Assembly: GCA_016458225.1 (NCBI GenBank)
Contig: JAEMGR010000028.1
Coordinates: 1 to 64,000, forward strand
DNA from: Myxococcaceae bacterium JPH2
GTDB taxonomy: Bacteria; Myxococcota; Myxococcia; Myxococcales; Myxococcaceae
Direction: 5' to 3'
DNA length: 64,000 nt
Shown here: in pieces, positions 1 through 64,000 of the stretch
How the letters are laid out: each line of letters opens with the position of its first letter
Numbering within the stretch: position 1 is the stretch's first letter
Position numbers and translations under genes: made by a program
Notes under the pieces: model-generated
What the model was told of the DNA's origin: nothing
Database searches by the model: none
The model's input: the letters and a program-made list of their open reading frames with translations, nothing else

Positions 1-143
1 TAAGGGACTCGGGGCCAAGGCCGAGGCCGCGACGCTGCGAATAGCAGGCGTCGCCCTGAAGGACAGCTTTCAACTCTACAACATAGAGGCTTCCCTTAGC
101 GGAAACCTGCAACTTACCCTTCGTATGCACTGTCTTTAGCTTT
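1..143 (+). other. rRNA operon spacer upstream of 5S rRNA
   Basis: This stretch precedes the 5S rRNA and has no supported protein-coding frame. By position it should be the 23S-5S spacer, possibly with the last bases of 23S rRNA at its left edge. I could not recognise the 23S 3' end with confidence, so the boundary is open. It should be transcribed and removed during rRNA processing. Confidence 0.5.
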
Positions 144-259
<116 letters not shown>

Positions 260-270
260 TTCTTTTTGAG

Positions 271-312
271 AAGCCCTCGTCGCCTTCATGGCGCCGGGGG
301 CTTTTCCTTTTC
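271..312 (+). terminator. Rho-independent terminator of the rRNA operon
   Basis: A 14-base arm at 271-284 pairs with 290-303 with two interruptions across a short loop (ttcat), and is followed by cttttccttttct. It lies 12 bases beyond the 5S rRNA. Its outer stem (agccctcg/cgggggct) is nearly the same as that of the hairpin at 14302-14337. Confidence 0.8.
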
Positions 313-380
313 TACCCCTGGATTCTCACAGCAGGCTTTTGCTTGAGTGGCACTTCCACCCTGAACCGGGAGTCCCTCGC

Positions 381-818
381 ATGAAGCTGCTGCGTCCCTG
401 CGTTGGTGCACTGTTCACGCTCATCCTTGCTCTGGCTCCGGGCTCATCCGAGGCCTCGGCGGTGCGGGTAGGACTTGGCGCCGACTATTGGATCGACACG
501 AGCGCGCTCTTCAGTTTCACCCTGGGCGTTGAGGGCCATGTCGCGGGGCCTCTGTCCGTGGGCGGGCGTGTTGGCGCGGTCCTCGTAACGGACGGCAACA
601 CGGTGGGCGTCCCCTTGGATGTCTATCTTCGCGCGACCATTGATCGCGTCTACCTCGAGGGCCTCGCCGGGCCGTGGATCTTCTTCGAAGGAGACACGTT
701 TCGCGCGCACGGCGCGTTTGGATTTGGTCTCCAGGGCAAGGCCGCGAGCATTGGGGTCGAGGTGGGCTATCTCGATCCCAAGCCGACCATCGGCTTGAAG
801 CTCGGCTACCGCTTCTAG
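381..818 (+). CDS. Small outer-membrane beta-barrel-like protein
   Basis: The 145-residue protein begins with a Sec signal peptide (KLLRP then a hydrophobic run ending near SSEASA) and continues as alternating polar/hydrophobic stretches rich in Gly, Val and Tyr. It ends in LKLGYRF, a C-terminal aromatic signature typical of outer-membrane barrels. I chose the ATG at 381 because the signal peptide starts there and a GGGAG ribosome site lies 9 bases upstream; a longer in-frame start overlaps the rRNA terminator. It is probably a short porin-like or OmpW/OmpA-like barrel of unknown substrate. It stands alone between the rRNA operon and the convergent slyX-like gene. Confidence 0.65.
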   Translation: MKLLRPCVGALFTLILALAPGSSEASAVRVGLGADYWIDTSALFSFTLGVEGHVAGPLSVGGRVGAVLVTDGNTVGVPLDVYLRATIDRVYLEGLAGPWIFFEGDTFRAHGAFGFGLQGKAASIGVEVGYLDPKPTIGLKLGYRF

Positions 819-829
819 CTGTGCTGGGC

Positions 830-1057
830 TCAGTAGTGCGGTGGACGCTCGTTGGCGCGTGCGTCCACCAGCCCCGGCTCCGCCTCCAGCTTGCGCTTCA
901 AGATATCGACTTCCGCCCGGAGGCTGTCGATGAGCCGCTGCTGGGCATAGAGAACGTCACTCAGCTCCTGCAGGGTCTCCTGCTGCTGGGTGTACCGAAT
1001 CTCAAGCTCGACGATGCGGTTCTCGTCCATGGGAGCATCCCCATACACCCAAGCCAC
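830..1057 (-). CDS. slyX: SlyX-like coiled-coil protein
   Basis: The 75-residue protein carries the SlyX signature: RIVELEIRYTQQQETLQEL followed by SDVLYAQQRLIDSLRAEV, one long amphipathic coiled coil, and a C-terminal PPHY, which is also typical of SlyX. SlyX proteins are short and cytoplasmic, and their biochemical role is unresolved. The GTG start at 1057 has GAGGA 8 bases upstream; an ATG at 1030 would give a 66-residue form closer to the usual SlyX N-terminus. The gene converges on the barrel gene 11 bases away and is divergent from the small TPR gene. Confidence 0.7.
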   Translation of the reverse strand: MAWVYGDAPMDENRIVELEIRYTQQQETLQELSDVLYAQQRLIDSLRAEVDILKRKLEAEPGLVDARANERPPHY

Positions 1058-1095
1058 CCCTGTCGTCCTCTTCCTCCTTGCGCGCGTGGTGACAC

Positions 1096-1395
1096 ATGAA
1101 AGCCTTGCAACACATTCAACGTGCGCAGGAGCTGCGAGCGCGAGCGCGCCTGGACCTGGCGGAGTCCGCGCTCAGTGATGCCATTGATGCCGCCGTTGCC
1201 GAGGAGGACCTCATCCTGCTCACTCGCGCCCGGTTCCACTTGGGGGCGCTGCTCTTCGAGCAGGAGCGCGATGATGAGGCGCTTCCCTATCTCAAGGCGG
1301 TGGTCCGCACCGAGCGCGTGGACGGCGCCGTCGACTCCGAGGTGAAAGAGGCCGCGCGGATGCTTCGCCAGATGCGTGGCGTTGACCCGGACTGA
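1096..1395 (+). CDS. Small TPR-like helical protein
   Basis: The 99-residue protein is predicted to be almost entirely helical. It has two to three helix pairs with TPR-like spacing of small residues (RARFHLGALLFEQERDDEALPYLKAVV is the clearest repeat; also ALSDAIDAAVAEEDLILL). TPR units mediate protein-protein contacts; the partner is unknown. No signal peptide is visible, so it is probably cytoplasmic. No good ribosome site precedes the ATG. It shares a divergent 38-base spacer with the slyX-like gene, too short for two full independent promoters. Confidence 0.6.
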   Translation: MKALQHIQRAQELRARARLDLAESALSDAIDAAVAEEDLILLTRARFHLGALLFEQERDDEALPYLKAVVRTERVDGAVDSEVKEAARMLRQMRGVDPD

Positions 1396-1446
1396 CCACG
1401 ACTCCGGTTGCCGCCATGGAGATGCAGAGGCGGCAGCCGGTTTACG

Positions 1447-2427
1447 TCACGGCAGCGTGCAGCTCGCCCGAATGGTGTCCATTCGCTGGGGGAATCGCCG
1501 CTCCAGGTCCATGCGAGACGTGCGCGCTGCCTCGATCTGCCCGGTCTTCAACTGAATGGCGCAGAGCGTGGCCAGCGGCTCCTGGTTGGAGATGTCCAAG
1601 CGGTCCGCCTGGCGAAGCGCGTCTTCGGCCGCGATCTCGTTGCCCAGTCGGAACCAGGCCAGGCCCAACTCGAAGTGGCCCTCGGCGAGCCTGGGGTCGC
1701 TCTGCACGGCTTCTTGCAGCAGCTTCACGGCGTCACGATCACGCCCTTCCTTCGCTCGAACCATGCCTTGCTCCACCAGGAGCCGTGCGTGGGTGAGCTT
1801 GCCGTCCAATGCTCGGAACACGGCCATCGCCTCTTCGGGCTTGCCCGTGCGGCTCAGCAACCGACCGTAGCGGAGCGCGAGGAAGGTGTCGGTGGGGGCC
1901 TGGTCATGCGCTCGCTGGAGCGCCTCCACGGCACCCTGCACGTCGCCGTTCTGCTCTCGCAGGTCCGCACGCAGAAGCAGGGGGCGGGGATCCGTCGGCG
2001 CGGCCTTCTCGGCTCGCTCCAGTGACTGATTCACGCAGCGCTCCATCCGCTCGACATCGCAGACTCGCGCCATCAAGAGCAGCGTCTCCAGGTCGCCCGG
2101 ATGACGGCGGTCCGCTTCCTCGACGAGTTCATGCGCCTCGGCCGGCGCTCCGCTCAGCAGCAGCTCCGCGGCCTCTCGCAGGTTGGCGGGCGTCGACTTC
2201 TCGTTGTTCTTGAGCGGGAGCAGGAACCTCACGCGGTGGGCGGGGTCCGGGGTCGCTCGGGCGATGGCCAGCTCCTGCTCGGGCATGTTCCGAGGCAGCA
2301 GGAGCGGGATGATGTGGATCAGCACGGCCACCCCGCTGAGCGCCAGTACTCCTGGCAGCCCTGGGTCTCTCCAGCTCCGCCGCTGCCCAGTTCCCGTCTC
2401 GCCACGCGTCATCGGTCCATCACCCAC
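1447..2427 (-). CDS. Membrane-anchored TPR protein
   Basis: The 326-residue protein has a short cytoplasmic N-terminus, one transmembrane helix at about residues 29-46 (VLALSGVAVLIHIIPLLLP), then at least five tandem TPR-like repeats over residues 80-310, for example the segment around PEEAMAVFRALDG and the one around GHFELGLAWFRLGNEIAA. It is likely an envelope scaffold or assembly factor, as is common for TPR lipoproteins and membrane proteins in myxobacteria. The GTG start at 2427 has a strong GGAGGAG 6 bases upstream, which favours it over the ATG at 2412. The next upstream gene on the same strand, at 2470, is 42 bases away, so the two may form an operon. Confidence 0.7.
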   Translation of the reverse strand: MGDGPMTRGETGTGQRRSWRDPGLPGVLALSGVAVLIHIIPLLLPRNMPEQELAIARATPDPAHRVRFLLPLKNNEKSTPANLREAAELLLSGAPAEAHELVEEADRRHPGDLETLLLMARVCDVERMERCVNQSLERAEKAAPTDPRPLLLRADLREQNGDVQGAVEALQRAHDQAPTDTFLALRYGRLLSRTGKPEEAMAVFRALDGKLTHARLLVEQGMVRAKEGRDRDAVKLLQEAVQSDPRLAEGHFELGLAWFRLGNEIAAEDALRQADRLDISNQEPLATLCAIQLKTGQIEAARTSRMDLERRFPQRMDTIRASCTLP

Positions 2428-2469
2428 GAACTCCTCCTGCTCTTCGCGCGTCTCGCTTCGCGGACGGCG

Positions 2470-2814
2470 CTATACCGCTCTCAGCTGGGCTCGCAGCCCC
2501 GAGGGCAGCTCCAGGCCACAGCTCCAGCACACCTCGAAGTTCCCCGGGTTCTCCTCGCGGCACTTCGGGCATGCGACCACGCGTTGCGCCGCGGCCTCGT
2601 TCTCGCGCAAGTCCTCGAGGACCTGCCGGGCCGTGTCGACTTCATGGGGCCACACCCACAGCTCCACCCATGCCTCGGTGCTTGGAATCTCGCCTACCAG
2701 TGGGGCCAGCGCCTCGCCGCGCAGCTCGACCGCCACCCCGGCCGATTCCAGCGCGCTGGCGATCAACCTCGCCTCTCCCACGGTGCGGTACACGGCGAGC
2801 TGCGCGCGCTTCAT
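2470..2814 (-). CDS. DUF2007-like protein with C-terminal zinc ribbon
   Basis: The first about 70 residues (AVYRTVGEARLIASALESAG, then VELWVWPHEVDTARQVL) match the DUF2007 pattern, a small ferredoxin-like fold often called a putative prokaryotic signal-transducing protein. Residues 82-100 form a zinc ribbon with two CxxC pairs (CPKC and CWSC). No membrane segment is seen. It is 114 residues long, usual for this combination. It lies just upstream of the TPR gene on the same strand and is probably co-transcribed with it. The molecular role is not known. Confidence 0.65.
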   Translation of the reverse strand: MKRAQLAVYRTVGEARLIASALESAGVAVELRGEALAPLVGEIPSTEAWVELWVWPHEVDTARQVLEDLRENEAAAQRVVACPKCREENPGNFEVCWSCGLELPSGLRAQLRAV

Positions 2815-3075
2815 CGCCCCTGTGTCTCAGATGCGCGGGTCCCCAGCAACCATCACCCACCTCGTCACCCACGGTCTGCCTAATCGCTCATCGTGTCCGT
2901 GGTTTGTCTATCGTCGCCTGGCGCACATCCCGGATCGAATTCAATCGCTGGATTCACCGCTAAATCAGCTTGTCGATAAGATTCCGGCTCCCCCGCACCC
3001 ACCGCCGCGATCCTCCACCGCGTCTGCCCTGGTGCTATTTGTATAGGGTTTGTTCATGGAGGCCTGACGCTCTCT

Positions 3076-5001
3076 ATGTCCGCGCCTGCTCGCTCTGTTC
3101 GCGTTGCTCCCCCAGGTCGCGCTCGCTGGCTCTCACACGGCCTTGCCTTGGCGCTCACTGGAGCTGCCTTGGGTGTGCAGTGGGGGCTCGCAGCTACCCG
3201 TGTCTCTCCGCCCTTCTTGCTCTTCCTGGTCGCGGTCTCCCTCACGCGCCGATGGGCGGGCACCGGGCCCGCCTGGCTCGCGACGGGGGTGTCCGCGCTC
3301 CTGTCACTGGTCCTCACCATCCAGGAGCCCGCCACAGCGCAGTCGCACACCGAAGTGGGGGCCGGTCTCTTTCTCCTCCTCTGTGCGTTGATCGTCCACT
3401 GCCCGGAGAGGCGACCCTTGGCCGCGGAGTTCAGTGCACGGGCGGCGTCCTGGTCCGCGTCGCTCCTGCATGCCCTGCCGGATGCGTTCGTGGCGACCGA
3501 CCTGGATGGCCGGGTGTGTGCCTTCAACCCCGCGGCCTCCCGACTCACGGGCTGGTCCGTGTCCAATGCCTTGGGGCAGCCGCTCCCTCGCGTTCTCCGC
3601 CTCATGCGGCAGGACACCCGCGAGCCCTTGGCTGATCTGCTCGGTGCCTCGGTGTGTTCAATGGGCGACAGTGTGTCGGTGCAGCCCTGTGTGCTGGAGC
3701 GCATGGATGGATCCGTCCTCTCCGTCGAAGTGAACCTCTCCCCAGCTCCGACCCGGACTGGCGCGATTCAGGGCGGCTGGCTTCTGTTGATACGGGATGC
3801 CTCGGGTCGTCATTGGCTGGAGGCCGAGCGGGCCCGATGGCTTGCCCGCGAGCATGCGCTGCTGCGGGAGGCCCAAGCGCAGTGTGCTCGTCAGGAGGCG
3901 ATGCTCACCCAGGCGCCGCTGGCCCTCTTCACGTTCCGCGGCCCCGAGCATCGCTGCGAACACCTCAACCCCGCGGCGCATGCACTGCTTTCGGAGCGCT
4001 CGGTGCTCGGCCGCCCCGTGCGTGAGCTGCTTCCCGAAGGTGAGACCGTGCTGGTCCGGTGTCTCGACGACGTCTACCGCAGTGGCGAGCCCTTCGTGGC
4101 TCGCGAGGTGACGCTGGCGTTGGCGGCCCCTGGCACTGGCTGCGTGGAGTCACGCTCCTTCGCCCTCACTTGCCAGCCCTGGCACGACGCCCACCGAGCG
4201 CTCCAGGGGGTCATGTGCCTCGCGGTGGAGACCACGGATGCGGTTCGCGCGCGACGGGCAAGCGAGGTTCAGACCGAGGCGCTGCGCGCGGAGCTGGAGA
4301 CCCGCGACGAGTTCCTGTCCATCGCGAGCCATGAGCTGAAGACGCCGCTCACGTCCTTGCAGCTTCAGCTGCAATTGCTCGCGCGGGCCGTGGCGGCGCG
4401 CGCTTCCGAGGGTGAGGGCTCGGCGCTTCCCGCACGGGTTCGTGCGGCGCAGCGGCAGGTGGCTCGGCTCGCGCTGCTCGTGGCGACCTTGCTGGACCTG
4501 TCGCGCATCCGTGCCGGACGATTGGAGCTCGAGCCCGAGCAGTTGGACCTCTCCGCGCTCGTGACGGATCTGGCGGCTCGCTGCCAGGAGGACGCCACCA
4601 GCGCGGGATGCCTTCTGCGCCTGCAGGTGACTCCGGGCGTGGTCGGGTTCTGGGATCGGCTGAAGCTGGAGCAGATCCTCACCAACCTCCTCTCCAATGC
4701 CTTCAAGTACGGCGCGGCCCATCCGGTGGAAGTCACCGTTGACCATGACGATGCCGGGGCCCGAGTCATCGTGCGAGACCATGGCATTGGCATCGACATG
4801 GAGCACCAGGCTCGAATCTTCGAGCGCTTCGAGCGCGCCGTGTTCGCGCGGGACTATGGCGGGGTCGGGCTTGGCTTGTGGATTTCCCGCAAGCTGGCGC
4901 GCTCGCTCGATGGAGACATCCGCGTCGAGAGCGTGCTTGGCGAGGGCTCCACCTTCATCGTTCACCTGCCGCTGCGTCCTCCGGCTTCCATCTCGGTGTG
5001 A
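3076..5001 (+). CDS. Membrane PAS-domain sensor histidine kinase
   Basis: The 641-residue protein starts with two to three hydrophobic segments (residues about 17-90), followed by two PAS-like sensory domains (about 130-250 and 270-385). The HisKA dimerisation domain has the phospho-acceptor in the H-box SIASHELKTPLTS at His419. The HATPase domain shows the N-box (LEQILTNLLSNAFKYG), G1 (DHGIGID) and G2 (GVGLGLWISRKLA). It autophosphorylates on His and should pass the phosphate to a response regulator. No response regulator is adjacent, so it is an orphan kinase, a frequent arrangement in myxobacteria. The signal is unknown. About 260 bases without a gene precede it and probably hold its promoter. 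Confidence 0.9.
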   Translation: MSAPARSVRVAPPGRARWLSHGLALALTGAALGVQWGLAATRVSPPFLLFLVAVSLTRRWAGTGPAWLATGVSALLSLVLTIQEPATAQSHTEVGAGLFLLLCALIVHCPERRPLAAEFSARAASWSASLLHALPDAFVATDLDGRVCAFNPAASRLTGWSVSNALGQPLPRVLRLMRQDTREPLADLLGASVCSMGDSVSVQPCVLERMDGSVLSVEVNLSPAPTRTGAIQGGWLLLIRDASGRHWLEAERARWLAREHALLREAQAQCARQEAMLTQAPLALFTFRGPEHRCEHLNPAAHALLSERSVLGRPVRELLPEGETVLVRCLDDVYRSGEPFVAREVTLALAAPGTGCVESRSFALTCQPWHDAHRALQGVMCLAVETTDAVRARRASEVQTEALRAELETRDEFLSIASHELKTPLTSLQLQLQLLARAVAARASEGEGSALPARVRAAQRQVARLALLVATLLDLSRIRAGRLELEPEQLDLSALVTDLAARCQEDATSAGCLLRLQVTPGVVGFWDRLKLEQILTNLLSNAFKYGAAHPVEVTVDHDDAGARVIVRDHGIGIDMEHQARIFERFERAVFARDYGGVGLGLWISRKLARSLDGDIRVESVLGEGSTFIVHLPLRPPASISV

Positions 5002-5019
5002 TGGGGCAGGCCGCCGCGC

Positions 5020-5442
5020 TTACTCTTCTTCGCGGAGTTGATGCGGCAGCACGGCGTGCGCGTGACGCGGGGCCCGGGTGTGCAGCTCCGCCGTGAGCAG
5101 GGCATCGAGTTCCGCGAGCAGGGCATCGAGGGGCGCTCCTGCTCCTCGTGCGGGGAGGCGCGCCGTGGTCAGGCGCACGCGTGGCAGTTCCTCGTCCTCG
5201 AAGGCCAGGGTCACCATCAGCCCGTCCGCCTCTCCTGGGGGTGGCGCGAGAGGCGTGGGCGCGGGGGCTTGACCTGCCTGCTCCACGAGGGGCAGCAAGC
5301 GGCGCGACTCCTCCGCGGTCAGGTCTCGCTCCACCAGGGACTCGCCTTGCTCCAGCACTCGCAGGTGTCGCAGGCCCTCCAGGCGCAGCGCCTGGGCGCC
5401 CGTGTTCGTCTTGCCACTGCGCTCGTACATCACCGTCCTCAC
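5020..5442 (-). CDS. Hypothetical protein
   Basis: I do not recognise this 140-residue protein. It has no signal peptide or membrane helix. The first 50 residues look like a small alpha/beta unit (LRLEGLRHLRVLEQGES), then comes a Pro/Ala linker (PAPTPLAPPPGE), a second beta-rich part (LMVTLAFEDEELPRVRLTTARL) and an acidic end (REEE). The GTG at 5442 has GGAGG about 11 bases upstream; an ATG at 5430 is also possible. It converges on the histidine kinase with 18 bases between stops. Confidence 0.5.
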   Translation of the reverse strand: MRTVMYERSGKTNTGAQALRLEGLRHLRVLEQGESLVERDLTAEESRRLLPLVEQAGQAPAPTPLAPPPGEADGLMVTLAFEDEELPRVRLTTARLPARGAGAPLDALLAELDALLTAELHTRAPRHAHAVLPHQLREEE

Positions 5443-5615
5443 GTGGTCGCGCCTCCTCGCGACACGAAGTAGGCACGCTTCGCGCGGCTGTGCATGGGGT
5501 TCCGCGCGAGCGACCGTTGCATGACAGTCCGGCGAGCCCCTCGGCCGAGTGCGCCCTCCCAGGTGCTTTTCTAGGTTGCCGACCTCCCGGGCAGTCTCGC
5601 TCGGGACCGGAGGTC

Positions 5616-5831
5616 ATGACGATGAGCAAGGATTCTGGAAAGCCGACCAGCCCGAACGACCAGCGCTCCAACTCGAAGAACCCCAACAATGGAGCGCAGA
5701 AGGCGGCACAAGAGAATCGTGGCAATCAAATGAACCCGAACAACCCTCGCCACCCGTCGAACTCGCCGGGGGCGGGCGGGTCCGGCTCCCCGAGTCCGGG
5801 CGGTAGCGGCCACGGTGGCAACAAGAGCTGA
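5616..5831 (+). CDS. Short disordered Asn/Pro/Gly/Ser-rich protein
   Basis: The 71-residue product is almost free of hydrophobic residues. It begins MTMSKDSGKPTSPNDQ, continues with Asn/Gln/Pro-rich sequence (NPNNGAQKAAQENRGNQ) and ends with Gly/Ser/Pro repeats and GGNKS. It should be intrinsically disordered. A GGAGG sits 5 bases before the ATG at 5616, which supports real translation. Composition like this recalls small hydrophilic stress or spore-associated proteins, but no family is recognised. A long in-frame upstream extension is rejected because it lacks a ribosome site. Confidence 0.55.
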   Translation: MTMSKDSGKPTSPNDQRSNSKNPNNGAQKAAQENRGNQMNPNNPRHPSNSPGAGGSGSPSPGGSGHGGNKS

Positions 5832-5894
5832 GGCAGAGCGCGCGTCGCACGTCCCTTCGTGAGGGCGACGCGACACGCGACTCCCATCGAGTGC

Positions 5895-5921
5895 GTGAGG
5901 GAAGGCATTGGCTTCCCTCAC
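5895..5921. terminator. Hairpin between convergent genes
   Basis: A perfect 10-base inverted repeat (gtgagggaag / cttccctcac) with a 7-base loop lies between the stops of two convergent genes. It lacks a clear T tract on either side, so it may be a weak bidirectional terminator or an mRNA 3' stabiliser. Confidence 0.45.
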
Positions 5922-5943
5922 CTCCAGGTACGGGCGACAGGCT

Positions 5944-6774
5944 TCAGCGTGCGCGTGGCGCGCACTCTCCCTCGCCGCGGTAGTGCCCCACGGTTCGAGC
6001 CAGCGCGCTGACGAAGTCCCGCAGGTTGTGCACGTTGGCCGCGCCGCCCGTGCCGTACTGGTTGGCGGGCAGCTCCGTCAGGTCCACGGCCGCGAGTTCC
6101 TCCAGCGTCACCTCGCCATCCGGTCCCACGATGCCCAGCTTGTCCGCGGCCGCGATGGCGTCGAAGCGCATCTTGGCGTCCGCCGACTGGAGGTCGTCGA
6201 AGAACAGGTGGTCGCCGTGGATGGTGAGCTGCACCGTCTCCGTGCCACCGCTGGGCACCGTCACGCCCTTGCCGACATCCGGGCTCTCGCAGTGCTCGTA
6301 GATGGTGTTGAGCGGGAAGCCCCAGCGGAACCGCTTCGTGGTCGAGCCCTTGGTGGCCACGCCCTCCACGTAGATGGACCAGCCTTCCTTCTTCATCTGC
6401 GCCACGTCCGCGGGGTCGGCGTTGGCCGCCGTGGCGTTCGACCAGGGCGCGATGGAGTACTGCACCTCGTCCCAGGTGTCCGAGGGCAGGTCCGTGAAGG
6501 CCGCGACCTCTACGGGGCCGGGCTTGTGCACGTCGAACACGCGCGCATCCGCGCGGTCCGCGGCCACTTCGCCGCCGTGCTTCGAGACCTTCAGCTCCCC
6601 GAGCGTCACCAGGAACTTGCTGTAGCGGATGCTCCATCCGTCCGAGAACGCGGAGGAGGGAATCTCCTTCTCGATGAAGTCCTCACCGTAGGTGGTGAAC
6701 GAGACGTTGCCCGGGCTGCCGCTGCACGACACGAGCCCCAGGACCGACAGACCCAGCATCCACTTGTGCTTCAT
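5944..6774 (-). CDS. Lipoprotein of TonB-linked operon (second copy)
   Basis: The 276-residue protein has a lipoprotein signal peptide with lipobox at LGLVSC, so it should be lipidated. Near residue 40 it has GWSIRYSKFLVTLGEL, which matches GWSVTPESLFVSMGPV in the gene just upstream; the two lipoproteins therefore look like diverged paralogues. The C-terminal part contains an acidic helix (DGEVTLEELAAVDL) and a GTGGAANVHN segment. The start overlaps the stop of the upstream gene by 4 bases (ATGA), which indicates translational coupling in the operon with the TonB receptor. It may bind the ligand of the receptor or deliver it at the cell surface; the ligand is unknown. Confidence 0.7.
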   Translation of the reverse strand: MKHKWMLGLSVLGLVSCSGSPGNVSFTTYGEDFIEKEIPSSAFSDGWSIRYSKFLVTLGELKVSKHGGEVAADRADARVFDVHKPGPVEVAAFTDLPSDTWDEVQYSIAPWSNATAANADPADVAQMKKEGWSIYVEGVATKGSTTKRFRWGFPLNTIYEHCESPDVGKGVTVPSGGTETVQLTIHGDHLFFDDLQSADAKMRFDAIAAADKLGIVGPDGEVTLEELAAVDLTELPANQYGTGGAANVHNLRDFVSALARTVGHYRGEGECAPRAR

Positions 6775-7532
6775 TGCGCTGCTCCTTCCACCCACGTCAC
6801 GACGTAGGCGCTGGTGTCTTCCACGCCTCGGGTCAGCGCATTCTGCGCCTGACTCTCCGCGGGGAAGTGAGAAAGGCCATCCGGGCCCGCAGCGGCCACG
6901 GTGGCGAAGTCGATGCGGCCCAGCCATGTCTTCAGGTCCACCGCGATCCGCACTCGGCCACTTTCCTTCTTCATCGTGCGCTCGAAGCGGATTCCTTCGA
7001 TGGCCTTGGGCAGGTCCACTGTCGCGTCGAAGCGCACACTGCCTCCATCCGCGTTGCGCGCTGTTCCGCGCACATGCACGGCGTGGCCCGTCAGCGCGCC
7101 TGTGGCATCGGTGGATGCGGTGGGCGGCGTGAGCGTCAGCTCCAGGGAGCCGTAGTCACCCGTCACCGCGTTGGCGTCTCCGAGCACCACGGGGCCCGAG
7201 AGGAGATCCACCGTGTGCGTGGTCAGCACCTCGCCCAGGGCATCCCCCGCGATGTAGTGGCCCGGGTGCGCGTTCGCGGTGCCGCCGATGAGCGAGTACC
7301 AGTCGAACCGCGGCGCTCGGCGCGAGATGAGGACTCGACCCTCGAAGAACCGGACGGGGCCCATGGAGACGAAGAGGGACTCGGGTGTGACGCTCCAGCC
7401 CTTCTCGTTGGGGCCCGTCATCGGGACCGCCATCACTTCCACGGGGAAGGTGAGGCGCTCCTCCGCGCTTCCGCAGCCCAGGCTCGTCAGCCCGAGGGCC
7501 AGCGCGCACGTTGCTTGTTGCCATCGCGTCAC
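6771..7532 (-). CDS. Lipoprotein of TonB-linked operon (first copy)
   Basis: The GTG at 7532 overlaps the TGA of the TonB receptor (GTGA), and the 253-residue product begins with a signal peptide and lipobox (LTSLGC). It is mostly beta-strand, with two charged beta-hairpins (ISRRAPRFDWYS; FERTMKKESGRVRIAVDL) and several His residues (NAHPGHYI, THTVD, GHAVHV) that could bind metal. It shares the GWS-x7-V-x2-G core with the next gene. It is probably a periplasmic or surface-anchored partner of the receptor. A longer in-frame start inside the receptor gene is rejected because it would lose the signal peptide. Confidence 0.7.
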   Translation of the reverse strand: MTRWQQATCALALGLTSLGCGSAEERLTFPVEVMAVPMTGPNEKGWSVTPESLFVSMGPVRFFEGRVLISRRAPRFDWYSLIGGTANAHPGHYIAGDALGEVLTTHTVDLLSGPVVLGDANAVTGDYGSLELTLTPPTASTDATGALTGHAVHVRGTARNADGGSVRFDATVDLPKAIEGIRFERTMKKESGRVRIAVDLKTWLGRIDFATVAAAGPDGLSHFPAESQAQNALTRGVEDTSAYVVTWVEGAAQ

Positions 7533-9862
7533 AGGTGCAACTCCAGGGTAAGCGAGGCCTCGCGTGGAGCCCCCGCGGTGAAATGTCTCGAAGGGACGAG
7601 GCTCGCGGGCGCGCTCGGGTCGAGGCGTGAGCTGTAGACGAACTCGCCGTCTCGCCACCGCGCGTCGAGCAGGTTCTTCACATCCAATCGCAAGCCCACG
7701 TCGTCACGCCGTACCGCGAGCAGCAGGTCCGCCAGGAAGACGGAGTGACTGCGCTCGTCGAAGGGCAGGGGACGTGGGCCGAGGAACGTCAGCCCCGTGC
7801 CCGCGAAGAAGGTTCCGTTCCACAGCGAGACGGGCCGCTCCCAGCCCACATCCGCTCGTGCGACGAACGGCGCGAAGTAGGGCAGCAGGGTCTTCGTCTT
7901 CGTGACGTAGGCATGGGCCACCGTGGCGCTGAGCGCGGCGGTGACTCCTGGGAGTGGACGGGCTTGCAGCGCGGCGGAGATTCCCGAGCGCAGGGTCTGT
8001 CCCGTGAAGACCGTGGTGCCCACGGTGTGGTCGAAGAAGAAGTCATCGGCCACCTGAGAGCCGAAGGCGCTGGCCTGCACGGAGAGGTGCTCGCCCTCGC
8101 GGCGCGCTCCCAGCTCCGCGCCGTGTACCGATACGAAGGGCGCTCGTTCTCCCTCGGCGAGGCTGCGCGCTTGGGGGGAGCGGAACCCATCGCCATAGCT
8201 GGCGAACAGGCCCCAGGTCTCCGAGATCGCGTACTCCAGCCCGGCCTTCGCTCCCACGTGCACGCCGAAGGCGCTGCGCGAATAGCCCTGTCCGTCATAG
8301 AAGCGCGGGTCTCGGAAGGCGAGCGCGTCGAAGACCTCCGCGCCCAGCGCGTCCGCGCGCCCGCCGAGCCGCAATGCCCACCGGCCCACGGAGAGTCGCC
8401 CCTCGGCGTAGCCCCAGACATCCGTCTGGGTGAAGTGCGCGTCGAGCTGGTCCTCGAAGAAGGTGCCGTCTGTCTCGCGGTAGCGACGCTGGGTTTGGGT
8501 CACGCTGTCGCGCCGCGTCCCGAGTCCCAATTCCAACGACGCGGGATGTCCCAGCACTTGCAGCGGACGCCGGTGCTCTACCTTCGCGCCCAACGTGGTG
8601 CCGTCGTTGGTTTGCTCCAGGCCGTCGCCGCGGTCATCCACGCGGAAGCCGGTGAAGTTGTTGCGCAGCCGCAGGTCCGAGAGGATTCCGAACACCTCCA
8701 GCTTCGTGCGCGCCGTGCCGTGTCGGGGCAGCTCGAGGCCCAGCAGGAGCTGGTGCCGCGACACCGTGCCGCCCTGCCGTGGCGTGGACGCGGCGAAGAA
8801 GGTGCTGCGGCCTTGTTCGTAATCGTCCTCTCGCACCACGCCCGGTGAGTCGAAGCGCGTGACGTAGCTGCCCACGACGGCGCGGGCTGTGAGTCCGGCT
8901 CCGAGGTTCGTGATGGCTTGGGCGAGGAGGGAGGCTCGGCCATGGCTGCGCTGGGGGCCGAAGCCGTCGGCCTGGCCCAGCTCCACCGCGGCGAAGGTTC
9001 CCGGGTCATCACCTGGGCGCACCGTCGCCACGAGTCGTCGCTGGCCGAACTGCCCCATGGTTCCGGCGAACCAGACTCCGGGCTCCTTTGCTCCCAGCTC
9101 CAGCTTCACCGTTCCGGCGACCGCGAAGTCTCCTTGGAACGCTCGATACGAGCCCTCGGTCACCTCCAGCGCCCTCACCACTTCCGGGATGATGAAGTTC
9201 GTGTCCGCGTAGCCGAGCGCGTGGATGTGACTGACTTCGTTTACCGGCAGCCCCGCCACGTTCAGCTCGACGTCTTGGCCGTGCAGCGCATCGAAGCCGC
9301 GCAGGAACAACTGCTGGGCCTTGCCCTCACCGCTGTGCTGCGAGGCGACGAGTCCCGGCACCACGCGCAGCACGTCCACCGCGTTCGTCCTGGGGGCCGC
9401 GTCCAGGACGTCCCGTTCCAGCGTGACTTCCGAGGCACTGCGTGGGGTGCGCGTGGCTCGAACCACCGTGGATTGCGTGGGCGGTGTCTCTGGGGGCGCA
9501 TTGCTCGGTGCTGGGCCTTCTGCGGTGACGGGGGCTTGGACGCGCTCTGTCGCAGTGTCTGAGGTTGTCGTGGTCGCGGGCTCGGGCTCCGTGACCGTTC
9601 CAGGGCTCAACGCCGTGACTGGATTTGGGTTGCTGGGTTGCTTTTGTATCGCCGTGGCGTTTGTGCTCCCGGTCGCGACGACCTCTGTCGTGAGGACCTG
9701 GGACGGCGGCGCCGCTCCCTCTGGGGCGATGGCAGGCGCAATGAGGACACACGTCGACACGGAGAGGACGAGGAGGGACACGGGCGAGGGACCACGGCAG
9801 GAGGGCTCGGACGCGCCTCCGTCGCGCGCGTGAAGCACACGCGCACGGCGAGCCGCGCCCAC
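7529..9862 (-). CDS. TonB-dependent outer-membrane receptor
   Basis: The 777-residue protein has an N-terminal hydrophobic signal, a Thr/Pro/Ala-rich linker of about 100 residues, a plug domain (about 150-270, with DVLRVVPGLVASQHSG and LFLRGFDALHGQD) and a 22-strand-type barrel that ends in LTLELHL, a proper barrel C-terminus. Such receptors import metal complexes, vitamins or sugars using energy from TonB-ExbBD. The plug contains an exposed His-rich stretch (VSHIHALG). Context with an upstream His-rich membrane protein and two downstream lipoproteins points to a metal or metallophore; this is inference. The start is unsure: GTG at 9862 or GTG at 9838. Confidence 0.85.
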   Translation of the reverse strand: MGAARRARVLHARDGGASEPSCRGPSPVSLLVLSVSTCVLIAPAIAPEGAAPPSQVLTTEVVATGSTNATAIQKQPSNPNPVTALSPGTVTEPEPATTTTSDTATERVQAPVTAEGPAPSNAPPETPPTQSTVVRATRTPRSASEVTLERDVLDAAPRTNAVDVLRVVPGLVASQHSGEGKAQQLFLRGFDALHGQDVELNVAGLPVNEVSHIHALGYADTNFIIPEVVRALEVTEGSYRAFQGDFAVAGTVKLELGAKEPGVWFAGTMGQFGQRRLVATVRPGDDPGTFAAVELGQADGFGPQRSHGRASLLAQAITNLGAGLTARAVVGSYVTRFDSPGVVREDDYEQGRSTFFAASTPRQGGTVSRHQLLLGLELPRHGTARTKLEVFGILSDLRLRNNFTGFRVDDRGDGLEQTNDGTTLGAKVEHRRPLQVLGHPASLELGLGTRRDSVTQTQRRYRETDGTFFEDQLDAHFTQTDVWGYAEGRLSVGRWALRLGGRADALGAEVFDALAFRDPRFYDGQGYSRSAFGVHVGAKAGLEYAISETWGLFASYGDGFRSPQARSLAEGERAPFVSVHGAELGARREGEHLSVQASAFGSQVADDFFFDHTVGTTVFTGQTLRSGISAALQARPLPGVTAALSATVAHAYVTKTKTLLPYFAPFVARADVGWERPVSLWNGTFFAGTGLTFLGPRPLPFDERSHSVFLADLLLAVRRDDVGLRLDVKNLLDARWRDGEFVYSSRLDPSAPASLVPSRHFTAGAPREASLTLELHL

Positions 9863-9944
9863 GACGGCGCACCACGACGACTTCGCGCGAGGTCAATTCG
9901 CGCGGCCGCGTGGACGCAGGGGACGTGTCAGGACGAGCTGGGGG

Positions 9945-10334
9945 CTACGGGCCTTGCGGCATCGCCGTGGGACGCAGCTTCGTCCCTGGCGCATGGCCTG
10001 GCGCGTGCTGGCGCTCGACAGCCCAGGAGACCCACTGCACCGCGGGCGGGGGCGGCGCGCTCCAAGTCGTCGCCACGGCCAACAGGTGTTCAACCGAGCC
10101 GCTCGGGTGCTGATGCGCGTGCGACGCGGGCCGCTTCTTTCCTGGCGTGGCGTCGCCAGGCTCGTTCGGGTGGGTGTGTTCGCCCGGGCCGTGCCCGTGG
10201 ACGTGCGCCGCACCGCCTCCCAATCCGCCCCCGTGGCCCACCACCGCGTGGACCACCGGCGCGACCAACAGGCCGTACACCAGGACCATCAGGCCCAGGC
10301 ACGCCAGATCGCGTCGGTCTCGAGGGTCCAGCAC
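9945..10334 (-). CDS. His-rich small membrane protein
   Basis: The 129-residue protein has one hydrophobic segment (LACLGLMVLVYGLLVAPVVHAVV) followed by a His/Gly-rich region with the motifs HVHGHGPGEHTH and HAHQHP, about a dozen His in 60 residues. Such clusters bind Zn, Cu, Ni or Co. It is first in the minus-strand operon leading to the TonB receptor, 82 bases upstream of it. I infer a metal-sensing or metal-buffering role in the envelope; a DUF2946-like copper-linked protein is a possibility, but I see no firm family match. The start is a GTG. It is divergent from glpD across a 190-base region. Confidence 0.6.
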   Translation of the reverse strand: MLDPRDRRDLACLGLMVLVYGLLVAPVVHAVVGHGGGLGGGAAHVHGHGPGEHTHPNEPGDATPGKKRPASHAHQHPSGSVEHLLAVATTWSAPPPPAVQWVSWAVERQHAPGHAPGTKLRPTAMPQGP

Positions 10335-10524
10335 TTCGGCTCACTCAGGTCGGGGAAGGGGAGGGGCGCCGTGCCTAGCCTGTCCCTCGCTCGACACACA
10401 AGCCCTGCATCCCCTGGGTGCCGGACAATCCATACTCCCCGTCGGGTCCCTTGCCCCGTAGACCTCTTGACGCAGCGCAGCGGATTCCACTGTCTTGGCA
10501 GACTTCTCGCCATAAACTCACGCC

Positions 10525-12228
10525 GTGCGCTCTGAATCTGCCGCCCTCCTCCAGCCCCCCCTGTCCGAAGGTGCCGTGCCGGTTGCTCCCCCTCCTCGCG
10601 CGGAGCGTCTGCGCGCACTGGCCGCGCAGGAGTTCGATGTCCTCATCATCGGGGGCGGCGTGGTGGGCGCGGGCTCGGCTCGGGACGCGGCCCTTCGCGG
10701 GCTGCGCGTGGCCCTGGTGGAGCGCGAGGATTTCGCCAGTGGAACGTCCAGCCGCTCGTCGCGACTCATCCACGGCGGCCTGCGCTACCTGGAGCACGGC
10801 CACCTGGGGCTCGTGTTCGAGTCGAGCATCGAGCGGCAGCGGCTCTTGAAGCTCGCGCCGCACCTGGTCCGCCCGCTCGCGTTCGTGTGGCCTGTCTATG
10901 CGGGTGCTCGCGTTCCGCGCTGGAAGCTCAACGCGGGGCTGATGCTCTATGACGCCCTGGCCCTGTTCCGGAACGTGAAGGGCTACCGGCGCCTCAGTCT
11001 TCCGCAGATGAAGGAGGCCGAGCCCGGGCTGCGTACCGACGGTCTCAAGGGTGGAGCGCGCTACTACGACGCGGCCACGGACGATGCGCGGCTCACGCTG
11101 GCCAATGCCCTGGGCGCGAGCGCGGCGGGCGCGGTGGTGGTCAACCATGCCTCCGTGCAGCGGCTCGTGATGGAGGATGGCAAGGCACGCGGCGCGGTGG
11201 TGCGTGATGCGCTCACGGGCCAGGAGCTCACGGTGCGCGCGCGGGCCATCGTCAACGCGACAGGGCCATGGAGCGATGAGGTCCGGCGCCTGGAGTCCTC
11301 GGCCGCGGGCGGTGCCACGGTGCGTGGCAGCAAGGGCGTTCACCTCGCGGTCCCTCGCGAGCGCCTGGGCAATCGCGACGCGCTCACGGTGCTTTCGCCG
11401 GTGGATGGGCGGGTGATGTTCATCCTCCCCGCGGGGCCCTTCGCCATCATCGGCACGACCGAGACGTCCACCCATGCGCACCCGGCCGAAGTGCGCGCGA
11501 GTGAGGCGGATGTGACCTACCTGCTGAACTCGGCGAATGCCTTCTTCCCCGAGGCGCACCTCACCCGTGAAGACGTGGTGAGCGCGTGGGCGGGGATCCG
11601 TCCCCTCGTGGCGCGCGGCTATCACGGGGGCGACTCCGATGCGGGCAGCGCCAGCCGAGAGCACGCCATCGACGTGAGCCCCTCGGGCGTGCTGGCCATC
11701 AGTGGCGGCAAGCTCACCACCTTCCGGGTCATGGCTCGCGACGTGGTCAACGCGGTGGAGCGACATCTGGGCCTGGCGCACCGCAAGCCCGTCACCGAGT
11801 CCCTGCCGCTGCCGGGCGGTGACATCGCCGACCTGGACGCGGAGCTGGAGGCGGCACGCCAGGAGACGGGTGACGCGGCGACGGCCGTGCACTTCGTGCA
11901 AGCCTATGGAAGCGCATGGCGTCACGTCTGGGCGCTCACCCGAGCGCAAGAGGCACTCGCCCGACCGCTCGCCGAGGGGCTGCCTTATCGATGCGCCGAG
12001 GTCACCTGGGGCGTGTCACACGAGCTGGTGCTGACCCTGTCCGACTTGTTGACCCGTCGCCTCAAGGTTGCCTTCGAGACGCGGGATCAGGGGCGGCAGG
12101 CCGCGCGCGTGGCGGCGAGCGTCATGGCCCCGTTGCTGGGATGGGATGCGGCGGAGCAGGAGCGCCAGCTCGCGGTCTACGACGCGGATGTCCAGCGCGT
12201 CTTTGGTGTGGACCCGGCGGAGACCTGA
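10525..12228 (+). CDS. glpD: Aerobic glycerol-3-phosphate dehydrogenase
   Basis: The 567-residue flavoprotein oxidises sn-glycerol-3-phosphate to dihydroxyacetone phosphate at the inner membrane and passes electrons to quinone. The FAD-binding dinucleotide fold is at the N-terminus (LIIGGGVVGAGSARDAALRG), followed by the GlpD signature ASGTSSRSSRLIHGGLRYLE. The middle contains IVNATGPWSDEV and IGTTETS, both GlpD-typical. The C-terminal DAO_C domain follows from about residue 400. Length is normal. Start is a GTG at 10525. No glpK or glpF is adjacent; the divergent neighbour is the His-rich protein gene. Confidence 0.92.
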   Translation: MRSESAALLQPPLSEGAVPVAPPPRAERLRALAAQEFDVLIIGGGVVGAGSARDAALRGLRVALVEREDFASGTSSRSSRLIHGGLRYLEHGHLGLVFESSIERQRLLKLAPHLVRPLAFVWPVYAGARVPRWKLNAGLMLYDALALFRNVKGYRRLSLPQMKEAEPGLRTDGLKGGARYYDAATDDARLTLANALGASAAGAVVVNHASVQRLVMEDGKARGAVVRDALTGQELTVRARAIVNATGPWSDEVRRLESSAAGGATVRGSKGVHLAVPRERLGNRDALTVLSPVDGRVMFILPAGPFAIIGTTETSTHAHPAEVRASEADVTYLLNSANAFFPEAHLTREDVVSAWAGIRPLVARGYHGGDSDAGSASREHAIDVSPSGVLAISGGKLTTFRVMARDVVNAVERHLGLAHRKPVTESLPLPGGDIADLDAELEAARQETGDAATAVHFVQAYGSAWRHVWALTRAQEALARPLAEGLPYRCAEVTWGVSHELVLTLSDLLTRRLKVAFETRDQGRQAARVAASVMAPLLGWDAAEQERQLAVYDADVQRVFGVDPAET

Positions 12229-12455
12229 CGCCACACGTCGTCCTCACGTCACACGTCCGACGTCCGACGTCTGCCCACCCGAGCGGGGCGGACGAGTCGG
12301 AAGGCGGACAGCTCTTCGAGCAGCCTCTGGGCGGCCGTGCTTAACTTCGCGGTGGGAACGGGAAGGGTCGGCGATCCGTTCCCCCGGCCGCGTTCATGGG
12401 TCGGCGGCCATGGCAACCCGTGGCCTGGGCGCGTGCGTGAAGGAGAAGCGACGAT

Positions 12456-14261
12456 ATGAAGCGTTGGCTTTGGCTCGGGTTGTTCGGACTCATCGCTTGC
12501 AAAGACAAGCCTCCCCCCACGCAGGCGGCGCAGGTTTGCCCCGGAACCAGTGAGGAGTCCCTGCCTTCCACCGCGGAGGCGGCACTCACCCAGGCCACCG
12601 AGGACGTGCTCGTCACCTTCAAGCCGCGCGCGTCCGCGATGAGCGCGGCGGCGGCGACGACGGACTTCGCCGCGGGACTCGAGCGCTCGGGCGCCATCGT
12701 CAAACATCGCTTCCCTCGGCTGCGCACGGTGTCCGCGCGCATGACTCCCGCCGCGCTCGCCGCGCTGAAGAACAACCCCGACGTGGAGTCGGTGGAGCCC
12801 AACCGTCCGGTGCACGCGCTGGGACTGTCGCCGGGGCTGCCGCCCACCTCGTTGATGGGCGTGACGACCCGGAACTCGGTGGGGCACGTGGGCGAGTACA
12901 CCGAGGGCCTGAAGATGGTGCAGGCCCCTCAGGTGTGGGACGCGAACAATGACGGCGTGTTCGATGATGGCCGGCCCACGGGCGCGGGCATCACCGTGTG
13001 CGTCATCGACAGCGGCTGGGACAATCGCCAGCCGGAGCTGCAGGCCGCGTACGTGGGCGGCAAGGACTTCGTCGACAACGACGACAATCCGCTGGACCAG
13101 AAGGTGGACGTGACGGGAACGGTGACGTGGGGCGGTGGGCACGGCACGCACGTCGCGGGCACCATCGCGGCGCAGCTCGCCGCGGGCGGACACGTGCTTC
13201 CGGGGCAGGACCCCAACGGCGTGGTGGGCGTGGCGCCGGGCGTGTCCCTGCTCGTCGCTCGCGTGCTGGATGTGAAGGGCAATGGCAGCACGGCGGACGT
13301 CATCGCGGCGGTGCAGTGGTGTCATGATCAGCACGCGAACATCGCCTCGCTGTCGCTGGGCTCGCCCGAGCCGTCCGACAAGGAGAAGGCCGTGTTCGAG
13401 GCGGTGTGGGAGGGCGGCAAGGGAATGCTGTCCATCGCGGCCAGCGGCAACGCCGGGTCGGATGACCCTGCTCAGTCTCAGCCCATCTCCTATCCGGCCG
13501 CGTATGACACGGTGATGGCCGTGGGCGCGGTGGACATGACGGGCAAGCACGCGAGCTTCTCGCAGTACGGCCCGCAGCTCTCCGTGGTGGGGCCGGGCGT
13601 CAACGTGCTCAGCTCCGTCATCATCGACTCGGCGTCGTATGCGGACATCGCGTCCGGCGGCGCGCGCTTCCCGTCCACGCCGCTGGAGTACACGGGCGTG
13701 GGCTCGTACACGGGCCGGCTGGTGAACTGCGGCGTGGGTGACAGCATCCACGCGTGTGGCACCGAGGCCACCTGTGATGGCTTCGTCGCGTACGTGGACC
13801 GTGGCGGCGGCGTCTTCTTCGAGGACAAGGCGCGCAATGCCATCCAGGCGGGCGCGCACGCGGTCATCATCGGCAACAACGATGGGGATGATGGCGCGGG
13901 CAACTTCACGCTCACCAATCCTTCGCGCATCTGGGTCCCGACGTCCTCGGTCTCGCTCGCCTCGGCCCAGACCATCAAGGGGCTCTTCGGCCAGCAGGTG
14001 ACGGTGGACATCAACGGCGTGGACTACCAGCGCGAGACGGGCACCTCCATGGCCACCCCGCACGTGTCCGGCGTGGCCGCGCTGGTGTGGAGTTCGCGCC
14101 CGAGCCTCACCGCGCAGCAGGTGCGGACCGTGCTGGAGAACTCGGCGAAGCGAGACGACTCGCCGGGCGTTCCCCTGCATGACGACAAGTTCGGCTGGGG
14201 CCTCGTCCAGGCGCTCGACGCCATCAACAAGGCCGCCGCGCTTCCCGCCTCCACGCCGTGA
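12456..14261 (+). CDS. Subtilisin-family (S8) lipoprotein protease with PA insert
   Basis: The 601-residue enzyme has a lipoprotein signal (LFGLIAC), an inhibitor-like propeptide (about 45-125) and an S8 catalytic domain with Asp185 (VIDSG), His229 (GHGTHVAG), oxyanion Asn332 (ASGNAG) and Ser531 (GTSMATPHVSG). Between the Asn and Ser lies a PA-type insert of about 130 residues with conserved cysteines (NCGVGD, ATCDGF). Just before the Asp is DANNDGVFD, which looks like a calcium-binding loop. It is a secreted, outer-membrane-anchored endopeptidase suited to predation or protein feeding. A second gene with the same architecture lies at 61731-63497. The start has GAAGGAGAAG upstream. Confidence 0.9.
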   Translation: MKRWLWLGLFGLIACKDKPPPTQAAQVCPGTSEESLPSTAEAALTQATEDVLVTFKPRASAMSAAAATTDFAAGLERSGAIVKHRFPRLRTVSARMTPAALAALKNNPDVESVEPNRPVHALGLSPGLPPTSLMGVTTRNSVGHVGEYTEGLKMVQAPQVWDANNDGVFDDGRPTGAGITVCVIDSGWDNRQPELQAAYVGGKDFVDNDDNPLDQKVDVTGTVTWGGGHGTHVAGTIAAQLAAGGHVLPGQDPNGVVGVAPGVSLLVARVLDVKGNGSTADVIAAVQWCHDQHANIASLSLGSPEPSDKEKAVFEAVWEGGKGMLSIAASGNAGSDDPAQSQPISYPAAYDTVMAVGAVDMTGKHASFSQYGPQLSVVGPGVNVLSSVIIDSASYADIASGGARFPSTPLEYTGVGSYTGRLVNCGVGDSIHACGTEATCDGFVAYVDRGGGVFFEDKARNAIQAGAHAVIIGNNDGDDGAGNFTLTNPSRIWVPTSSVSLASAQTIKGLFGQQVTVDINGVDYQRETGTSMATPHVSGVAALVWSSRPSLTAQQVRTVLENSAKRDDSPGVPLHDDKFGWGLVQALDAINKAAALPASTP

Positions 14262-14301
14262 GCCGAGGGGCGTGATAAGCCCCACGGTTTTGCATCAGGA
14301 G

Positions 14302-14337
14302 AGCCCTCGGTCCTCAGGCAGGACCGGGGGCTTTCTC
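14302..14337. terminator. Bidirectional terminator between subtilisin and anti-sigma genes
   Basis: Arms at 14302-14314 and 14320-14332 pair in 13 positions, one of them G-U, around the loop caggc, and the run ends in ctttctc. It separates two convergent genes. The outer stem matches that of the rRNA terminator at 271-312. Confidence 0.7.
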
Positions 14338-14351
14338 ATGTCCGGGCGTGC

Positions 14352-14846
14352 TCAGCGCGCAATCGACAGCGCCACGGGCGTGGCCACGAGGCATGCCCCC
14401 ACGCGCGCCTCAAGGGCAGCCACGGCCTCACGCGTGGGATCCACGCAGGTCTCCCCCGAGGAGGAGACGGACCAGGCATCGAGTCCCCAAGCGTCCTCGG
14501 TCGGAGCCTGAGGGAGCTGCTGGGTCACGTTGAAGACGATGAAGAGCAGGGCGGCAATGGCCCCCAGCGCCATCTTGCCTTGGTGAGACCAGCGGCCCTG
14601 GGTCCGGGCTCGCAGGGCGCGCGCGGATGCGAGCCGGGTCTCCAGCGCGGAGAAGTCGAGCGCGCGGCGTTGCGGTGTGCGGCGCGCGCGCTGGGCCATC
14701 CACCCGCGCTCCAGCTTCAGCCAGGCCATCGACTGGGTGCAGGCGGCGCAGCCGTCCACATGGCGCTGGACGCGCTCGGCCTCGTCGAAGGGCAGCTCGC
14801 CCGCGAGCAGGGCCTCCAGCGGATGTTCAGGACAAGGGGCGCTCAT
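14352..14846 (-). CDS. Membrane anti-sigma factor with zinc motif
   Basis: The 164-residue protein begins MSAPCPEHPLEALLAGELPF and has the zinc anti-sigma (ZAS) signature HVDGCAAC at residues 28-35. One transmembrane helix follows (MALGAIAALLFIVFNV, about residues 93-110), then a short periplasmic tail with two Cys (SGETCVDP, GACLVA). It should bind and hold the sigma factor encoded upstream until an envelope signal releases it. Its ATG overlaps the sigma factor stop by 4 bases, the usual arrangement for a coupled pair. The signal is unknown. Confidence 0.85.
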   Translation of the reverse strand: MSAPCPEHPLEALLAGELPFDEAERVQRHVDGCAACTQSMAWLKLERGWMAQRARRTPQRRALDFSALETRLASARALRARTQGRWSHQGKMALGAIAALLFIVFNVTQQLPQAPTEDAWGLDAWSVSSSGETCVDPTREAVAALEARVGACLVATPVALSIAR

Positions 14847-15475
14847 GAATGACCTCCGACGTGGCCCGCCAGCCGCTCGCGCAGTCGCAGGCGCGCGCGG
14901 TGAATCTCGTTCTTCACCTTGGGCAGCGACCAGCCCATCACCGAGGCGATCTCCTCGTAGGGCAGGCCATGGTCGATGCGCAGCAACAGCGCCGCGCGTC
15001 GCTCCTCGCGCAGCGCGCCCAGGGCCTCGGCCAGCAGGCCCTCCAGCTCCCGGTCCAGCAGCAGGTCCTCCGGCGAGGGCGTGGGCAGCATCGCCTCCAC
15101 CTGACCCTCGTGGGCCTCGTCGTCCACGTCCACGTGGGTCACGCCCCGCCGCCGCCGCGCCTCCAGGTACACGTTGCGCGCGATGCCCAACAGCCACGCG
15201 CCCAACCGGTCCCCATCGCGCAGCGCCGACAGCCGGCCATGGGCCCTCACGAAGGTCTCTTGCGTGGCCTCATCCGCCGCCGCCTCGTCGCGCAGCAAGT
15301 CGCGCAGGAAGCGCCAGACAGCGGGGGCGTGCCGCTCGAACAGGGTTCGAAAGGCGGCGGGGTCTCCGGCGCGCGCTCGACGCAGCAGCGTGGATTCCCG
15401 GTCCGTGTCGGACGGAATCACACCCACCATCGCCATCTTCACCGCGGAAAGGAATGCCACGTCCCACCGTGACAT
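14843..15475 (-). CDS. ECF-type RNA polymerase sigma factor
   Basis: The 210-residue protein has region 2 (LFERHAPAVWRFLRDLLRD...ATQETFVRAH, about residues 38-105) and region 4 (ALREERRAALLLRIDHGLPYEEIASVMG, then SLPKVKNEIHRARLRLRERL, about 145-205), joined by an acidic linker. It directs polymerase to a stress regulon and is usually autoregulated. The start may be the ATG at 15475 or one at 15436 or 15430; the first 15 residues look dispensable. It forms a coupled operon with the anti-sigma factor that follows. Confidence 0.9.
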   Translation of the reverse strand: MSRWDVAFLSAVKMAMVGVIPSDTDRESTLLRRARAGDPAAFRTLFERHAPAVWRFLRDLLRDEAAADEATQETFVRAHGRLSALRDGDRLGAWLLGIARNVYLEARRRRGVTHVDVDDEAHEGQVEAMLPTPSPEDLLLDRELEGLLAEALGALREERRAALLLRIDHGLPYEEIASVMGWSLPKVKNEIHRARLRLRERLAGHVGGHS

Positions 15476-15535
15476 GAACGGACCGGTGGTTTCACCGGCC
15501 CCCGATTTTCTTTCCCCATGGGTGATTTCCTGGCG

Positions 15536-16849
<1,314 letters not shown>

Positions 16850-17069
16850 GGACTCCTCCAGTGCGCGCGGTGGCGCGTGTGGACAGTTGCTCGTCGTGCC
16901 CGGTGAGTGACTCGCGCGGGGCCGGAGTTTCAGCGCGCCGTGCATCGCGATTCGAAAAAGTCCGGATGGCAAGGGTGACCCTCCGAGCGGCGGACCCCGT
17001 GGTTCCCAGTGCGGTGGTTCCCGGGCGTCGCGCACGCAGCTTTCAAAGGCTGGAAGGAGGACGCCACGC

Positions 17070-17795
17070 ATGCGACGCAACATCTGGGCGGGGCTGGGCA
17101 TCGCGGGGCTCGCGCTCGTGATGATGTGTGCGGGTGCGCAGCGAGCCCGCGGCTCGTCGCCTGCTCCGCGCGCGGTGCCTCGCCTGGCGCTCGCGCAGTC
17201 GGGAGGGAACTCCTCGGAGCCCTCCACCGCTCAGGCTCCCACGAACGCGCAGACTGGAAGCGCGCCTCCTGGCGCGTCCGGCTCGCCCGCCACTCAAGGG
17301 GAGCCGTCGCCGCTGGGGGCGTCGGGGACGTCGCGCGCGGGCAGCGCGTCTCCTCCATCGCAGGGCGTGGGTGGCGCGGGCTCTCCGCCAGCGTCGGGAA
17401 GTGAGCAGGGCACTCCGCCCGCGTCTCCGCCACAGCAGGGAACTTCGACGGGCGCTCCTCAGGCCGCCCCCTCAGAGCCAGGGACGGGCTCCGCGGCCCT
17501 GCCCCCGGTCCCGCCCACCGCCACTGGCGGCGGCGGCTATGCGGTGGTGGAGGCAGTTTTCACTGGCACGGTGCGCTCGGTGTCCGCGCAGGAGGTCGTC
17601 ATCGAGGACGCGGGGACGCGCTTGCCCATGGGCGTGTGGCCCGACACCCGCATCCTCCGGGGTGGCCAGAGCATCGAGGTTCAACAGTTGAAAGTGGGCG
17701 AGCAGGTGCGCGCGGTGGTGAATCTAGTCGGGCACAATCAGACGGAGGAGATCGCTGTCCTGCCTCGCCCTCCGCCGAAGCGCTCGGAGCGGTGA
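17070..17795 (+). CDS. Secreted Ser/Pro/Ala-rich protein with C-terminal OB-like domain
   Basis: The 241-residue protein has a signal peptide or anchor (IWAGLGIAGLALVMMCAGA), about 120 residues of low-complexity Ser/Pro/Gly/Ala/Gln sequence, and a C-terminal 75-residue beta domain (FTGTVRSVSAQEVVIEDAG...VGEQVRAVVNLVG) that resembles DUF5666-type or other small OB-like domains. A strong AAGGAGG lies 10 bases before the ATG. It should reside in the periplasm or at the surface; the linker may span the envelope or cell-wall layer. It is divergent from the DsbA-like gene. Function unknown. Confidence 0.65.
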   Translation: MRRNIWAGLGIAGLALVMMCAGAQRARGSSPAPRAVPRLALAQSGGNSSEPSTAQAPTNAQTGSAPPGASGSPATQGEPSPLGASGTSRAGSASPPSQGVGGAGSPPASGSEQGTPPASPPQQGTSTGAPQAAPSEPGTGSAALPPVPPTATGGGGYAVVEAVFTGTVRSVSAQEVVIEDAGTRLPMGVWPDTRILRGGQSIEVQQLKVGEQVRAVVNLVGHNQTEEIAVLPRPPPKRSER

Positions 17796-17857
17796 GTCCC
17801 AGGCGCGCCACGTCAGCCGCACGATTCATGCACGTCCCAGCGTCGGAGGATCCCTTC

Positions 17858-18082
17858 ATGACGGCGTATGACAAGTACCGTGCACTCTTGCGCAAGCTCG
17901 TGCTCGTGCGAGCGCAACATCCCGGGCGTGACTCTCCCGAGGAGGACACCCTGCTGGACGCGATGGATGAGGTCTGGTGGGAGATGTCCGGAGCGGAGCG
18001 CTCGGCGCTCGATGAAGAGCGGGCTCGCGCGCTCGGGTCCCTGCCTCCCCGCGCCGAGCCCTTCGCACCCTCGCAGCACTGA
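17858..18082 (+). CDS. Small helical hypothetical protein
   Basis: The 74-residue product (MTAYDKYRALLRKLVLVRA...) is predicted to be helical and ends with a Pro-rich tail. The segment DTLLDAMDEVWWEMSGAERSAL recurs in small uncharacterised proteins as a helix rich in acidic residues and Trp, but I cannot name a family. The ATG at 17858 has GGAGG 9 bases upstream, which favours it over the ATG at 17828. It follows the low-complexity protein gene by 62 bases and may share its transcript. Confidence 0.55.
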   Translation: MTAYDKYRALLRKLVLVRAQHPGRDSPEEDTLLDAMDEVWWEMSGAERSALDEERARALGSLPPRAEPFAPSQH

Positions 18083-18103
18083 GGCAGGCTGCTCACTTCC
18101 GTC

Positions 18104-18697
18104 TTACTTCCGTGACGAGGTGAGCGGGGTCGACCGTCCCCGTCCGAGCCCCGGGGACGCCGCGACCGCGGAGGACCTTCCGCGCTTGAGCCAGACCGCT
18201 CGCGAGTAGTCCGCCACCGCGGCAAGCGACAGCAACCCGATGAGGGCCACGAGCGGTCGCACCGCGGGGGGGAAGAGCAGCACGCACAAGAGCGTGATGA
18301 TCTGCAGCACCGTGACGGCCTTGCCGAGCGCGCGGGCCTTCAGCTCCACCGCTCGCAAGTCCGGACGCACGGTTGCCACGAGGAAGCCCACGGCCGTGCC
18401 CACGTCGCGCACGAGCAGGAGCGCCAGCTCGACGGGCTCCAGCAAGCCATCCAGCAGGCAGACGACCAGGGCCGTCACCATGAAGGCGCGATCCGCCACG
18501 GGGTCGATGATGGCGCCCCAGCGCGTGGCGAGTCCTTTGTTGCGGGCAATCCAGCCGTCGAGGACATCCGTGGCGGCGGCGAGGAGGACGAGCCCCGCGC
18601 GCAGCCACGCATCCTGCGTGACGATGAACGCCGCCGCGAGCGGGATGCGAGACAGCGACAGGGTGTTGAGGAGCGTGAGTCTCGCCAGTCGGCGCAT
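18104..18697 (-). CDS. CDP-alcohol phosphatidyltransferase
   Basis: The 197-residue integral membrane protein carries the family motif DG-x2-AR-x8-G-x3-D-x3-D (DGWIARNKGLATRWGAIIDPVADRAF read as D48, D69 and D73-type positions), which binds the CDP-alcohol and Mg2+. There are about five hydrophobic helices. It transfers a phosphatidyl group from CDP-diacylglycerol to an alcohol, most likely glycerol-3-phosphate (PgsA-like) or another headgroup; the substrate cannot be assigned by eye. The C-terminal 30 residues are Ser/Arg/Gly-rich and probably cytoplasmic. It is monocistronic and convergent with the small gene at 17858. Confidence 0.85.
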   Translation of the reverse strand: MRRLARLTLLNTLSLSRIPLAAAFIVTQDAWLRAGLVLLAAATDVLDGWIARNKGLATRWGAIIDPVADRAFMVTALVVCLLDGLLEPVELALLLVRDVGTAVGFLVATVRPDLRAVELKARALGKAVTVLQIITLLCVLLFPPAVRPLVALIGLLSLAAVADYSRAVWLKRGRSSAVAASPGLGRGRSTPLTSSRK

Positions 18698-18917
18698 GAC
18701 TCAGAAAAGGTAGTGCGCGCCGCTCCATGCGCACGTACGCACGTACGTGAGCGTTCAGCGAAGGACGCCGAGACATTCCCGCGCCCGAGCGGGGCTGCCG
18801 CCGCGCGCACTCTTGCTTCCTGTCATCGCGCCCGTCGACGTGGGCACCCGAGCCCGCCAGAATCCATCGCGTCAGCCGCGCGCACCGCTTTGGTCGCGAT
18901 GCCTGGAGCCTTCGTCC

Positions 18918-19856
18918 GTGCCCCTCTCTTCTCCGCGCCGTTCCGCTTCGCTGTCCGCCCCCTGGCTCCGAGGCGCGGCCCGACGGCTGTCCCGTCTTGG
19001 ACTCGTGGTGCTCTGCGCGACGGGCGCGACCGCTCATGCCGGTGCGGAGGACGTCGTGCCCCGCGCGCCGACTCGAGATGAGCGCGCGCGCTATCCCTGG
19101 CTGATCGCCGACGTGGCCGTGCGACCGTTGGATGCGGCCATCGCTCCACCCGAGGGCTACACGCGGGTGGCGGTGGAGCCGGGCTCGTTCGGCGCATGGC
19201 TGCGAGGGTTGCCCTTGCGGCCGGCTGGCACACCGGCGCGCGACTTCCGAGGCGGGCGCGTGCTCGCGGGAGATGATGCGCGGCTGGCGGCGGTGGCCGA
19301 GCTGGACGTGGGCACCGCGAACCTCCAGCAGTGCGCCGACTCCATCATCCGCCTTCATGCCGAGTGGCGCTGGGCGTCGGGCCACTCGGAGCAGATCGCC
19401 TATCGCTTCACCAGTGGACATCTGGCGTCGTGGCCTCGGTACGCGGCGGGCGACCGGGCCCGGGTCGCGGGCGCGAAGGTGACGTGGGTCCCTGGCGCGG
19501 CGGCGGATGCGTCCCGCTCCACGTTCCGTTCGTATCTGGACCTGGTCTTCACCTACGCGGGCACGCTGTCGCTTCAGGGCGAGAAGGCGCGGCCTTCGCG
19601 CGCGGACGTTCGCCCGGGGGACTTCTTCGTCCTCGGTGGCAGTCCGGGGCACGCGGTGTTGGTGCTGGACGTGGCGGTCAACGCCAAGGGCGAGCGCGTG
19701 GCGCTGCTCGGCCAGGGCTTCATTCCCGCGCAGGACTTCCAGGTGCTCTCGCCGGGGCCCGGCGGCCCGTGGTTCTCCCTGTCAGGCGACACGGTGGCCA
19801 CGCCGTTCTGGGCGCCGTTCCCGTGGTCCTCGCTGCGGCGGATGCCGTCTCCCTGA
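18918..19856 (+). CDS. DUF4846 exported protein
   Basis: The 312-residue protein has a signal peptide (RLSRLGLVVLCATGATAHA) and a domain typical of DUF4846: GSFGAWLRGLPLRP, ELDVGTANLQQCADSIIRLHAEW, then YRFTSGH, RADVRPGDFFVLGGSPGHAVLVLD and GFIPAQDFQVL near the C-terminus. The conserved Cys-Ala-Asp and Ser-Pro-Gly-His-Ala pattern recalls NlpC/P60-like Cys...His hydrolases, but this is only a resemblance. It probably acts in the periplasm. The GTG at 18918 starts the signal peptide with TGGAG upstream. Confidence 0.75.
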   Translation: MPLSSPRRSASLSAPWLRGAARRLSRLGLVVLCATGATAHAGAEDVVPRAPTRDERARYPWLIADVAVRPLDAAIAPPEGYTRVAVEPGSFGAWLRGLPLRPAGTPARDFRGGRVLAGDDARLAAVAELDVGTANLQQCADSIIRLHAEWRWASGHSEQIAYRFTSGHLASWPRYAAGDRARVAGAKVTWVPGAAADASRSTFRSYLDLVFTYAGTLSLQGEKARPSRADVRPGDFFVLGGSPGHAVLVLDVAVNAKGERVALLGQGFIPAQDFQVLSPGPGGPWFSLSGDTVATPFWAPFPWSSLRRMPSP

Positions 19857-19865
19857 GCGACGCGC

Positions 19866-20519
19866 TCAGTGTCCAGCGGCATCCACCTCCGCCCACAGGC
19901 TGTGTCCTTCCAGGACCGCGTTGAGCGGCGCGCGCCGCTCGGAGACGCGCAGGAGCACGGCGGCCAGCTCGTCCAGGTGGATGGGGCGCAGGCTGCGCAG
20001 CAAGGGCAGGCGGGTGATGGTCCGCAGGCCAGGGATGGGGCGGTGGTACTCGCCCTCGAAGGCCGGTGGCCGCAGCACCGTGTAGTCCAGCCCGCTCTCG
20101 CGCACGAGTCGCTCGGCCTCCACCTTGGCCTTGAGGTACGCGCCCACGGGCCGGCCCGCGCCCATGGCGCTGAGCAGGACGAAGTGGTCCACGCCCGCCT
20201 GCTTCGCCGCCGTCACGAGCTGCCGCGTGGTGCCGATGTCGCTGGTCTCGTAGGTGTCGCCCGTGGAGAAGCGCTTGCGCATGGTGCCGATGAGCTGGAG
20301 CACCGTGGTGCAGCCGCGCATGGCCTCCACCAGCGCGGGCGTGTCCGACAGCTCCAGCACGGCCTTGCGAGGCCAGTCGCGCACGCGCTCGGTGTCCGCG
20401 CTCTGGGGCCGCACATGCGCCACCACGGGCACGTCGCGCGCGAGCGCCTGTCGCATCACCGTGCGGCCCGTGGCTCCAGTGGCACCGGCGATGAACAGCT
20501 GACGAAGAGGCGTGCTCAT
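19866..20519 (-). CDS. NAD(P)-binding epimerase-like oxidoreductase
   Basis: The 217-residue protein is an atypical short-chain dehydrogenase of the NmrA/NAD(P)H-binding type. It has the Rossmann motif LFIAGATGATGRTV at residues 8-21, SAMGA at the position of the active Ser, and YLKAKVEAERLVRESGLDYTVLRP, the usual Tyr-x3-Lys and Arg-Pro elements. Relatives include sugar-nucleotide epimerases, reductases and redox sensors; substrate unknown. It is convergent with the DUF4846 gene (9 bases between stops) and divergent from the thioredoxin gene over 214 bases. Confidence 0.8.
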   Translation of the reverse strand: MSTPLRQLFIAGATGATGRTVMRQALARDVPVVAHVRPQSADTERVRDWPRKAVLELSDTPALVEAMRGCTTVLQLIGTMRKRFSTGDTYETSDIGTTRQLVTAAKQAGVDHFVLLSAMGAGRPVGAYLKAKVEAERLVRESGLDYTVLRPPAFEGEYHRPIPGLRTITRLPLLRSLRPIHLDELAAVLLRVSERRAPLNAVLEGHSLWAEVDAAGH

Positions 20520-20733
20520 GAGACCTCGCGGCGAAGGGGACGCTCGCTTCTCAGCACAGCCGGGACGCGCTGCCCAGAGGGAGACCCGTGGAAAGGGGCC
20601 CTGGCGGAACGGAGCGTTGTCCCACGGGCTCTCGTTCGGAACGGAGCCGGCGGTTACATCCCGACGTACCACCCGAGGCCCGAGCGGGCTCACGAGGCCC
20701 GAGCGGGGCCTCACAAGCAAGGAGGACGTCGCC

Positions 20734-21060
20734 ATGTCAGGGAGTGTCATCGAGCTGGGAGACGCGGAGTTCGCGCGCGAGGTGCTCGAGTCGAAGGAGC
20801 CGGTGCTGGTGGACTTCACCGCCACGTGGTGCCCGCCGTGCCGGGTCCTCGCTCCAGTCATCGAATCCGTGGCCAAGGACTACGAGGGCAAGCTGAAGGT
20901 GGCGAAGCTGAACGTGGACGACCACCAGGCCACACCGCAGCAGTTCGGCATTCGCGCGATGCCCACGCTCCTGTTCTTCAAGGACGGCAAGGTGGCGGGG
21001 CAGATTGTCGGCGCGGTGCCGCGCACGCGAATCGAGCAGACGCTGCGCGAGATTCTGTGA
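20734..21060 (+). CDS. Thioredoxin with WCPPC active site
   Basis: This is a 108-residue classic thioredoxin fold with VLVDFTATWCPPCRVLAPVIE, cis-Pro in RAMPTLLFFKDGK and a normal length, but the active site is Cys-Pro-Pro-Cys instead of Cys-Gly-Pro-Cys. The change is expected to shift the redox potential and may narrow the substrate range. No signal peptide, so cytoplasmic. It follows AAGGAGG by 8 bases. Confidence 0.9.
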   Translation: MSGSVIELGDAEFAREVLESKEPVLVDFTATWCPPCRVLAPVIESVAKDYEGKLKVAKLNVDDHQATPQQFGIRAMPTLLFFKDGKVAGQIVGAVPRTRIEQTLREIL

Positions 21061-21504
21061 AGCCCTCGCGGCGGGCCGAGTGACACCTGCTCGGTCCGTC
21101 GCGCGGCTTTGTTGCGGCGAGCGCCCGGTGTGCAAGGCGCGCCTTCGTCATGGGGGTGGAGGGCCCCCGTCGCGTCGAGGCGCCCGCCGCCGGCGAGACT
21201 CGCCGGTGTCACGCAGTCGACCTGCACCGTCACATGCATCGTGTGCAGTTCGCGTCCGCACCGTGACTCGCGGTCCGAGCGCTTCTCGATGTCTCGGATG
21301 ATGATGGGCTTTGAGTCGCCCTGTAAGCCACGCTCCGGGTGAACCACCTGATGGTTCCTCTCGCGCACCGTGACTCGCTTGCCCTGCGGGGTAATCAAGT
21401 TCCTTGGTGTCGTCAGTGAAAGCGAGACTTGCTGAGTTTGTGTTTCCGGGCCCCCGCGTTTCCCTGCTCCCGCTATCATCCCGGCGGGCGGCCCCCCCTC
21501 CTCC
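21061..21504. other. Intergenic region with possible minus-strand reading frame and 15-bp repeats
   Basis: This stretch holds no plus-strand gene that I can support. A minus-strand frame between about 21180 and 21480 reads plausibly (with TPRNLITPQGKRVTVRERN and KPIIIRDIEKRSDRES) and uses less G/C-ending codons than its neighbours, but it runs on into the antisense of the thioredoxin and has no ribosome site. The 15-mer cgcaccgtgactcgc occurs twice, at 21257-21271 and 21364-21378. The promoter of the kinase gene at 21505 should be here. Confidence 0.45.
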
Positions 21505-24500
21505 ATGCGTCCCAGCTCCCTTGAAACACAGCCCCGGGTGGAAGACCTGGGTGTTGGTCCGTCCGCCGACGCGGACGTGGTCGGTCGGCGCTACCGAGTC
21601 CTCGACTTCCTGGGCCGTGGTGGCGCCGGCACTGTGTGGCGCGCGCAGGACCTGCTCGCGGGCCCGGTGGCCATCAAGCGCCTGCACCAGACAGTGACGG
21701 ACCTGGCGCGCAAGCCGGGAGAGGGGACGCCGGGCTCGTCCGCGACGCAGGGACTCGCGCTGACCTTGGCGCATGAGTTCCAGACGCTCGCGTCGCTGCG
21801 GCATCCGCACGTCATCAGCGTGCTGGACTACGGCTTCGACGCCGAGCGCAGGCCCTACCTCACGATGGACCTGCTGGAGGACGCGAGCACGCTGGTGAGC
21901 GCGGGCACGTCGCAGCCGCTGGAGGTGCAGGTCGGGTTGTTGGTGCAGACGCTCCAGGCGCTCGCGTACCTGCACCGGCGCGGCATCATCCACCGCGACC
22001 TCAAGCCCGGGAACGTCCTGGTGGTGCGCGGGCAGGTGAAGGTGTTGGACTTCGGTCTCGCCGTCGCGCGCGAGCATGCGCTCCAGGCCGCGCCCGCGGG
22101 CACGCCCGGCTATCTCGCGCCGGAGCTGTTCGAGGGACAGCCTCCCTCCGAAGTGACGGACCTCTTCGGCTTCGGCGCCATGGCCTGCCAGATGTTCTTC
22201 GGGCGGCTCCCTTTCGCGGGGCAGGTGCCCGCGCCCGCGGACTTTCCTCCTGGCCTCAAGGCCGTGCTGGAGCGGCTGGTGTCACCGGATGCCCAGCGCC
22301 GTCCGCGCAACGCGTCCGAGGTCATCGCCGCGCTGTGCGCCGCCACGGGAGAGCCAGAGCCCTCCGAGTCCGCCGCGATGCGCGAGAGCTTCCTCCAGGC
22401 CGCGCGCTACGTGGGCCGAGAGCGCGAGCAGGGGCGGCTCGCCGAGGTCCTCACGGGGGCGCTGAAGGGCAAGGGCGCCGGGTGGCTGGTGGCGGGCGAG
22501 AGCGGCGTGGGCAAGTCGCGCTTGCTGGAGGAGCTGCGGGCGCTGGCGTTGGTGCGCGGCGCCGTGGTGCTGCGCGGGCAGGCGGTGGGCGCGGGCGGCG
22601 GTCCCTATCAGGAATGGCGCGCGGTGCTGCGCTGGCTGCCCATCCTCACCGAGCTGACGGATCGCGAGGCCAGCGTCCTCAGTCCGTTGGTGCCGGACAT
22701 CGACGTGCTGCTCGGGAGGCCGGTGTCGCGCCCCGCCGAGCTGGGCGCGGAGATGGCCCAGGCTCGACTCCTCCAGGTGTTGGAGGACGTGTTCGCGCGG
22801 CTGGAGCAGCCCACCGTCGTCATCCTCGAGGACCTGCATCAGGCGCGCGCGGAGTCGCTGCACCTGCTCGCGCGATTGACGGCGCGAGCCACGCGGCTGC
22901 CGCTGCTGCTCTTGGGCAGCTTCCGCGACGACGAGGCTCGGCAGCTCCCCGCCACGCTGCCCGGCATGCAGGTGCTTCGCCTGCCTCGGTTGGAGGCGCA
23001 GGACATCGCGATGCTGGGCGAGTCCATGATTGGTCCCGCGGGCCGCGAGCCGAACGTGGTGTCGCTGCTGCTGCGCGAGACGGAGGGCAATCCGTTCTTC
23101 CTCGTGGAGGTGGTGCGGACGCTCGCGGAGGAGGCGGGCGGGTTGGACCGGCTGGGCTCCATGACGCTGCCCGCGCGCGTGTCCGCGGGAGGCATGGGGC
23201 GGCTGGTGCGGCGCCGGTTGGAGAAGGTGCCCCCCGAGGCGCGCGACCTGCTCAACGTGGCCGCCATCATCGGGCGGCAGCTCGACGTGGCGCTGCTGCG
23301 AGAGGCCTCGCCGGGGCTGGACGTGGAGCGGTGGCTGACGGACTGCGCGGCCGCGTCGGTGCTCGACGTGGCGGATGGTCGGTGGCGCTTCGCGCACGAC
23401 AAGCTGCGGGAGCGCGTGCTGGAGGACCTGCCTCGCGAGGAGCGGCCCTCGCTCCACCGCCGCGCCGCCATGGCGCTGGAGTGCGCGCACCCCGAGGGCT
23501 CCGAGTGGACGGCCGCGCTCGCGCATCACTGGGGCGCCGCGGGGGACCTCGCTCGCGAGGCGGTGTACTCGCAGCGGGCGGGAGAAGAGGCGCTCAAGGT
23601 CGGCGCGTGTCGCGAGGCGCTTCCGTTCCTGGCGCGAGCCGGCGAGTGCGTGGCCATCTTGCATGGGAGCGACGCGACCCGACTGGGGCTCGTGGAGGCG
23701 CTGCAGGCGGAGGCGCGCTTCCAGCTCGGCGAGATGGAGGCGTTCCGCGCGCATGCCGAGCGGGCCCTGCGCCACTTCGGGTGGCCCGTGCCGTCGAGCC
23801 GGTTGGGCTGGGGACTGAGCACGTTGGGACAGGTGGTGTCGCGGCTGGCGCAGAGCGCGCGGCCGGATGTCTTCGTGGACGACTCGGACGAGCGCCGCGA
23901 GGTGCGCCGCGTGGCGGGGCGTCTGCTCATGCGGCTGACGGATGCGTTCATCTACGCGCAGGAGGCGCTGCCGGTGCTGTGGACGGGCCTGCGCACATTG
24001 AACCTGTGCGAGCCCGCGGGCCCCACGCCCGAGCTGGCGCGCGGCTACACGAACATGGCGGTGGTGGCCGGCACGGTGCCGGTGCGCGTGGTGGCGGATG
24101 CGTGGGCGAAGCGCGCGCGTGAGGTGGCCGAGCGCGTGGGCGAGCCCTCCGACCTGGCCTACGTGCTCAATCGCAATGCCGTGTACGGCGCGTACATGGC
24201 GCGCTGGGCTGACGTGGAGGCCTCGCTGGAGCGAGCGATGACGCTCGTCGATTCCGTGGGGGACTTCCGCCTCGCGGAGGAGTGCCGCGCGCTGCGCGTG
24301 GTGTCGCTCTGCTACCAGGGCCACTTCGCCCCCGGCCTTCCGTTGCTGGATTGGATGGAGGCGTCCGCGCGCCGCCGAGGCGCCGTGCAGACGCAGCAGT
24401 GGGTGCCGCAGATTCGCGCGCACTGCTTCGTGCGGCTGGGGCGCGACGCGGAAGTCCTCTCCATGCTGCAGCCGACGCTCGCCTGGACGGACCAGGAGGG

Positions 24501-25065
24501 CAGCGCCGTGGACGTGGTGGTGGTGAACGCGGCGTTCGCGCTGGCGTGTCTCCACGTGGGCGACCTGACGGGCGCGCGGCAGGCCGCGGAGAAGTCGCTG
24601 GTCCGGTTGGCGGCGGGCAAGCCCGTGGCGCACTTCGCTCAGCTGGGTGCCACGGCCGTGGCCGAGGTCTTCTTGACGCTGTGGGAGAAGTCCGAGGGTG
24701 CGCCCCCGGCCGAGCGGGCCGCGTTGGCGCGCAGCGCTCGCTCCGCGTGCAAGGTGATGGCGGCCTTCGCCAAGGTGTTTCCGTTCAGCCAGTCCGCGGC
24801 GTCGCGGTGGCGTGCGACGGAGCAGGGGTTGTCGGGCCAGGCCGCGAAGGCTCGGGCGGGCTGGGAGCGCGCCATCCGGGAGGCGCAGCAGCTGGCGCTT
24901 CCCTATGACGAGGGGCGCGCGTGTCTGGAGTTGGGCCGGCACCTTCCGGAGACGGATGGCGCGCGGCGAGTGCATTTGACTCGGGCCGTGGAGCTGTTGT
25001 CGCCTCTGGGCGCGGCGCTGGACGTGGCGCGCGCGAGGGACGAGCTGGCCCGAGGCGGGGGATGA
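21505..25065 (+). CDS. Ser/Thr protein kinase fused to AAA ATPase and TPR module
   Basis: The 1186-residue protein opens with a Hanks-type kinase (about 20-285): VAIKRLHQ, catalytic loop HRDLKPGNVLV, DFGLAVA and GTPGYLAPELF. Then follows an AAA_16/LuxR-like NTPase with P-loop GESGVGKSRLLEE (about residue 332) and Walker B VVILEDLH (about 435). The remaining about 600 residues are helical TPR-like repeats. The kinase phosphorylates Ser/Thr on targets; the NTPase/TPR part probably senses and assembles. This architecture is characteristic of myxobacteria. It has no membrane helix. The start has no clear ribosome site. Its stop overlaps the start of the methyltransferase gene. Confidence 0.92.
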   Translation: MRPSSLETQPRVEDLGVGPSADADVVGRRYRVLDFLGRGGAGTVWRAQDLLAGPVAIKRLHQTVTDLARKPGEGTPGSSATQGLALTLAHEFQTLASLRHPHVISVLDYGFDAERRPYLTMDLLEDASTLVSAGTSQPLEVQVGLLVQTLQALAYLHRRGIIHRDLKPGNVLVVRGQVKVLDFGLAVAREHALQAAPAGTPGYLAPELFEGQPPSEVTDLFGFGAMACQMFFGRLPFAGQVPAPADFPPGLKAVLERLVSPDAQRRPRNASEVIAALCAATGEPEPSESAAMRESFLQAARYVGREREQGRLAEVLTGALKGKGAGWLVAGESGVGKSRLLEELRALALVRGAVVLRGQAVGAGGGPYQEWRAVLRWLPILTELTDREASVLSPLVPDIDVLLGRPVSRPAELGAEMAQARLLQVLEDVFARLEQPTVVILEDLHQARAESLHLLARLTARATRLPLLLLGSFRDDEARQLPATLPGMQVLRLPRLEAQDIAMLGESMIGPAGREPNVVSLLLRETEGNPFFLVEVVRTLAEEAGGLDRLGSMTLPARVSAGGMGRLVRRRLEKVPPEARDLLNVAAIIGRQLDVALLREASPGLDVERWLTDCAAASVLDVADGRWRFAHDKLRERVLEDLPREERPSLHRRAAMALECAHPEGSEWTAALAHHWGAAGDLAREAVYSQRAGEEALKVGACREALPFLARAGECVAILHGSDATRLGLVEALQAEARFQLGEMEAFRAHAERALRHFGWPVPSSRLGWGLSTLGQVVSRLAQSARPDVFVDDSDERREVRRVAGRLLMRLTDAFIYAQEALPVLWTGLRTLNLCEPAGPTPELARGYTNMAVVAGTVPVRVVADAWAKRAREVAERVGEPSDLAYVLNRNAVYGAYMARWADVEASLERAMTLVDSVGDFRLAEECRALRVVSLCYQGHFAPGLPLLDWMEASARRRGAVQTQQWVPQIRAHCFVRLGRDAEVLSMLQPTLAWTDQEGSAVDVVVVNAAFALACLHVGDLTGARQAAEKSLVRLAAGKPVAHFAQLGATAVAEVFLTLWEKSEGAPPAERAALARSARSACKVMAAFAKVFPFSQSAASRWRATEQGLSGQAAKARAGWERAIREAQQLALPYDEGRACLELGRHLPETDGARRVHLTRAVELLSPLGAALDVARARDELARGGG

Positions 25066-25979
25066 TGGACCACGGTGATGTGGAGTGGCTGGCGTGCCCG
25101 TCGTGTGGCGGCCGGCTGGTGTTCCATGGGCAGCTGACGGAGCGAGAGCACCTCCGGCATGGGGCGTTGCGCTGCGGCGGGTGTGGCGAGGCCTGGAAGG
25201 TGTCTCGGGGCCTGGCTCGGCTGTACCGCGAGGGCGAGGTGCGCGGCACGGATCGCCTGATGCGCGTCATCTACGACGGGCTGCCCGCGCTGCATGATCC
25301 GCTGACGGCGGTGCTCACGCCGCTGCTCCAGTCCGTCTCCGAGCCCGAGGCGAGGGACCGGTACATGCGGCGCGTGGAGTTGGGCGCGCTGCGTCCGCGT
25401 CCGGATGGGCAGCCCACGCGCATCCTGGAAGTGGGCGTGGGGACGGGCGCGAACCTGCCGCTCATCCACCGCGACCTGCCGCGCGGGCTCGACGTGGAAG
25501 TGTGGGGCGTGGACCTGAGCGAGGGGATGCTGACGCAGTGTCGCAGGCGGCTCGCCTCGGGGGAGCTGCCGCGCACGCGCTTGTTGATGGCGGATGCGCA
25601 TGCGCTGCCATTCCCGAGTGCGATGTTCGATCGCGTGCTGCACGTGGGAGGCATTGGAGGGTACCGCCAGCCTCGCGTGGCGCTGGAGGAGATGGCGCGC
25701 GTGGCTCGGCCCGGTACGCCGCTGGTGGTGGTGGACGAGCAGCTCGACCGAACGGCGCGACCGAACCTGCTCCAGCGGCTCGCCTTTCGAGCCATCACCT
25801 TCTACGACCGGAACCCGCACTGCCCCCGCGAGCTGCTGCCGCTGGGCGCCACGGGCGTCGTGGAAGAGCAGGTGGCGCCTTTCTATTACTGTCTGACATT
25901 TCGCGTGGATTCCCCCAGCGTGCGAACCCTGTCAGGACGAGATGGTACATCCTCGGCTGGCTATCTGGAGCGTGGGTAG
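25062..25979 (+). CDS. SAM-dependent methyltransferase with N-terminal zinc ribbon
   Basis: The 305-residue protein has a Trm112-like zinc ribbon (CPSCGG at 12-17 and CGGCGEAW at 38-45), then a class I methyltransferase domain: ILEVGVGTGANLPL (SAM site, about 125), VDLSEGMLTQCRRRL and the ADAHALPF loop, and a C-terminal extension with FYDRNPHCPRELLP. Substrate unknown. The overlap with the kinase stop (ATGATG/TGA) shows translational coupling, so a role in the kinase signalling pathway, or a product regulated by it, is likely. Confidence 0.85.
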   Translation: MMDHGDVEWLACPSCGGRLVFHGQLTEREHLRHGALRCGGCGEAWKVSRGLARLYREGEVRGTDRLMRVIYDGLPALHDPLTAVLTPLLQSVSEPEARDRYMRRVELGALRPRPDGQPTRILEVGVGTGANLPLIHRDLPRGLDVEVWGVDLSEGMLTQCRRRLASGELPRTRLLMADAHALPFPSAMFDRVLHVGGIGGYRQPRVALEEMARVARPGTPLVVVDEQLDRTARPNLLQRLAFRAITFYDRNPHCPRELLPLGATGVVEEQVAPFYYCLTFRVDSPSVRTLSGRDGTSSAGYLERG

Positions 25980-25993
25980 AAAGCGAGGGGGAC

Positions 25994-26635
25994 ATGCCGT
26001 GGCATACGGTGGCGCAAGGCGAGTGTCTGATCGCCATTGCGCTTCGTTATGGCTTTCAGGACTGGAAGCGCCTCTACGAGCATCCTGGCAACGCATCGCT
26101 TCGCCGCAAACGTCCATTCCCTCACATTCTGCATCCCGGGGACGCGCTCTTCATTCCGGAGCGAGAGGCGAAGTCTTGCCGCGCGATGAGTGGCAGGACC
26201 CACGTCTTCACGGCGAAGCAGCCGTGCCGTGAGCTGCTGCTCACCGTGCGCGACGCGGATGGGGCTCCCCTCGCGGAGGAGCCGTACTGGCTGGACGTGG
26301 GCCCGGACACCGTGGAGGGGATGACGGACGCGGAGGGCGCGCTCCGTGAGTGCATCCCTGTGCGGCTGCCCCACGCACGGTTGTCGGTTGGCGGCATGGT
26401 GTACGTGCTTCGACTGGCGGGCCTGAATCCGCTCGCGGACACGGAGGACGAGGGCGTCTCCGGAGCCCAAGCGCGTCTGCGCAATCTGGGCTTCGAGGCT
26501 GGGGACTCGGAAGGAGTTCTCGGCGTCCGGACGCGGCAGGCGATTTGTGCGTTCGAGGCGCGTCATGGGCTCCCTGTCACAGGGACGCTCTCGCCGCGGA
26601 CGCGCGATGCGCTCGTCCATGCGCACGGTTGTTAG
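25994..26635 (+). CDS. LysM and peptidoglycan-binding domain protein
   Basis: The 213-residue protein has an N-terminal LysM-like domain (HTVAQGECLIAIALRYGFQDW...LHPGDALFIP, residues 4-56), a central beta domain of about 70 residues (LLLTVRDADGAPLAEEPYWLDV) and a C-terminal PG_binding_1 domain (LRNLGFEAGDSEGVLGVRT...GTLSPRTRDAL). It has no signal peptide. This combination of LysM, beta spacer and PG-binding domain without a leader is common in genes next to secreted cell-wall-acting effectors. It lies 14 bases after the methyltransferase and 38 before the large transpeptidase-like gene. It probably targets peptidoglycan. Confidence 0.8.
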   Translation: MPWHTVAQGECLIAIALRYGFQDWKRLYEHPGNASLRRKRPFPHILHPGDALFIPEREAKSCRAMSGRTHVFTAKQPCRELLLTVRDADGAPLAEEPYWLDVGPDTVEGMTDAEGALRECIPVRLPHARLSVGGMVYVLRLAGLNPLADTEDEGVSGAQARLRNLGFEAGDSEGVLGVRTRQAICAFEARHGLPVTGTLSPRTRDALVHAHGC

Positions 26636-26673
26636 TCGCTGGATTCTCCCTGAGCTTCGAGGAGGTATCTCCG

Positions 26674-29112
26674 ATGACGGACCTCGTCGCGCCCGCGCGG
26701 GCTGTGTCGGATGCGGTTGAAATCGCCGCGCCGCCCAACACGCCCTTCGTGGTGCAGGAGCCTCGCTGTGTGAAGGCGCCGTGTCTGGTGTGTTGGCTGC
26801 GCGCGAGGGTGGCGGCTTCGCCCACGACCGCGGGCGCGACGTTCTCGACGACACCGCTGCAGCTCAACCTCGTGGGCGTGCGCTCGGAGGATTCCCTGAG
26901 CAACCGCTTCGATGACGTGATGGTGGTCTTCTTCCAGCTCTTGCCGTCGTCAGCGCGAGCCGCTTTCGAGGCCGCGGTCGAAGAGGAGTTGCGGGCGGAC
27001 ATGGCTGCGCGCGTGGAGGAGATGGCTCGCTCGGCGAACGGGCGCTTTCGCACCGTGGCCTGCAGCCAGCAGGGATTGTGGGTCGTGGGGTTGTTCACCG
27101 TCACGACCGACCCGGGCTTCGAGGACTCCCCCGAGGCCTTGGAGGCGCAGCGGGCGAAGTATCAGCACGCGCTCGCGGATGCCGAGGCGAAGGCAAAGCG
27201 GCTCGGGGCGGAGGAGCCAGCGCTCACGCGGGCCCGAGCCGAGGCGCGGGCTGCGCGTACGGCACTGCTGACGAAAGTGAAGAAGGGAATGGTGCCGGCA
27301 GCCCCCGTATTGCCCGAGGCGGTGGGAGAGATTGCCGCGCCGACGCGAGATCGCCTGTCTCTCGATGCGTTCCTCCGGGCCGTGGAACAGCGGCTGGGGG
27401 AGTTGCGTGCCGCGCGGGAGGTTCAGCGCACGCATCCGTCGTGGGTGGAGCGCACGGAGGCGGCGCTCGCGAAGAAGGTCGAGGAGAACGAGGCGCGAAA
27501 GGGCCACCTCCCAACCTTCCAGTACCACAAGGGCTGGGTGGAGCAGGGGCGAGCCATCTTGCCCGTGGGACACTACCCGGACGCGTACCGGTTCTATCTG
27601 CACAAGGCCGGCACTCCCGAGGGCTTCCCGCGAGCGACCGTGGCGCTGGCCGTGCCCGCCATCGAGGCCGGCACGCGGGTCTACTCCGTGAAGTACTTGT
27701 GCACGGCGCCCGAGCGGATGCTGAACCCCGAGTTCGTCGAGCGAAATCATGGGGAGGTGACCTATCTCCCCAATGCGATTCTCCAGCTCTGGCCCTCCGA
27801 TGGGGCTGTTCGTCGCTATGCCTTGGGGCAAGCGTCCCTGGTGTTGGTGGAGCGGACAGCCGTGGCTGATGGGGAGCCCGAGCGAGATGCTTTCCTGGAG
27901 TTGGCGGCCGACAAGAAGAGAACTCAGCTCCCCATGGACACGCGTGTGGTCGTGGTGGCCGCGATTCGTGGCACCAACATTCATCGGGCTCATCCCGTTT
28001 CTTTGTCCGAGGACGGCTGGAGGTTGGACGGGCGCGAGGCTCGGGATGGACTGGAGGTCAACGGATGGTCCGAGGGCTGTCAGACGTTCGCGGACTTCTA
28101 TGAGTTCAACGGGCTCATTCGCCTCTGCGCTGTCAGCAAGCGATGGCTCTGCTCTGAGCGCGAGCCTTCATGCGTCGGCGCGGAGTCCTGCAGGCGCCTT
28201 GTCGCGGGGCCGGGACGGCGCGTTTCGTCTGAGGCAGACCTGACGCTGGGGGAGCGGAGCCTGCTCAGTCGATTTGGAAATGCGTTCATCTTGAGGGCGC
28301 TCTCGGCGGATTGCCTCAAGGATGCGGAGGCGCTGAATCGTCGCTTGCAGAGAGCTCAGGCTGAGCGGGCGGAGTTGGCGCTGACCGATGAAGAGCAGGA
28401 GAAGATGCAGGAGCTGTCTTCTCGTCCTCCGCGCGATTCAGGGCGTGCGGGCAAGTCGGCCAGTCCTCTCAACGAGAGCGAGTCATCGCTCCTGGCGAGA
28501 CTTGCTCGCAAGGACGCATCGTCGAAGACTCCCGAGGTGGCGGGTCGTCTCAGCCAGCTCGATGTGGAGATCCGGGAGCTGACTGCGCGGCGGGAAGTGC
28601 TGAGTGATGCCTCCACCGCAGCCTTGAATGATGCCCGGCTCGCCGAGCTTCCAGGGGAGATCGCTGCTGCCGAACAAGATGCTCAGTCGCGGCAGTCCGC
28701 GATCAGTGTGCTTGAAGCCGCCCTGTGTGCTGTGCCCGCTCAAGGAGAGAAGCCCATGGCGGTGGCGCTTCGTCGAAAGCGGGAGGCGTCATTGCGCGGG
28801 CTCAGAGCAGAGTGCGATGCGGATCTTCGAAAGAAGCAGAACCTTGAGTCCGAGTTGGCCGAGCGAAACACGGCCCTGCGAGTGACTCGCCCCATACTCC
28901 AGCAGAAGCGCGACTTTCTTCGTGAGCGGACGCAGACGTTTCGGGCGGACTTTTTGCGTACCTGCGATCTTCAGGGCACCTGCAAGGTGCGATTCCCCTA
29001 CACGCTCATCGAGGTCGACGCGGCTCGAATGGCTGCCCTGCGACAGCTCTTTGGCGATGCGCGCAACACGCCTTGGTCAGGACAGTTCGTGATGGAGGAC
29101 GGCGACCCGTGA
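26674..29112 (+). CDS. Large coiled-coil protein with L,D-transpeptidase-like motif
   Basis: I do not recognise the whole 812-residue protein. Its N-terminal 250 residues include a Cys motif (CVKAPCLVC) and beta-rich sequence. A middle segment has GTNIHRAH (His437) followed by WSEGCQTF (Ser466, Cys469), a spacing and form like the His...Ser-x-Gly-Cys catalytic motif of YkuD L,D-transpeptidases. The last about 300 residues are mostly coiled coil (ALNRRLQRAQAERAELAL and similar). There is no signal peptide. Together with the preceding LysM/PG-binding protein it may be a cell-wall-modifying effector; I infer this from motif and neighbour only. The 3' half has visibly lower GC. GAGGAGG precedes the ATG. 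Confidence 0.7.
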   Translation: MTDLVAPARAVSDAVEIAAPPNTPFVVQEPRCVKAPCLVCWLRARVAASPTTAGATFSTTPLQLNLVGVRSEDSLSNRFDDVMVVFFQLLPSSARAAFEAAVEEELRADMAARVEEMARSANGRFRTVACSQQGLWVVGLFTVTTDPGFEDSPEALEAQRAKYQHALADAEAKAKRLGAEEPALTRARAEARAARTALLTKVKKGMVPAAPVLPEAVGEIAAPTRDRLSLDAFLRAVEQRLGELRAAREVQRTHPSWVERTEAALAKKVEENEARKGHLPTFQYHKGWVEQGRAILPVGHYPDAYRFYLHKAGTPEGFPRATVALAVPAIEAGTRVYSVKYLCTAPERMLNPEFVERNHGEVTYLPNAILQLWPSDGAVRRYALGQASLVLVERTAVADGEPERDAFLELAADKKRTQLPMDTRVVVVAAIRGTNIHRAHPVSLSEDGWRLDGREARDGLEVNGWSEGCQTFADFYEFNGLIRLCAVSKRWLCSEREPSCVGAESCRRLVAGPGRRVSSEADLTLGERSLLSRFGNAFILRALSADCLKDAEALNRRLQRAQAERAELALTDEEQEKMQELSSRPPRDSGRAGKSASPLNESESSLLARLARKDASSKTPEVAGRLSQLDVEIRELTARREVLSDASTAALNDARLAELPGEIAAAEQDAQSRQSAISVLEAALCAVPAQGEKPMAVALRRKREASLRGLRAECDADLRKKQNLESELAERNTALRVTRPILQQKRDFLRERTQTFRADFLRTCDLQGTCKVRFPYTLIEVDAARMAALRQLFGDARNTPWSGQFVMEDGDP

Positions 29113-29138
29113 ACTCAGTGCCCAGGAGTGAGCCCGTC

Positions 29139-30311
29139 TCAGGGTTCTACGGATGGAAGAGACTGTTCACACCCCGCCCCACGAAGCCCAGAGGTTCGTA
29201 GCTCCACGCGCTTGATTCGGAATGATGAATCCAGGGTCACCACGGGGAAGACCGAGATGGCTTCGGGGTTGGGAGTAGCGGTGGTGCCTTCGCGATGAAG
29301 CTCATAGGGCTCCCCCAACAGCACGACTTCACCAGTGCGAAGTGGCGTCACTGTGACCGCCGGCCCGATGAACTTGGTGGCGATGAGCTTGCCCAGCTGG
29401 GAAACCGGGCTGTCCGCGGGGAGTGATTCCGGGAGATGGAGTTGATGGTGAAGCTCGTCACGCGCCCAGGTGGGGAGCTCTTGGGGGGCAAGTTCGAACA
29501 ATGAAGGAACGGTGACGCCGGGAGCGAGTGGAACCTCTTCGGGAGCCTGTGGCCAGTGCATCATGTTCTGGCGCAGCAGTTCAGCCACTTCACGCAGAGG
29601 GGATGGAAGTGGAGAGGGGACGTCGGTGAGTTCGTCGCTCGCCGTGTCCGCGATGTGGAAGAACGGCATCCAGTCGGAGAGCGATTGGTCCGAGTACTTG
29701 GGCCGATGCAGTGTCTGCGGCAACGCCGTCATTTCGAGGCGAAGCGTCTGAACGCGCGGTGGCTGCGACGTGCGCACGATGAGCTTCGGGCTCAGATTGA
29801 TGGAGTCCTTCGCCAGGCTCGAACAGCGCGCCGTTCCATCACGACCCTTCTCCACGCTCAGTCGGTAACGGAGCTCGATGGACATCACGCTCCGCCCCGG
29901 CTCGGCGAGGTCCTCTGACGCATCGCGAAGGTCCAATCGCTGAGGAATGGCGTTGTCGACGAGCGTCGTCAGCGATCGAGCGTATCCCGGCCACAGGGCG
30001 AATCCATCGAGTTGGATGGGGAGCGAGAACTTCAGGAGGAGGGATTCGCCGTCTCCGGGGCCTCGTGCGCCCTCGACCCAGGCGGTGGTGGGGTCTCCGT
30101 CGAAAGCGTTCCTCGCGGCATAGCGCCCGGGCGTCTTGGACTTCAGCGTGGAGGATGCGTGGACGTAGGCCGTGACACCGCCGCTGAAGGACACTTTCTC
30201 TGGTGGAGGCGCGGACGCTCTCGCGCTTCCTACTGCGAGGAGTCCCGCGAGCAGGATGCCGCACGTCGGTCGCGACTGAGGACCCGGGGATGTCGAGGCG
30301 GCGCGCGGCAT
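29139..30311 (-). CDS. Exported NADase-type glycan-binding domain protein
   Basis: The 390-residue protein has an N-terminal signal sequence (ILLAGLLAVGSARASA) and then a discoidin-like beta domain with YVHASSTLKSKTPGRYAARN and AFDGDPTTAWVEG, the form found in NADase-type and F5/8-like glycan-binding domains. The remainder, with a Pro/Leu-rich part (DVPSPLPSPLREVAELL) and a beta C-terminus, is unassigned. It should bind carbohydrate outside the cytoplasm. It is convergent with the large transpeptidase-like gene (26 bases between stops) and may be a third partner or an unrelated neighbour. No known enzyme motif is visible. Confidence 0.65.
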   Translation of the reverse strand: MPRAASTSPGPQSRPTCGILLAGLLAVGSARASAPPPEKVSFSGGVTAYVHASSTLKSKTPGRYAARNAFDGDPTTAWVEGARGPGDGESLLLKFSLPIQLDGFALWPGYARSLTTLVDNAIPQRLDLRDASEDLAEPGRSVMSIELRYRLSVEKGRDGTARCSSLAKDSINLSPKLIVRTSQPPRVQTLRLEMTALPQTLHRPKYSDQSLSDWMPFFHIADTASDELTDVPSPLPSPLREVAELLRQNMMHWPQAPEEVPLAPGVTVPSLFELAPQELPTWARDELHHQLHLPESLPADSPVSQLGKLIATKFIGPAVTVTPLRTGEVVLLGEPYELHREGTTATPNPEAISVFPVVTLDSSFRIKRVELRTSGLRGAGCEQSLPSVEP

Positions 30312-30377
30312 TCCAGAGAACCTACGGCGGGCCCCCGTGGTGATTCAAACGGACGGTCGGCTCACGTAGGTCGTCCC

Positions 30378-30992
30378 CTACCTGATGAAGCCCTTCCTGC
30401 TCAGCGTCCCTTGCTCCGAGGGCACCAATACTTCGTAGAGTTCGGGGTCAGCCTTGGAGGATTCGGTCGGTTGGGGCCGGCGCCCATCCCACCATCCGGC
30501 GAGGAAGAGAAGGGGGGCCGTTCGCTGAAAGTGCTGTTGCCATCCGCGCAGCATCTTCGCGACGACTGATTCGAGTCGCTGGCGCTCGTCGAAATAGGGA
30601 TATGCGACCACGACCGCGAGTTCGGCTCGCAGCGCCAGTGCCTTCCAGATGGCCCACTCGATGTACTCGCCACTGTTGGGGTCTGGCAGTTCTCCCGCTT
30701 TGGAGCCCACTCTGCCGTTCTCATGTTCGACTGCGATGAGGGGGAATTTGTCGTAGGCGTCGCTCTCGATGAAGACATGATCGACATTCATGACTTCAAA
30801 AGAGCTTGCCCCGCCTCTGTTGTAGCAGTGGAGCTTTGCCTTGCCTGCCATGTACTGCATCCGTCTCTCGAACCACTGAGTGGTATCCCGATTTGACGAG
30901 AAGTCGTGACGCTCCACATCAACAGACCGTTGGAAGCTGGAGAGGAACGCCGACGGCTCGCAAAGTGGATGGATGAGCTGGGGTCTGCGCAC
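30378..30992 (-). CDS. Hypothetical protein, possible PD-(D/E)XK-like fold
   Basis: The 204-residue protein has no signal peptide. VMNVDHVFIESDAYDKFPLIAVEHENG followed by EYIEWAIWKALALRAELAVVVAYP alternates beta-helix-beta with acidic residues, as in PD-(D/E)XK nuclease-like folds, but I cannot see a complete Asp...Glu-x-Lys set; VEHEN is the closest. It may be inactive or a different fold. The GTG start at 30992 has CGGAG 7 bases upstream. It is upstream of, and on the same strand as, the glycan-binding gene (66-base gap). Confidence 0.5.
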   Translation of the reverse strand: MRRPQLIHPLCEPSAFLSSFQRSVDVERHDFSSNRDTTQWFERRMQYMAGKAKLHCYNRGGASSFEVMNVDHVFIESDAYDKFPLIAVEHENGRVGSKAGELPDPNSGEYIEWAIWKALALRAELAVVVAYPYFDERQRLESVVAKMLRGWQQHFQRTAPLLFLAGWWDGRRPQPTESSKADPELYEVLVPSEQGTLSRKGFIR

Positions 30993-31096
30993 GGTGGCTC
31001 CGAGGGGCTGAATGCGTCTCGCGATGATTCATCCTGTGGCGAGTCCGGTGTTCCGTGGCCGGATTCGGCTCCTCCGCGTGGCATGTGTTCGGTTCT

Positions 31097-31393
31097 CTAC
31101 TCCTCGCGTGACGCCGCCCCTTTGGCCAGAGCCCAGGTCAAACCGGCTCTACGTCGCGCGGATCCACCATGAGGATGTGACGATGGCCCCCCGAGAAGGG
31201 GCACGCCGACTCCGGGGACATCGAGGACCAGGACGCCATCTGGCTCGATCTCTTCGACGATGAACTCGCCTCCCAGGCTGGCGATGAACAGCTGTCTGGA
31301 TTCCCGTGGCAGTTGTTCGAGCCATGAAGGGAGCGAAGTGACTCGAACGGATTGGCCTACCCGGTGTCTGCTCGAATCATTGCTCGTGGACAT
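31097..31393 (-). CDS. Small hypothetical beta protein
   Basis: The 98-residue product starts MSTSNDSSRHRVGQSVRV and has one compact beta unit (VTSLPSWLEQLP, then FIVEEIEPDGVLVLDVPG) like a small SH3/KOW-type barrel, and an Arg/Ala/Gly-rich tail. A GTG at 31414 would add 7 residues and start one base after the TGA of the reductase gene upstream, so it could be the last gene of the lipid operon. Proteins like this occur as unknowns in myxobacteria; no function can be given. Confidence 0.5.
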   Translation of the reverse strand: MSTSNDSSRHRVGQSVRVTSLPSWLEQLPRESRQLFIASLGGEFIVEEIEPDGVLVLDVPGVGVPLLGGPSSHPHGGSARRRAGLTWALAKGAASREE

Positions 31394-31415
31394 ACTCGCT
31401 GGCTCGAGGGTCACG

Positions 31416-32240
31416 TCAGGGATTGAGCAGCAGGTCCAACAGGCGCAGCGTCATGCCTCCGCTGAAGTCGATGGTCGCTCCGTTGAACCAGGCGGCGTCC
31501 TCGCCCGCCAGCACCGTGACGAAGCGGGCCACTTCTTCGACCGTGCAGATGCGCCCCGCGGGATTCATCTTCGCGTGCGCCTCCTCCAGCCTCGCCAGGG
31601 CCTCCGGTGAGTACACGTGCCGTAGCGCGGGTGTCATCACCGTCCCGAACTTGAGCAGGTTGACCCGGTGGCCCTTCGGCCCCAGCTCTATCGCCAGGTG
31701 ACGCACGTACATCTCCAGCGAAGCCTTCGCCGCGCTGATGAGCCCGGTGTTTCCCAGGTGCGTTTCATCCAGCGGGTTCTGCAATCCCAACAGGCGTGCC
31801 TCCGGAGCCAGCAGGTCCCTCGCCACCAGCGCCTGCGCCCAATACACGAACGAGTGCGCCATGCAGTCGAACGTGCGCTGGATGCGGCGCGGGTGCAGTC
31901 GGTCCTCTCCCTCCGACAGGAAGTGCCCCACTGACGCCCCCGCGATGGAGTGCACGAACAGCTTCACGCTCCGCGGCCCCGCGCTCGCCAACAGCGCATC
32001 CGCTCCCGCCTCCGCCCCTTCTGGCGTGGATGCGTCCGCCTGCCGCAACACCACGGCGCGCCCTTGCTCCTGGACGCGGCGCTCCACCTCCGCCGCCTGC
32101 TCCGCGTATCTCCCGCGGTGCACCCCGAACACGTTCAGGCCCGGCCTCCGCGCCACCGCCTCCGCGATCGCCGCGCCTGTCCCCGACGACGCCCCCAGGA
32201 TGACCGCCCACGTCCCGTCCCCGACTTCCCGACCGCTCAT
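31416..32240 (-). CDS. FabI/SDR-like reductase lacking the usual Tyr
   Basis: The 274-residue Rossmann protein starts with VILGASSGTGAAIAEAV (NAD(P)-binding) and has SAAKASLEMYVRHLAIELGPKGHRVN, like enoyl-ACP reductase FabI. At the position of FabI Tyr156, seven before the Lys, the residue is Thr (GNTGLISAAK), so the classical Tyr-Lys pair is missing. It ends GGMTLRLLDLLLN. It probably reduces or binds an acyl or acyl-ACP substrate in the same pathway as the adjacent FabH-like enzyme, or acts as a structural partner. Its ATG overlaps the stop of the acyltransferase by 4 bases. Confidence 0.8.
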   Translation of the reverse strand: MSGREVGDGTWAVILGASSGTGAAIAEAVARRPGLNVFGVHRGRYAEQAAEVERRVQEQGRAVVLRQADASTPEGAEAGADALLASAGPRSVKLFVHSIAGASVGHFLSEGEDRLHPRRIQRTFDCMAHSFVYWAQALVARDLLAPEARLLGLQNPLDETHLGNTGLISAAKASLEMYVRHLAIELGPKGHRVNLLKFGTVMTPALRHVYSPEALARLEEAHAKMNPAGRICTVEEVARFVTVLAGEDAAWFNGATIDFSGGMTLRLLDLLLNP

Positions 32241-33010
32241 ACCGCGACCCGCTCCTCGTTCGTGTTCCGTTCCACCCCGCGCGCTCGGTCCAGCAGTGTC
32301 TGCACCGCGCCCATCACTTCGCGATGCATGCCGCGCAGGGCCTCGGGGTCGCTCGCGTCGAAGCCCGTGCCCAGGTGTCGCTCCAGGGGCTCACCCACCC
32401 ACTGCGTCACCTTCACCGGGAAGGGCAGCGCCAGCGGCCACAGGCCCGTCGCGCCCACGCCCAGCCACAGCGGCAGCTTCCCCGGCAGGCCCCAGCGCTT
32501 GCCCAGCGCAGCCCCGTCGTTCAAGCCCACGTAGAAGTCATCCATCCCCGAGCCCCCCACTGGAACAATCGGCAGCCGATACCGCAGCGCCAGCCGCAGG
32601 TAGCCCACTCGCTCGCCCCAGTCCACGCGATAGCGATGCCGGAAACTCCTGCATCCCTCTCGCGTGCCTCCGGGCTGCACCAGCACGTGCTCGCCTCGCG
32701 CCACTGCCTCCGCCAGCCGTGGATCATCCCCGGTGACGAACCCCAGCCCGTCCGCCACGCGCTGCATCCCTGGCAGCGCGCCGAACGCACCGTGCGCGAT
32801 GCCGTGCGGCAGATATCCGAGTCGCTCGTGCAGCGTCACCGTCAGCATGCACAGGTCCAGCGCGAGCGGCCGTCCGTGATAGCCCACGATGAGCTTCGCG
32901 CCCGGCCGCAGCAGCGGCTCCAGGTTCACGACTTCGTAGCGGTGATAGCGGCGCAGCATCCCGAACGTGCCCAGCCACGCCGTCAGCGGCAGCCCTCCCG
33001 CCGCGTTCAC
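32237..33010 (-). CDS. PlsC/DGAT-like acyltransferase
   Basis: The 257-residue protein has the acyltransferase signature in a variant form: YHGRPLALD for the catalytic His...Asp (H-x6-D rather than H-x4-D) and VLVQPGGTREG for the substrate-binding block, as in TMEM68- and diacylglycerol-acyltransferase-like members. It then has LALRYRLPIVPVGGSG, normal for the family. It should transfer an acyl group from CoA or ACP to a glycerolipid or alcohol. It starts with GTG overlapping the ketosynthase stop (GTGA) and ends overlapping the reductase start, so all three enzymes are made together. Confidence 0.8.
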   Translation of the reverse strand: MNAAGGLPLTAWLGTFGMLRRYHRYEVVNLEPLLRPGAKLIVGYHGRPLALDLCMLTVTLHERLGYLPHGIAHGAFGALPGMQRVADGLGFVTGDDPRLAEAVARGEHVLVQPGGTREGCRSFRHRYRVDWGERVGYLRLALRYRLPIVPVGGSGMDDFYVGLNDGAALGKRWGLPGKLPLWLGVGATGLWPLALPFPVKVTQWVGEPLERHLGTGFDASDPEALRGMHREVMGAVQTLLDRARGVERNTNEERVAV

Positions 33011-33975
33011 CCGCCCACCCGGTACAGCACCGCGCCATACGAGACGCCCGCGCCCACGCCCACCAGCAACACCCGCTCGCCCGGACGCACGCGCCCCGAG
33101 CGCATCAACTCATCCAGGCTGGTGCCCAGCGACGCCGAGCCGACGCTCCCCGTCTTGTGCACCACGCGGATGCTGCGCTCGGCCGGAACCTCCAGCACCT
33201 GAAGCATCGTGTCCAACATGCTCCCGTTGGGTTGATGCGGCAGCACCCACTCCACGTCCCGCAGCGACATCTGCGCCTGCGTCAGCGCCGCCCGCGTGGC
33301 CGTCAGCACCGCGTCCAGCGCCACCCGCGTCATCTCCTTGCTGTGCGTGAGGAAGCGCATCCACTCGCGCTGCCCGGTGAGCTGCGGGTTCTGCATCATC
33401 ACGTCGGGCGGCAGCGTCCCGTTGTTGCCGAACGCCGAGCCCAACACGCCCTCGCCCGGCCGTGCCTCGCCCAGCACCGCCGCCGCCGCCGCGTCTCCGA
33501 ACACGAGGTACGGCCGAGGGTCCTCCGGCGTCATCGCCCGCGTGCTCAGCTCCACCGAGACGATGCCCACCGGCCCCAGCCCCGTGGCCACCGAGCGCGC
33601 CGCCAGGTCGAACGCGGTGAGGAAGCCCATGCACGCGTTGTTGAGGTCCATCGCGTCGCACTCGCCCGCGAGTCCCAGCCGCGCCGCGATGCGGTTCGCG
33701 GTGGCGGGCGCCGTCACGTCTCCGCCAATGCTGCTCACGTAGATGATCCGCCGCAGCGCTCGCGCCGGAAGCTCGGCGCGCTCCAGCGCCTTCTCCAGCG
33801 CCTGCGCGGCCAAATCAGAGGCCTGCGTGCCGGGCGGCGAGTGGTAGCGCACGTGGATGCCCGTCTTGCGCTTCACCTCCTCGGGGTCTCGCCCCACCTG
33901 GGCGCAGACCTCCTCCGTCGTCACGGCGCGGCCGGGCAGCACGCCGCCCGTGCCCAGGATGCGGACCGGAATCAC
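33007..33975 (-). CDS. FabH-like ketoacyl-ACP synthase III
   Basis: The 322-residue thiolase-fold enzyme has Cys115 (DLNNACMGFL) and His247 (LPHQPNGSM), at nearly the same residue numbers as E. coli FabH Cys112 and His244. The third catalytic residue, Asn274 in FabH, is replaced: HKTGSVGSAS carries Ser277 instead. It may therefore work with a Cys-His dyad, as reported for PqsC, or condense non-standard substrates. The GTG at 33975 follows GGAGG by 6 bases and overlaps the patatin stop (GTGA). It should extend or transfer acyl chains for the operon product. Confidence 0.85.
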   Translation of the reverse strand: MIPVRILGTGGVLPGRAVTTEEVCAQVGRDPEEVKRKTGIHVRYHSPPGTQASDLAAQALEKALERAELPARALRRIIYVSSIGGDVTAPATANRIAARLGLAGECDAMDLNNACMGFLTAFDLAARSVATGLGPVGIVSVELSTRAMTPEDPRPYLVFGDAAAAAVLGEARPGEGVLGSAFGNNGTLPPDVMMQNPQLTGQREWMRFLTHSKEMTRVALDAVLTATRAALTQAQMSLRDVEWVLPHQPNGSMLDTMLQVLEVPAERSIRVVHKTGSVGSASLGTSLDELMRSGRVRPGERVLLVGVGAGVSYGAVLYRVGG

Positions 33976-35921
33976 GCCGCCCTCCTTCCCGCCGCGCCCT
34001 CGGGGCGCTTGCTGCGCCGCTTGAGCTTCTCCCAGTGGTCCGCCAGCGCCTCCAGCTTCGCCTGCAGTGACGGGTCTTGCTCCGCCTGCTTGATGATGTC
34101 CTGCGCGCGCGTGAACTCCATGGCGGTCAGCAGCGGCTCGTTGCGCGAGAGGATGTCGTAGCCCACGTCCGCCTGCTGCGTGCCGACCTCCCCGCTGTTG
34201 TGCAGGAGGAGGACGCCGCTGGCGACGAGGTCCAGCATGCGCTCCAAGGGATTGAGCGCGGCGATGAAGCGGCCAATCGTGCCGGGGAGCAGCGGCTGCC
34301 GCGAGCTGTGTCCGAAGGGGAAGATGTTGCCCGCGAAGGTGAGGTCGGCGCCGGCGCGCAGCAGCGCCTCGGCCGGGACGTTGCTCGTGAAGGCGCCGTC
34401 CACGTAGCGCGCGGGGGGGCGCAGCGTGGGCGCCCAGATGCCGGGCGCCGAGCTGCTCGCGCGCACCGCCAGCGCCAGCGGACCCTCCTCCATCGCCGTG
34501 CACAGGCCCGTGGTCAGGTCACTGGCCACCGGCAGGAAGCGCGTCGTCAAGGAGCCCAACGCCACGTTCCCCAGGTCTCGCTCCACGCGCCACTGCAGCG
34601 CCCAGGTGCTGATGACCGAGGCCAGCGCCGCCACCGTGATGCGGCGACTCATGGCCTGCTCCACCAGCAGGTCCAGACCGCCGAGCCCATCCGCCCCATC
34701 CAGCGCGGTGCCGCAGAAGTAGCCGCCTACCGCCGAGCCCATGCTGGCGCTGCTCACCATGTCGATGGGGATGCCTCGCTGCACCATCCAGCGCAGCACG
34801 TGCACGTGGTAGAAGCCCCATACGCCGCCACCGCTCAGCGCCACGCCCACGCGCCGGTGCGTCACCGCTCGCGCCCAGCGCGCCAGGCTGTCCAACGTCC
34901 CCGCGTTCAGCCCCAGGGCCTCCAGCGGCGCGTCGCCCACGGGCGCCTTGCGTTCCAGTTCGTCCCAGTCCAGCCGCACCCAGACGGGCGCCAGCGAGTC
35001 GGGCTCGCGCCCCGCGTCCCCGTCGTTGCGGAGCTGACGGCCGCACAGCTCCTGCTCCTCGGGTGGGCGCCTCGGGTGGATGAGCACCGTGGGCAGCGTG
35101 CGGTGCGCCACGGAGCGCAGCAGCGGGAGCACCCGCGCCGTGGGCACCTGGGTGGGGGGCGGGCGATCCACCAGCCGCACCGTCTTGTCCTGCTCCAGCC
35201 CCGGTGGCTCGAAGCCGTCCAGGAACACGTAGTCGAAGCGCGCCTCGCCGCTGTGCGACAGCACGAACTCACGCACCTGCTGCTCCGTCACGTCCGTGGG
35301 AACTGTCGCGTAGTAGACGCCGTCCGCGCCGAGGACGGGCATGGCGGCCGGGGTGCCCTGCTTCAGGAGGAGCACCCGGTCTCCGAAGTCGCGCACCTGC
35401 ACCTTGGCCAGCAGGCCCACCAGCAGCGACAAGGGCACGCCGCGCAGCTCGGGCGCGGTGGAGAACGCGACCACCTCCGCGCGCTGGTCCACCGCGTGCT
35501 GTCGTCCCCCGTCGTTCCCGAGCAGGTCCAACCCGAGGTCCTGGCGCAGTCCGGCCCGGGCCTCCGCGAGGCTCAGCACCGCCTCGCGCGGGAAGAACAG
35601 CGCGCGTGAACGGGCGAGCGCCGTCACCGTGGCGGACGCGATGCCGCGCACCACCGACTCGACGCCCAGCACCTGGCCCGGCCGTAGTTGGAGGAGCACC
35701 AGCCCGTCGCGCCGCGCCTCCAGCACGCCGTCGCGCAGGAGGAAGAAGCCCTCGAAGGGCTGGCCCTCCTGGCAGACCTGGTGGCCTTCCTCCCACGTGA
35801 GTTCCTGCGCGGACTCCAGGAGCTGGAGGAGGACGGAGTTGCTGGTGTAGCGCAGCGGGCCCGCTTGCTTCAGGGCGAACAGGCGCTGCCGCGTTTCGGA
35901 CAGAGAGGGGAGAGTGTCCAT
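33972..35921 (-). CDS. Patatin-like phospholipase with cyclic-nucleotide-binding domain
   Basis: The 649-residue protein has an N-terminal cNMP-binding domain (FFLLRDGVLEARRDGLVL...PGQVLGVESVV), a middle region of about 170 residues, and a patatin domain: oxyanion loop SGGGVWGF (about 362), nucleophile in SSASMGS (Ser about 392) and catalytic Asp in YVDGAF (about 507). The layout is that of NTE/YchK-like phospholipases. The nucleophile elbow is SxSxG rather than GxSxG. It should release fatty acids or lysolipids under cyclic-nucleotide control. As first gene of the lipid operon it could feed substrate to the downstream enzymes. It has no membrane helix. Confidence 0.88.
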   Translation of the reverse strand: MDTLPSLSETRQRLFALKQAGPLRYTSNSVLLQLLESAQELTWEEGHQVCQEGQPFEGFFLLRDGVLEARRDGLVLLQLRPGQVLGVESVVRGIASATVTALARSRALFFPREAVLSLAEARAGLRQDLGLDLLGNDGGRQHAVDQRAEVVAFSTAPELRGVPLSLLVGLLAKVQVRDFGDRVLLLKQGTPAAMPVLGADGVYYATVPTDVTEQQVREFVLSHSGEARFDYVFLDGFEPPGLEQDKTVRLVDRPPPTQVPTARVLPLLRSVAHRTLPTVLIHPRRPPEEQELCGRQLRNDGDAGREPDSLAPVWVRLDWDELERKAPVGDAPLEALGLNAGTLDSLARWARAVTHRRVGVALSGGGVWGFYHVHVLRWMVQRGIPIDMVSSASMGSAVGGYFCGTALDGADGLGGLDLLVEQAMSRRITVAALASVISTWALQWRVERDLGNVALGSLTTRFLPVASDLTTGLCTAMEEGPLALAVRASSSAPGIWAPTLRPPARYVDGAFTSNVPAEALLRAGADLTFAGNIFPFGHSSRQPLLPGTIGRFIAALNPLERMLDLVASGVLLLHNSGEVGTQQADVGYDILSRNEPLLTAMEFTRAQDIIKQAEQDPSLQAKLEALADHWEKLKRRSKRPEGAAGRRAA

Positions 35922-35995
35922 GAGGGGCCGCGAGATTAGCCAACCCCTTCGCCGCCGCGAACAGCACGGCGGGTCTTCTCTGGGAGCTCGGCGCG

Positions 35996-38900
35996 TTACA
36001 CAGGCTGCGGGCGAGGCGGCTCGGCGGGCGGCGAGCCCTCTCCGGGGCCGGCGTGCTCGCGGCGCTTGAGCAGGCGAGAGCGGGCGCCCTCGACGATGGC
36101 GTACAGCACCGGGATGAAGATGAGGTTGACGAAGGTGGAGAAGAGCATTCCACCGAACACCGCGGTGCCCATCGACTTGCGCGACGCCGCGCCCGCCCCC
36201 GAGGCCACCATGAGCGGCACCACGCCGAAGAGGAACGCGAAGGACGTCATCAGGATGGGCCGCAGGCGCGTCTCGGCGGCGTTGACGGCGGACTCCACCA
36301 CGCCCTGCCCCTGCGCGCGCAGTTGCTCACCGAACTCGACGATGAGGATGGCGTTCTTGCTGGCCAGGCCCACCAGCATCACCAGCCCCACCTGGCAGAA
36401 GACGTCGTTCACCAGAGAACGCGCGTTCTGCAAGAGCAGCGCACCCAGGATGGCCACGGGCACCGCGAGCATCACCACGAAGGGCAGGGAGAAGCTCTCG
36501 TACTGCGCGGACAGCACCAGGAACACGAAGACGATGCCCAGCGCGAAGATGATGAGGACCTTGCCACCCGCCGCCTTTTGCTCGGCGGACAGGCCCGTCC
36601 ACTCAAACGAGTAGCCGGCGGGCAGGGCCTGCTGGGCCACGGACTCCATCTGCGTGAGGGCCGTGCCGGTGCTGACGCCGGGCGCGCCCTGGCCGTTGAT
36701 GGTGGCCGAGCGGAACAGGTTGTAGTGCGAGATGTTCTGCGCGCTCGTGACGGGCGTCACCTTCACCAGCGCCTCCAGCGGCACCATCTGTCCGGACTGC
36801 GCGCGCACGTAGAAGGAGCCGATGTCCCGGGGCTCGCTGCGGAACGGCATGGCCGCCTGCACGTACACCCGGTACACGCGGTTGGCGAAGGTGAAGTCGT
36901 TGACGTACTGGCTGCCCAGATAGACCTGGAGCGTGGAGAAGAGGGAGTCCAGCGGCACGCCCAGCGACTTGGCCTTCTCGCGGTCCACCTTCACGTCCAG
37001 CAGCGGCGTGTTCGCGGTGTACGACGAGAAGATGCCCGTGAGCTGCTTGTCCTGCGAGGCGCGGCCCACCAGCGTCTGGGTCGCCTGGGCCAGCTCGTCG
37101 AGCGAGCGCCCGCCGAGCTGATCCTCCAGCACGAACTCGAAGCCGCCCACGCTGCCCACGCCGCGGATGGCGGGAGGCTGGAAGGGCAGCACGCGCGCGC
37201 CGCCGATGGCGAGCAGCGGCATGCGGAGCCGGTCAATCAACCCGGAGACGCTCTGGCTCTTCTTCTTGCGGTCCTCCCACGGGTGGAGGTTGACGAAGAG
37301 GGTGCCGTAGTTGGAGCCCGTGCCCAGCAGCGAGAAGCCGCCCACGGTGAAGATGTCCGCGACCTCCGGCTCCTTCTTCAGCACGGCCTCCGTCTGCAGC
37401 AGCACCTGTCGCGTGTAGTCGAGCGACGTGCCCTCCGGGCCCTGCACCGCGACGATGATGTAGCCCTGGTCCTCGTCCGGGATGAAGCCGCTGGGCGTGC
37501 GCGCGTACAGGAAGCCCGTGGCGAAGATGAGGAGGAGGAAGACGCCCACCACGGGCCAGCGCCACTTGCCCAGCAGCAGCCCCAAGAGCTTGCCGTAGCC
37601 GCGCTGGAAGCGCATGAGCGCCGCGTCGAACTGGCGCGCCAGCTTCACCTTCTGCCCCTCGTGCGGGCGCAGGAGCCGCGCGCACAGCGCGGGGGAGAGG
37701 GTGAGGGCCACCAGCGCGGAGAGGCTGATGGAGAAGGCGATGGTGAGGGCGAACTGCTTGTAGATGGCGCCCGTGGTGCCGGGGAAGAAGGACACGGGGA
37801 CGAACACGGCGGACAGCACCAGCGCCGTGGCCACCACCACGCCGGCCACCTGGCGCATGCCTCGGTGCGTGGCCTCGCGCGGGCCCACGTTGTCCACGCC
37901 CATCACGCGCTCGACGTTCTCGATGACGACGATGGCGTCATCCACCACGAGGCCCGTGGCCAGCGTGAGGCCCAGGAGGGTCAGCGTGTTGAGCGAGAAC
38001 CCGAACACGTTCACGAACGCGAAGGTGCCCACCAGCGACACCGGCAGCGTCGTCACGGCCACCAGCACGCTGCGCCAGCCATGCAGGAAGATGAAGATGA
38101 CGAGCACCACCAGCGCGATGGCCTCGCACAGCGCCTTGACCACCTCCTCGATGGAGGCCTGCACCGCGAGCGTGGTGTCAAAGGCGGCCTGGTACGTGAG
38201 CCCGGGCGGGAAGGTCGCCTTCAGCCGCTCCAGCTCCTTCACCACGCCGTCGCGCACCTGGAGCGCGTTGGAGCCGGGGAGCTGGAAGATGCCCAGGCCC
38301 ACCGCCTCCTGGCCGTTGAAGCGCAAGAGCTGCTGGTAGTTCTCCGCGCCCAGCTCCGCGCGGCCCACGTCCTTCAAGCGCACCAGCGAGCCGTCCTGGC
38401 CGCGCTGCACCACCAGCTCGCCGAACTGCTCCGCCGAGGTGAGCTGTCCCGCCACGCGCAAGGTGAGCTGGTACGTCTGGCCCTCGGGGGCGGGGGGTTG
38501 GCCCACCTTGCCGCCGCCCACCTGCACGTTCTGCTCGCGCAGCGCCGCCACCACGTCCGACGCGGTCAGCTTGCGCCGCGCCAGCTGGGTGGGGTCCAGC
38601 CACAGGCGCATGGCCAGTCGGCGCTCGCCGAAGATGCGCACGTCGCCCACGCCCTTCACGCGCAAGAGCGCGTCGCGGATGTAGACGTCCGCGTAGTTGC
38701 TGAGGAACTCCGTGTCGTAGCGGCCGTTCTTGTCATAGATGCCGAAGGCCATGAGCAGCTGCGTCTGCGCCTTGGCCACCGTGACGCCCAGCGAGTTGAC
38801 GGCCGCGGGCAACTGCGGCGTCGCCGTGGATACGCGGTTCTGCACGTCCACCGCGGCCAGGTCGATGTTCCGCTCCGGATCGAACGTGACGATGATGCTG

Positions 38901-39166
38901 CTGGCGCCGTCGTTGGTGCTGGACGAGGACATGTAGCGCATGCCCTCCACGCCGTTGAGCTGGCGCTCCAGCACGGTGGTGACGGCGCTCTCCACCGTCT
39001 CCGCCGCCGCGCCGATGTACGTGGCCGTCACCTGCACCTGGGGCAGCGCCAGGTCGGGGTATTGCTCGATGGACAGCGCGGGGATGGAGATGGCTCCCAC
39101 CAGCGTGATGAGGATGGAGAGCACGCTGGCGAAGACGGGGCGGTTGATGAAGAAGTCGGTGAACAT
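35996..39166 (-). CDS. HAE1-type RND efflux permease
   Basis: The 1056-residue inner-membrane pump has the family start MFTDFFINRPVFASVLSIL, twelve hydrophobic helices, two large periplasmic loops and the proton-relay helix GLVVDDAIVVIENVERVMG with paired Asp. The length and the FPGTTGAIYKQFALTIA motif fit AcrB/MexB-like multidrug exporters. It works as a trimer with the adaptor and TolC-like genes upstream. The 9-base gap to the adaptor stop shows an operon. The patatin gene is 74 bases downstream on the same strand, so the efflux transcript may continue into the lipid operon. No regulator gene is adjacent. Confidence 0.95.
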   Translation of the reverse strand: MFTDFFINRPVFASVLSILITLVGAISIPALSIEQYPDLALPQVQVTATYIGAAAETVESAVTTVLERQLNGVEGMRYMSSSSTNDGASSIIVTFDPERNIDLAAVDVQNRVSTATPQLPAAVNSLGVTVAKAQTQLLMAFGIYDKNGRYDTEFLSNYADVYIRDALLRVKGVGDVRIFGERRLAMRLWLDPTQLARRKLTASDVVAALREQNVQVGGGKVGQPPAPEGQTYQLTLRVAGQLTSAEQFGELVVQRGQDGSLVRLKDVGRAELGAENYQQLLRFNGQEAVGLGIFQLPGSNALQVRDGVVKELERLKATFPPGLTYQAAFDTTLAVQASIEEVVKALCEAIALVVLVIFIFLHGWRSVLVAVTTLPVSLVGTFAFVNVFGFSLNTLTLLGLTLATGLVVDDAIVVIENVERVMGVDNVGPREATHRGMRQVAGVVVATALVLSAVFVPVSFFPGTTGAIYKQFALTIAFSISLSALVALTLSPALCARLLRPHEGQKVKLARQFDAALMRFQRGYGKLLGLLLGKWRWPVVGVFLLLIFATGFLYARTPSGFIPDEDQGYIIVAVQGPEGTSLDYTRQVLLQTEAVLKKEPEVADIFTVGGFSLLGTGSNYGTLFVNLHPWEDRKKKSQSVSGLIDRLRMPLLAIGGARVLPFQPPAIRGVGSVGGFEFVLEDQLGGRSLDELAQATQTLVGRASQDKQLTGIFSSYTANTPLLDVKVDREKAKSLGVPLDSLFSTLQVYLGSQYVNDFTFANRVYRVYVQAAMPFRSEPRDIGSFYVRAQSGQMVPLEALVKVTPVTSAQNISHYNLFRSATINGQGAPGVSTGTALTQMESVAQQALPAGYSFEWTGLSAEQKAAGGKVLIIFALGIVFVFLVLSAQYESFSLPFVVMLAVPVAILGALLLQNARSLVNDVFCQVGLVMLVGLASKNAILIVEFGEQLRAQGQGVVESAVNAAETRLRPILMTSFAFLFGVVPLMVASGAGAASRKSMGTAVFGGMLFSTFVNLIFIPVLYAIVEGARSRLLKRREHAGPGEGSPPAEPPRPQPV

Positions 39167-39175
39167 GCGTCCCCC

Positions 39176-40318
39176 TCACTGACCCGCGTCCGCGCCGCCG
39201 CCGGTTCCGGTTCGCTCGGATGGTGGGGGCGCTTCCTTGGGCTGGATGGGCATGCCGTCTCGCAGCAGTTGCAGGCTGCTCACCACCACCTGCGTGCCCG
39301 CGTCCAAGCCTCCGAGGATTTCGTAGTCGTTGCCTTGGATGCGGCCCAGGTCCACGGGCGTGCGCTTCACGATGGTGCCGCCGTCCCCCTGCGCCACCAC
39401 CATGGCGAAGGACTCGGTGCCTTGGTGGGTGACCGCGGCGGTGGGCATCTTCAGCGCGTCGCGCGCGGAGTAGATGATCTGCGCGCGCACGAGCTGGCCC
39501 GCGCGCAGCTTGGCCGTGTTGTCGAAGGCGGCCTTCACCTCCACCAGTTGCGTGCCGGTGTTGGGCGTGGGCGCGACGAAGAAGACGGGCGCGCGCACCA
39601 CCGGCTTGCCCTCTCCGTCCAGCACCTCCATGGGCGTCTTGCCCACCTCCACGTGGGCGGCGCGCTCCACCGGCACCTGCACCGACAGCTCCAGCGCCAG
39701 GCTCTGGTCCACCCGCGTCAGCACCGACTGCGGCGTGACGTAGTCGCCAATCTTCACCGGGATGTCGCCCACCGTGCCCGAGAAGGGCGCGCTCACGTTG
39801 TAGAAACCCAGTTGCACCTGCTGGGCTTGAATCTGCGCCTCGGAGGAGCGGGCCTGGGCCTCGGCCTGCTCGGCCTGCGCCACGGCCTGGTCATAGTCCT
39901 GGCGGCTGGTGAGGCCCTCCTTGAGGAGCTGCTCGCTGCGCTGGCGCGTGCGGCGCGCGTACTCGCGGTTGGCGATGGCGGACGCGCGCTGGGCCTCGAT
40001 GGCGCGCAGGTTGGCCTTCACCTGCCGCGGATCCACCACCAGGAGCACCTGGCCTTGCTTCACCGTGTCCCCGGGGCGCACGGGGATGGTCTCGACGTAG
40101 CCGGCCACCTGCGGGAAGACGGTGATGCTGCGCCGGGAGATGAGCGTGCCCACGTACTCGACGGAGTCGAGCACCGGGCCCGGCTTCACCGACAGCACCT
40201 GCACGGGGAGCGCCTTGCCCGCCGCCGCGCCCTGCTGCTTGCTCGCGTCCTTGTCGTGGCACCCCGCCACGAGGGCCAGCACCATGCCCCATCGCCCCCA
40301 GCCGCTCACCAATCGCAT
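39176..40318 (-). CDS. RND efflux periplasmic adaptor
   Basis: The 380-residue lipoprotein (lipobox VLALVAGC) is a membrane fusion protein: beta-barrel and lipoyl part (ITVFPQVAGYVETIPVRPGD, then VKQGQVLLVVD), a coiled-coil hairpin (about 100-165), the lipoyl return (YNVSAPFSGTVGDIPVKIGD) and a C-terminal barrel. It bridges the permease and the outer-membrane channel. It starts at 40318, 13 bases inside the end of the TolC-like gene, so translation is coupled. Confidence 0.93.
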   Translation of the reverse strand: MRLVSGWGRWGMVLALVAGCHDKDASKQQGAAAGKALPVQVLSVKPGPVLDSVEYVGTLISRRSITVFPQVAGYVETIPVRPGDTVKQGQVLLVVDPRQVKANLRAIEAQRASAIANREYARRTRQRSEQLLKEGLTSRQDYDQAVAQAEQAEAQARSSEAQIQAQQVQLGFYNVSAPFSGTVGDIPVKIGDYVTPQSVLTRVDQSLALELSVQVPVERAAHVEVGKTPMEVLDGEGKPVVRAPVFFVAPTPNTGTQLVEVKAAFDNTAKLRAGQLVRAQIIYSARDALKMPTAAVTHQGTESFAMVVAQGDGGTIVKRTPVDLGRIQGNDYEILGGLDAGTQVVVSSLQLLRDGMPIQPKEAPPPSERTGTGGGADAGQ

Positions 40319-41814
40319 GCTGCCTCCGCGAGGAACGCGTCCACTTGTGCTTGCTGGTACTGGAACTCGCGCACCACCAGCTCCAGCTCGGCGCGTCGCA
40401 GGTCTCCGGCGGACTGCACCAGCTCGAGGCTCGTCCCCGTGCCCACCTCGAAGCTGCGGCGGGTGAGCCGGTCGCTCTCTTCCGCCAGGGCGCGCTCGCG
40501 GGCCGCGATGTCGCGCGTGGACTTCGCCACCTCCACCTGGCGGCGCGCCCGCACCACCTCCACCGAGACCGAGCGCTCCTGGGACACCACGTCCTGGCGC
40601 GCCTGCTCCGCTTGCGCGCGCGTCTGCCGCAGGCTGCCCTCGCGCGCGCCGCCATCCCAGAAGGGGAGGTTGAGGGACACGCCCACGCCCCAGGCCGGCA
40701 CCTCCGCGAAGCCCGGGTCCACGGTGATGGCCACCGCCGTGGCGGACAGGTCCAGCGTGGGCGCGTACTTCCACTTCACTCCCGTCACCGCGCGCTCGGC
40801 CACCTTGAGGCGCGAGCGCGCCACCTCGAGGTCCGTGCGCTCGTTCACGTCACTCAGGGCCCGACAGTCGTGGTGGTTCTGGTCCAGCAGTTGCTCCAGC
40901 CCCACGCCGTTGGCCGGGCCCACTTGCGCGGCGATGCCCAGCACCAGCCCGAGCGACTCGCGCGCCTTGCGCAGGTCCTCGTCCCCCGTCACCACCGCCG
41001 TGCGGGCGATCTCCGTGTCCTGCGCCACGCGCACCACGTCCAGCCGCGTGCCGGCGCCCAGGTCGAAGCGGCGCTGCGCCAGCGACTCCCGCTCCAGCGC
41101 CGTGCGCAGGTTGACGCGGTTCACCTCCGCCAGCCGCTCGGCGGACGAGGCCGCCACCAGCGCCTGGGCGAGTCCCAGCGTGAGCTGCCGCTTCGTCTCC
41201 GCGAGGGACAGCGTGGCGGTGCGGCGCGACTCCTTCGCGGTGCCCACGCCGTAGATGCTCGCCATGTCCACCAGCGGCATGGAGCCGGTGAGCAGCCCCA
41301 CCACGAGCGGCTGGGTGGGGCGCTTGGCGCCGGTGTTCGAGCCCTCCACGCCGCTGCCGCCCCCGCTGATGCCGCCGCTGATGCCGCCGCCAATCAGGCT
41401 GGAGTCCTTGGGGAGCTGCGTGGCGATGGTGCCGTTGATGGTGGGCAGCAGGTTGGCGAGCGCGATGCGCCACTGGCCCGCGGCCACCTCCACTTGCGCC
41501 AGCGCGCCGCGCAGGTCCGTGGAGCGCTGGCGTAACAAATCCAACGCCTCGCTCCAGGTCTTCACCTGGAGGGGCGCGGGGGGCACCGGTGTCAGCAGCG
41601 GATCCGACACCTGGGGTTTGAAGGGCGGCGGGACCTCCGGCACGTCCTCGGGCGAGGGCGTGTGAGGTGGCCCGGGCGGGCGCGCGGGCTCCGAGGGCGG
41701 CACCGTCTGGGCGGAGGACTGCACCGGGCGCTCGGGGCCCGGGGTGACCGGGGGCGGCAGCGCGACAATGAGTCCAGCGCGCGACAGCCAGGCTGCGAGC
41801 AGGAGGGGCGTCAT
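40306..41814 (-). CDS. TolC-like outer-membrane efflux channel
   Basis: The 502-residue protein has a signal sequence, a Pro-rich segment of about 60 residues (PPPVTPGPERPVQ through PPFKPQVSD) that is unusual for TolC, and two OEP repeats of long helices (LDLLRQRSTDLRGALAQVE..., FDLGAGTRLDVVRVAQDTE..., FEVGTGTSLELVQSAGDL). It forms the trimeric exit duct for the RND pump. First gene of the efflux operon. A Gly-rich loop (IGGGISGGISGGGSG) lies in the first repeat. Confidence 0.9.
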   Translation of the reverse strand: MTPLLLAAWLSRAGLIVALPPPVTPGPERPVQSSAQTVPPSEPARPPGPPHTPSPEDVPEVPPPFKPQVSDPLLTPVPPAPLQVKTWSEALDLLRQRSTDLRGALAQVEVAAGQWRIALANLLPTINGTIATQLPKDSSLIGGGISGGISGGGSGVEGSNTGAKRPTQPLVVGLLTGSMPLVDMASIYGVGTAKESRRTATLSLAETKRQLTLGLAQALVAASSAERLAEVNRVNLRTALERESLAQRRFDLGAGTRLDVVRVAQDTEIARTAVVTGDEDLRKARESLGLVLGIAAQVGPANGVGLEQLLDQNHHDCRALSDVNERTDLEVARSRLKVAERAVTGVKWKYAPTLDLSATAVAITVDPGFAEVPAWGVGVSLNLPFWDGGAREGSLRQTRAQAEQARQDVVSQERSVSVEVVRARRQVEVAKSTRDIAARERALAEESDRLTRRSFEVGTGTSLELVQSAGDLRRAELELVVREFQYQQAQVDAFLAEAACDW

Positions 41815-41950
41815 AGGCGATGCCCTCCCAGGTAGGAGTCATCGCCGCGCGGTGCCACTGCCCGCCGCGTCGCGGTCCCGCTGGCCAACACAGCGAGGCG
41901 GGTGGCTGCTCACCAGTGAATGGTGCGCGCGCGTCGCGCGTTGAAGTCGC

Positions 41951-44014
41951 TCAGCGGCCCGACTGGAGCATGGACAGGCGCTGCTTGGCGCCGCGGCTCT
42001 GCGGATCGAACCGCAGCGCCTCTTCCAGCAGCTCCTTGCCGTGCGTGGGGTTTCCCTGGACGACGTACAGGTCCGCCAGGCGCACCAGCACCTCCGCGTT
42101 GTAGGGCTGGAGGTCCAGCGCCCGCTCGAACTCGCGCGTGGCGGTGGCCGCGTCGCGCCGACGGATGGCGAGCTGGCCGAGCAGGACGTGGGGCTGCACG
42201 AGCCCGCTCGTCTCGGGCTGCGTCGCCAGCGCCTGGAGCGCGGGCAAGGCGCGCACGTCGCCGAAGCTGCCCAGGGTGATGGCCGCCGTCTGCCGCACCC
42301 ACAGCGAGCGGTCGTTCAAGAGCGGCAGCAGGTCATCCGCCGCTTCCTTCGCGCCCACGCTGGCCAGCCCGTCGATGAGGTTGCAGCGCAGGAGGTCATC
42401 CGTGCTGTCCTTCAACACGGCGCGCAGGGTGGGGATGGCGGCCTTCTTGAAACGGCGCGAGAGCAGCTCCGCGGCGGCGCCTCGCAGCGAGGGCGCCTCC
42501 GAGGTGTCGCGCAGCACGGCCTCCAGCGCGGGGGCACTTCCCTCGGCGCCCTTCTCGTCGAACGCGTCGGCGAGGCGCAGGCGGCGCTGCTGGCGCTGCT
42601 CGGCCTGGGGCCACCACTTCGCCAGCGACTGGCCCAGCGACTCGGGGGACTGCTTCGCGTGGCAGGTGCCGCACGCGTTGGGGATGTCGTGGCGCGCGGT
42701 GTTCTGCGGCGCGGGCACGTCGATGGCGTGGTCCGCGAACTTGTCCAGCACGCCCGAGACGACGGACGGCATGTGGCACGCGATGCAGTCCTGCGCGGCG
42801 GCGGCCTGGTGGTGCGTGTGCTTGGCGCCCTCGGCGACGATGTCCGCGTGGCAGCCCTGGCAGGTGGCGGCGCCCACGGACGCGGCCTTGACCTTGGGCT
42901 TCTGGAGTTCGTCCGCCGCATGGGGCTCGTGCGGCGCGGTGTGGCACGTCAGGCAGGTGGCGCCGCCCTGGGTGTGGCAGCGCGACTGGATGAGCGCCTG
43001 GTACTCGAAGCTGGAGGTGCTGGGCCGACCATCGGAGAAGAAGTCCCCCGAGCGCTCTCCGCCCACCATCAGCACCATGGGCTGATAGTGGTCCTCGTAG
43101 CGCTGGCCGGGCTGGAAGCGGTGGGCCGCGTCGAGCATGGGGAAGAGCGTGCGGCGCGGCCCATGGCACTGCGTGCACACGGCGAGCTGCGCGTCCTTGG
43201 CCAGCTTGCGCGGCTGGACGATGTCCGCGGGGTCCTGCGTCTCCGCATGGCGCGCGCCGGGGCCGTGGCAGGACTCACACGCGACGCCCGGGTCGATGAA
43301 GCGCGTGCTCCACTGGTGATTGGCGCGGTCGTAGCGCGCGTCCAATCCGGTGACGTGGCAGTCCAGGCACGCGTGCTGGGCGCTGCGCGCGAAGTTGGCC
43401 CAGAAGAAGGGATGGTCCGGCGTCAGCGCGCCCTGCTTGGCCTCCGAGTAGTCCACCCACGCGCCCTTGCCCGTGACGTGGAAGTAGATGGGCAGCACCT
43501 GCCAGCGGCCGTCGCTCAGCACCGTGACGGGGTCCTGCATGCGCTTGCCGCCCACGAGCCACTGCACGGGCCACTCCCCGAGCTGTCCGTCGCGGCCCTG
43601 TGTGCGCATCAGGTACTGCGCGCCGTCGTGGTGCATCCACGCCTCGCTCGACTCGCCCTTGAAGTGGGCGTTGGCGAAGGTGCCGACCACGTACTCCTTC
43701 GTGGCGGGGGACAGGGCGCGCGCGTGCCAGTCCTTGTGCCACGCGGTGTGCTCGTCCTCGTGGCAGTCCGCGCACACGGCCGAGCCCGCGAAGGCATTCG
43801 CCGGCGGCAGCGCGCTCGCCCCGGGCTTCTCGGGCGCGACGGCGGCAGTGACGGTCCCCGCGTCCGGCACGGCCGCCGCGACGGGCGCGGGCGGCGGCGA
43901 CACGGCGGGCGGCGGCGCGGACGGGGACGCGCGCTGCGAGGTCACGATTCCCACGGCCGCCCCGACTGCAACGAGGGCCGCGAGGGAGAGCAGGACAGGA
44001 CGAGAGGGGCGCAT
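41951..44014 (-). CDS. Octaheme c-type cytochrome with HEAT and TPR tail
   Basis: The 687-residue exported protein has an N-terminal signal anchor (RPVLLSLAALVAVGAAVGIV), an Ala/Pro-rich spacer and eight CxxCH haem sites (CADCH, CLDCH, CESCH, CTQCH, CLTCH, CQGCH, CIACH, CGTCH) over residues about 75-440. The C-terminal third holds HEAT-like repeats (LLSRRFKKAAIPTLRAVL, then LLPLLNDRSLWVRQTA) and TPR-like repeats (ATREFERALDLQPYNAEVL). It probably carries electrons in the periplasm, to or from an unknown partner docked on the repeats. The cytochrome part resembles the NrfA/HAO-type multihaem superfamily, but no enzyme motif confirms a reaction. It is upstream of the efflux operon, 136 bases away. 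Confidence 0.88.
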   Translation of the reverse strand: MRPSRPVLLSLAALVAVGAAVGIVTSQRASPSAPPPAVSPPPAPVAAAVPDAGTVTAAVAPEKPGASALPPANAFAGSAVCADCHEDEHTAWHKDWHARALSPATKEYVVGTFANAHFKGESSEAWMHHDGAQYLMRTQGRDGQLGEWPVQWLVGGKRMQDPVTVLSDGRWQVLPIYFHVTGKGAWVDYSEAKQGALTPDHPFFWANFARSAQHACLDCHVTGLDARYDRANHQWSTRFIDPGVACESCHGPGARHAETQDPADIVQPRKLAKDAQLAVCTQCHGPRRTLFPMLDAAHRFQPGQRYEDHYQPMVLMVGGERSGDFFSDGRPSTSSFEYQALIQSRCHTQGGATCLTCHTAPHEPHAADELQKPKVKAASVGAATCQGCHADIVAEGAKHTHHQAAAAQDCIACHMPSVVSGVLDKFADHAIDVPAPQNTARHDIPNACGTCHAKQSPESLGQSLAKWWPQAEQRQQRRLRLADAFDEKGAEGSAPALEAVLRDTSEAPSLRGAAAELLSRRFKKAAIPTLRAVLKDSTDDLLRCNLIDGLASVGAKEAADDLLPLLNDRSLWVRQTAAITLGSFGDVRALPALQALATQPETSGLVQPHVLLGQLAIRRRDAATATREFERALDLQPYNAEVLVRLADLYVVQGNPTHGKELLEEALRFDPQSRGAKQRLSMLQSGR

Positions 44015-44088
44015 CCGAAGGTGGCGCCATGCTCCCCCGGACGCAGCTCCAGCACAAGCCGCCCTCCCGTGAAGTCCTGTGTCCGCTG

Positions 44089-44682
44089 CTATTCCAGGGG
44101 AGCGGCGGGGGTGGTCGCCGCGGCGGCCTTGACGGCGCGCAGGCGCTCCCGGACGGCGTCCAGGTTGGTGCCGTCGTAGCGGATGGCGTTGGGGTGGGAG
44201 AAGCCCTCGTTCCAGGGGTTGGCCGGGACGATGACGAGCCCGCGCGGGCGCCAGGTGAGCCAGCGGAGGATGTACTCGGGCCAGTCGTCCACGAGCACCT
44301 TCCCGTAGACGAGCCCCTTGTCCATGGTGACGGTGACGCGCGTGTCGGGGACGTACTGCTGACACCACTGGAGCTTCTCGGACCACGCGGGGGCGTGCGA
44401 GGCCGTGGGGCCCTTGGTGAGGATGTGCACCTCGAACTCCAGGGCGCGCAGCAGCTCCAGCACGTCGAAGCCGAGCTTGCGCGGCTCCAGCCGGGCCCAC
44501 CATCCGGGTTGGCTCCGGATGAGGTCTCGGCGCGCGCGCAGCCACGGCGCATCCGCGTCGGCGGGGGAGGGCACCGGCTCGGCGGGTGAGCGCAGCCGCT
44601 CCAGGTCGCGCTGCATGGCGCCCTCGTAGTCACAGAGCGTCCCGTCCATGTCCACCAGCGCCACCAGCTCCGAGCGTTTCAT
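44089..44682 (-). CDS. HAD-family 5'(3')-deoxyribonucleotidase-like phosphatase
   Basis: The 197-residue protein begins ALVDMDGTLCDYEGAM, the HAD motif I in the NT5C form, has a Thr-Lys motif II/III region (VHILTKGPTASHAPAWSEKL) and motif IV VLVDDWPEYI. Relatives remove phosphate from deoxyribonucleotides. The ATG at 44682 starts just before motif I, which must be near the N-terminus. It is divergent from the alpha/beta-hydrolase gene across 126 bases. Confidence 0.82.
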   Translation of the reverse strand: MKRSELVALVDMDGTLCDYEGAMQRDLERLRSPAEPVPSPADADAPWLRARRDLIRSQPGWWARLEPRKLGFDVLELLRALEFEVHILTKGPTASHAPAWSEKLQWCQQYVPDTRVTVTMDKGLVYGKVLVDDWPEYILRWLTWRPRGLVIVPANPWNEGFSHPNAIRYDGTNLDAVRERLRAVKAAAATTPAAPLE

Positions 44683-44808
44683 CGCGTGTCCCTCGTCCGG
44701 GCTTCGTCCCGCCGCCCGCTCCCGAGCGCCCACTCTGACACTCCCTTCCTCCGGGCTCGACCCCCTCCGCGCGCGGCGCGCTAGGCTGGGACTTTCGGGG
44801 GACTCACC

Positions 44809-45636
44809 ATGCCGATGCTGTCTGTGAATGGGACCACGCTCTACTACGAGGACACCGGGGGCACGGGCGAGCCCGTCGTCTTCAGCCACGGCCTGTTGTG
44901 GAGCACGCGGCTGTTTGATCCGCAGGTGGAGGCGCTGCGCTCGCGCTACCGCTGCATCGCGTATGACCACCGTGGACAGGGCCAGAGCGCGGTGCCGGCC
45001 ACGGACGTCATCGACATGGAGACCGTGTACGCGGACGCGGTGGCGCTCATCGAGCAGCTCGGCGTGGGGCCCTGCCACTTCGTCGGGCTGTCCATGGGCG
45101 GCTTCGTGGGGATGCGGTTGGCGTCGCGCCGGCCGGACCTGCTGCGCTCCCTCACGCTGCTGGAGACGAGCGCGGACATCGAGCCTCCGGAGAACGCGCC
45201 CCGCTACAAGCTGCTCAACCTCATCGCGCGCTTCGTGGGCCTGCGGCCCGTGGCCGGCGTGGTGATGCGCATCATGTTCGGCCGCACGTTCCTCACCGCG
45301 CCGGAGCGCGAGGCGGACCGCGCGCTGTGGCGCTCGCGGCTCGTGGGCAACCGCTGCGACATCTGGCGCGCCGTCAACGGCGTCATCTATCGCGCGGGTG
45401 TGCTGGATGAACTCGCGCGCATCCGCGTGCCCACGCTGGTTGTCGTGGGCGAGGAGGACATGGCCACCGTGCCGGCGAAGGCTGAAGCCATTCACGCGGG
45501 CATCGCGGGCTCGCGGTTGGTGCGACTGCCGCGTGGTGGACACTCCTCCACGGTGGAGGAGCCCGCGCTCGTGAACGCGGTGCTGCTTCCCTTCCTGGAC
45601 GGGCAGGGCGCGCGGGCGGGCGCGTCGGCCGTGTGA
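44809..45636 (+). CDS. Alpha/beta-hydrolase
   Basis: The 275-residue protein has the nucleophile elbow GLSMGG (Ser about 97), oxyanion SHGLLW, a late Asp (EEDMATV) and His in RGGHSS. This is the fold of esterases, epoxide hydrolases and haloperoxidase-like enzymes. The substrate is not predictable. It precedes the phosphatase gene by 53 bases on the same strand. Confidence 0.85.
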   Translation: MPMLSVNGTTLYYEDTGGTGEPVVFSHGLLWSTRLFDPQVEALRSRYRCIAYDHRGQGQSAVPATDVIDMETVYADAVALIEQLGVGPCHFVGLSMGGFVGMRLASRRPDLLRSLTLLETSADIEPPENAPRYKLLNLIARFVGLRPVAGVVMRIMFGRTFLTAPEREADRALWRSRLVGNRCDIWRAVNGVIYRAGVLDELARIRVPTLVVVGEEDMATVPAKAEAIHAGIAGSRLVRLPRGGHSSTVEEPALVNAVLLPFLDGQGARAGASAV

Positions 45637-45689
45637 GCGGTGCTCGGACGTGATAGGCCCGCTTCCGTGCGCATGACGGGAGGTGTCGC

Positions 45690-46397
45690 GTGAGCCAGCT
45701 CACCATCGTTCGCCACGGGCAAACGACCGGCCCGTTGGAGGACAGGGACCGGTTGTCCCCGCTGGGACACGAACAGGCCGCGCAGCTCGGCCGTGTCTGG
45801 GCCGCCGAGCGCCGCGCGCTCACCCACGTCTTCGTGGGTCCCGCGCGGCGACACCACCAGACGTGCGACGCGGTGGGCACCGCGTATCGCGAGGCGGGCC
45901 TGTCCTTCCCCACGCCGGTGGAGCTGCCCGGCCTGGACGAGTACCCCGCGGAGCGCCTCTTCCGCGTGCTGCTGCCGGAGCTGGCTCAGCGCGATGCGCG
46001 CGCACGCGCCCTGCTGGAGCAGCGCGCCGAAGGCGACGACGGTGAGCGGCTGTTGTTCCGCCTGTTGGAGCCGCTGGGCCTGGGGTGGGCGCGGGATGAG
46101 CTGACCCACGCCTCGGTGGAGCGCTGGGGCGAGTTTGTCGCGCGAGTGGAGGGCGCGCTCCTGCGCATCCTGCGCGACGCGGGGCGAGGCGCCACGGTGG
46201 CGGCGTTCACCTCGGCGGGGCCCACGGCGGTGGCCACGGGATGGTCGCTGGGCGCGACGGGCGAGCGCGTCTTCACGCTGAGCCTGTCCGTGCGCAACGT
46301 GTCCTGCACGGACTTCCTCTTCGCGGGGGATCGGCTGTCGCTCCAGGGCTTCAATGACGTGGCTCATCTGACGGGCGAGGCCCGCACGTTGCGCTGA
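45690..46397 (+). CDS. Histidine phosphatase family protein
   Basis: The 235-residue protein has the RHG motif (IVRHGQTTGP) at residues 7-10 and a later catalytic His expected in a C-terminal strand (VAAFTSAGPTAVA). The usual second His (GH) in this strand appears to be replaced by Ala-Gly, so catalysis may be altered; this needs an alignment. Members remove phosphate from small molecules or proteins. GTG start at 45690 with GGGAGG 8 bases upstream. Confidence 0.8.
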   Translation: MSQLTIVRHGQTTGPLEDRDRLSPLGHEQAAQLGRVWAAERRALTHVFVGPARRHHQTCDAVGTAYREAGLSFPTPVELPGLDEYPAERLFRVLLPELAQRDARARALLEQRAEGDDGERLLFRLLEPLGLGWARDELTHASVERWGEFVARVEGALLRILRDAGRGATVAAFTSAGPTAVATGWSLGATGERVFTLSLSVRNVSCTDFLFAGDRLSLQGFNDVAHLTGEARTLR

Positions 46398-46465
46398 CGC
46401 AGCTGCCCGGCGCGGCGACCATTTCCAGGCGTGGCCGCGGCGCCACGCGACGGAGGACAGCGGCG

Positions 46466-47566
46466 ATGACGGCGGAATGGCAGGACAAGACGCGCGAGGT
46501 GCGGCAGGGCGAGGAGCTCGACGCGGCGTGGCTGGAGCGCTTCCTCAAGGAGAAGCTGCCGGAGCTGAGCGGCCCGCTCGGGGTGGAGCAGTTCCCCGGC
46601 GGCCACTCGAATCTCACGTACCTCTTGCGCGTGGGCGAGCGCGAGATGGTCCTGCGCCGTCCGCCCTTCGGCGCGAAGAACATCAAGGCCGGGCACGACA
46701 TGGAGCGCGAGTACCGCATCCTGTCCCACTTGATGCCCGTATTCCCGCGCGTGCCCAAGCCGCTGGTGTTCTGTCCCGAGGACGGCTCTCCGCTCGGCGC
46801 GCCCTTCTACGTGATGGAGCGCGTGCGCGGCGTCATCCTCCGAGGCCGTCCCCCCAAGGGCCTGTCGCTGGGCGAAGCGGACTACCGCCGCCTGTCCGAG
46901 TCCTTCGTGGACAACCTCGTGGCGCTGCACGCGGTGGACCTTCAGGCCTCCGGGTTGGCCTCGCTCGGCAAGCCCGAGGGCTATCTGGGGCGGCAGGTGC
47001 AGGGCTGGACCGAGCGCTACCAGAAGTCGAAGACGGATGATTTGCCGGAGATGGAGGAGGTGGCGACGTGGCTCGCGGCGAACCTCCCGCCGGACACGGG
47101 CGCGGGCGCCACGTTCATCCACAACGACTACAAATACGACAACCTGGTGTTGGACCCCGACGACCTCTCGCGCATCCGCGCGGTGCTCGACTGGGAGATG
47201 GCCACGGTGGCGGATCCGCTGTCGGACCTGGGCATGGCGCTGGCGTATTGGATTGAGCCCAATGACCCGGAGGTGCTGCGCTCGTTGGGCATTGGCCTGA
47301 CGTCCCAGCCCGGCAACCTCAGCCGCGAGGAGTTGGTGGCTCGCTACGAAGAGAAGAGCGGGCGCCGCGTGCACCACCTCTCGTTCTACTTCGTGCTCGC
47401 GCTGTTCAAGGTCGCGGTGATTGCCCAGCAGATCTACGCGCGCTTCAAGCGCGGCTACACGAAGGACGAGCGCTTCGCCGGCCTCATCTTCGCCGTCGCA
47501 GTGTTGGGACGACTGGCGGCCAAGGCCATCGAGAGCGGTGGCGTGAAGCCCCCCGCCAGTCTGTAG
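46466..47566 (+). CDS. APH-like phosphotransferase (ACAD10/11-type)
   Basis: The 366-residue protein has the kinase-like fold of aminoglycoside phosphotransferases: a nucleotide loop with GGHSNLTYLL, catalytic loop FIHNDYKYDNLV and metal site DWEMATVADPLSDLG. The PFGAKNIKAGHDMEREYRIL segment is typical of the acyl-CoA dehydrogenase-associated branch (ACAD10/11, 4-hydroxy acid kinases), not of drug-resistance enzymes. It probably phosphorylates a hydroxyacyl-CoA or other small alcohol in lipid breakdown. No acyl-CoA dehydrogenase is adjacent. A good GGAGG precedes the start. Confidence 0.85.
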   Translation: MTAEWQDKTREVRQGEELDAAWLERFLKEKLPELSGPLGVEQFPGGHSNLTYLLRVGEREMVLRRPPFGAKNIKAGHDMEREYRILSHLMPVFPRVPKPLVFCPEDGSPLGAPFYVMERVRGVILRGRPPKGLSLGEADYRRLSESFVDNLVALHAVDLQASGLASLGKPEGYLGRQVQGWTERYQKSKTDDLPEMEEVATWLAANLPPDTGAGATFIHNDYKYDNLVLDPDDLSRIRAVLDWEMATVADPLSDLGMALAYWIEPNDPEVLRSLGIGLTSQPGNLSREELVARYEEKSGRRVHHLSFYFVLALFKVAVIAQQIYARFKRGYTKDERFAGLIFAVAVLGRLAAKAIESGGVKPPASL

Positions 47567-47615
47567 TGAAATGTCCGCGTTTGCGCGTTTCGCTGTGAGT
47601 TCTAGTCTTCATGGG

Positions 47616-48119
47616 ATGAACCCACTCAAGAGCGGTGCGATGCGAGGTGTGTTGGCGGTCATGGTCCTGGCGCTGTCCGCGTGCGCGGGCGGCGTGGAGG
47701 GCGAGGACGCCGCGCTCGGCACGTCCGAGTCCGCGCTGTCCTGTGACGTGTTCCAGGACTGTGCGAACGGGGTGCGCGTGACGTGCTCGTCCGCGAGCGG
47801 CGTGTGCACCTCCGGCGCGGACAACGGTGGCTGGGTGGAGTGTGACGGTGCGCGCACCTACTGCCCGCCCGCGTGTACCTGCGGCACCACGCGGTACACG
47901 ACCGCGCGCGCCGCCCAGGCGACCACGTGCGGCCTGGCCTTCCAGCAGGCCCTGTCGCAGCTCAACGCGGCGCTCCTCGTGAAGTGCCCGGCGGGGGCCT
48001 GCAACCGCTCCGAGCTGACGATTCCTGAGTGCGTGCCGGTCGGCCCGAGCCGCACGGATGGCTTCCGCCAGTCGCTCTCCGTGACGTACTCCTGCAACGA
48101 GCCGGCGAACTGCAAGTAG
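47616..48119 (+). CDS. Cys-rich lipoprotein
   Basis: The 167-residue protein has lipobox LALSAC and a mature part with about fifteen Cys (SCDVFQDCANG, CSSASGVCTS, CPPACTCGTTR, CPAGACNRS, YSCNEPANCK), probably all in disulphides. Position outside the cytoplasm is certain from the signal; function is unknown. It begins 49 bases after the phosphotransferase. Confidence 0.7.
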   Translation: MNPLKSGAMRGVLAVMVLALSACAGGVEGEDAALGTSESALSCDVFQDCANGVRVTCSSASGVCTSGADNGGWVECDGARTYCPPACTCGTTRYTTARAAQATTCGLAFQQALSQLNAALLVKCPAGACNRSELTIPECVPVGPSRTDGFRQSLSVTYSCNEPANCK

Positions 48120-48241
48120 GCCGAGTGCCTGGACGGGCATTCGTGGAGTGGTGGACGTCTGGGGCGCGCGCGGGCTGCGCGCCTTGGACGTCCATGTCTT
48201 AAGTCGGCGCGGCGGGCCGGCGCCCGCGCCAAGGAGCCGCT

Positions 48242-48526
48242 ATGCCCGTCGCGAAGTGGAACGGCGTCGTCCTCGCGGAGAGTGACGAGTGCGAGAAGGT
48301 GGAAGGCAACTGGTACTTCCCGCCGCACGCCATCCGCCGCGAGCACTTCCAGCCGAGCCAGACGCAGACGAACTGCGCCTGGAAGGGCACCGCGAGCTAC
48401 TTCGACGTCGTGGTGAACGGGCAGCGCAACAAGGACGCCGCCTGGTTCTATCCCGCGCCCAAGGACGCCGCCGCCAACATCAAGGACTACGTGGCCTTCT
48501 GGCGGGGCGTCTCCGTCGAAGGCTGA
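48242..48526 (+). CDS. DUF427 family protein
   Basis: The 94-residue protein carries the DUF427 pattern almost throughout: VAKWNGVVLAESDECEKVEGN, YFPPHAIRREHF, TNCAWKGTASYFDV, AAWFYPAPKDAAANIKDYVAFW. These are small beta-rich proteins of unknown function. It has AAGGAG upstream and converges on the SWIM gene with one base between them. Confidence 0.9.
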   Translation: MPVAKWNGVVLAESDECEKVEGNWYFPPHAIRREHFQPSQTQTNCAWKGTASYFDVVVNGQRNKDAAWFYPAPKDAAANIKDYVAFWRGVSVEG

Positions 48527-48527
48527 C

Positions 48528-51434
48528 TCACGCCGCGCGCAGCTGCTGCGCCTGCTTCTGCAGCACGGGGTGGTTCGCCACGGCGGGGAGGCGCAGGACC
48601 GCCTCGGCGATCTGCTTCGCCGCGAGCGGAATCTGTCCCGCCAGTCGGAGCAGCCCCTCCGCGCGCTCCGCGAAGTCCGACGCCTGCTGAATCGCTTCGA
48701 GCCGCGCGGAGAGCTCACGGGCGATGATGGCCGGCTCGAACTGCTCCATGAACGCACCGGGCTTCATGTGCTCGCGCAGGGATTTTCGCTCCAGGGCCTC
48801 GGGGCGGTGCTCCGCCAGGTCCATCAGGACGTGGAGCCCCGCCAGATTGAACATGCTCCAGGCCTCCGCGAGCCGGTCCGGTGGCCTGCCCTCCAGGCAC
48901 GCGTCCGCCACCAGCGCGGCGCAGTGGATGTCGCCCAGCACACTCACGCCATAGGTCCCCGGGTGGTCCGCCACGCCGGGCGTCGGGACGGCGAAGAGCG
49001 CGAGCGAGAGGAGTCGCCAGCAGCCCGTGCCGTCATTCAGCAGCGCGAGCTTCATGGCGGTGTCCGTATCCAGGGAGCCGGCGCTTCTCACCGCCTGGCG
49101 AAGCACGGGCATCACCTCGGCGTTGTTCTGCTCCGCCAGTTGATTCATCGCCCGCTGGCGTTCTTCTTCCGTGGGGCCAGGGCGCGGGTAGTCGGGGTCG
49201 GGCTCCATGAGCCACGGCTTCACGGGCTGCATGCGCACCACCGCGGCCAGATGTGCGGCCGCGTCCCGGCGCTGGCGCTTCAGTCGCGCCACCTCCGCGT
49301 CGCCGGCCTCGCGAGCGAGCAGGTCCTGGAGCGTCGCCGCGGCGAACCGCTTCAAATAGAAGTCCTCCTCCCGCTGCTGCGCGGCCTCCAACTCGCGCCG
49401 AGCCTCCGGTCCTCCCAGGGCGCCCAGCACGCGCAGTCCCGTGTGGCGCACCAATCGGCTGTGCTCGGCGGCGAGCGCGCCTCGGGCCGCCTGGAGTGCC
49501 CGCTCCCCGTGCGACGCGAGCAGCTCGGGGATCCGCTGGCTCGCCACGGCGTCGCTCCAATGGGGGTAGTAGCCGCACAGCAGGGCTTCCGCATTCAGCC
49601 GGGCGGCGGACCAGGCCTCCTGCGCCGCGGCCTGGTGCGGGGGCAACTCCCGCTCCGCTTGTTTCCGCCAGCGCTTCTTGGGCGACAGCAGGATTTCGGG
49701 TTCATAGGCCCAGAGACTGGGCCGCGTGGCCACGGGCGCGAGCGCCGCCGGCGCGACCTGTACCTGCGCGGCGAGCCTCGTCACCGCGAGGCTCACCCCC
49801 TGGAACACCTTCATGAAGTCGTCCAGGCGCTCCAGTGGCTCGGTGCGCCCGGCCAGCGCCTCCAGCAGCGACCCTGGCTTCTCCAGGCCGAGCTCCTTCA
49901 GCCGCGCGGCCAGCGGCGCCACCTCGCGAGGCTCCAGCGCGGCCAGGCCATGAGAGAACAGGTCGGCGAGCGTGTCGCGCGTCTCGACCAAGGCGAGCGC
50001 CGCGGTGGACGCTCCCACCTCCCGCGCCGCGTCCGTCCGCTCGGTCCGGGACAGCGTGCTGGGCTCCAGGATTCCCCCCTTCACGAGGGGGATGAACTCC
50101 AGCGCGTCCGCCGTCTCCACCACCAGGGCCAGGGGCTGGAGCGTGGGCAGCGCTTCTCTCATCCGCACGTCTCCGATGACCGCCCGGAGCGTCACGCTCT
50201 CCAGCGCGACATGCAGGAGCTCCTCCAGCTTCTCGTGCGTGGGGAAGAACAGCGCCTGTCCGTCCTCGTCCGTCAGGTGCGCGCGGCCCTTTCCAATGCG
50301 CAGCGTCTGCGCGCGGACCACCGCGGGAAGCGCGTCCGGAGTGAACGGGGTCTGGCGCTGTTGGATGAATGCCGTCACCGCCGAGGCCACGTTCGGATGT
50401 GCCACCGCCAGCAGCGCTTTCAGGTCCTCATGCTCCACGGCCAGACGCGTGCGCGACTCCACCTCCACGCGGTGGGGCGCGAAGCCCGCGTACTGGCTCC
50501 CCGTCGTGTCGTGCAGCACATAGCCTTCGTCGGTGGGCCTCGGCCGCTCATTGGGTCTGCCGGGCACCCGTTCGCGGTAGTGCCTCCCCGAGCCCACGTC
50601 CACGTAGCGCCGCTCGCTGCTGTAGGTGTCGGCAGAGTCGCCATCGGGGTGGTACTGGAACCCGTACCCCAGCAGGCGCAGCCCGGAGACCGGCATCTGC
50701 TCCGTCTTCGTCGACTCTTGGTCGATGAGCGCCTCGACGAGGGGCGCATCCATCGGCTCTCCGTCCAGGTGCCTCTGGAGCTTGCGCGCCGCGAGGTGCA
50801 TCTGGACGAGCTGTTCGGTGAACTCGGCGGGCTCGAAGACGGGGCCGTTGCTCGAGTGGAGGGCCGCCAGGCACTTCGCCAACGCCTGGGTCCGCTCGGC
50901 CATCCGAGGCAGGCCATTGGCTCGCAGGGCCATGGCCACCTCGCCCACCTGTCCCGGGCGCTCCAAGGCCAGCGACGCCACGCCTGACAAGCACAGCTCC
51001 TTCACCAGCGAGAGCACCTGCTCCACGCCCGCCTGACGCAGCTCCGCCGAGTCTGTCGTTCCCTTCTTCACGCCGCGCTTCATCTCGGGCACGTCGGCGG
51101 GAGGAGTGGGCGCTGTCGTGGTGGCGAACGCCTCGGGCATCCGGGACCAGGCGACGAGCAGCCCCGCCGCGTGCTTGCAGAAGGGCCGCGAGCGCGCCGC
51201 GGGACACGAGCACACCCCGGACACGTCCGTCTCGTCCTCGCCGAACGTCACGGTGACCTGGTACTTCGCCGCGCCCGAGCCTTGAGCCCGTCCGAGGAGC
51301 TGGTTCTCGTGACACGCCAGCTCCGACAGGTGCTCGCTGTCGACCAGCGCCATGCCCTTCGCCAGCTCGCTCGCGTCCGTGATGAGCGCCGACAGCGCCG
51401 CGGTGCCCCCCGTGAACCGTCGTACCTCAGCCAC
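48528..51434 (-). CDS. SWIM zinc-finger protein
   Basis: The 968-residue protein has a SWIM motif near the N-terminus (CSCPAARSRPFCKHAAGLL: Cys-x-Cys...Cys-x-His) and a very long helical remainder with HEAT-like repeats (around residues 650-770, e.g. HTGLRVLGALGGPEARRELEAA). SWIM domains bind DNA or proteins. In other bacteria such proteins are usually encoded beside a MoxR-type AAA ATPase and VWA proteins; here only a short stub of that ATPase seems to remain (51427-51747), overlapping by 8 bases. The start is a GTG at 51434 with AAGGGG 8 bases upstream, inside the stub. Confidence 0.82.
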   Translation of the reverse strand: MAEVRRFTGGTAALSALITDASELAKGMALVDSEHLSELACHENQLLGRAQGSGAAKYQVTVTFGEDETDVSGVCSCPAARSRPFCKHAAGLLVAWSRMPEAFATTTAPTPPADVPEMKRGVKKGTTDSAELRQAGVEQVLSLVKELCLSGVASLALERPGQVGEVAMALRANGLPRMAERTQALAKCLAALHSSNGPVFEPAEFTEQLVQMHLAARKLQRHLDGEPMDAPLVEALIDQESTKTEQMPVSGLRLLGYGFQYHPDGDSADTYSSERRYVDVGSGRHYRERVPGRPNERPRPTDEGYVLHDTTGSQYAGFAPHRVEVESRTRLAVEHEDLKALLAVAHPNVASAVTAFIQQRQTPFTPDALPAVVRAQTLRIGKGRAHLTDEDGQALFFPTHEKLEELLHVALESVTLRAVIGDVRMREALPTLQPLALVVETADALEFIPLVKGGILEPSTLSRTERTDAAREVGASTAALALVETRDTLADLFSHGLAALEPREVAPLAARLKELGLEKPGSLLEALAGRTEPLERLDDFMKVFQGVSLAVTRLAAQVQVAPAALAPVATRPSLWAYEPEILLSPKKRWRKQAERELPPHQAAAQEAWSAARLNAEALLCGYYPHWSDAVASQRIPELLASHGERALQAARGALAAEHSRLVRHTGLRVLGALGGPEARRELEAAQQREEDFYLKRFAAATLQDLLAREAGDAEVARLKRQRRDAAAHLAAVVRMQPVKPWLMEPDPDYPRPGPTEEERQRAMNQLAEQNNAEVMPVLRQAVRSAGSLDTDTAMKLALLNDGTGCWRLLSLALFAVPTPGVADHPGTYGVSVLGDIHCAALVADACLEGRPPDRLAEAWSMFNLAGLHVLMDLAEHRPEALERKSLREHMKPGAFMEQFEPAIIARELSARLEAIQQASDFAERAEGLLRLAGQIPLAAKQIAEAVLRLPAVANHPVLQKQAQQLRAA

Positions 51435-51747
51435 GCGTTGCCCCTTGCTCGGTGGACGCCATGCGCGGCGTCAGGTCTGGGGGGCGCACCGGGAACAGGT
51501 GCAGCTGAGGCAGGGGCGCCCGGTCCGAGGCGAGCGTGGCGCTGCACACCTGCACGCGGCTCCGGTCGCCCACGTCCTTGGGGGAAATCGTCACACCGCC
51601 CACGGGCGTGTCACCGCCCAGGATGGATGTCTCCACCGCGCGCGGAGACAGCTTCCAACCCGGTGGGCGAGGACGGTCGTCATGCGCCGCGAGTGCGTCC
51701 AGCTCGGCCTTGTACTGGGGCTCAGCGGGCAGGCGGATGTCCGGCAT
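51427..51747 (-). CDS. Short ORF resembling N-terminus of SWIM-linked AAA ATPase (probably truncated)
   Basis: The 106-residue product starts MPDIRLPAEPQYKAELDALA and includes RPRPPGWKLSPRAVETSILG, then VGDRSRVQVCSATLASDR. This is the arrangement I recall just before the Walker A loop in the MoxR-type ATPases that accompany SWIM proteins. The reading then turns to PLPQLHLFPVRPPDLTPR and ends, so P-loop and all AAA motifs are missing. It is probably the remnant of a deleted partner gene, or a retained N-terminal domain. No ribosome site precedes its ATG. The assignment is from memory of the family, not from a search. Confidence 0.5.
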   Translation of the reverse strand: MPDIRLPAEPQYKAELDALAAHDDRPRPPGWKLSPRAVETSILGGDTPVGGVTISPKDVGDRSRVQVCSATLASDRAPLPQLHLFPVRPPDLTPRMASTEQGATRG

Positions 51748-51847
51748 CCAGCGAACGCTATCCAGAGCCTCTGACGTCCCGCAATGCGGGAGGAAACCCA
51801 GGGAGGAGGGGCGCGTTCCGAAGGCCCAGCGTGAAGCCGTGGGCAGC

Positions 51848-52774
51848 TCAGGAGGTCTTGGGGCCCGAGCGCTTCTGGAGCCCGGAGAACTCTCGCGCCA
51901 CGTCCGCGAAGGCTCGCAGGGCCGGGGACATTCGCGCGCGGCTGGGGAAGTAGAGGAACAACCCCGGGACGACGGGCGCGTAGGGCTCGAGCACCGCGCG
52001 CAGCGTGCCGTTCGCGAGCTGGGTCGCCACCAACGGCTCGAACGCGTACGCCAGCCCCACGCCTGCTTCGGCCAGCGTCAGCATCAGCGCGCTGTCGGTG
52101 GTCGTCACTGGCCCGGCCACCGGGACGCGCCAGTTCCGGCGGCCCCGCTCCAGCTCCCATGCGTAGCGCGAGCCAGAGGTTTCCGACTGGATACAGATGC
52201 AATCGTGTTTCAGGAGGTCCTCGGGCTTCTGGGGCGTGCCCCGTCGCGCCAGATACGCCGGCGCGCCCACCACGAGGAACCGCCGCTCCGTCGACAGGCG
52301 GAGCTGCACCATGTCCCGCTCGATGGATTCGCTCAGGCGGATGCCCGCGTCCAACTCCTCCTCGACGATGTCCACCATGCGGTTCTCGGCGCGCACGTGC
52401 ACCTCGACCTTCGGGTGGCGCGCGAGGAACACCGGCAGCAGCGGCGCGAGGAACACCGGCACGGCCATGGTGGGCACGGTGAGGCGCACGCGGCCCGTCA
52501 CCTCGCCGGGCCTGGCGGTGGCCAGCTTGAGCGCCTCCATCGCCTGGTCCACCGCGGGCCCCGCGTCCTCCAGCAGGCGACGCCCCGCGTCCGTGAGCGC
52601 TACGCTGCGCGAGGTGCGCGTGAGGAGGGTGACGCCCAGCCGTGCCTCCAGATGGCGCACGGCCTGGCTGAGCGCGGACGGGGAGAGCGCCAGGTCCGCC
52701 GCGGCCGCCGCGAAGCTGCGTCGGCGCGCGACCGCGAGGAAGGCATTCAGCGCGTTGAGCGGAGTGGTGGCCAT
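51848..52774 (-). CDS. LysR-family transcriptional regulator
   Basis: The 308-residue protein has the N-terminal winged helix (LNAFLAVARRRSFAAAAADLALSPSALSQAVRHLEARLG) followed by the substrate-binding domain. It should control its own operon or the zinc alcohol dehydrogenase encoded 52 bases upstream on the same strand. Inducer unknown. Co-direction with the dehydrogenase, rather than the usual divergence, is notable. Confidence 0.9.
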   Translation of the reverse strand: MATTPLNALNAFLAVARRRSFAAAAADLALSPSALSQAVRHLEARLGVTLLTRTSRSVALTDAGRRLLEDAGPAVDQAMEALKLATARPGEVTGRVRLTVPTMAVPVFLAPLLPVFLARHPKVEVHVRAENRMVDIVEEELDAGIRLSESIERDMVQLRLSTERRFLVVGAPAYLARRGTPQKPEDLLKHDCICIQSETSGSRYAWELERGRRNWRVPVAGPVTTTDSALMLTLAEAGVGLAYAFEPLVATQLANGTLRAVLEPYAPVVPGLFLYFPSRARMSPALRAFADVAREFSGLQKRSGPKTS

Positions 52775-52826
52775 CGTGTCGCTGTCCTATCGGCCCCGCT
52801 CCGCTCGCGCCAGTCGGCAGCGCCCA

Positions 52827-53876
52827 TCACTCCCGCGGCAGGCTGGCCATGTCGATGACGAAGCGGTAGCGCACGTCGCCCTTCATCATCCGCTCGTAGG
52901 CCGCGTTGACCTGCTGAATGGGGATGATCTCCACGTCGGATGCGATGCCTCGCGCGGCGCAGAAGTCGAGCATCTCCTGCGTCTCCGCGATGCCGCCAAT
53001 CATCGAGCCGACCAGCCGCTTGTTCCCGTTGATGAGCGAGAACGCGCCCACGGGCGTCGGCGTCGGCGGCGCGCCCACCAGCACCATGGTGCCGCGCGGG
53101 CGCAGCATGCCCAGGTACGCGTTGTAGTCGTGCTCGGCCGAGACGGTGTCGATGATGAGGTCGAAGTGGTTCGCCAGCCGCGCGAACGTGGTGGGGTCCG
53201 TCGTGAGGGCGAAGCCCTGGGCACCCATCCGGCGCGCGTCGTCCTGCTTGCGCGTGGACGTGCTGAGCAGCGTCACCTCGGCGCCCATCGCGGCCGCGAG
53301 CTTCACCGCCATGTGGCCCAGTCCGCCCAGGCCCACCACGCCCACGCGGTCTCCCGGCTTGCAGTTCCACTGACGCAGGGGCGAGTACGTGGTGATGCCA
53401 GCGCACAGCAGCGGCGCGGCCTTGGCCGGGTCCAGCCCCGCGGGGATGCGCACCACGAAGTGCTCGGTGACGACCATCCGCGCCGAGTAGCCGCCGTAGG
53501 TGGGCGTCTTCCGGTCCAGCTCCGTGCCGTTGTACGTGAACGCGGTGCCCTGCTCGCAGAACTGCTCCGCGCCATCGCGGCACTGCGCGCACGTCCGGCA
53601 CGAGTCCACGGTGCAGCCCACGCCCACCAGGTCTCCCACCTTGAACTTCGTGACGCCCGAGCCCACGCGCTGCACGCGACCGACAATCTCGTGCCCCGGG
53701 ACCATGGGGAAGAGGCCGCCGCCCCACTCGTCGCGGGCCTGGTGGATGTCGGAGTGGCAGATGCCGCAGTACAGGACGTCGAGCACCACGTCGTGAGCGC
53801 CGGGCTCGCGGCGCTCGATGGTGGTGGGCGCCAGGGGCGCATGGGGCGTGGCGGCGGCGTAGGCAGAGGTCTTCAT
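52827..53876 (-). CDS. Zinc-dependent alcohol dehydrogenase (YahK/CAD type)
   Basis: The 349-residue medium-chain dehydrogenase has catalytic zinc ligands in CGICHSDIH (residues 37-45) and GHE (61-63), structural zinc Cys at 93, 96, 99 and 107 (CRTCAQC...FC), and the cofactor motif GVVGLGGLGHMAV. The profile matches NADP-linked aldehyde reductases such as YahK and cinnamyl-alcohol dehydrogenases. It interconverts alcohols and aldehydes. It lies divergently from the YciI-like gene across 162 bases. Confidence 0.92.
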   Translation of the reverse strand: MKTSAYAAATPHAPLAPTTIERREPGAHDVVLDVLYCGICHSDIHQARDEWGGGLFPMVPGHEIVGRVQRVGSGVTKFKVGDLVGVGCTVDSCRTCAQCRDGAEQFCEQGTAFTYNGTELDRKTPTYGGYSARMVVTEHFVVRIPAGLDPAKAAPLLCAGITTYSPLRQWNCKPGDRVGVVGLGGLGHMAVKLAAAMGAEVTLLSTSTRKQDDARRMGAQGFALTTDPTTFARLANHFDLIIDTVSAEHDYNAYLGMLRPRGTMVLVGAPPTPTPVGAFSLINGNKRLVGSMIGGIAETQEMLDFCAARGIASDVEIIPIQQVNAAYERMMKGDVRYRFVIDMASLPRE

Positions 53877-54038
53877 GTCCAGGTCTCCAGTCGGTGTGTC
53901 GAAGGCGCCCAGATATGTCCCTGAACCATCGTTCGGGAAACACGAGGAGTGTGCATGGCCCGTGTAGGAAAACTTCACGTTCCCCGAGGAGCCCTGTCGC
54001 GCGTTGTCCGCGCGCGCCGGGCTGACTAAGACGGGGGC

Positions 54039-54332
54039 ATGTACGCGCTCGCCATCGTCCGTTATCGCCGTCCGCTCGAAGAGGTGCTGCCCCACGTCGA
54101 CGCGCATCGCGCGTACCTGGGCGCGCTGCACGCGCGCGGGGTGGTGTTGGCCTCGGGCCCGTTGGATCCGCGCAGCGGTGGCGCGGTGCTGCTGCGTGTT
54201 CCGGACGCGGACGCACACGCCACGCTCTCGCGCATCCGCGACGAGGACCCGTTCACCCAGGCGGGTGTCGCCCAGTACGAGCTGCTGCCGTGGGTGCCCG
54301 GCATCGGCCGCGAGTCGCTCGACAAGCTCTAG
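54039..54332 (+). CDS. YciI-like protein
   Basis: The 97-residue protein follows the YciI pattern: MYALAIVRYRRPLEEVLPHVDAHRAYL, VVLASGPLDPRSGG, DEDPFTQAGVAQYELLPW, with the conserved His and Asp of the proposed active pocket. Function of the family is mostly unknown; some members act in dehalogenation. Divergent from the dehydrogenase. Confidence 0.88.
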   Translation: MYALAIVRYRRPLEEVLPHVDAHRAYLGALHARGVVLASGPLDPRSGGAVLLRVPDADAHATLSRIRDEDPFTQAGVAQYELLPWVPGIGRESLDKL

Positions 54333-54347
54333 CGCTCGCGGCGCGCG

Positions 54348-54545
54348 TCACGCGTAGATTTCCGCGCTCTCGGTAGCCATGGCCACGCGGCGGTTCACCT
54401 GGTCCAGGCGCTCGTAGCGCTCGCGCAGCATGTCCCGGTAGGCGTGCTGCTCCGCGTGAGCAATCTCCTCCAGCAGCACGCGCAGCGCCGCGTCCAGGGC
54501 CTGCTTCAGCTCGCGCGCGTCCTCGTCCGACAGTTCCAGCAGCAT
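54348..54545 (-). CDS. Small coiled-coil protein
   Basis: The 65-residue helical protein MLLELSDEDARELKQALDAALRVLLEEIAHAEQHAY... is an amphipathic coiled coil. It is similar to other uncharacterised small proteins. Chosen start: ATG at 54545 with GGAGG 10 bases upstream; longer in-frame versions lack a ribosome site. Function unknown. Confidence 0.65.
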   Translation of the reverse strand: MLLELSDEDARELKQALDAALRVLLEEIAHAEQHAYRDMLRERYERLDQVNRRVAMATESAEIYA

Positions 54546-54825
54546 GGCGGAGCCCTCCTGTCTCAACGTTAGGCACCCGCTCGCGTGAGACCGCGCGAGG
54601 GCCGCCCGGGGCTCGGCCGCGAGGCGCTCCAGGCGCCCCCTCCGCTCCCTGCTCTCGCGCGGGAATGCGCCGTGCTTCAGCGCCACCAGGGAGCGTTCGC
54701 CGCACCGCGTGCCCGCCTCCTTCCCGCGTCGCCGCGTCCGCGTCTTCATCTTGAGCCCAGGGGGCGCGAACGAATCCCCGGCGCCCCGGCCACTCCGATG
54801 GCCGATGACGCGAAGGAGGCTCCCG

Positions 54826-55143
54826 ATGGTGAAGCTGGGAAGCGTGCGCGAGGGTATGACGGTGCGCGCCGCGGATGGACACAAGGTGGGGCACGTCGTG
54901 GGCGTGGGCGACACCCACTTCGAGCTGGAGAAGCACCTGGTGCCCATCCCGCGTCGCGACTACCTCATCGACTACGGCGACGTGGATGTGGTGCGCGGGC
55001 GCGAGGTCTTCTTGAAGCAGGCGGACCATCCGCTGCTCACCCTGGAGGTCGACGATGACGGCGGCGCCTTGCCTCCGCGCAACAGCGGCAGCCTGGACGC
55101 GGAGCCCAGCAATGAGACGCCGGGGATTGCCTCACCCTCCTGA
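54826..55143 (+). CDS. DUF2171/PRC-barrel-like protein
   Basis: The 105-residue protein has a beta-barrel N-terminus (MVKLGSVREGMTVRAADG HKVGHVVGVGDTHFELEK pattern) like PRC-barrel or DUF2171 proteins, and a low-complexity tail with PRNSGSLDAEPSNET. AAGGAGG sits 6 bases upstream of the ATG. Such proteins occur with envelope and stress genes; role unknown. Confidence 0.65.
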   Translation: MVKLGSVREGMTVRAADGHKVGHVVGVGDTHFELEKHLVPIPRRDYLIDYGDVDVVRGREVFLKQADHPLLTLEVDDDGGALPPRNSGSLDAEPSNETPGIASPS

Positions 55144-55293
55144 GTGACGCGCCGCGCGCTGCTCGCTGGGAAGGAGGGGAATTCCAACCTGCCAGGCGGG
55201 GCAACCGTCTGAAATCATTCAGGTAAAGCCGACAAGGCATGTCAGACCGTCAGGTTAGACCTCGCCCTTCGACCCGACGTCCAGGTGGGGGAC

Positions 55294-56511
55294 ATGCGAC
55301 GGCTTTCGGCTTCTTGCGTCACGGTGGCGCTCTTCACGGTGGTCTTCTCTTGCAGCCCGGGTCCGCGCGCGGACACGGGGGAGGCGGAGCTTGATGGCGT
55401 GCCCGGCGCGCTGCTCACGCCTCGGCGGTTGCTGCCCTTCGTCCAGTTGGAGGACGGGCGCGTGTTGGCGGCCGGAGGGCATGACGGGCACCGCACGTTG
55501 ACGGCGTGCGAGGTGTTCGAGCCCGAGACCGGCGAGTGGCACGCCACGGGCGCGCTGCACACGGGGCGGCGCAATCACGCGACGGTGCGGCTCGCGGATG
55601 GGCGCGTGCTGGTGGTGGGTGGCACCAACGGTCTGGCGATGGGCGCGCTGGCGAGCGCGGAGGTCTTCACGCCCGCCACGGGCACGTGGGCGGAGGTGTC
55701 GCCCATGCATGAGCCGCGCAATGATCCGGCGATGGTGTTGCTGGCGGATGGGCGCGTGCTGGTGGCGGGCGGCACGGACGTGGATCGCCGCGTGTTGCGC
55801 TCGGCGGAGCTGTTTGATCCGACGACGGGCACGTGGTCTCCGGCCGAGCCACCCGCGTTCGCGCGAGGTGGGGCGCGCACGGCCGTGCTGCTGCGTGATG
55901 GTCGAGCGCTCTTCGCCAGCGGTCTCCAGTCAGAGCTGTACGACGCGACCACGGGCCACTGGGAGAAGGCGGGCCTGGTGGGCGGCGCGGCGGGCACGCA
56001 TCGACTGGGGCACACGGTGACGTTGCTGCCAGACGGGCGCGTGCTCGTGGTGGGTGGCATCACCCAGCGCGCGGCGGAGACGGCGGAGGTGTTCTCTCCG
56101 GTGACGGGCGCGTGGACGTTGTTGCCGTCGCCCATGGTGCCGCGTGACCACCACACCACGGTGGTGACGTCCGAGGGCGCGGTGCTGGTGATGGGCGGAG
56201 AGCACTACACCACGGGCGCGCTCGCCTCGGTGGAGCGCTTTGAGCCGACGACGGACACGTGGTCCTCCTCGCCCGCGCTCCACGACGCGCGAGAGGGCGC
56301 CACCGCGTTGCTGCTGCCGGACGAGACGGTGGTCCTGGCGGGCGGTTGGAACGAGTTGGGAACGCTCGCGCTCAGCGAGGCGTACGTGCCGGACAGCTGC
56401 GTGCCCGCCACGTGCGCGACGCGAGTGGGCACGTGCGGCGCTGTGCAGGACGGCTGCGGGCGCGTGCTCGACTGCGGACCGTGCACGGTGCCGGAGCGCA
56501 GCGGTCCGTAG
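55294..56511 (+). CDS. Kelch-repeat lipoprotein
   Basis: The 405-residue protein has a lipoprotein-like signal (VALFTVVFSC) and about seven Kelch repeats (pattern DGRVLVVGGTNG, then SAEVFTPATGTWAEV) forming a beta-propeller. A Cys-rich C-terminal part follows (CVPATCATRVGTCGAVQDGCGRVLDCGPC as six or more Cys). It should sit outside the cytoplasm and bind protein or glycan. DNA repeats reflect the Kelch units. A GTG at 55285 is an alternative start. The last codons lie in an imperfect repeat found again at 56552. Confidence 0.85.
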   Translation: MRRLSASCVTVALFTVVFSCSPGPRADTGEAELDGVPGALLTPRRLLPFVQLEDGRVLAAGGHDGHRTLTACEVFEPETGEWHATGALHTGRRNHATVRLADGRVLVVGGTNGLAMGALASAEVFTPATGTWAEVSPMHEPRNDPAMVLLADGRVLVAGGTDVDRRVLRSAELFDPTTGTWSPAEPPAFARGGARTAVLLRDGRALFASGLQSELYDATTGHWEKAGLVGGAAGTHRLGHTVTLLPDGRVLVVGGITQRAAETAEVFSPVTGAWTLLPSPMVPRDHHTTVVTSEGAVLVMGGEHYTTGALASVERFEPTTDTWSSSPALHDAREGATALLLPDETVVLAGGWNELGTLALSEAYVPDSCVPATCATRVGTCGAVQDGCGRVLDCGPCTVPERSGP

Positions 56512-56518
56512 CGCGCGG
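56489..56518 (+). repeat. 30-bp imperfect direct repeat, copy 1
   Basis: Matches 56552-56581 at 26 of 30 positions. It spans the end of the Kelch gene and its stop codon. Confidence 0.65.
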
Positions 56519-56531
56519 AGACGTTGCGTGT

Positions 56532-56566
56532 CGCTTTGCTCCGGCACTCAATGCCGGAGCGAAGCG
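56532..56566. repeat. Palindromic hairpin (REP-like or terminator)
   Basis: Two 15-base arms (56532-56546 and 56552-56566) pair with one G-U and surround the loop ctcaa. The right arm is the first half of the repeat copy at 56552. No T tract follows, so it may be a REP-like palindrome acting as a 3' stabiliser or a weak terminator of the Kelch gene. Confidence 0.7.
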
Positions 56567-56581
56567 GTCCATGCCGCGCGG
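56552..56581 (+). repeat. 30-bp imperfect direct repeat, copy 2
   Basis: Copy of 56489-56518 (26 of 30 identical), shared with the right arm of the hairpin. Confidence 0.65.
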
Positions 56582-56715
56582 GGTCTTGGATTCGGCGCGA
56601 AGTCCGCGCATCGCGCCGAGTTTCCGGGACTGGTGTCCAGCCGAGAGAGCGCCACGGCCCCGAAGGCCCTGCATCGCAGCGGCATGCGAAGTCCTCGCGT
56701 GCCAGACTGCGCGCC

Positions 56716-58152
56716 ATGCGCACTTGGAAACGGTTCCTCTTCCTTCCGCTTGTCTGGTCCACCGCTTGCGCCACCGCGAACACCGCCGCATCGCCGGCCG
56801 TTGCTTCGCCCGCGCCGACGGCCGCTCCGGCCGCGTCAGCTCCAGTTGCCCGCGCCGCCGTGGAGCGGCCCTTTGGAACGCTGCGAGAGCAGGCCGAGCG
56901 TCAGCAGTCCTGGCTGCGTGAGCGCCTCACGGTCGCGGTGCCCGAGCTGATGCGCAAGTACGGCGTGCAGATGTGGGTCGTCCCCATGCGCGAGTACAAC
57001 GAGGACCCGGTCTTCAAGGCGCTCGTGTCGCCCACCACGTTCGCCGCGCGCCGCCGCACCATCTACGTGTTCTTCGACCGGGGACCGGAGAAGGGCGTGG
57101 AGCGGCTGGCCCTGGGCGGAGGCTCGCAGGGCGGCGTGTACGAGCCGCGCCGCGCGCAGCAGCAGGTGGACCGAGGCGGCGCCACGCGGGCCGCCGAGCT
57201 GTGGGGCCCCGAGCAGTGGCAGGTACTCAAGCAGGTGCTCGAGGAGCGCCAGCCGAAGTCCGTCGCCATCAACGTGTCGCGCACCTTCGCCTTCGCGGAC
57301 GGCCTCTCCCATGGCGAGTACGAGGGCATGGCCGAGGCGCTCGGGCCGGCCTGGATGAAGCGCTTCAAGCCCGCGGGCAACCTGCCGGTGGACGTCATCG
57401 CGTGGCGGAGCGCGGACGAAGCGCGCTTCTACGAGGACCTGACGAAGCTCGCGTGGAACGTCATCGAGACGGCCTTCTCCAGCCAGGTCATCACCCCGGG
57501 CGTCACGCGCACGCAGGACGTCGAGTGGTGGATGCGCCAGCGCCTGGGCGACCTGGGCCTGGACACGTGGTTCCAGCCGGACGTGGACGTGCAGCGCCAG
57601 GGCGCCACGGAGGAGCAGGTGGGGGACAACCCCCTCATCCAGCGCGGCGACGTGCTGCACTGCGACTTCGGCATCACCGCGCTGCGCCTCAACACGGACA
57701 CCCAGCACATGGGCTACGTGCTGCGCGAGGGCGAGCAGGACGTTCCGGAGGGCCTCAAGGCCGCGCTCCAGCGCTCCAACCGGCTGCAGGACATCGTCAT
57801 CGCGGAGCTGCGCCCCGGCCGCACCGGCAACGACATCCTCCGCGCCTCGCGTGAGCGGATGAAGGCCGAGGGCATCGACGGCACCGTGTACTCGCACCCC
57901 ATCGGGCTGCACGGCCACGGCGCCGGGCCCATGATTGGCCTGTGGGACCGGCAGGAGGGCGTGCCCGGCAACGGCGACCACACCGTCATCCCCAACGAGT
58001 GGTTCTCCATCGAGCTGCAGGCCACCAGCGCCGTGCCGGAGTGGGGCGGGCAGCAGGTACGCTCGGCGCAGGAGGAGGACGTCACCGTGGATGCGTCCGG
58101 CACCCTGCGCTGGGCGTGGCAGCGCCAGACGCGCTTCCACCTGGTGCGTTAA
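56716..58152 (+). CDS. M24-like metallopeptidase lipoprotein
   Basis: The 478-residue protein has a lipoprotein-like leader (LVWSTAC), an Ala/Pro/Ser-rich spacer and an M24 (aminopeptidase P-type) domain: metal ligands expected at HCDFGIT (Asp) and LNTDTQH (Asp), then GLHGHGAGP (His), SIELQAT (Glu) and AQEEDV (Glu). An N-terminal domain with ELMRKYGVQMWVVPMREYNED precedes it. It should cut dipeptides or the X-Pro bond at the cell surface or periplasm. It is convergent with the peroxidase gene, 9 bases between stops. Confidence 0.85.
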   Translation: MRTWKRFLFLPLVWSTACATANTAASPAVASPAPTAAPAASAPVARAAVERPFGTLREQAERQQSWLRERLTVAVPELMRKYGVQMWVVPMREYNEDPVFKALVSPTTFAARRRTIYVFFDRGPEKGVERLALGGGSQGGVYEPRRAQQQVDRGGATRAAELWGPEQWQVLKQVLEERQPKSVAINVSRTFAFADGLSHGEYEGMAEALGPAWMKRFKPAGNLPVDVIAWRSADEARFYEDLTKLAWNVIETAFSSQVITPGVTRTQDVEWWMRQRLGDLGLDTWFQPDVDVQRQGATEEQVGDNPLIQRGDVLHCDFGITALRLNTDTQHMGYVLREGEQDVPEGLKAALQRSNRLQDIVIAELRPGRTGNDILRASRERMKAEGIDGTVYSHPIGLHGHGAGPMIGLWDRQEGVPGNGDHTVIPNEWFSIELQATSAVPEWGGQQVRSAQEEDVTVDASGTLRWAWQRQTRFHLVR

Positions 58153-58161
58153 CCGCCGTGG

Positions 58162-59349
58162 CTACTGCTGCTGCGGTGCGCCGGTGAGCGACTTGAGCAG
58201 GTCCACCAGGGCCTGCTTCTCCTCCGAGTCCAGGCCCAGCTTCTGGATGGACTCGGAGCGCTTCCCCGGGAAGGTGCCCGCGGGGTCGCCGCCCTTGTCG
58301 TAGAACTCCACGACGTCCTCCAGCGTGCGCAGCGAGCCGTTGTGCATGTACGGCGCCGTCAGCTCCACGTTGCGCAGCGTCGGGGTCCGGAAGGCGCCCT
58401 CCATCTCCTCGCGCTTCGTCACCAGGTCCGTGCGCAGCCGCTGCAGCCGCTTGGCGTCCTCTCCGTCGGGGGCGTCGCTGTAGGGGCCCGCGGCGTTGAA
58501 GGTCCAGTCGAGCAGCCCGTCCGCCACCGCGCCGCGCCCGTGCTGGCTCTCCGCCGCGTCGTCGCGCAGGCCCAGGTTGTGGAACGCGCCGTTGTCGTTG
58601 AGCGCGGCGCCCTTGTGACACAGGATGCACTGGCCCTTGCGGAGGAACGTCTTGAGGCGCAGGTACGCCGGGTCCTTCTTCTGGGTGCCGGTCTCCACCG
58701 CCGCGAGGAAGCGCTTCACGTCCTCGTCGAAGGGCGACGCCGTGCGGTTCACCCCGGCCTCGTACGCGGCCAGCATCTTGCCCACGTTGGCCAGCAGGCG
58801 GTTGCCGTCGGACTCGTCCGCGGGCGCTCGGCCGAAGAACTTCTGGTAGCTCTGCCGGTAGTCCGCGTCGCCATCCAGGTGCGTGCGCACGATGTCGGCG
58901 TTGGAGTTCATCTCCACCGGGTTCGTCAGCGGCAGCACGGCCTGGGACCACAGCTCGTCCGCGCGGCCATCCCACATGTACCAGGTGTTGAAGCCCGCGT
59001 TGATGATGGTGGGCGGGTTGCGCACGGTCCGCTGGCCGTCACAGCCCTCGGCGGTGGGCGTGTCCACGGTGCGGCCCTCGCCGTCGTGACAGCTCTGGCA
59101 CGACACCGTCTTGCAGCGCGACAGGCCCGGGTCATGGAACAGCCGGTTGCCTACCCGGAAGGCCTCCGCGTTGCCCTCCAGCCGGTTGGTCGCATCGCGC
59201 GGCAGCGGGGTGCTGCCCAGCGGCGACAGGTTCCGCAGGTCGTCGAGTTCGTCCTCGGACGGGAAGGGCGCTTCGGACTCGCACGCCACGCCCAACAGCC
59301 CTGTCAGGGCCAAGGCGAAGGCCTTGCTACGCACAGAGGATGCTCTCAT
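58162..59349 (-). CDS. Diheme cytochrome c peroxidase/MauG-like lipoprotein
   Basis: The 395-residue protein has a lipobox (LLGVAC, Cys23), haem sites CQSCH (84-88) and CILCH (241-245) and the RTPTLRNVELTAPYMHNGS motif that ends the high-potential domain of bacterial peroxidases. It reduces hydrogen peroxide with electrons from cytochrome c, or oxidises protein side chains as in MauG. Its haem spacing is normal. The upstream small lipoprotein gene is 183 bases away and same strand. Confidence 0.92.
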   Translation of the reverse strand: MRASSVRSKAFALALTGLLGVACESEAPFPSEDELDDLRNLSPLGSTPLPRDATNRLEGNAEAFRVGNRLFHDPGLSRCKTVSCQSCHDGEGRTVDTPTAEGCDGQRTVRNPPTIINAGFNTWYMWDGRADELWSQAVLPLTNPVEMNSNADIVRTHLDGDADYRQSYQKFFGRAPADESDGNRLLANVGKMLAAYEAGVNRTASPFDEDVKRFLAAVETGTQKKDPAYLRLKTFLRKGQCILCHKGAALNDNGAFHNLGLRDDAAESQHGRGAVADGLLDWTFNAAGPYSDAPDGEDAKRLQRLRTDLVTKREEMEGAFRTPTLRNVELTAPYMHNGSLRTLEDVVEFYDKGGDPAGTFPGKRSESIQKLGLDSEEKQALVDLLKSLTGAPQQQ

Positions 59350-59532
59350 CGCCGGGGGTTCCTTCGTTCCGGGCCCCCCGTGCCGGCCGCTGCGCCCCGG
59401 GAACGAGCCACCGAGCGAGCTTGCCGCCCTCACCCCAGTGATGCAATCCGGAATTCCCCGCCGTTCCCCACCCGCGCCAGCCCGAAGACAGGCGGCGCGA
59501 GGGTGGGGACTACGGGCCCGCCACGCGCCGAA

Positions 59533-59943
59533 TCAGGACGCGCAGGTGAGCTGGAAGTCGCGCAGCGCCGTCTCGTACTTCTTCATCGACAGCGAACCCT
59601 CGGCCGGGGTGGCGGTCGGGGCCGCGCCGTTGGTGCACTTGACGTCCGCGCCCACGACCAGGTTGATCTTCAGGTCCGTCTCGTGCGGCAGGCCCGACAC
59701 GAAGTACTGGCAGCGGTCACCGCGGCTGTTCGCCTTGATCTCCCCCTTGCCCAGGGCCACGCCCGGAGCGGCGGCGGAGGAGACGACCACGCGAACGCTG
59801 TCGCACGGGTTGCTCTGCAGGCCGGCCTTGGGCACCGCGACCACTCCGCTGACAGTGGCGGTGCCGCCCGGCCCACCCGCGCTCCCCGTGGTGGCGCAAC
59901 CCGCGGCGGCCAGAATCAATGCGGCGACAGCAATGCGAGACAT
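59533..59943 (-). CDS. Small lipoprotein
   Basis: The 136-residue protein has lipobox AAAGC (Cys16) and a beta-rich mature part with NPCDSVRVVVSS, DRCQYFVSGLP, DVKCTNG, and a final Cys (LTCAS), likely two disulphides. Unknown function. It is upstream of the peroxidase on the same strand and may be co-transcribed. The leader region contains AAAGAAGGA ahead of the ATG. Confidence 0.65.
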   Translation of the reverse strand: MSRIAVAALILAAAGCATTGSAGGPGGTATVSGVVAVPKAGLQSNPCDSVRVVVSSAAAPGVALGKGEIKANSRGDRCQYFVSGLPHETDLKINLVVGADVKCTNGAAPTATPAEGSLSMKKYETALRDFQLTCAS

Positions 59944-60388
59944 GGAATCCTTCTTTCAGAGAAAGAGAAAAGTGATGGGTGGCGGCGGGCCGCCGTCCAG
60001 GCAACCTACGTCGCGCGCCACATACAATTGCTTCGGGAATTCATTCCACGAGGGTGATGCCTCCGGGAATGGAGAACTGGCATGGAATCCCGGGCGAGAC
60101 CGCACTCTGCGTCGGTATAGAGAGGGACCCGAGGTCTCGGGGATGAGCGCGGTTGATGCGTCGAATCAATGACAGACATACCCACTCCTGGGACAAATCC
60201 AGCCATTCCCAAAGATGAACATCCGTCCCGCCTCTGGGAATGCCTGTCGGCTCGAACGGCGGGGGTGGCTTGAGGGGGCGAGCCTCACCGGCCGCGCACC
60301 GCGACATGCAACCGTGACACTGCTCCCTTGCCTGCTGCCGCGGGCCGCGACCGCGCCCACGGTGAAGGGGCAGGGAGAGGAGACGCTC
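59944..60388. other. Divergent intergenic region, relatively AT-rich
   Basis: No supported gene lies here. The part between about 60010 and 60240 is clearly less GC-rich than its surroundings (acatacaattgcttcggga, aattcattcc, gacagacatacccactcc), as expected for promoters of the divergent lipoprotein and DUF2267 genes. A small GC palindrome (ggcggcgggccgcc) lies near 59979-59996. I see no convincing -35/-10 pair to place. Confidence 0.45.
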
Positions 60389-60847
60389 ATGTCGATGCAG
60401 AGGCAGGACGAGACGCTGTCGTGGTCGGGGCTGGGCGTGGGGACGGACCGCCCATCCTTCCTGGCGAAGGTGCGCGAGCAGCTCCCGGACTACGAGCCGG
60501 AGCAGGCCTCGGAGGCGGTGTGCTGCGGGCTGTCGGCGCTGTTGCCGGGCGGGTTGGTGGCGCAGATCCGCCAGCAGCTCCCCGAGGATGCCCGCTCGTT
60601 GATGGACGGCTGCGAGCGCAAGCCGGGCGCGGACGCGGGCCGGATGGACCGGGATGACTTCTACCTGCACGTGGCCAACCACCTGAACGCGGAGCCGGAG
60701 AACGTGCGGCTCGTGCTCCACGGCGTCTTCGCCGCGCTCCAGACGCAAATCACCGAAGGGGAGGCCCGGAAGATTGAAGGGCAGTTGCCGCGCTGGCTGG
60801 CGGGGACGTGGGCCGCGGCGCGGGTGGGGATTGATCGCCCGTCGTGA
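60389..60847 (+). CDS. DUF2267 protein
   Basis: The 152-residue helical protein has the DUF2267 pattern: FLAKVREQLPDYEPEQASEAV, LSALLPGGLVAQIRQQLPEDAR and, in a second half, DDFYLHVANHLN, VLHGVFAALQTQIT, GQLPRWLAGTW. Two similar halves match the usual family duplication. Function unknown. GAGGAG is 6-8 bases upstream of the ATG. Confidence 0.85.
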   Translation: MSMQRQDETLSWSGLGVGTDRPSFLAKVREQLPDYEPEQASEAVCCGLSALLPGGLVAQIRQQLPEDARSLMDGCERKPGADAGRMDRDDFYLHVANHLNAEPENVRLVLHGVFAALQTQITEGEARKIEGQLPRWLAGTWAAARVGIDRPS

Positions 60848-60898
60848 GCGGGCGCGGCGCCTCGGGGCTCGCATGGGCCCCGGGCGCCGCTCGCGGCG

Positions 60899-61567
60899 TC
60901 AGTAGGTGCCGCCCAGGGACAGCGTGGCCTGGTAGCGCCCGCTGCCGGCGTCATTGCCCGGAGTGGGCGCGAAGTCCTGGCCGAGCAGGAAGTCGTAGTT
61001 CACGCGCGCGTCCGCGGTGAACGTCTTGCCCATCTGGTAGCGCAGGCCCACGCCCACCGGTGCGTACGCGCTCGTGTCGTCCTTGAAGCCGAGCTGGGCG
61101 CCCCGGAAGTCGTTGCGGATGTTGAAGTGCTCGAAGCCGATGCCGCCCAGCACGTAGGGCTGGAGCCGGGTGTCGGTGAGGTCCGCCACCAGCGCCGCCT
61201 GCCCGCCGTTGCGCACGATGTCGGGCCCGTCCGTGATGCCGCCCTCGGTGCGGCCCCGGGTGTCGATGTCGGAGAGGCCGCCGCTGTACCCCAGCTCCAG
61301 GCCGAGCATGGGCACCGGCCGGTAGCCCACCACGGCGCCATACGAGGCACCGGGTTGCAGCTCGGGCGCGAGCTTGCCCGTGTAGCCCTCCATGCCGCCG
61401 CCGATGAGCGCGTAGAGGCCGGTGCCCGCCTGTTTGCTCTCGCGTTTGACCGTGACGGTCTCGGTGGAGGTGTACGTCTGGTTCGTTGACCGGTAGTCGT
61501 CCTCGGCCAGCGCCACGCTCGCCCCCAGCGCCGCCGCGCATGCGCCCACGCGAATGATGGTCCTCAT
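60899..61567 (-). CDS. Outer-membrane beta-barrel protein (OmpW/OmpA-like)
   Basis: The 222-residue protein has a Sec signal (VGACAAALGASVALA) and an outer-membrane barrel ending in ATLSLGGTY, with alternating strands (YALIGGGMEGYTG, VVGYRPVPMLGLELGYSGG, PYVLGGIGFEHFNI). It resembles opacity/OmpW-type 8-strand barrels. It is convergent with the DUF2267 gene. Confidence 0.85.
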   Translation of the reverse strand: MRTIIRVGACAAALGASVALAEDDYRSTNQTYTSTETVTVKRESKQAGTGLYALIGGGMEGYTGKLAPELQPGASYGAVVGYRPVPMLGLELGYSGGLSDIDTRGRTEGGITDGPDIVRNGGQAALVADLTDTRLQPYVLGGIGFEHFNIRNDFRGAQLGFKDDTSAYAPVGVGLRYQMGKTFTADARVNYDFLLGQDFAPTPGNDAGSGRYQATLSLGGTY

Positions 61568-61730
61568 GATGTCCCGGACTCCTTTCGTTCGTTCGAAGCG
61601 CAACGTGGAGTGCACGCGACTCAAGGGCAACGGGATGGCCCGGAAGGTCCTTCCTCGTCCACCCGGTGGGCACGCGATGGGCGCACCGGGTGAACGCCGC
61701 TTCCCACCCTGGGCAAGGGCGGGGTGTCTC

Positions 61731-63497
61731 TCAGGGCAGCCGAGCCAGCGCGGCCTTGGCCTGCACCAGGCCGTGGCCATAGCCGGAGTCGCGCCCCGGC
61801 GGGCCCAGGTCGCGGGCGGAGGACTCGAGCACGTTGCGGACCTGGAGCGGCGTCAGCTCGGGGTGGGCGCTCCACAGCAGCGCGGCCACGCCGCTGACAT
61901 AGGGCGTGGCCATGGACGTGCCGGACGAGTAGGCGTAGTCGACCGGCCGCAGCGTGAGGTGCACGGAGTGGCCCACCATGCGCCGCAGCAGCACGGTGCT
62001 GGACGCCTGGCTGATGGTGACCGCGGGCGCCCAGTGGCCCTCGCGAGGCAGCGCGGCGATGTCCACCGTGCCCCCCGCTCGCGAGTCATCCGGACCGAAC
62101 ACGACGGCGCGCGCGCCCTGCATCATCACCGTGGCCGTGGCGTCATCGACGGACACCGGGCCGGGCCGCACGTACGCGATGAAGCCGTCGCACGTGCTGC
62201 CCTGGCACGAGCCGAGCGAGTCCCCCTCGCCGCAATCCACCAGCTGCCCCACCGCGTCGCCCGCCGGCGCGTACATCAGTGAGCGCGACACGGGGTGCAT
62301 GCCCTCCACCTCCAATTCGGAGAAGGCGCCCAGGCCCCGCGGGAAGGTGGACAGCACGTCCACGCCCGGCGCCACCAGGCTCAGCTCCGGCCCTCCGGAC
62401 GAGAACGAGGCGCGGCGCCCCTGTGCGTCCACCGCGCCCACCGCCAGCACGGACGGATCCGCCGCCGGGTACAGCACGGGACCGGCACCCTGGTTCCCCG
62501 CCGCGGCCACCACGAGCATCCCGTGGTCCAGCGCGGCCTTGAACGCCTCCTCCGACAGCCGCGTGCCCGAGCCGCCGCCCAGCGACAGCGACGCGACGCG
62601 CGCGCCCTGCTGCTCGCACCACTCGAGCGCCTCGAACACGTAGCTCATCTGCGTGCGCCCGTGCGTGTCGAGCACCCGGGCGATGAGCAGCTCCGCCTCG
62701 GGCGCCACGCCCACCACGCCGTCTGGCCCCAGCACCGGCGCGCCCTGTCCGCCCTGCCCGCGCCGCGCCGCGAGGATGCCCGTCACGTGCGTGCCGTGGC
62801 CCTCGCCCCACACGCCGCCCTCGCTGTCGCTCGGGTCGTCATCGCCGTAGAGGAAGTCCTTGCTGGCGACCACCGCGCCCTGGAACTCCGGGTGCTGCAC
62901 GTCCAGCCCGCTGTCGATGACGCACACCCGCACGCCTCGGCCCGTGGGCGCGCCCGGGTCCGGCTGACCGTCGCCATTCGCGTCCCACACGTCCGCGGCC
63001 TGCACCATCCGCAGGCCGTCCATCTGCTCGGAGGGCCAGGCCCCCAGCGACGATGCCGTGACGGCGCCCAGCGCCGCCGCTCGGGGCAGCTCCTGGCTGA
63101 ACCACACTTGATCCGCCTCGATGCTGTCCACCCGAGGGTCCGCCGCCAGCCGCGCGCGCTCCTCCGGATTGACCCGCGCCGCCACGGCCGGGATGTTGCG
63201 GAAGACGATGCTCACCTTCCCGCTGGCCACCGTCGCCGCGCTCACGTGGCGCCGCTCGCGGTAGCGGATGAGCACGGGCTCTCGGCCGTCTTCGTCCACC
63301 TGGCCCGGCTCGATGACGGGCGCCGCGCGCAGCCCCTGCCGCGCCTGGCCCGGACGCGGGAGTCCCTGGGGTGTCTGATCCGGACGCGTGCCCGCGATGA
63401 CACCTGGGCACACCTGGCCCTGGGCCTGAGTGGAGGTGGACACATCCAATGCACACGCCGAAATCGTCAGGAGTCCGATGAGTCCCCATCGCCGCAT
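61731..63497 (-). CDS. Subtilisin-family (S8) lipoprotein protease with PA insert
   Basis: The 588-residue paralogue of the enzyme at 12456-14261: lipobox TISAC, propeptide, Asp195 (VIDSG), His234 (GEGHGTHVTG), Asn335 (AAAGNQG), Ser528 (GTSMATPYVSG). The PA-type insert (about 400-510) keeps the two-Cys signature (DCGEGDS, STCDGFIAYV). A calcium-type loop DANGDGQPD lies at 172-180. Secreted, outer-membrane-anchored protease, likely for feeding on prey proteins. The two genes are 47 kb apart in opposite orientation. Confidence 0.9.
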   Translation of the reverse strand: MRRWGLIGLLTISACALDVSTSTQAQGQVCPGVIAGTRPDQTPQGLPRPGQARQGLRAAPVIEPGQVDEDGREPVLIRYRERRHVSAATVASGKVSIVFRNIPAVAARVNPEERARLAADPRVDSIEADQVWFSQELPRAAALGAVTASSLGAWPSEQMDGLRMVQAADVWDANGDGQPDPGAPTGRGVRVCVIDSGLDVQHPEFQGAVVASKDFLYGDDDPSDSEGGVWGEGHGTHVTGILAARRGQGGQGAPVLGPDGVVGVAPEAELLIARVLDTHGRTQMSYVFEALEWCEQQGARVASLSLGGGSGTRLSEEAFKAALDHGMLVVAAAGNQGAGPVLYPAADPSVLAVGAVDAQGRRASFSSGGPELSLVAPGVDVLSTFPRGLGAFSELEVEGMHPVSRSLMYAPAGDAVGQLVDCGEGDSLGSCQGSTCDGFIAYVRPGPVSVDDATATVMMQGARAVVFGPDDSRAGGTVDIAALPREGHWAPAVTISQASSTVLLRRMVGHSVHLTLRPVDYAYSSGTSMATPYVSGVAALLWSAHPELTPLQVRNVLESSARDLGPPGRDSGYGHGLVQAKAALARLP

Positions 63498-63971
63498 GAC
63501 CCGCTCCTTCTCTTCACGTCGCCCGTGGACTTCGGGGGTTCACGGCCGAAACGATTCCGGCCACACCGGGCGCGCGTGCTCTTGAGGAAGTGCATCGCGC
63601 TCCGGCCCGGCAACGGCTCGGGGGGCCGCCTGGCCCCGTGGGGTGCGCCGGTTCACATGGCATGTGTTGCCGTGATGACCTGCTTTCCGCGTTATCGGCG
63701 GTGCTGGGGGGATGCCGCGCAACCCGCTGAAAAGTGGACCGCGCGGGGGTGGGCACACCTCCGCCGTTCGGGGTTGGCCCGCAAACTCCGTGCAACGCCG
63801 AATGAGGCTGCGCGTATCGGTCCGTTGCACGGACCGTTGTGCCTGGAGGGTCTGACATGGCCCCCCAGGGTCGGGTTTTCACTTCCGGGCGACAGCGGTG
63901 TCTGAGCGGGGGAGCGGCCTCGGGGCAGCTTGATTCCGCATGTGCCCCGTGGTGCGCTCCGGACCGAAGCC
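63498..63971. other. Intergenic region
   Basis: I find no supported gene here. It includes the promoter of the subtilisin on the left, the perfect inverted repeat at 63818-63836 and the start of a gene at the right edge. The two minus-strand frames that cross it lack ribosome sites and sensible composition. Confidence 0.5.
63818..63836. promoter_or_regulatory. Perfect inverted repeat, possible operator
   Basis: cggtccgt-tgc-acggaccg is an exact 8-base palindrome with a 3-base centre, 136 bases before the next gene start. It may bind a dimeric regulator, or form a short hairpin. Confidence 0.5.
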
Positions 63972-64000
63972 ATGAGCACCGCACCGACAGAGTCACCCCG
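63972..64000 (+). CDS. Possible start of a gene cut by window edge
   Basis: The ATG at 63972 opens MSTAPTESP and runs to the edge. No strong ribosome site precedes it, so the call is tentative. Confidence 0.3.

Follow-up and report, generated by a model that had tools for sequence, protein, structure and literature searches.

What four overlapping genes for lipid-type enzymes make together is the question raised by a window of 64,000 nucleotides from Myxococcaceae bacterium JPH2 (contig JAEMGR010000028.1). On its minus strand, genes for a patatin, a FabH-like protein (KAS), an acyltransferase (LPLAT) and a short-chain dehydrogenase (SDR) follow one another in this order. The initial annotation had described them as four genes joined by three 4-base overlaps, and we found that the coordinates, the strand and the family assignments were all borne out (Table 1). 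In other genomes, an NTGA overlap is present at the patatin-KAS junction in 38/43 adjacent pairs, at the KAS-LPLAT junction in 46 of 48 pairs and at the LPLAT-SDR junction in 24 of 38 adjacent pairs, with an insert at the last junction in 9 more loci. This overlapping four-gene arrangement is well beyond chance, and the overlaps make translational coupling of the genes plausible. Purine-rich, ribosome-site-like sequence lies 5' of both the KAS start and the SDR start. An ORF of 498 aa in the KAS frame, beginning at 34503, merely reflects an in-frame upstream GTG; the conserved proteins start at the GTG at 33975. Scans that say little in a GC-rich myxobacterium gave no sigma-70-like promoter between 31000 and 42100, and the gap between the RND and patatin genes showed no terminator-like site.

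Table 1. Features of the operon and its partner genes, in positions of the window.
Feature	Position	Strand	Details
Patatin-like phospholipase with N-terminal cyclic-nucleotide-binding domain (NTE/RssA-like)	33972..35921	-	649 aa
KASIII/FabH-like protein (KAS)	33007..33975	-	322 aa, GTG start
LPLAT/DGAT-like acyltransferase (LPLAT)	32237..33010	-	257 aa
FabI/FabL-like short-chain dehydrogenase (SDR)	31416..32240	-	274 aa
GTGA overlap, patatin stop and KAS start	33972..33975	-	sequence
GTGA overlap, KAS stop and LPLAT start	33007..33010	-	sequence
ATGA overlap, LPLAT stop and SDR start	32237..32240	-	sequence
Large Ser/Thr protein kinase with AAA_16 ATPase domain	21505..25065	+	Pkinase 3.4e-33, AAA_16 4.4e-23
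SAM-dependent methyltransferase with N-terminal CxxC zinc-ribbon-like part	25062..25979	+	Methyltransf_25 1.1e-16
AcrB-type (HAE1) RND permease	35996..39166	-	PF00873 E=0, TIGR00915 above cut-off
RND periplasmic adaptor	39176..40285 (start estimated; ORF reaches 40774)	-	TIGR01730 1.6e-67
TolC-type outer-membrane efflux protein	40306..41814	-	PF02321 1.7e-42

Co-occurrence was counted among 195 Myxococcota genomes. Orthologs of KAS, LPLAT and SDR, together with relatives of the patatin (E<=1e-30), were found in an identical 58 of the 195. If the four genes belong together, the initial annotation had expected conserved gene order in Myxococcota, and if not, single and scattered homologues with unconserved overlaps; we found the former, with the overlaps widely kept. 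Carriage is partial within two genera, g3 (3/6 genomes) and g6 (1/4 genomes), and a distant carrier (G016) has the set at 41-54% identity. In another genome (G062) the set is split, with KAS and the partner methyltransferase (see below) at 4.59 Mb and LPLAT and SDR at 7.43 Mb, and all parts are retained. In both the KAS and the SDR tree, second copies from three genomes (G127, G079 and G082) group together and apart from the main copies of those genomes, a pattern that movement or duplication of the whole set would produce. Because the carriers cluster by genus, the counts represent only a handful of independent co-gain or co-loss events, and a naive p-value for the co-occurrence overstates the evidence. 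A degenerate-pattern search for KAS in genome contigs had Citreicoccus inhibens as its sole match, and the plasmid collections searched gave only distant LPLAT and KASIII matches. Within the set, KAS, LPLAT and SDR are the invariant core, and patatin is the variable partner and least fixed member. In group B it is a divergent paralog, larger or fused, and in G016 it is unlinked, which makes its role in the same pathway less sure.

The co-inherited set is also larger than the operon. A kinase-methyltransferase pair, convergent with the operon and joined by an ATGA overlap at 25062-25065, shares its profile: the methyltransferase occurs in 55/58 carriers and, at E<=1e-25, in no other genome among the 195, and the kinase occurs in 56 of the 58 and in one non-carrier. 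The RND permease gene lies 74 bp upstream of patatin; RND genes are upstream in the g1, g5 and g19 loci only, a lineage that includes Citreicoccus, and are absent from the g3, g6, g7 and g8 loci. The claim that the four genes, inherited together across many social myxobacteria, are one functional unit is supported, but the unit is larger than these four: the kinase-methyltransferase pair, and in one lineage the RND triad, go with them.

The KAS protein carries the KASIII domain pair over its full length (PF08541, 2.4e-25; PF08545, ACP_syn_III, 1.9e-12). Its sequence scores closest to ordinary FabH and BioZ, not to CerJ, and at 175.3 bits it falls below the 292.1 cut-off of TIGR00747 (NCBIfam fabH). 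Cys115 and His247 are invariant in the family, and the oxyanion-loop glycines and the equivalent of FabH Asn247 are conserved. The Cys-His-Asn triad of FabH is nevertheless incomplete: Ser277 stands in place of the catalytic Asn, with Ser in 53/53 copies examined, whereas FabH paralogs keep Asn (GNTS) at this column. Previous work showed that Asn274 and His244 of FabH stabilise the enolate after malonyl decarboxylation (PMC10054515), and that KSIII-fold acyltransferases such as CerJ and ChlB3 have a Cys-His-Asp triad (PMC9573744). Because the enolate-stabilising Asn is replaced by Ser, KAS would pass an acyl group on rather than elongate it. Judged from its residues, it is probably not an elongating synthase, and the elongation step that the initial annotation assigned to it is doubtful. 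Ser could still hydrogen-bond the enolate, in which case KAS could remain a condensing enzyme. Single-sequence structure predictions of LPLAT and KAS had a pLDDT of 36 and were left unused.

A similar loss is seen in the SDR, which has the SDR fold with a C-terminal enoyl-reductase family match (PF13561, adh_short_C2, 2.1e-30) and FabL (3oic) as its closest solved relative by profile. From the Tyr-x6-Lys active site of FabI and FabL the Lys is kept (Lys172, invariant) and the Tyr is lost, the position of FabI Tyr156 being Thr165 (Thr/Cys/Ala across the family) and that of FabI Tyr146 being Asn155. The normal reductase step once assumed for this protein is likewise open to doubt. In the patatin (cNMP_binding 8.9e-11, Patatin 3.5e-20), the catalytic dyad of Ser393, in a GxSxG-like motif, and Asp508, in DG[AG], is intact in 52/52 aligned members. 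The window's LPLAT falls below the PF01553 gathering cut-off; 16/16 family members match this model (best E 5.1e-5) and 9/16 match PF03982 (DAGAT), all with weak scores, and its sequence profile found no match among solved structures. The motifs YHGRPxAxD, PGGTREG and LPIVPV contain invariant residues, and His45-x6-Asp52 takes the place of the HX4D motif of LPLAT/PlsC.

The conserved set holds no ketoreductase, dehydratase or acyl carrier protein (ACP), in agreement with the view that it is not a standard fatty-acid set. Because two enzymes have lost a residue that defines their textbook relatives, we propose that the product of the set is probably an acylated compound not described so far, rather than ordinary fatty acids. 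The literature searched, including for Myxococcus, held no description of the four-gene set and nothing relevant to it, as the initial annotation had also supposed. From the gene linkage, co-occurrence and active-site residues, we infer the following chemistry and product. The cNMP-domain patatin would hydrolyse membrane (lyso)phospholipid to release acyl chains. Cys115 of KAS would take an acyl group from a thioester and most likely pass it to a hydroxyl, an amine or a pre-formed nucleophile, like CerJ and ChlB3 and with no decarboxylative elongation. A further acyl transfer may fall to LPLAT, and tailoring of the product to the SAM methyltransferase and the Tyr-less SDR, with the kinase and cNMP domain as possible regulators of the pathway. 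In the g1/g5/g19 lineage, the RND pump could export the product. HAE1 pumps usually export drugs, and this habit, together with the lineage-specific link, points against such export. As a whole, we tentatively propose that these Myxococcota have a co-inherited pathway dedicated to acyl transfer, which comprises the operon, the kinase and methyltransferase and, in the one lineage, the RND pump as exporter; we hold this proposal to be nearly evenly balanced. That the set makes a new class of acylated, methylated molecule, a lipid or an exported signal, through two fatty-acid-synthesis enzymes of altered chemistry, is a possibility about which we are more doubtful. In this view, social myxobacteria would use a decarboxylation-deficient KASIII as an acyltransferase together with an enzyme of the FabI family that lacks its Tyr, and a kinase and cyclic nucleotides would control the pathway.

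Other readings of the same genes were weighed. The reading closest to that of the initial annotation is a module akin to fatty-acid synthesis, in which patatin supplies chains, KAS elongates them with malonyl-ACP, SDR reduces and LPLAT esterifies, giving an unusual membrane lipid. This would require Ser to replace Asn functionally in KAS, and we regard it as unlikely: the nearness of KAS to FabH and BioZ, its oxyanion-loop glycines and Asn247 equivalent and the FabI/FabL-like character of the SDR speak for it, but the Asn is Ser in every member, KAS also lacks the Arg of the FabH HQANxR motif, the SDR has no Tyr, and a ketoreductase, dehydratase and ACP are missing. Alternatively, KAS could be a non-decarboxylating condensing enzyme of the HMG-CoA-synthase type, whose aldol or Claisen reaction would draw on a beta-keto donor or the enolate of a thioester. 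Such a role would agree with the lost decarboxylation residue, and an archaeal HMG-CoA synthase model matches KAS over most of its length (2.1e-18); the Glu general base, however, aligns to Ser in KAS, whereas in the HMG-CoA synthase encoded by this genome Glu is retained and the aligned column shows Asn, and we consider such an activity very improbable.

The pairing of a deacylase with a reacylase is the classic logic of phospholipid remodelling. The operon might serve repair or remodelling of membrane phospholipid, with patatin deacylating, LPLAT reacylating, KAS and SDR in minor or regulatory roles and the RND pump adjoining envelope-stress genes. The pump lies next to patatin, and cNMP and kinase control would suit a stress response. 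Even so, this explanation seems improbable to us, given that the invariant core is KAS-LPLAT-SDR with patatin variable, that a methyltransferase is co-inherited and that the patchy occurrence within g3 and g6 points to a specialised role and not to a housekeeping one. An anti-phage defence system was considered and rejected; only weak or generic domain matches, mainly to kinases, were seen, and no defence-specific model matched.

The gene set matters in several ways. Its genes are inherited together and open to testing, the literature searched assigns them no function, and their hosts are noted for secondary metabolites and lipid signals. Under standard annotation as 'FabH', 'enoyl reductase' and 'acyltransferase', the set would be hidden among fatty-acid genes. 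Should KAS prove to be a Cys-His-Ser acyltransferase and the SDR function without its Tyr, two textbook folds would each gain a new catalytic variant.

Clusters for olefins (Ole) and for arylpolyenes or dialkylresorcinols combine a thiolase-fold enzyme with a reductase and acyltransferase-type partners, sometimes with exporters. The present set resembles both in this combination, but its conserved members include neither ACPs, a dehydratase or KAS-beta partners nor any hydrolase or ligase of the OleB/OleC type. The SDR shares with FabI and FabL the adh_short_C2 family, the FVHSIA and C-terminal motifs and the Lys, but both FabI active-site Tyr positions are replaced (by Thr/Cys/Ala and by Asn). 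The acyltransferase is like LPLAT/DGAT2-like enzymes (PF01553, PF03982) in its PGGTREG and LPIVPV motifs and in weak family matches in all members, and unlike them in having H-x6-D rather than H-x4-D. KAS matches FabH over its full length, including the active-site Cys and His, the HQxN motif and the oxyanion glycines, and departs from it in the Ser of all members, in the missing HQANxR Arg and in lying outside any fatty-acid synthesis cluster. With CerJ and ChlB3 (PMC9573744), compared by description, KAS shares the KASIII fold, the Cys and His that serve acyl transfer in those enzymes and the lack of the FabH Asn; their third residue is Asp and they belong to polyketide clusters, whereas KAS has Ser and is not specifically close in sequence. 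Finally, the patatin has the cNMP-binding domain and Ser-Asp dyad of NTE/RssA-type patatins but differs from them in its setting, an operon with KAS, LPLAT and SDR.

The initial annotation placed patatin, the KASIII/FabH-like synthase (KAS), the acyltransferase (LPLAT) and the FabI/FabL-like SDR on the minus strand, and we recovered the same coordinates and the same 4-base overlaps: GTGA (patatin/KAS), GTGA (KAS/LPLAT) and ATGA (LPLAT/SDR). GC at third codon positions was 0.86-0.94, which fits coding genes of a GC-rich genome, and purine-rich sites precede the starts of KAS and SDR. The 498-aa KAS ORF of the list opens from a GTG further upstream; judged by conservation, the start lies at 33975. 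The window LPLAT alone fell under the Pfam cut-off; PF01553 was matched by 16 of 16 family members tested and the DGAT family PF03982 by nine, and the family motifs YHGRPxAxD, PGGT and LPI/VP are invariant.

Features of the operon and its surroundings in the window
Feature	Position	Strand	Length	Pfam match
Patatin	35921-33972	-	649 aa	cNMP_binding (8.9e-11); Patatin (3.5e-20)
KAS	33975-33007	-	322 aa	ACP_syn_III_C (2.4e-25)
LPLAT	33010-32237	-	257 aa	
SDR	32240-31416	-	274 aa	adh_short_C2 (2.1e-30)
Extra stretch	25988-31413		5.4 kb	
SAM methyltransferase, convergent with operon	25062-25979	+		
Kinase/methyltransferase overlap (ATGA)	25062-25065			

Among 195 Myxococcota genomes, with orthologs separated from paralogs by a clear score gap, we found KAS, LPLAT and SDR in an identical 58 genomes, and patatin relatives (E<=1e-30) in exactly those 58 too. 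The carriers comprised every sampled member of genera g1, g5, g7, g8 and g19, part of g3 (3/6) and g6 (1/4), and a distant genome of another family, G016 (identity 41% for KAS, 54% for LPLAT, 53% for SDR). The methyltransferase occurred in 55 of the 58 carriers and no non-carrier, and the large Ser/Thr kinase-ATPase in 56 plus one non-carrier, G063; in G085, one of the two kinase-less carriers, the methyltransferase sits near the end of its contig. Clustering of the carriers by genus leaves few independent events and makes a naive p-value for co-occurrence an unfair measure. The informative cases are the partial carriage in g3 and g6, G016, and G062, where KAS and methyltransferase are about 2.8 Mb from LPLAT and SDR but none of them is lost. 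Three related genomes (G098, G099, G101) keep KAS-LPLAT-SDR and lack both the methyltransferase and a small carboxymuconolactone-decarboxylase-like protein, a pattern that suggests a linked optional step.

Loci of g1, g5 and g19 run TolC, adaptor, RND, patatin, KAS, LPLAT, SDR, with the convergent methyltransferase and kinase usually next; no terminator-like site was found in the 74-bp RND-patatin gap. In g5, several kb of extra genes separate LPLAT from SDR. At loci L062-L063, L072-L074 and L090-L095 this insert holds an unknown 761-aa family and small proteins, with LPLAT and SDR both kept. The second type of locus (g3, g6, g7, g8) is without the RND triad and keeps KAS-LPLAT-SDR together, G062 excepted, with a divergent cNMP/patatin relative upstream of the set or past the kinase; only 13 second-type carriers, including G016, hold the carboxymuconolactone-decarboxylase-like protein. 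Overlaps were conserved in 38/43 adjacent patatin-KAS, 46/48 KAS-LPLAT, 24/38 LPLAT-SDR and 23/36 kinase-methyltransferase pairs. In the KAS tree and in the SDR tree, second copies from G127, G079 and G082 group together and apart from the main copies of those genomes. KAS-LPLAT-SDR is thus the stable core, with patatin, methyltransferase and kinase near-constant and the RND pump lineage-specific. The proposal of a one-pathway gene set is supported by conserved order and overlaps within Myxococcota, but the stable core is three genes and the whole set extends beyond four.

The extra stretch lies exactly between the stop codons of SDR and methyltransferase; the sister species, Citreicoccus inhibens M34, lacks it and has ~1.5 kb there. 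One of its products, 390 aa long, carries an NADase-translocation F5/8-type domain. Since the extra genes found here, or between LPLAT and SDR, differ in other genera, the site looks like an insertion hotspot. The first-type KAS-LPLAT copy at L072 (G079:C410) seems to have an internal deletion (KAS residues 1-223, then LPLAT from ~131); G079 has second KAS, SDR and methyltransferase copies elsewhere. At L041 (2798-8029) a very long patatin ORF (1743 aa), its patatin domain followed on the C-terminal side by WD40-like repeats, adjoins a second-type KAS.

KAS keeps Cys115 and His247. FabH copies from this and related genomes carry GNTS where KAS has GSV[G/A], the catalytic Asn being Ser in all 53 KAS copies including G016; KAS also lacks the Arg of the FabH HQANxR motif. 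The enolate that malonyl-ACP decarboxylation yields is stabilised in E. coli FabH by Asn274 together with His244 (PMC10054515). In the window's own genome, a further KASIII-family protein (L099, G000:C3:614294-614563) keeps the Cys, with Thr at the His column and Tyr at the Asn column. The SDR groups with FabI/FabL (FabL 3oic is its best profile match among solved structures) and keeps Lys172, with Thr, Cys or Ala at the FabI Tyr156 position and an invariant Asn at that of Tyr146. The Ser-Asp dyad is retained by 52/52 aligned patatins. That the rest of each protein is conserved speaks against decay; they appear to be functional enzymes whose chemistry has changed.

From the observed linkage, co-inheritance and active-site states we infer a route in which patatin would free acyl chains from membrane lipid, possibly under cyclic-nucleotide gating, and KAS would load an acyl group on Cys115. 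Because the decarboxylation residue is lacking, KAS most likely then passes this group to a nucleophile with no chain extension, and a genuine elongation module is unlikely. Condensation of a non-decarboxylating kind is more doubtful still, the HMG-CoA-synthase Glu also being missing. After acyl transfer by KAS, LPLAT would make a second transfer; the alternative that the set remodels phospholipid appears improbable. SDR and methyltransferase may modify the product, the RND pump may export it in one lineage, and the kinase would regulate.

The literature searched, with few subscription journals and few supplementary tables, held no description of this gene set, which we rate as a probable acyl-lipid or small-molecule pathway whose enzymes come from known families but have altered active sites. 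KAS and SDR share the wider fold families of FabH and FabI but cannot be filed as the textbook enzymes, because each lacks a defining residue. Acyl transfer by KASIII-fold enzymes whose third residue differs is described for CerJ and ChlB3, where it is Asp (PMC9573744).
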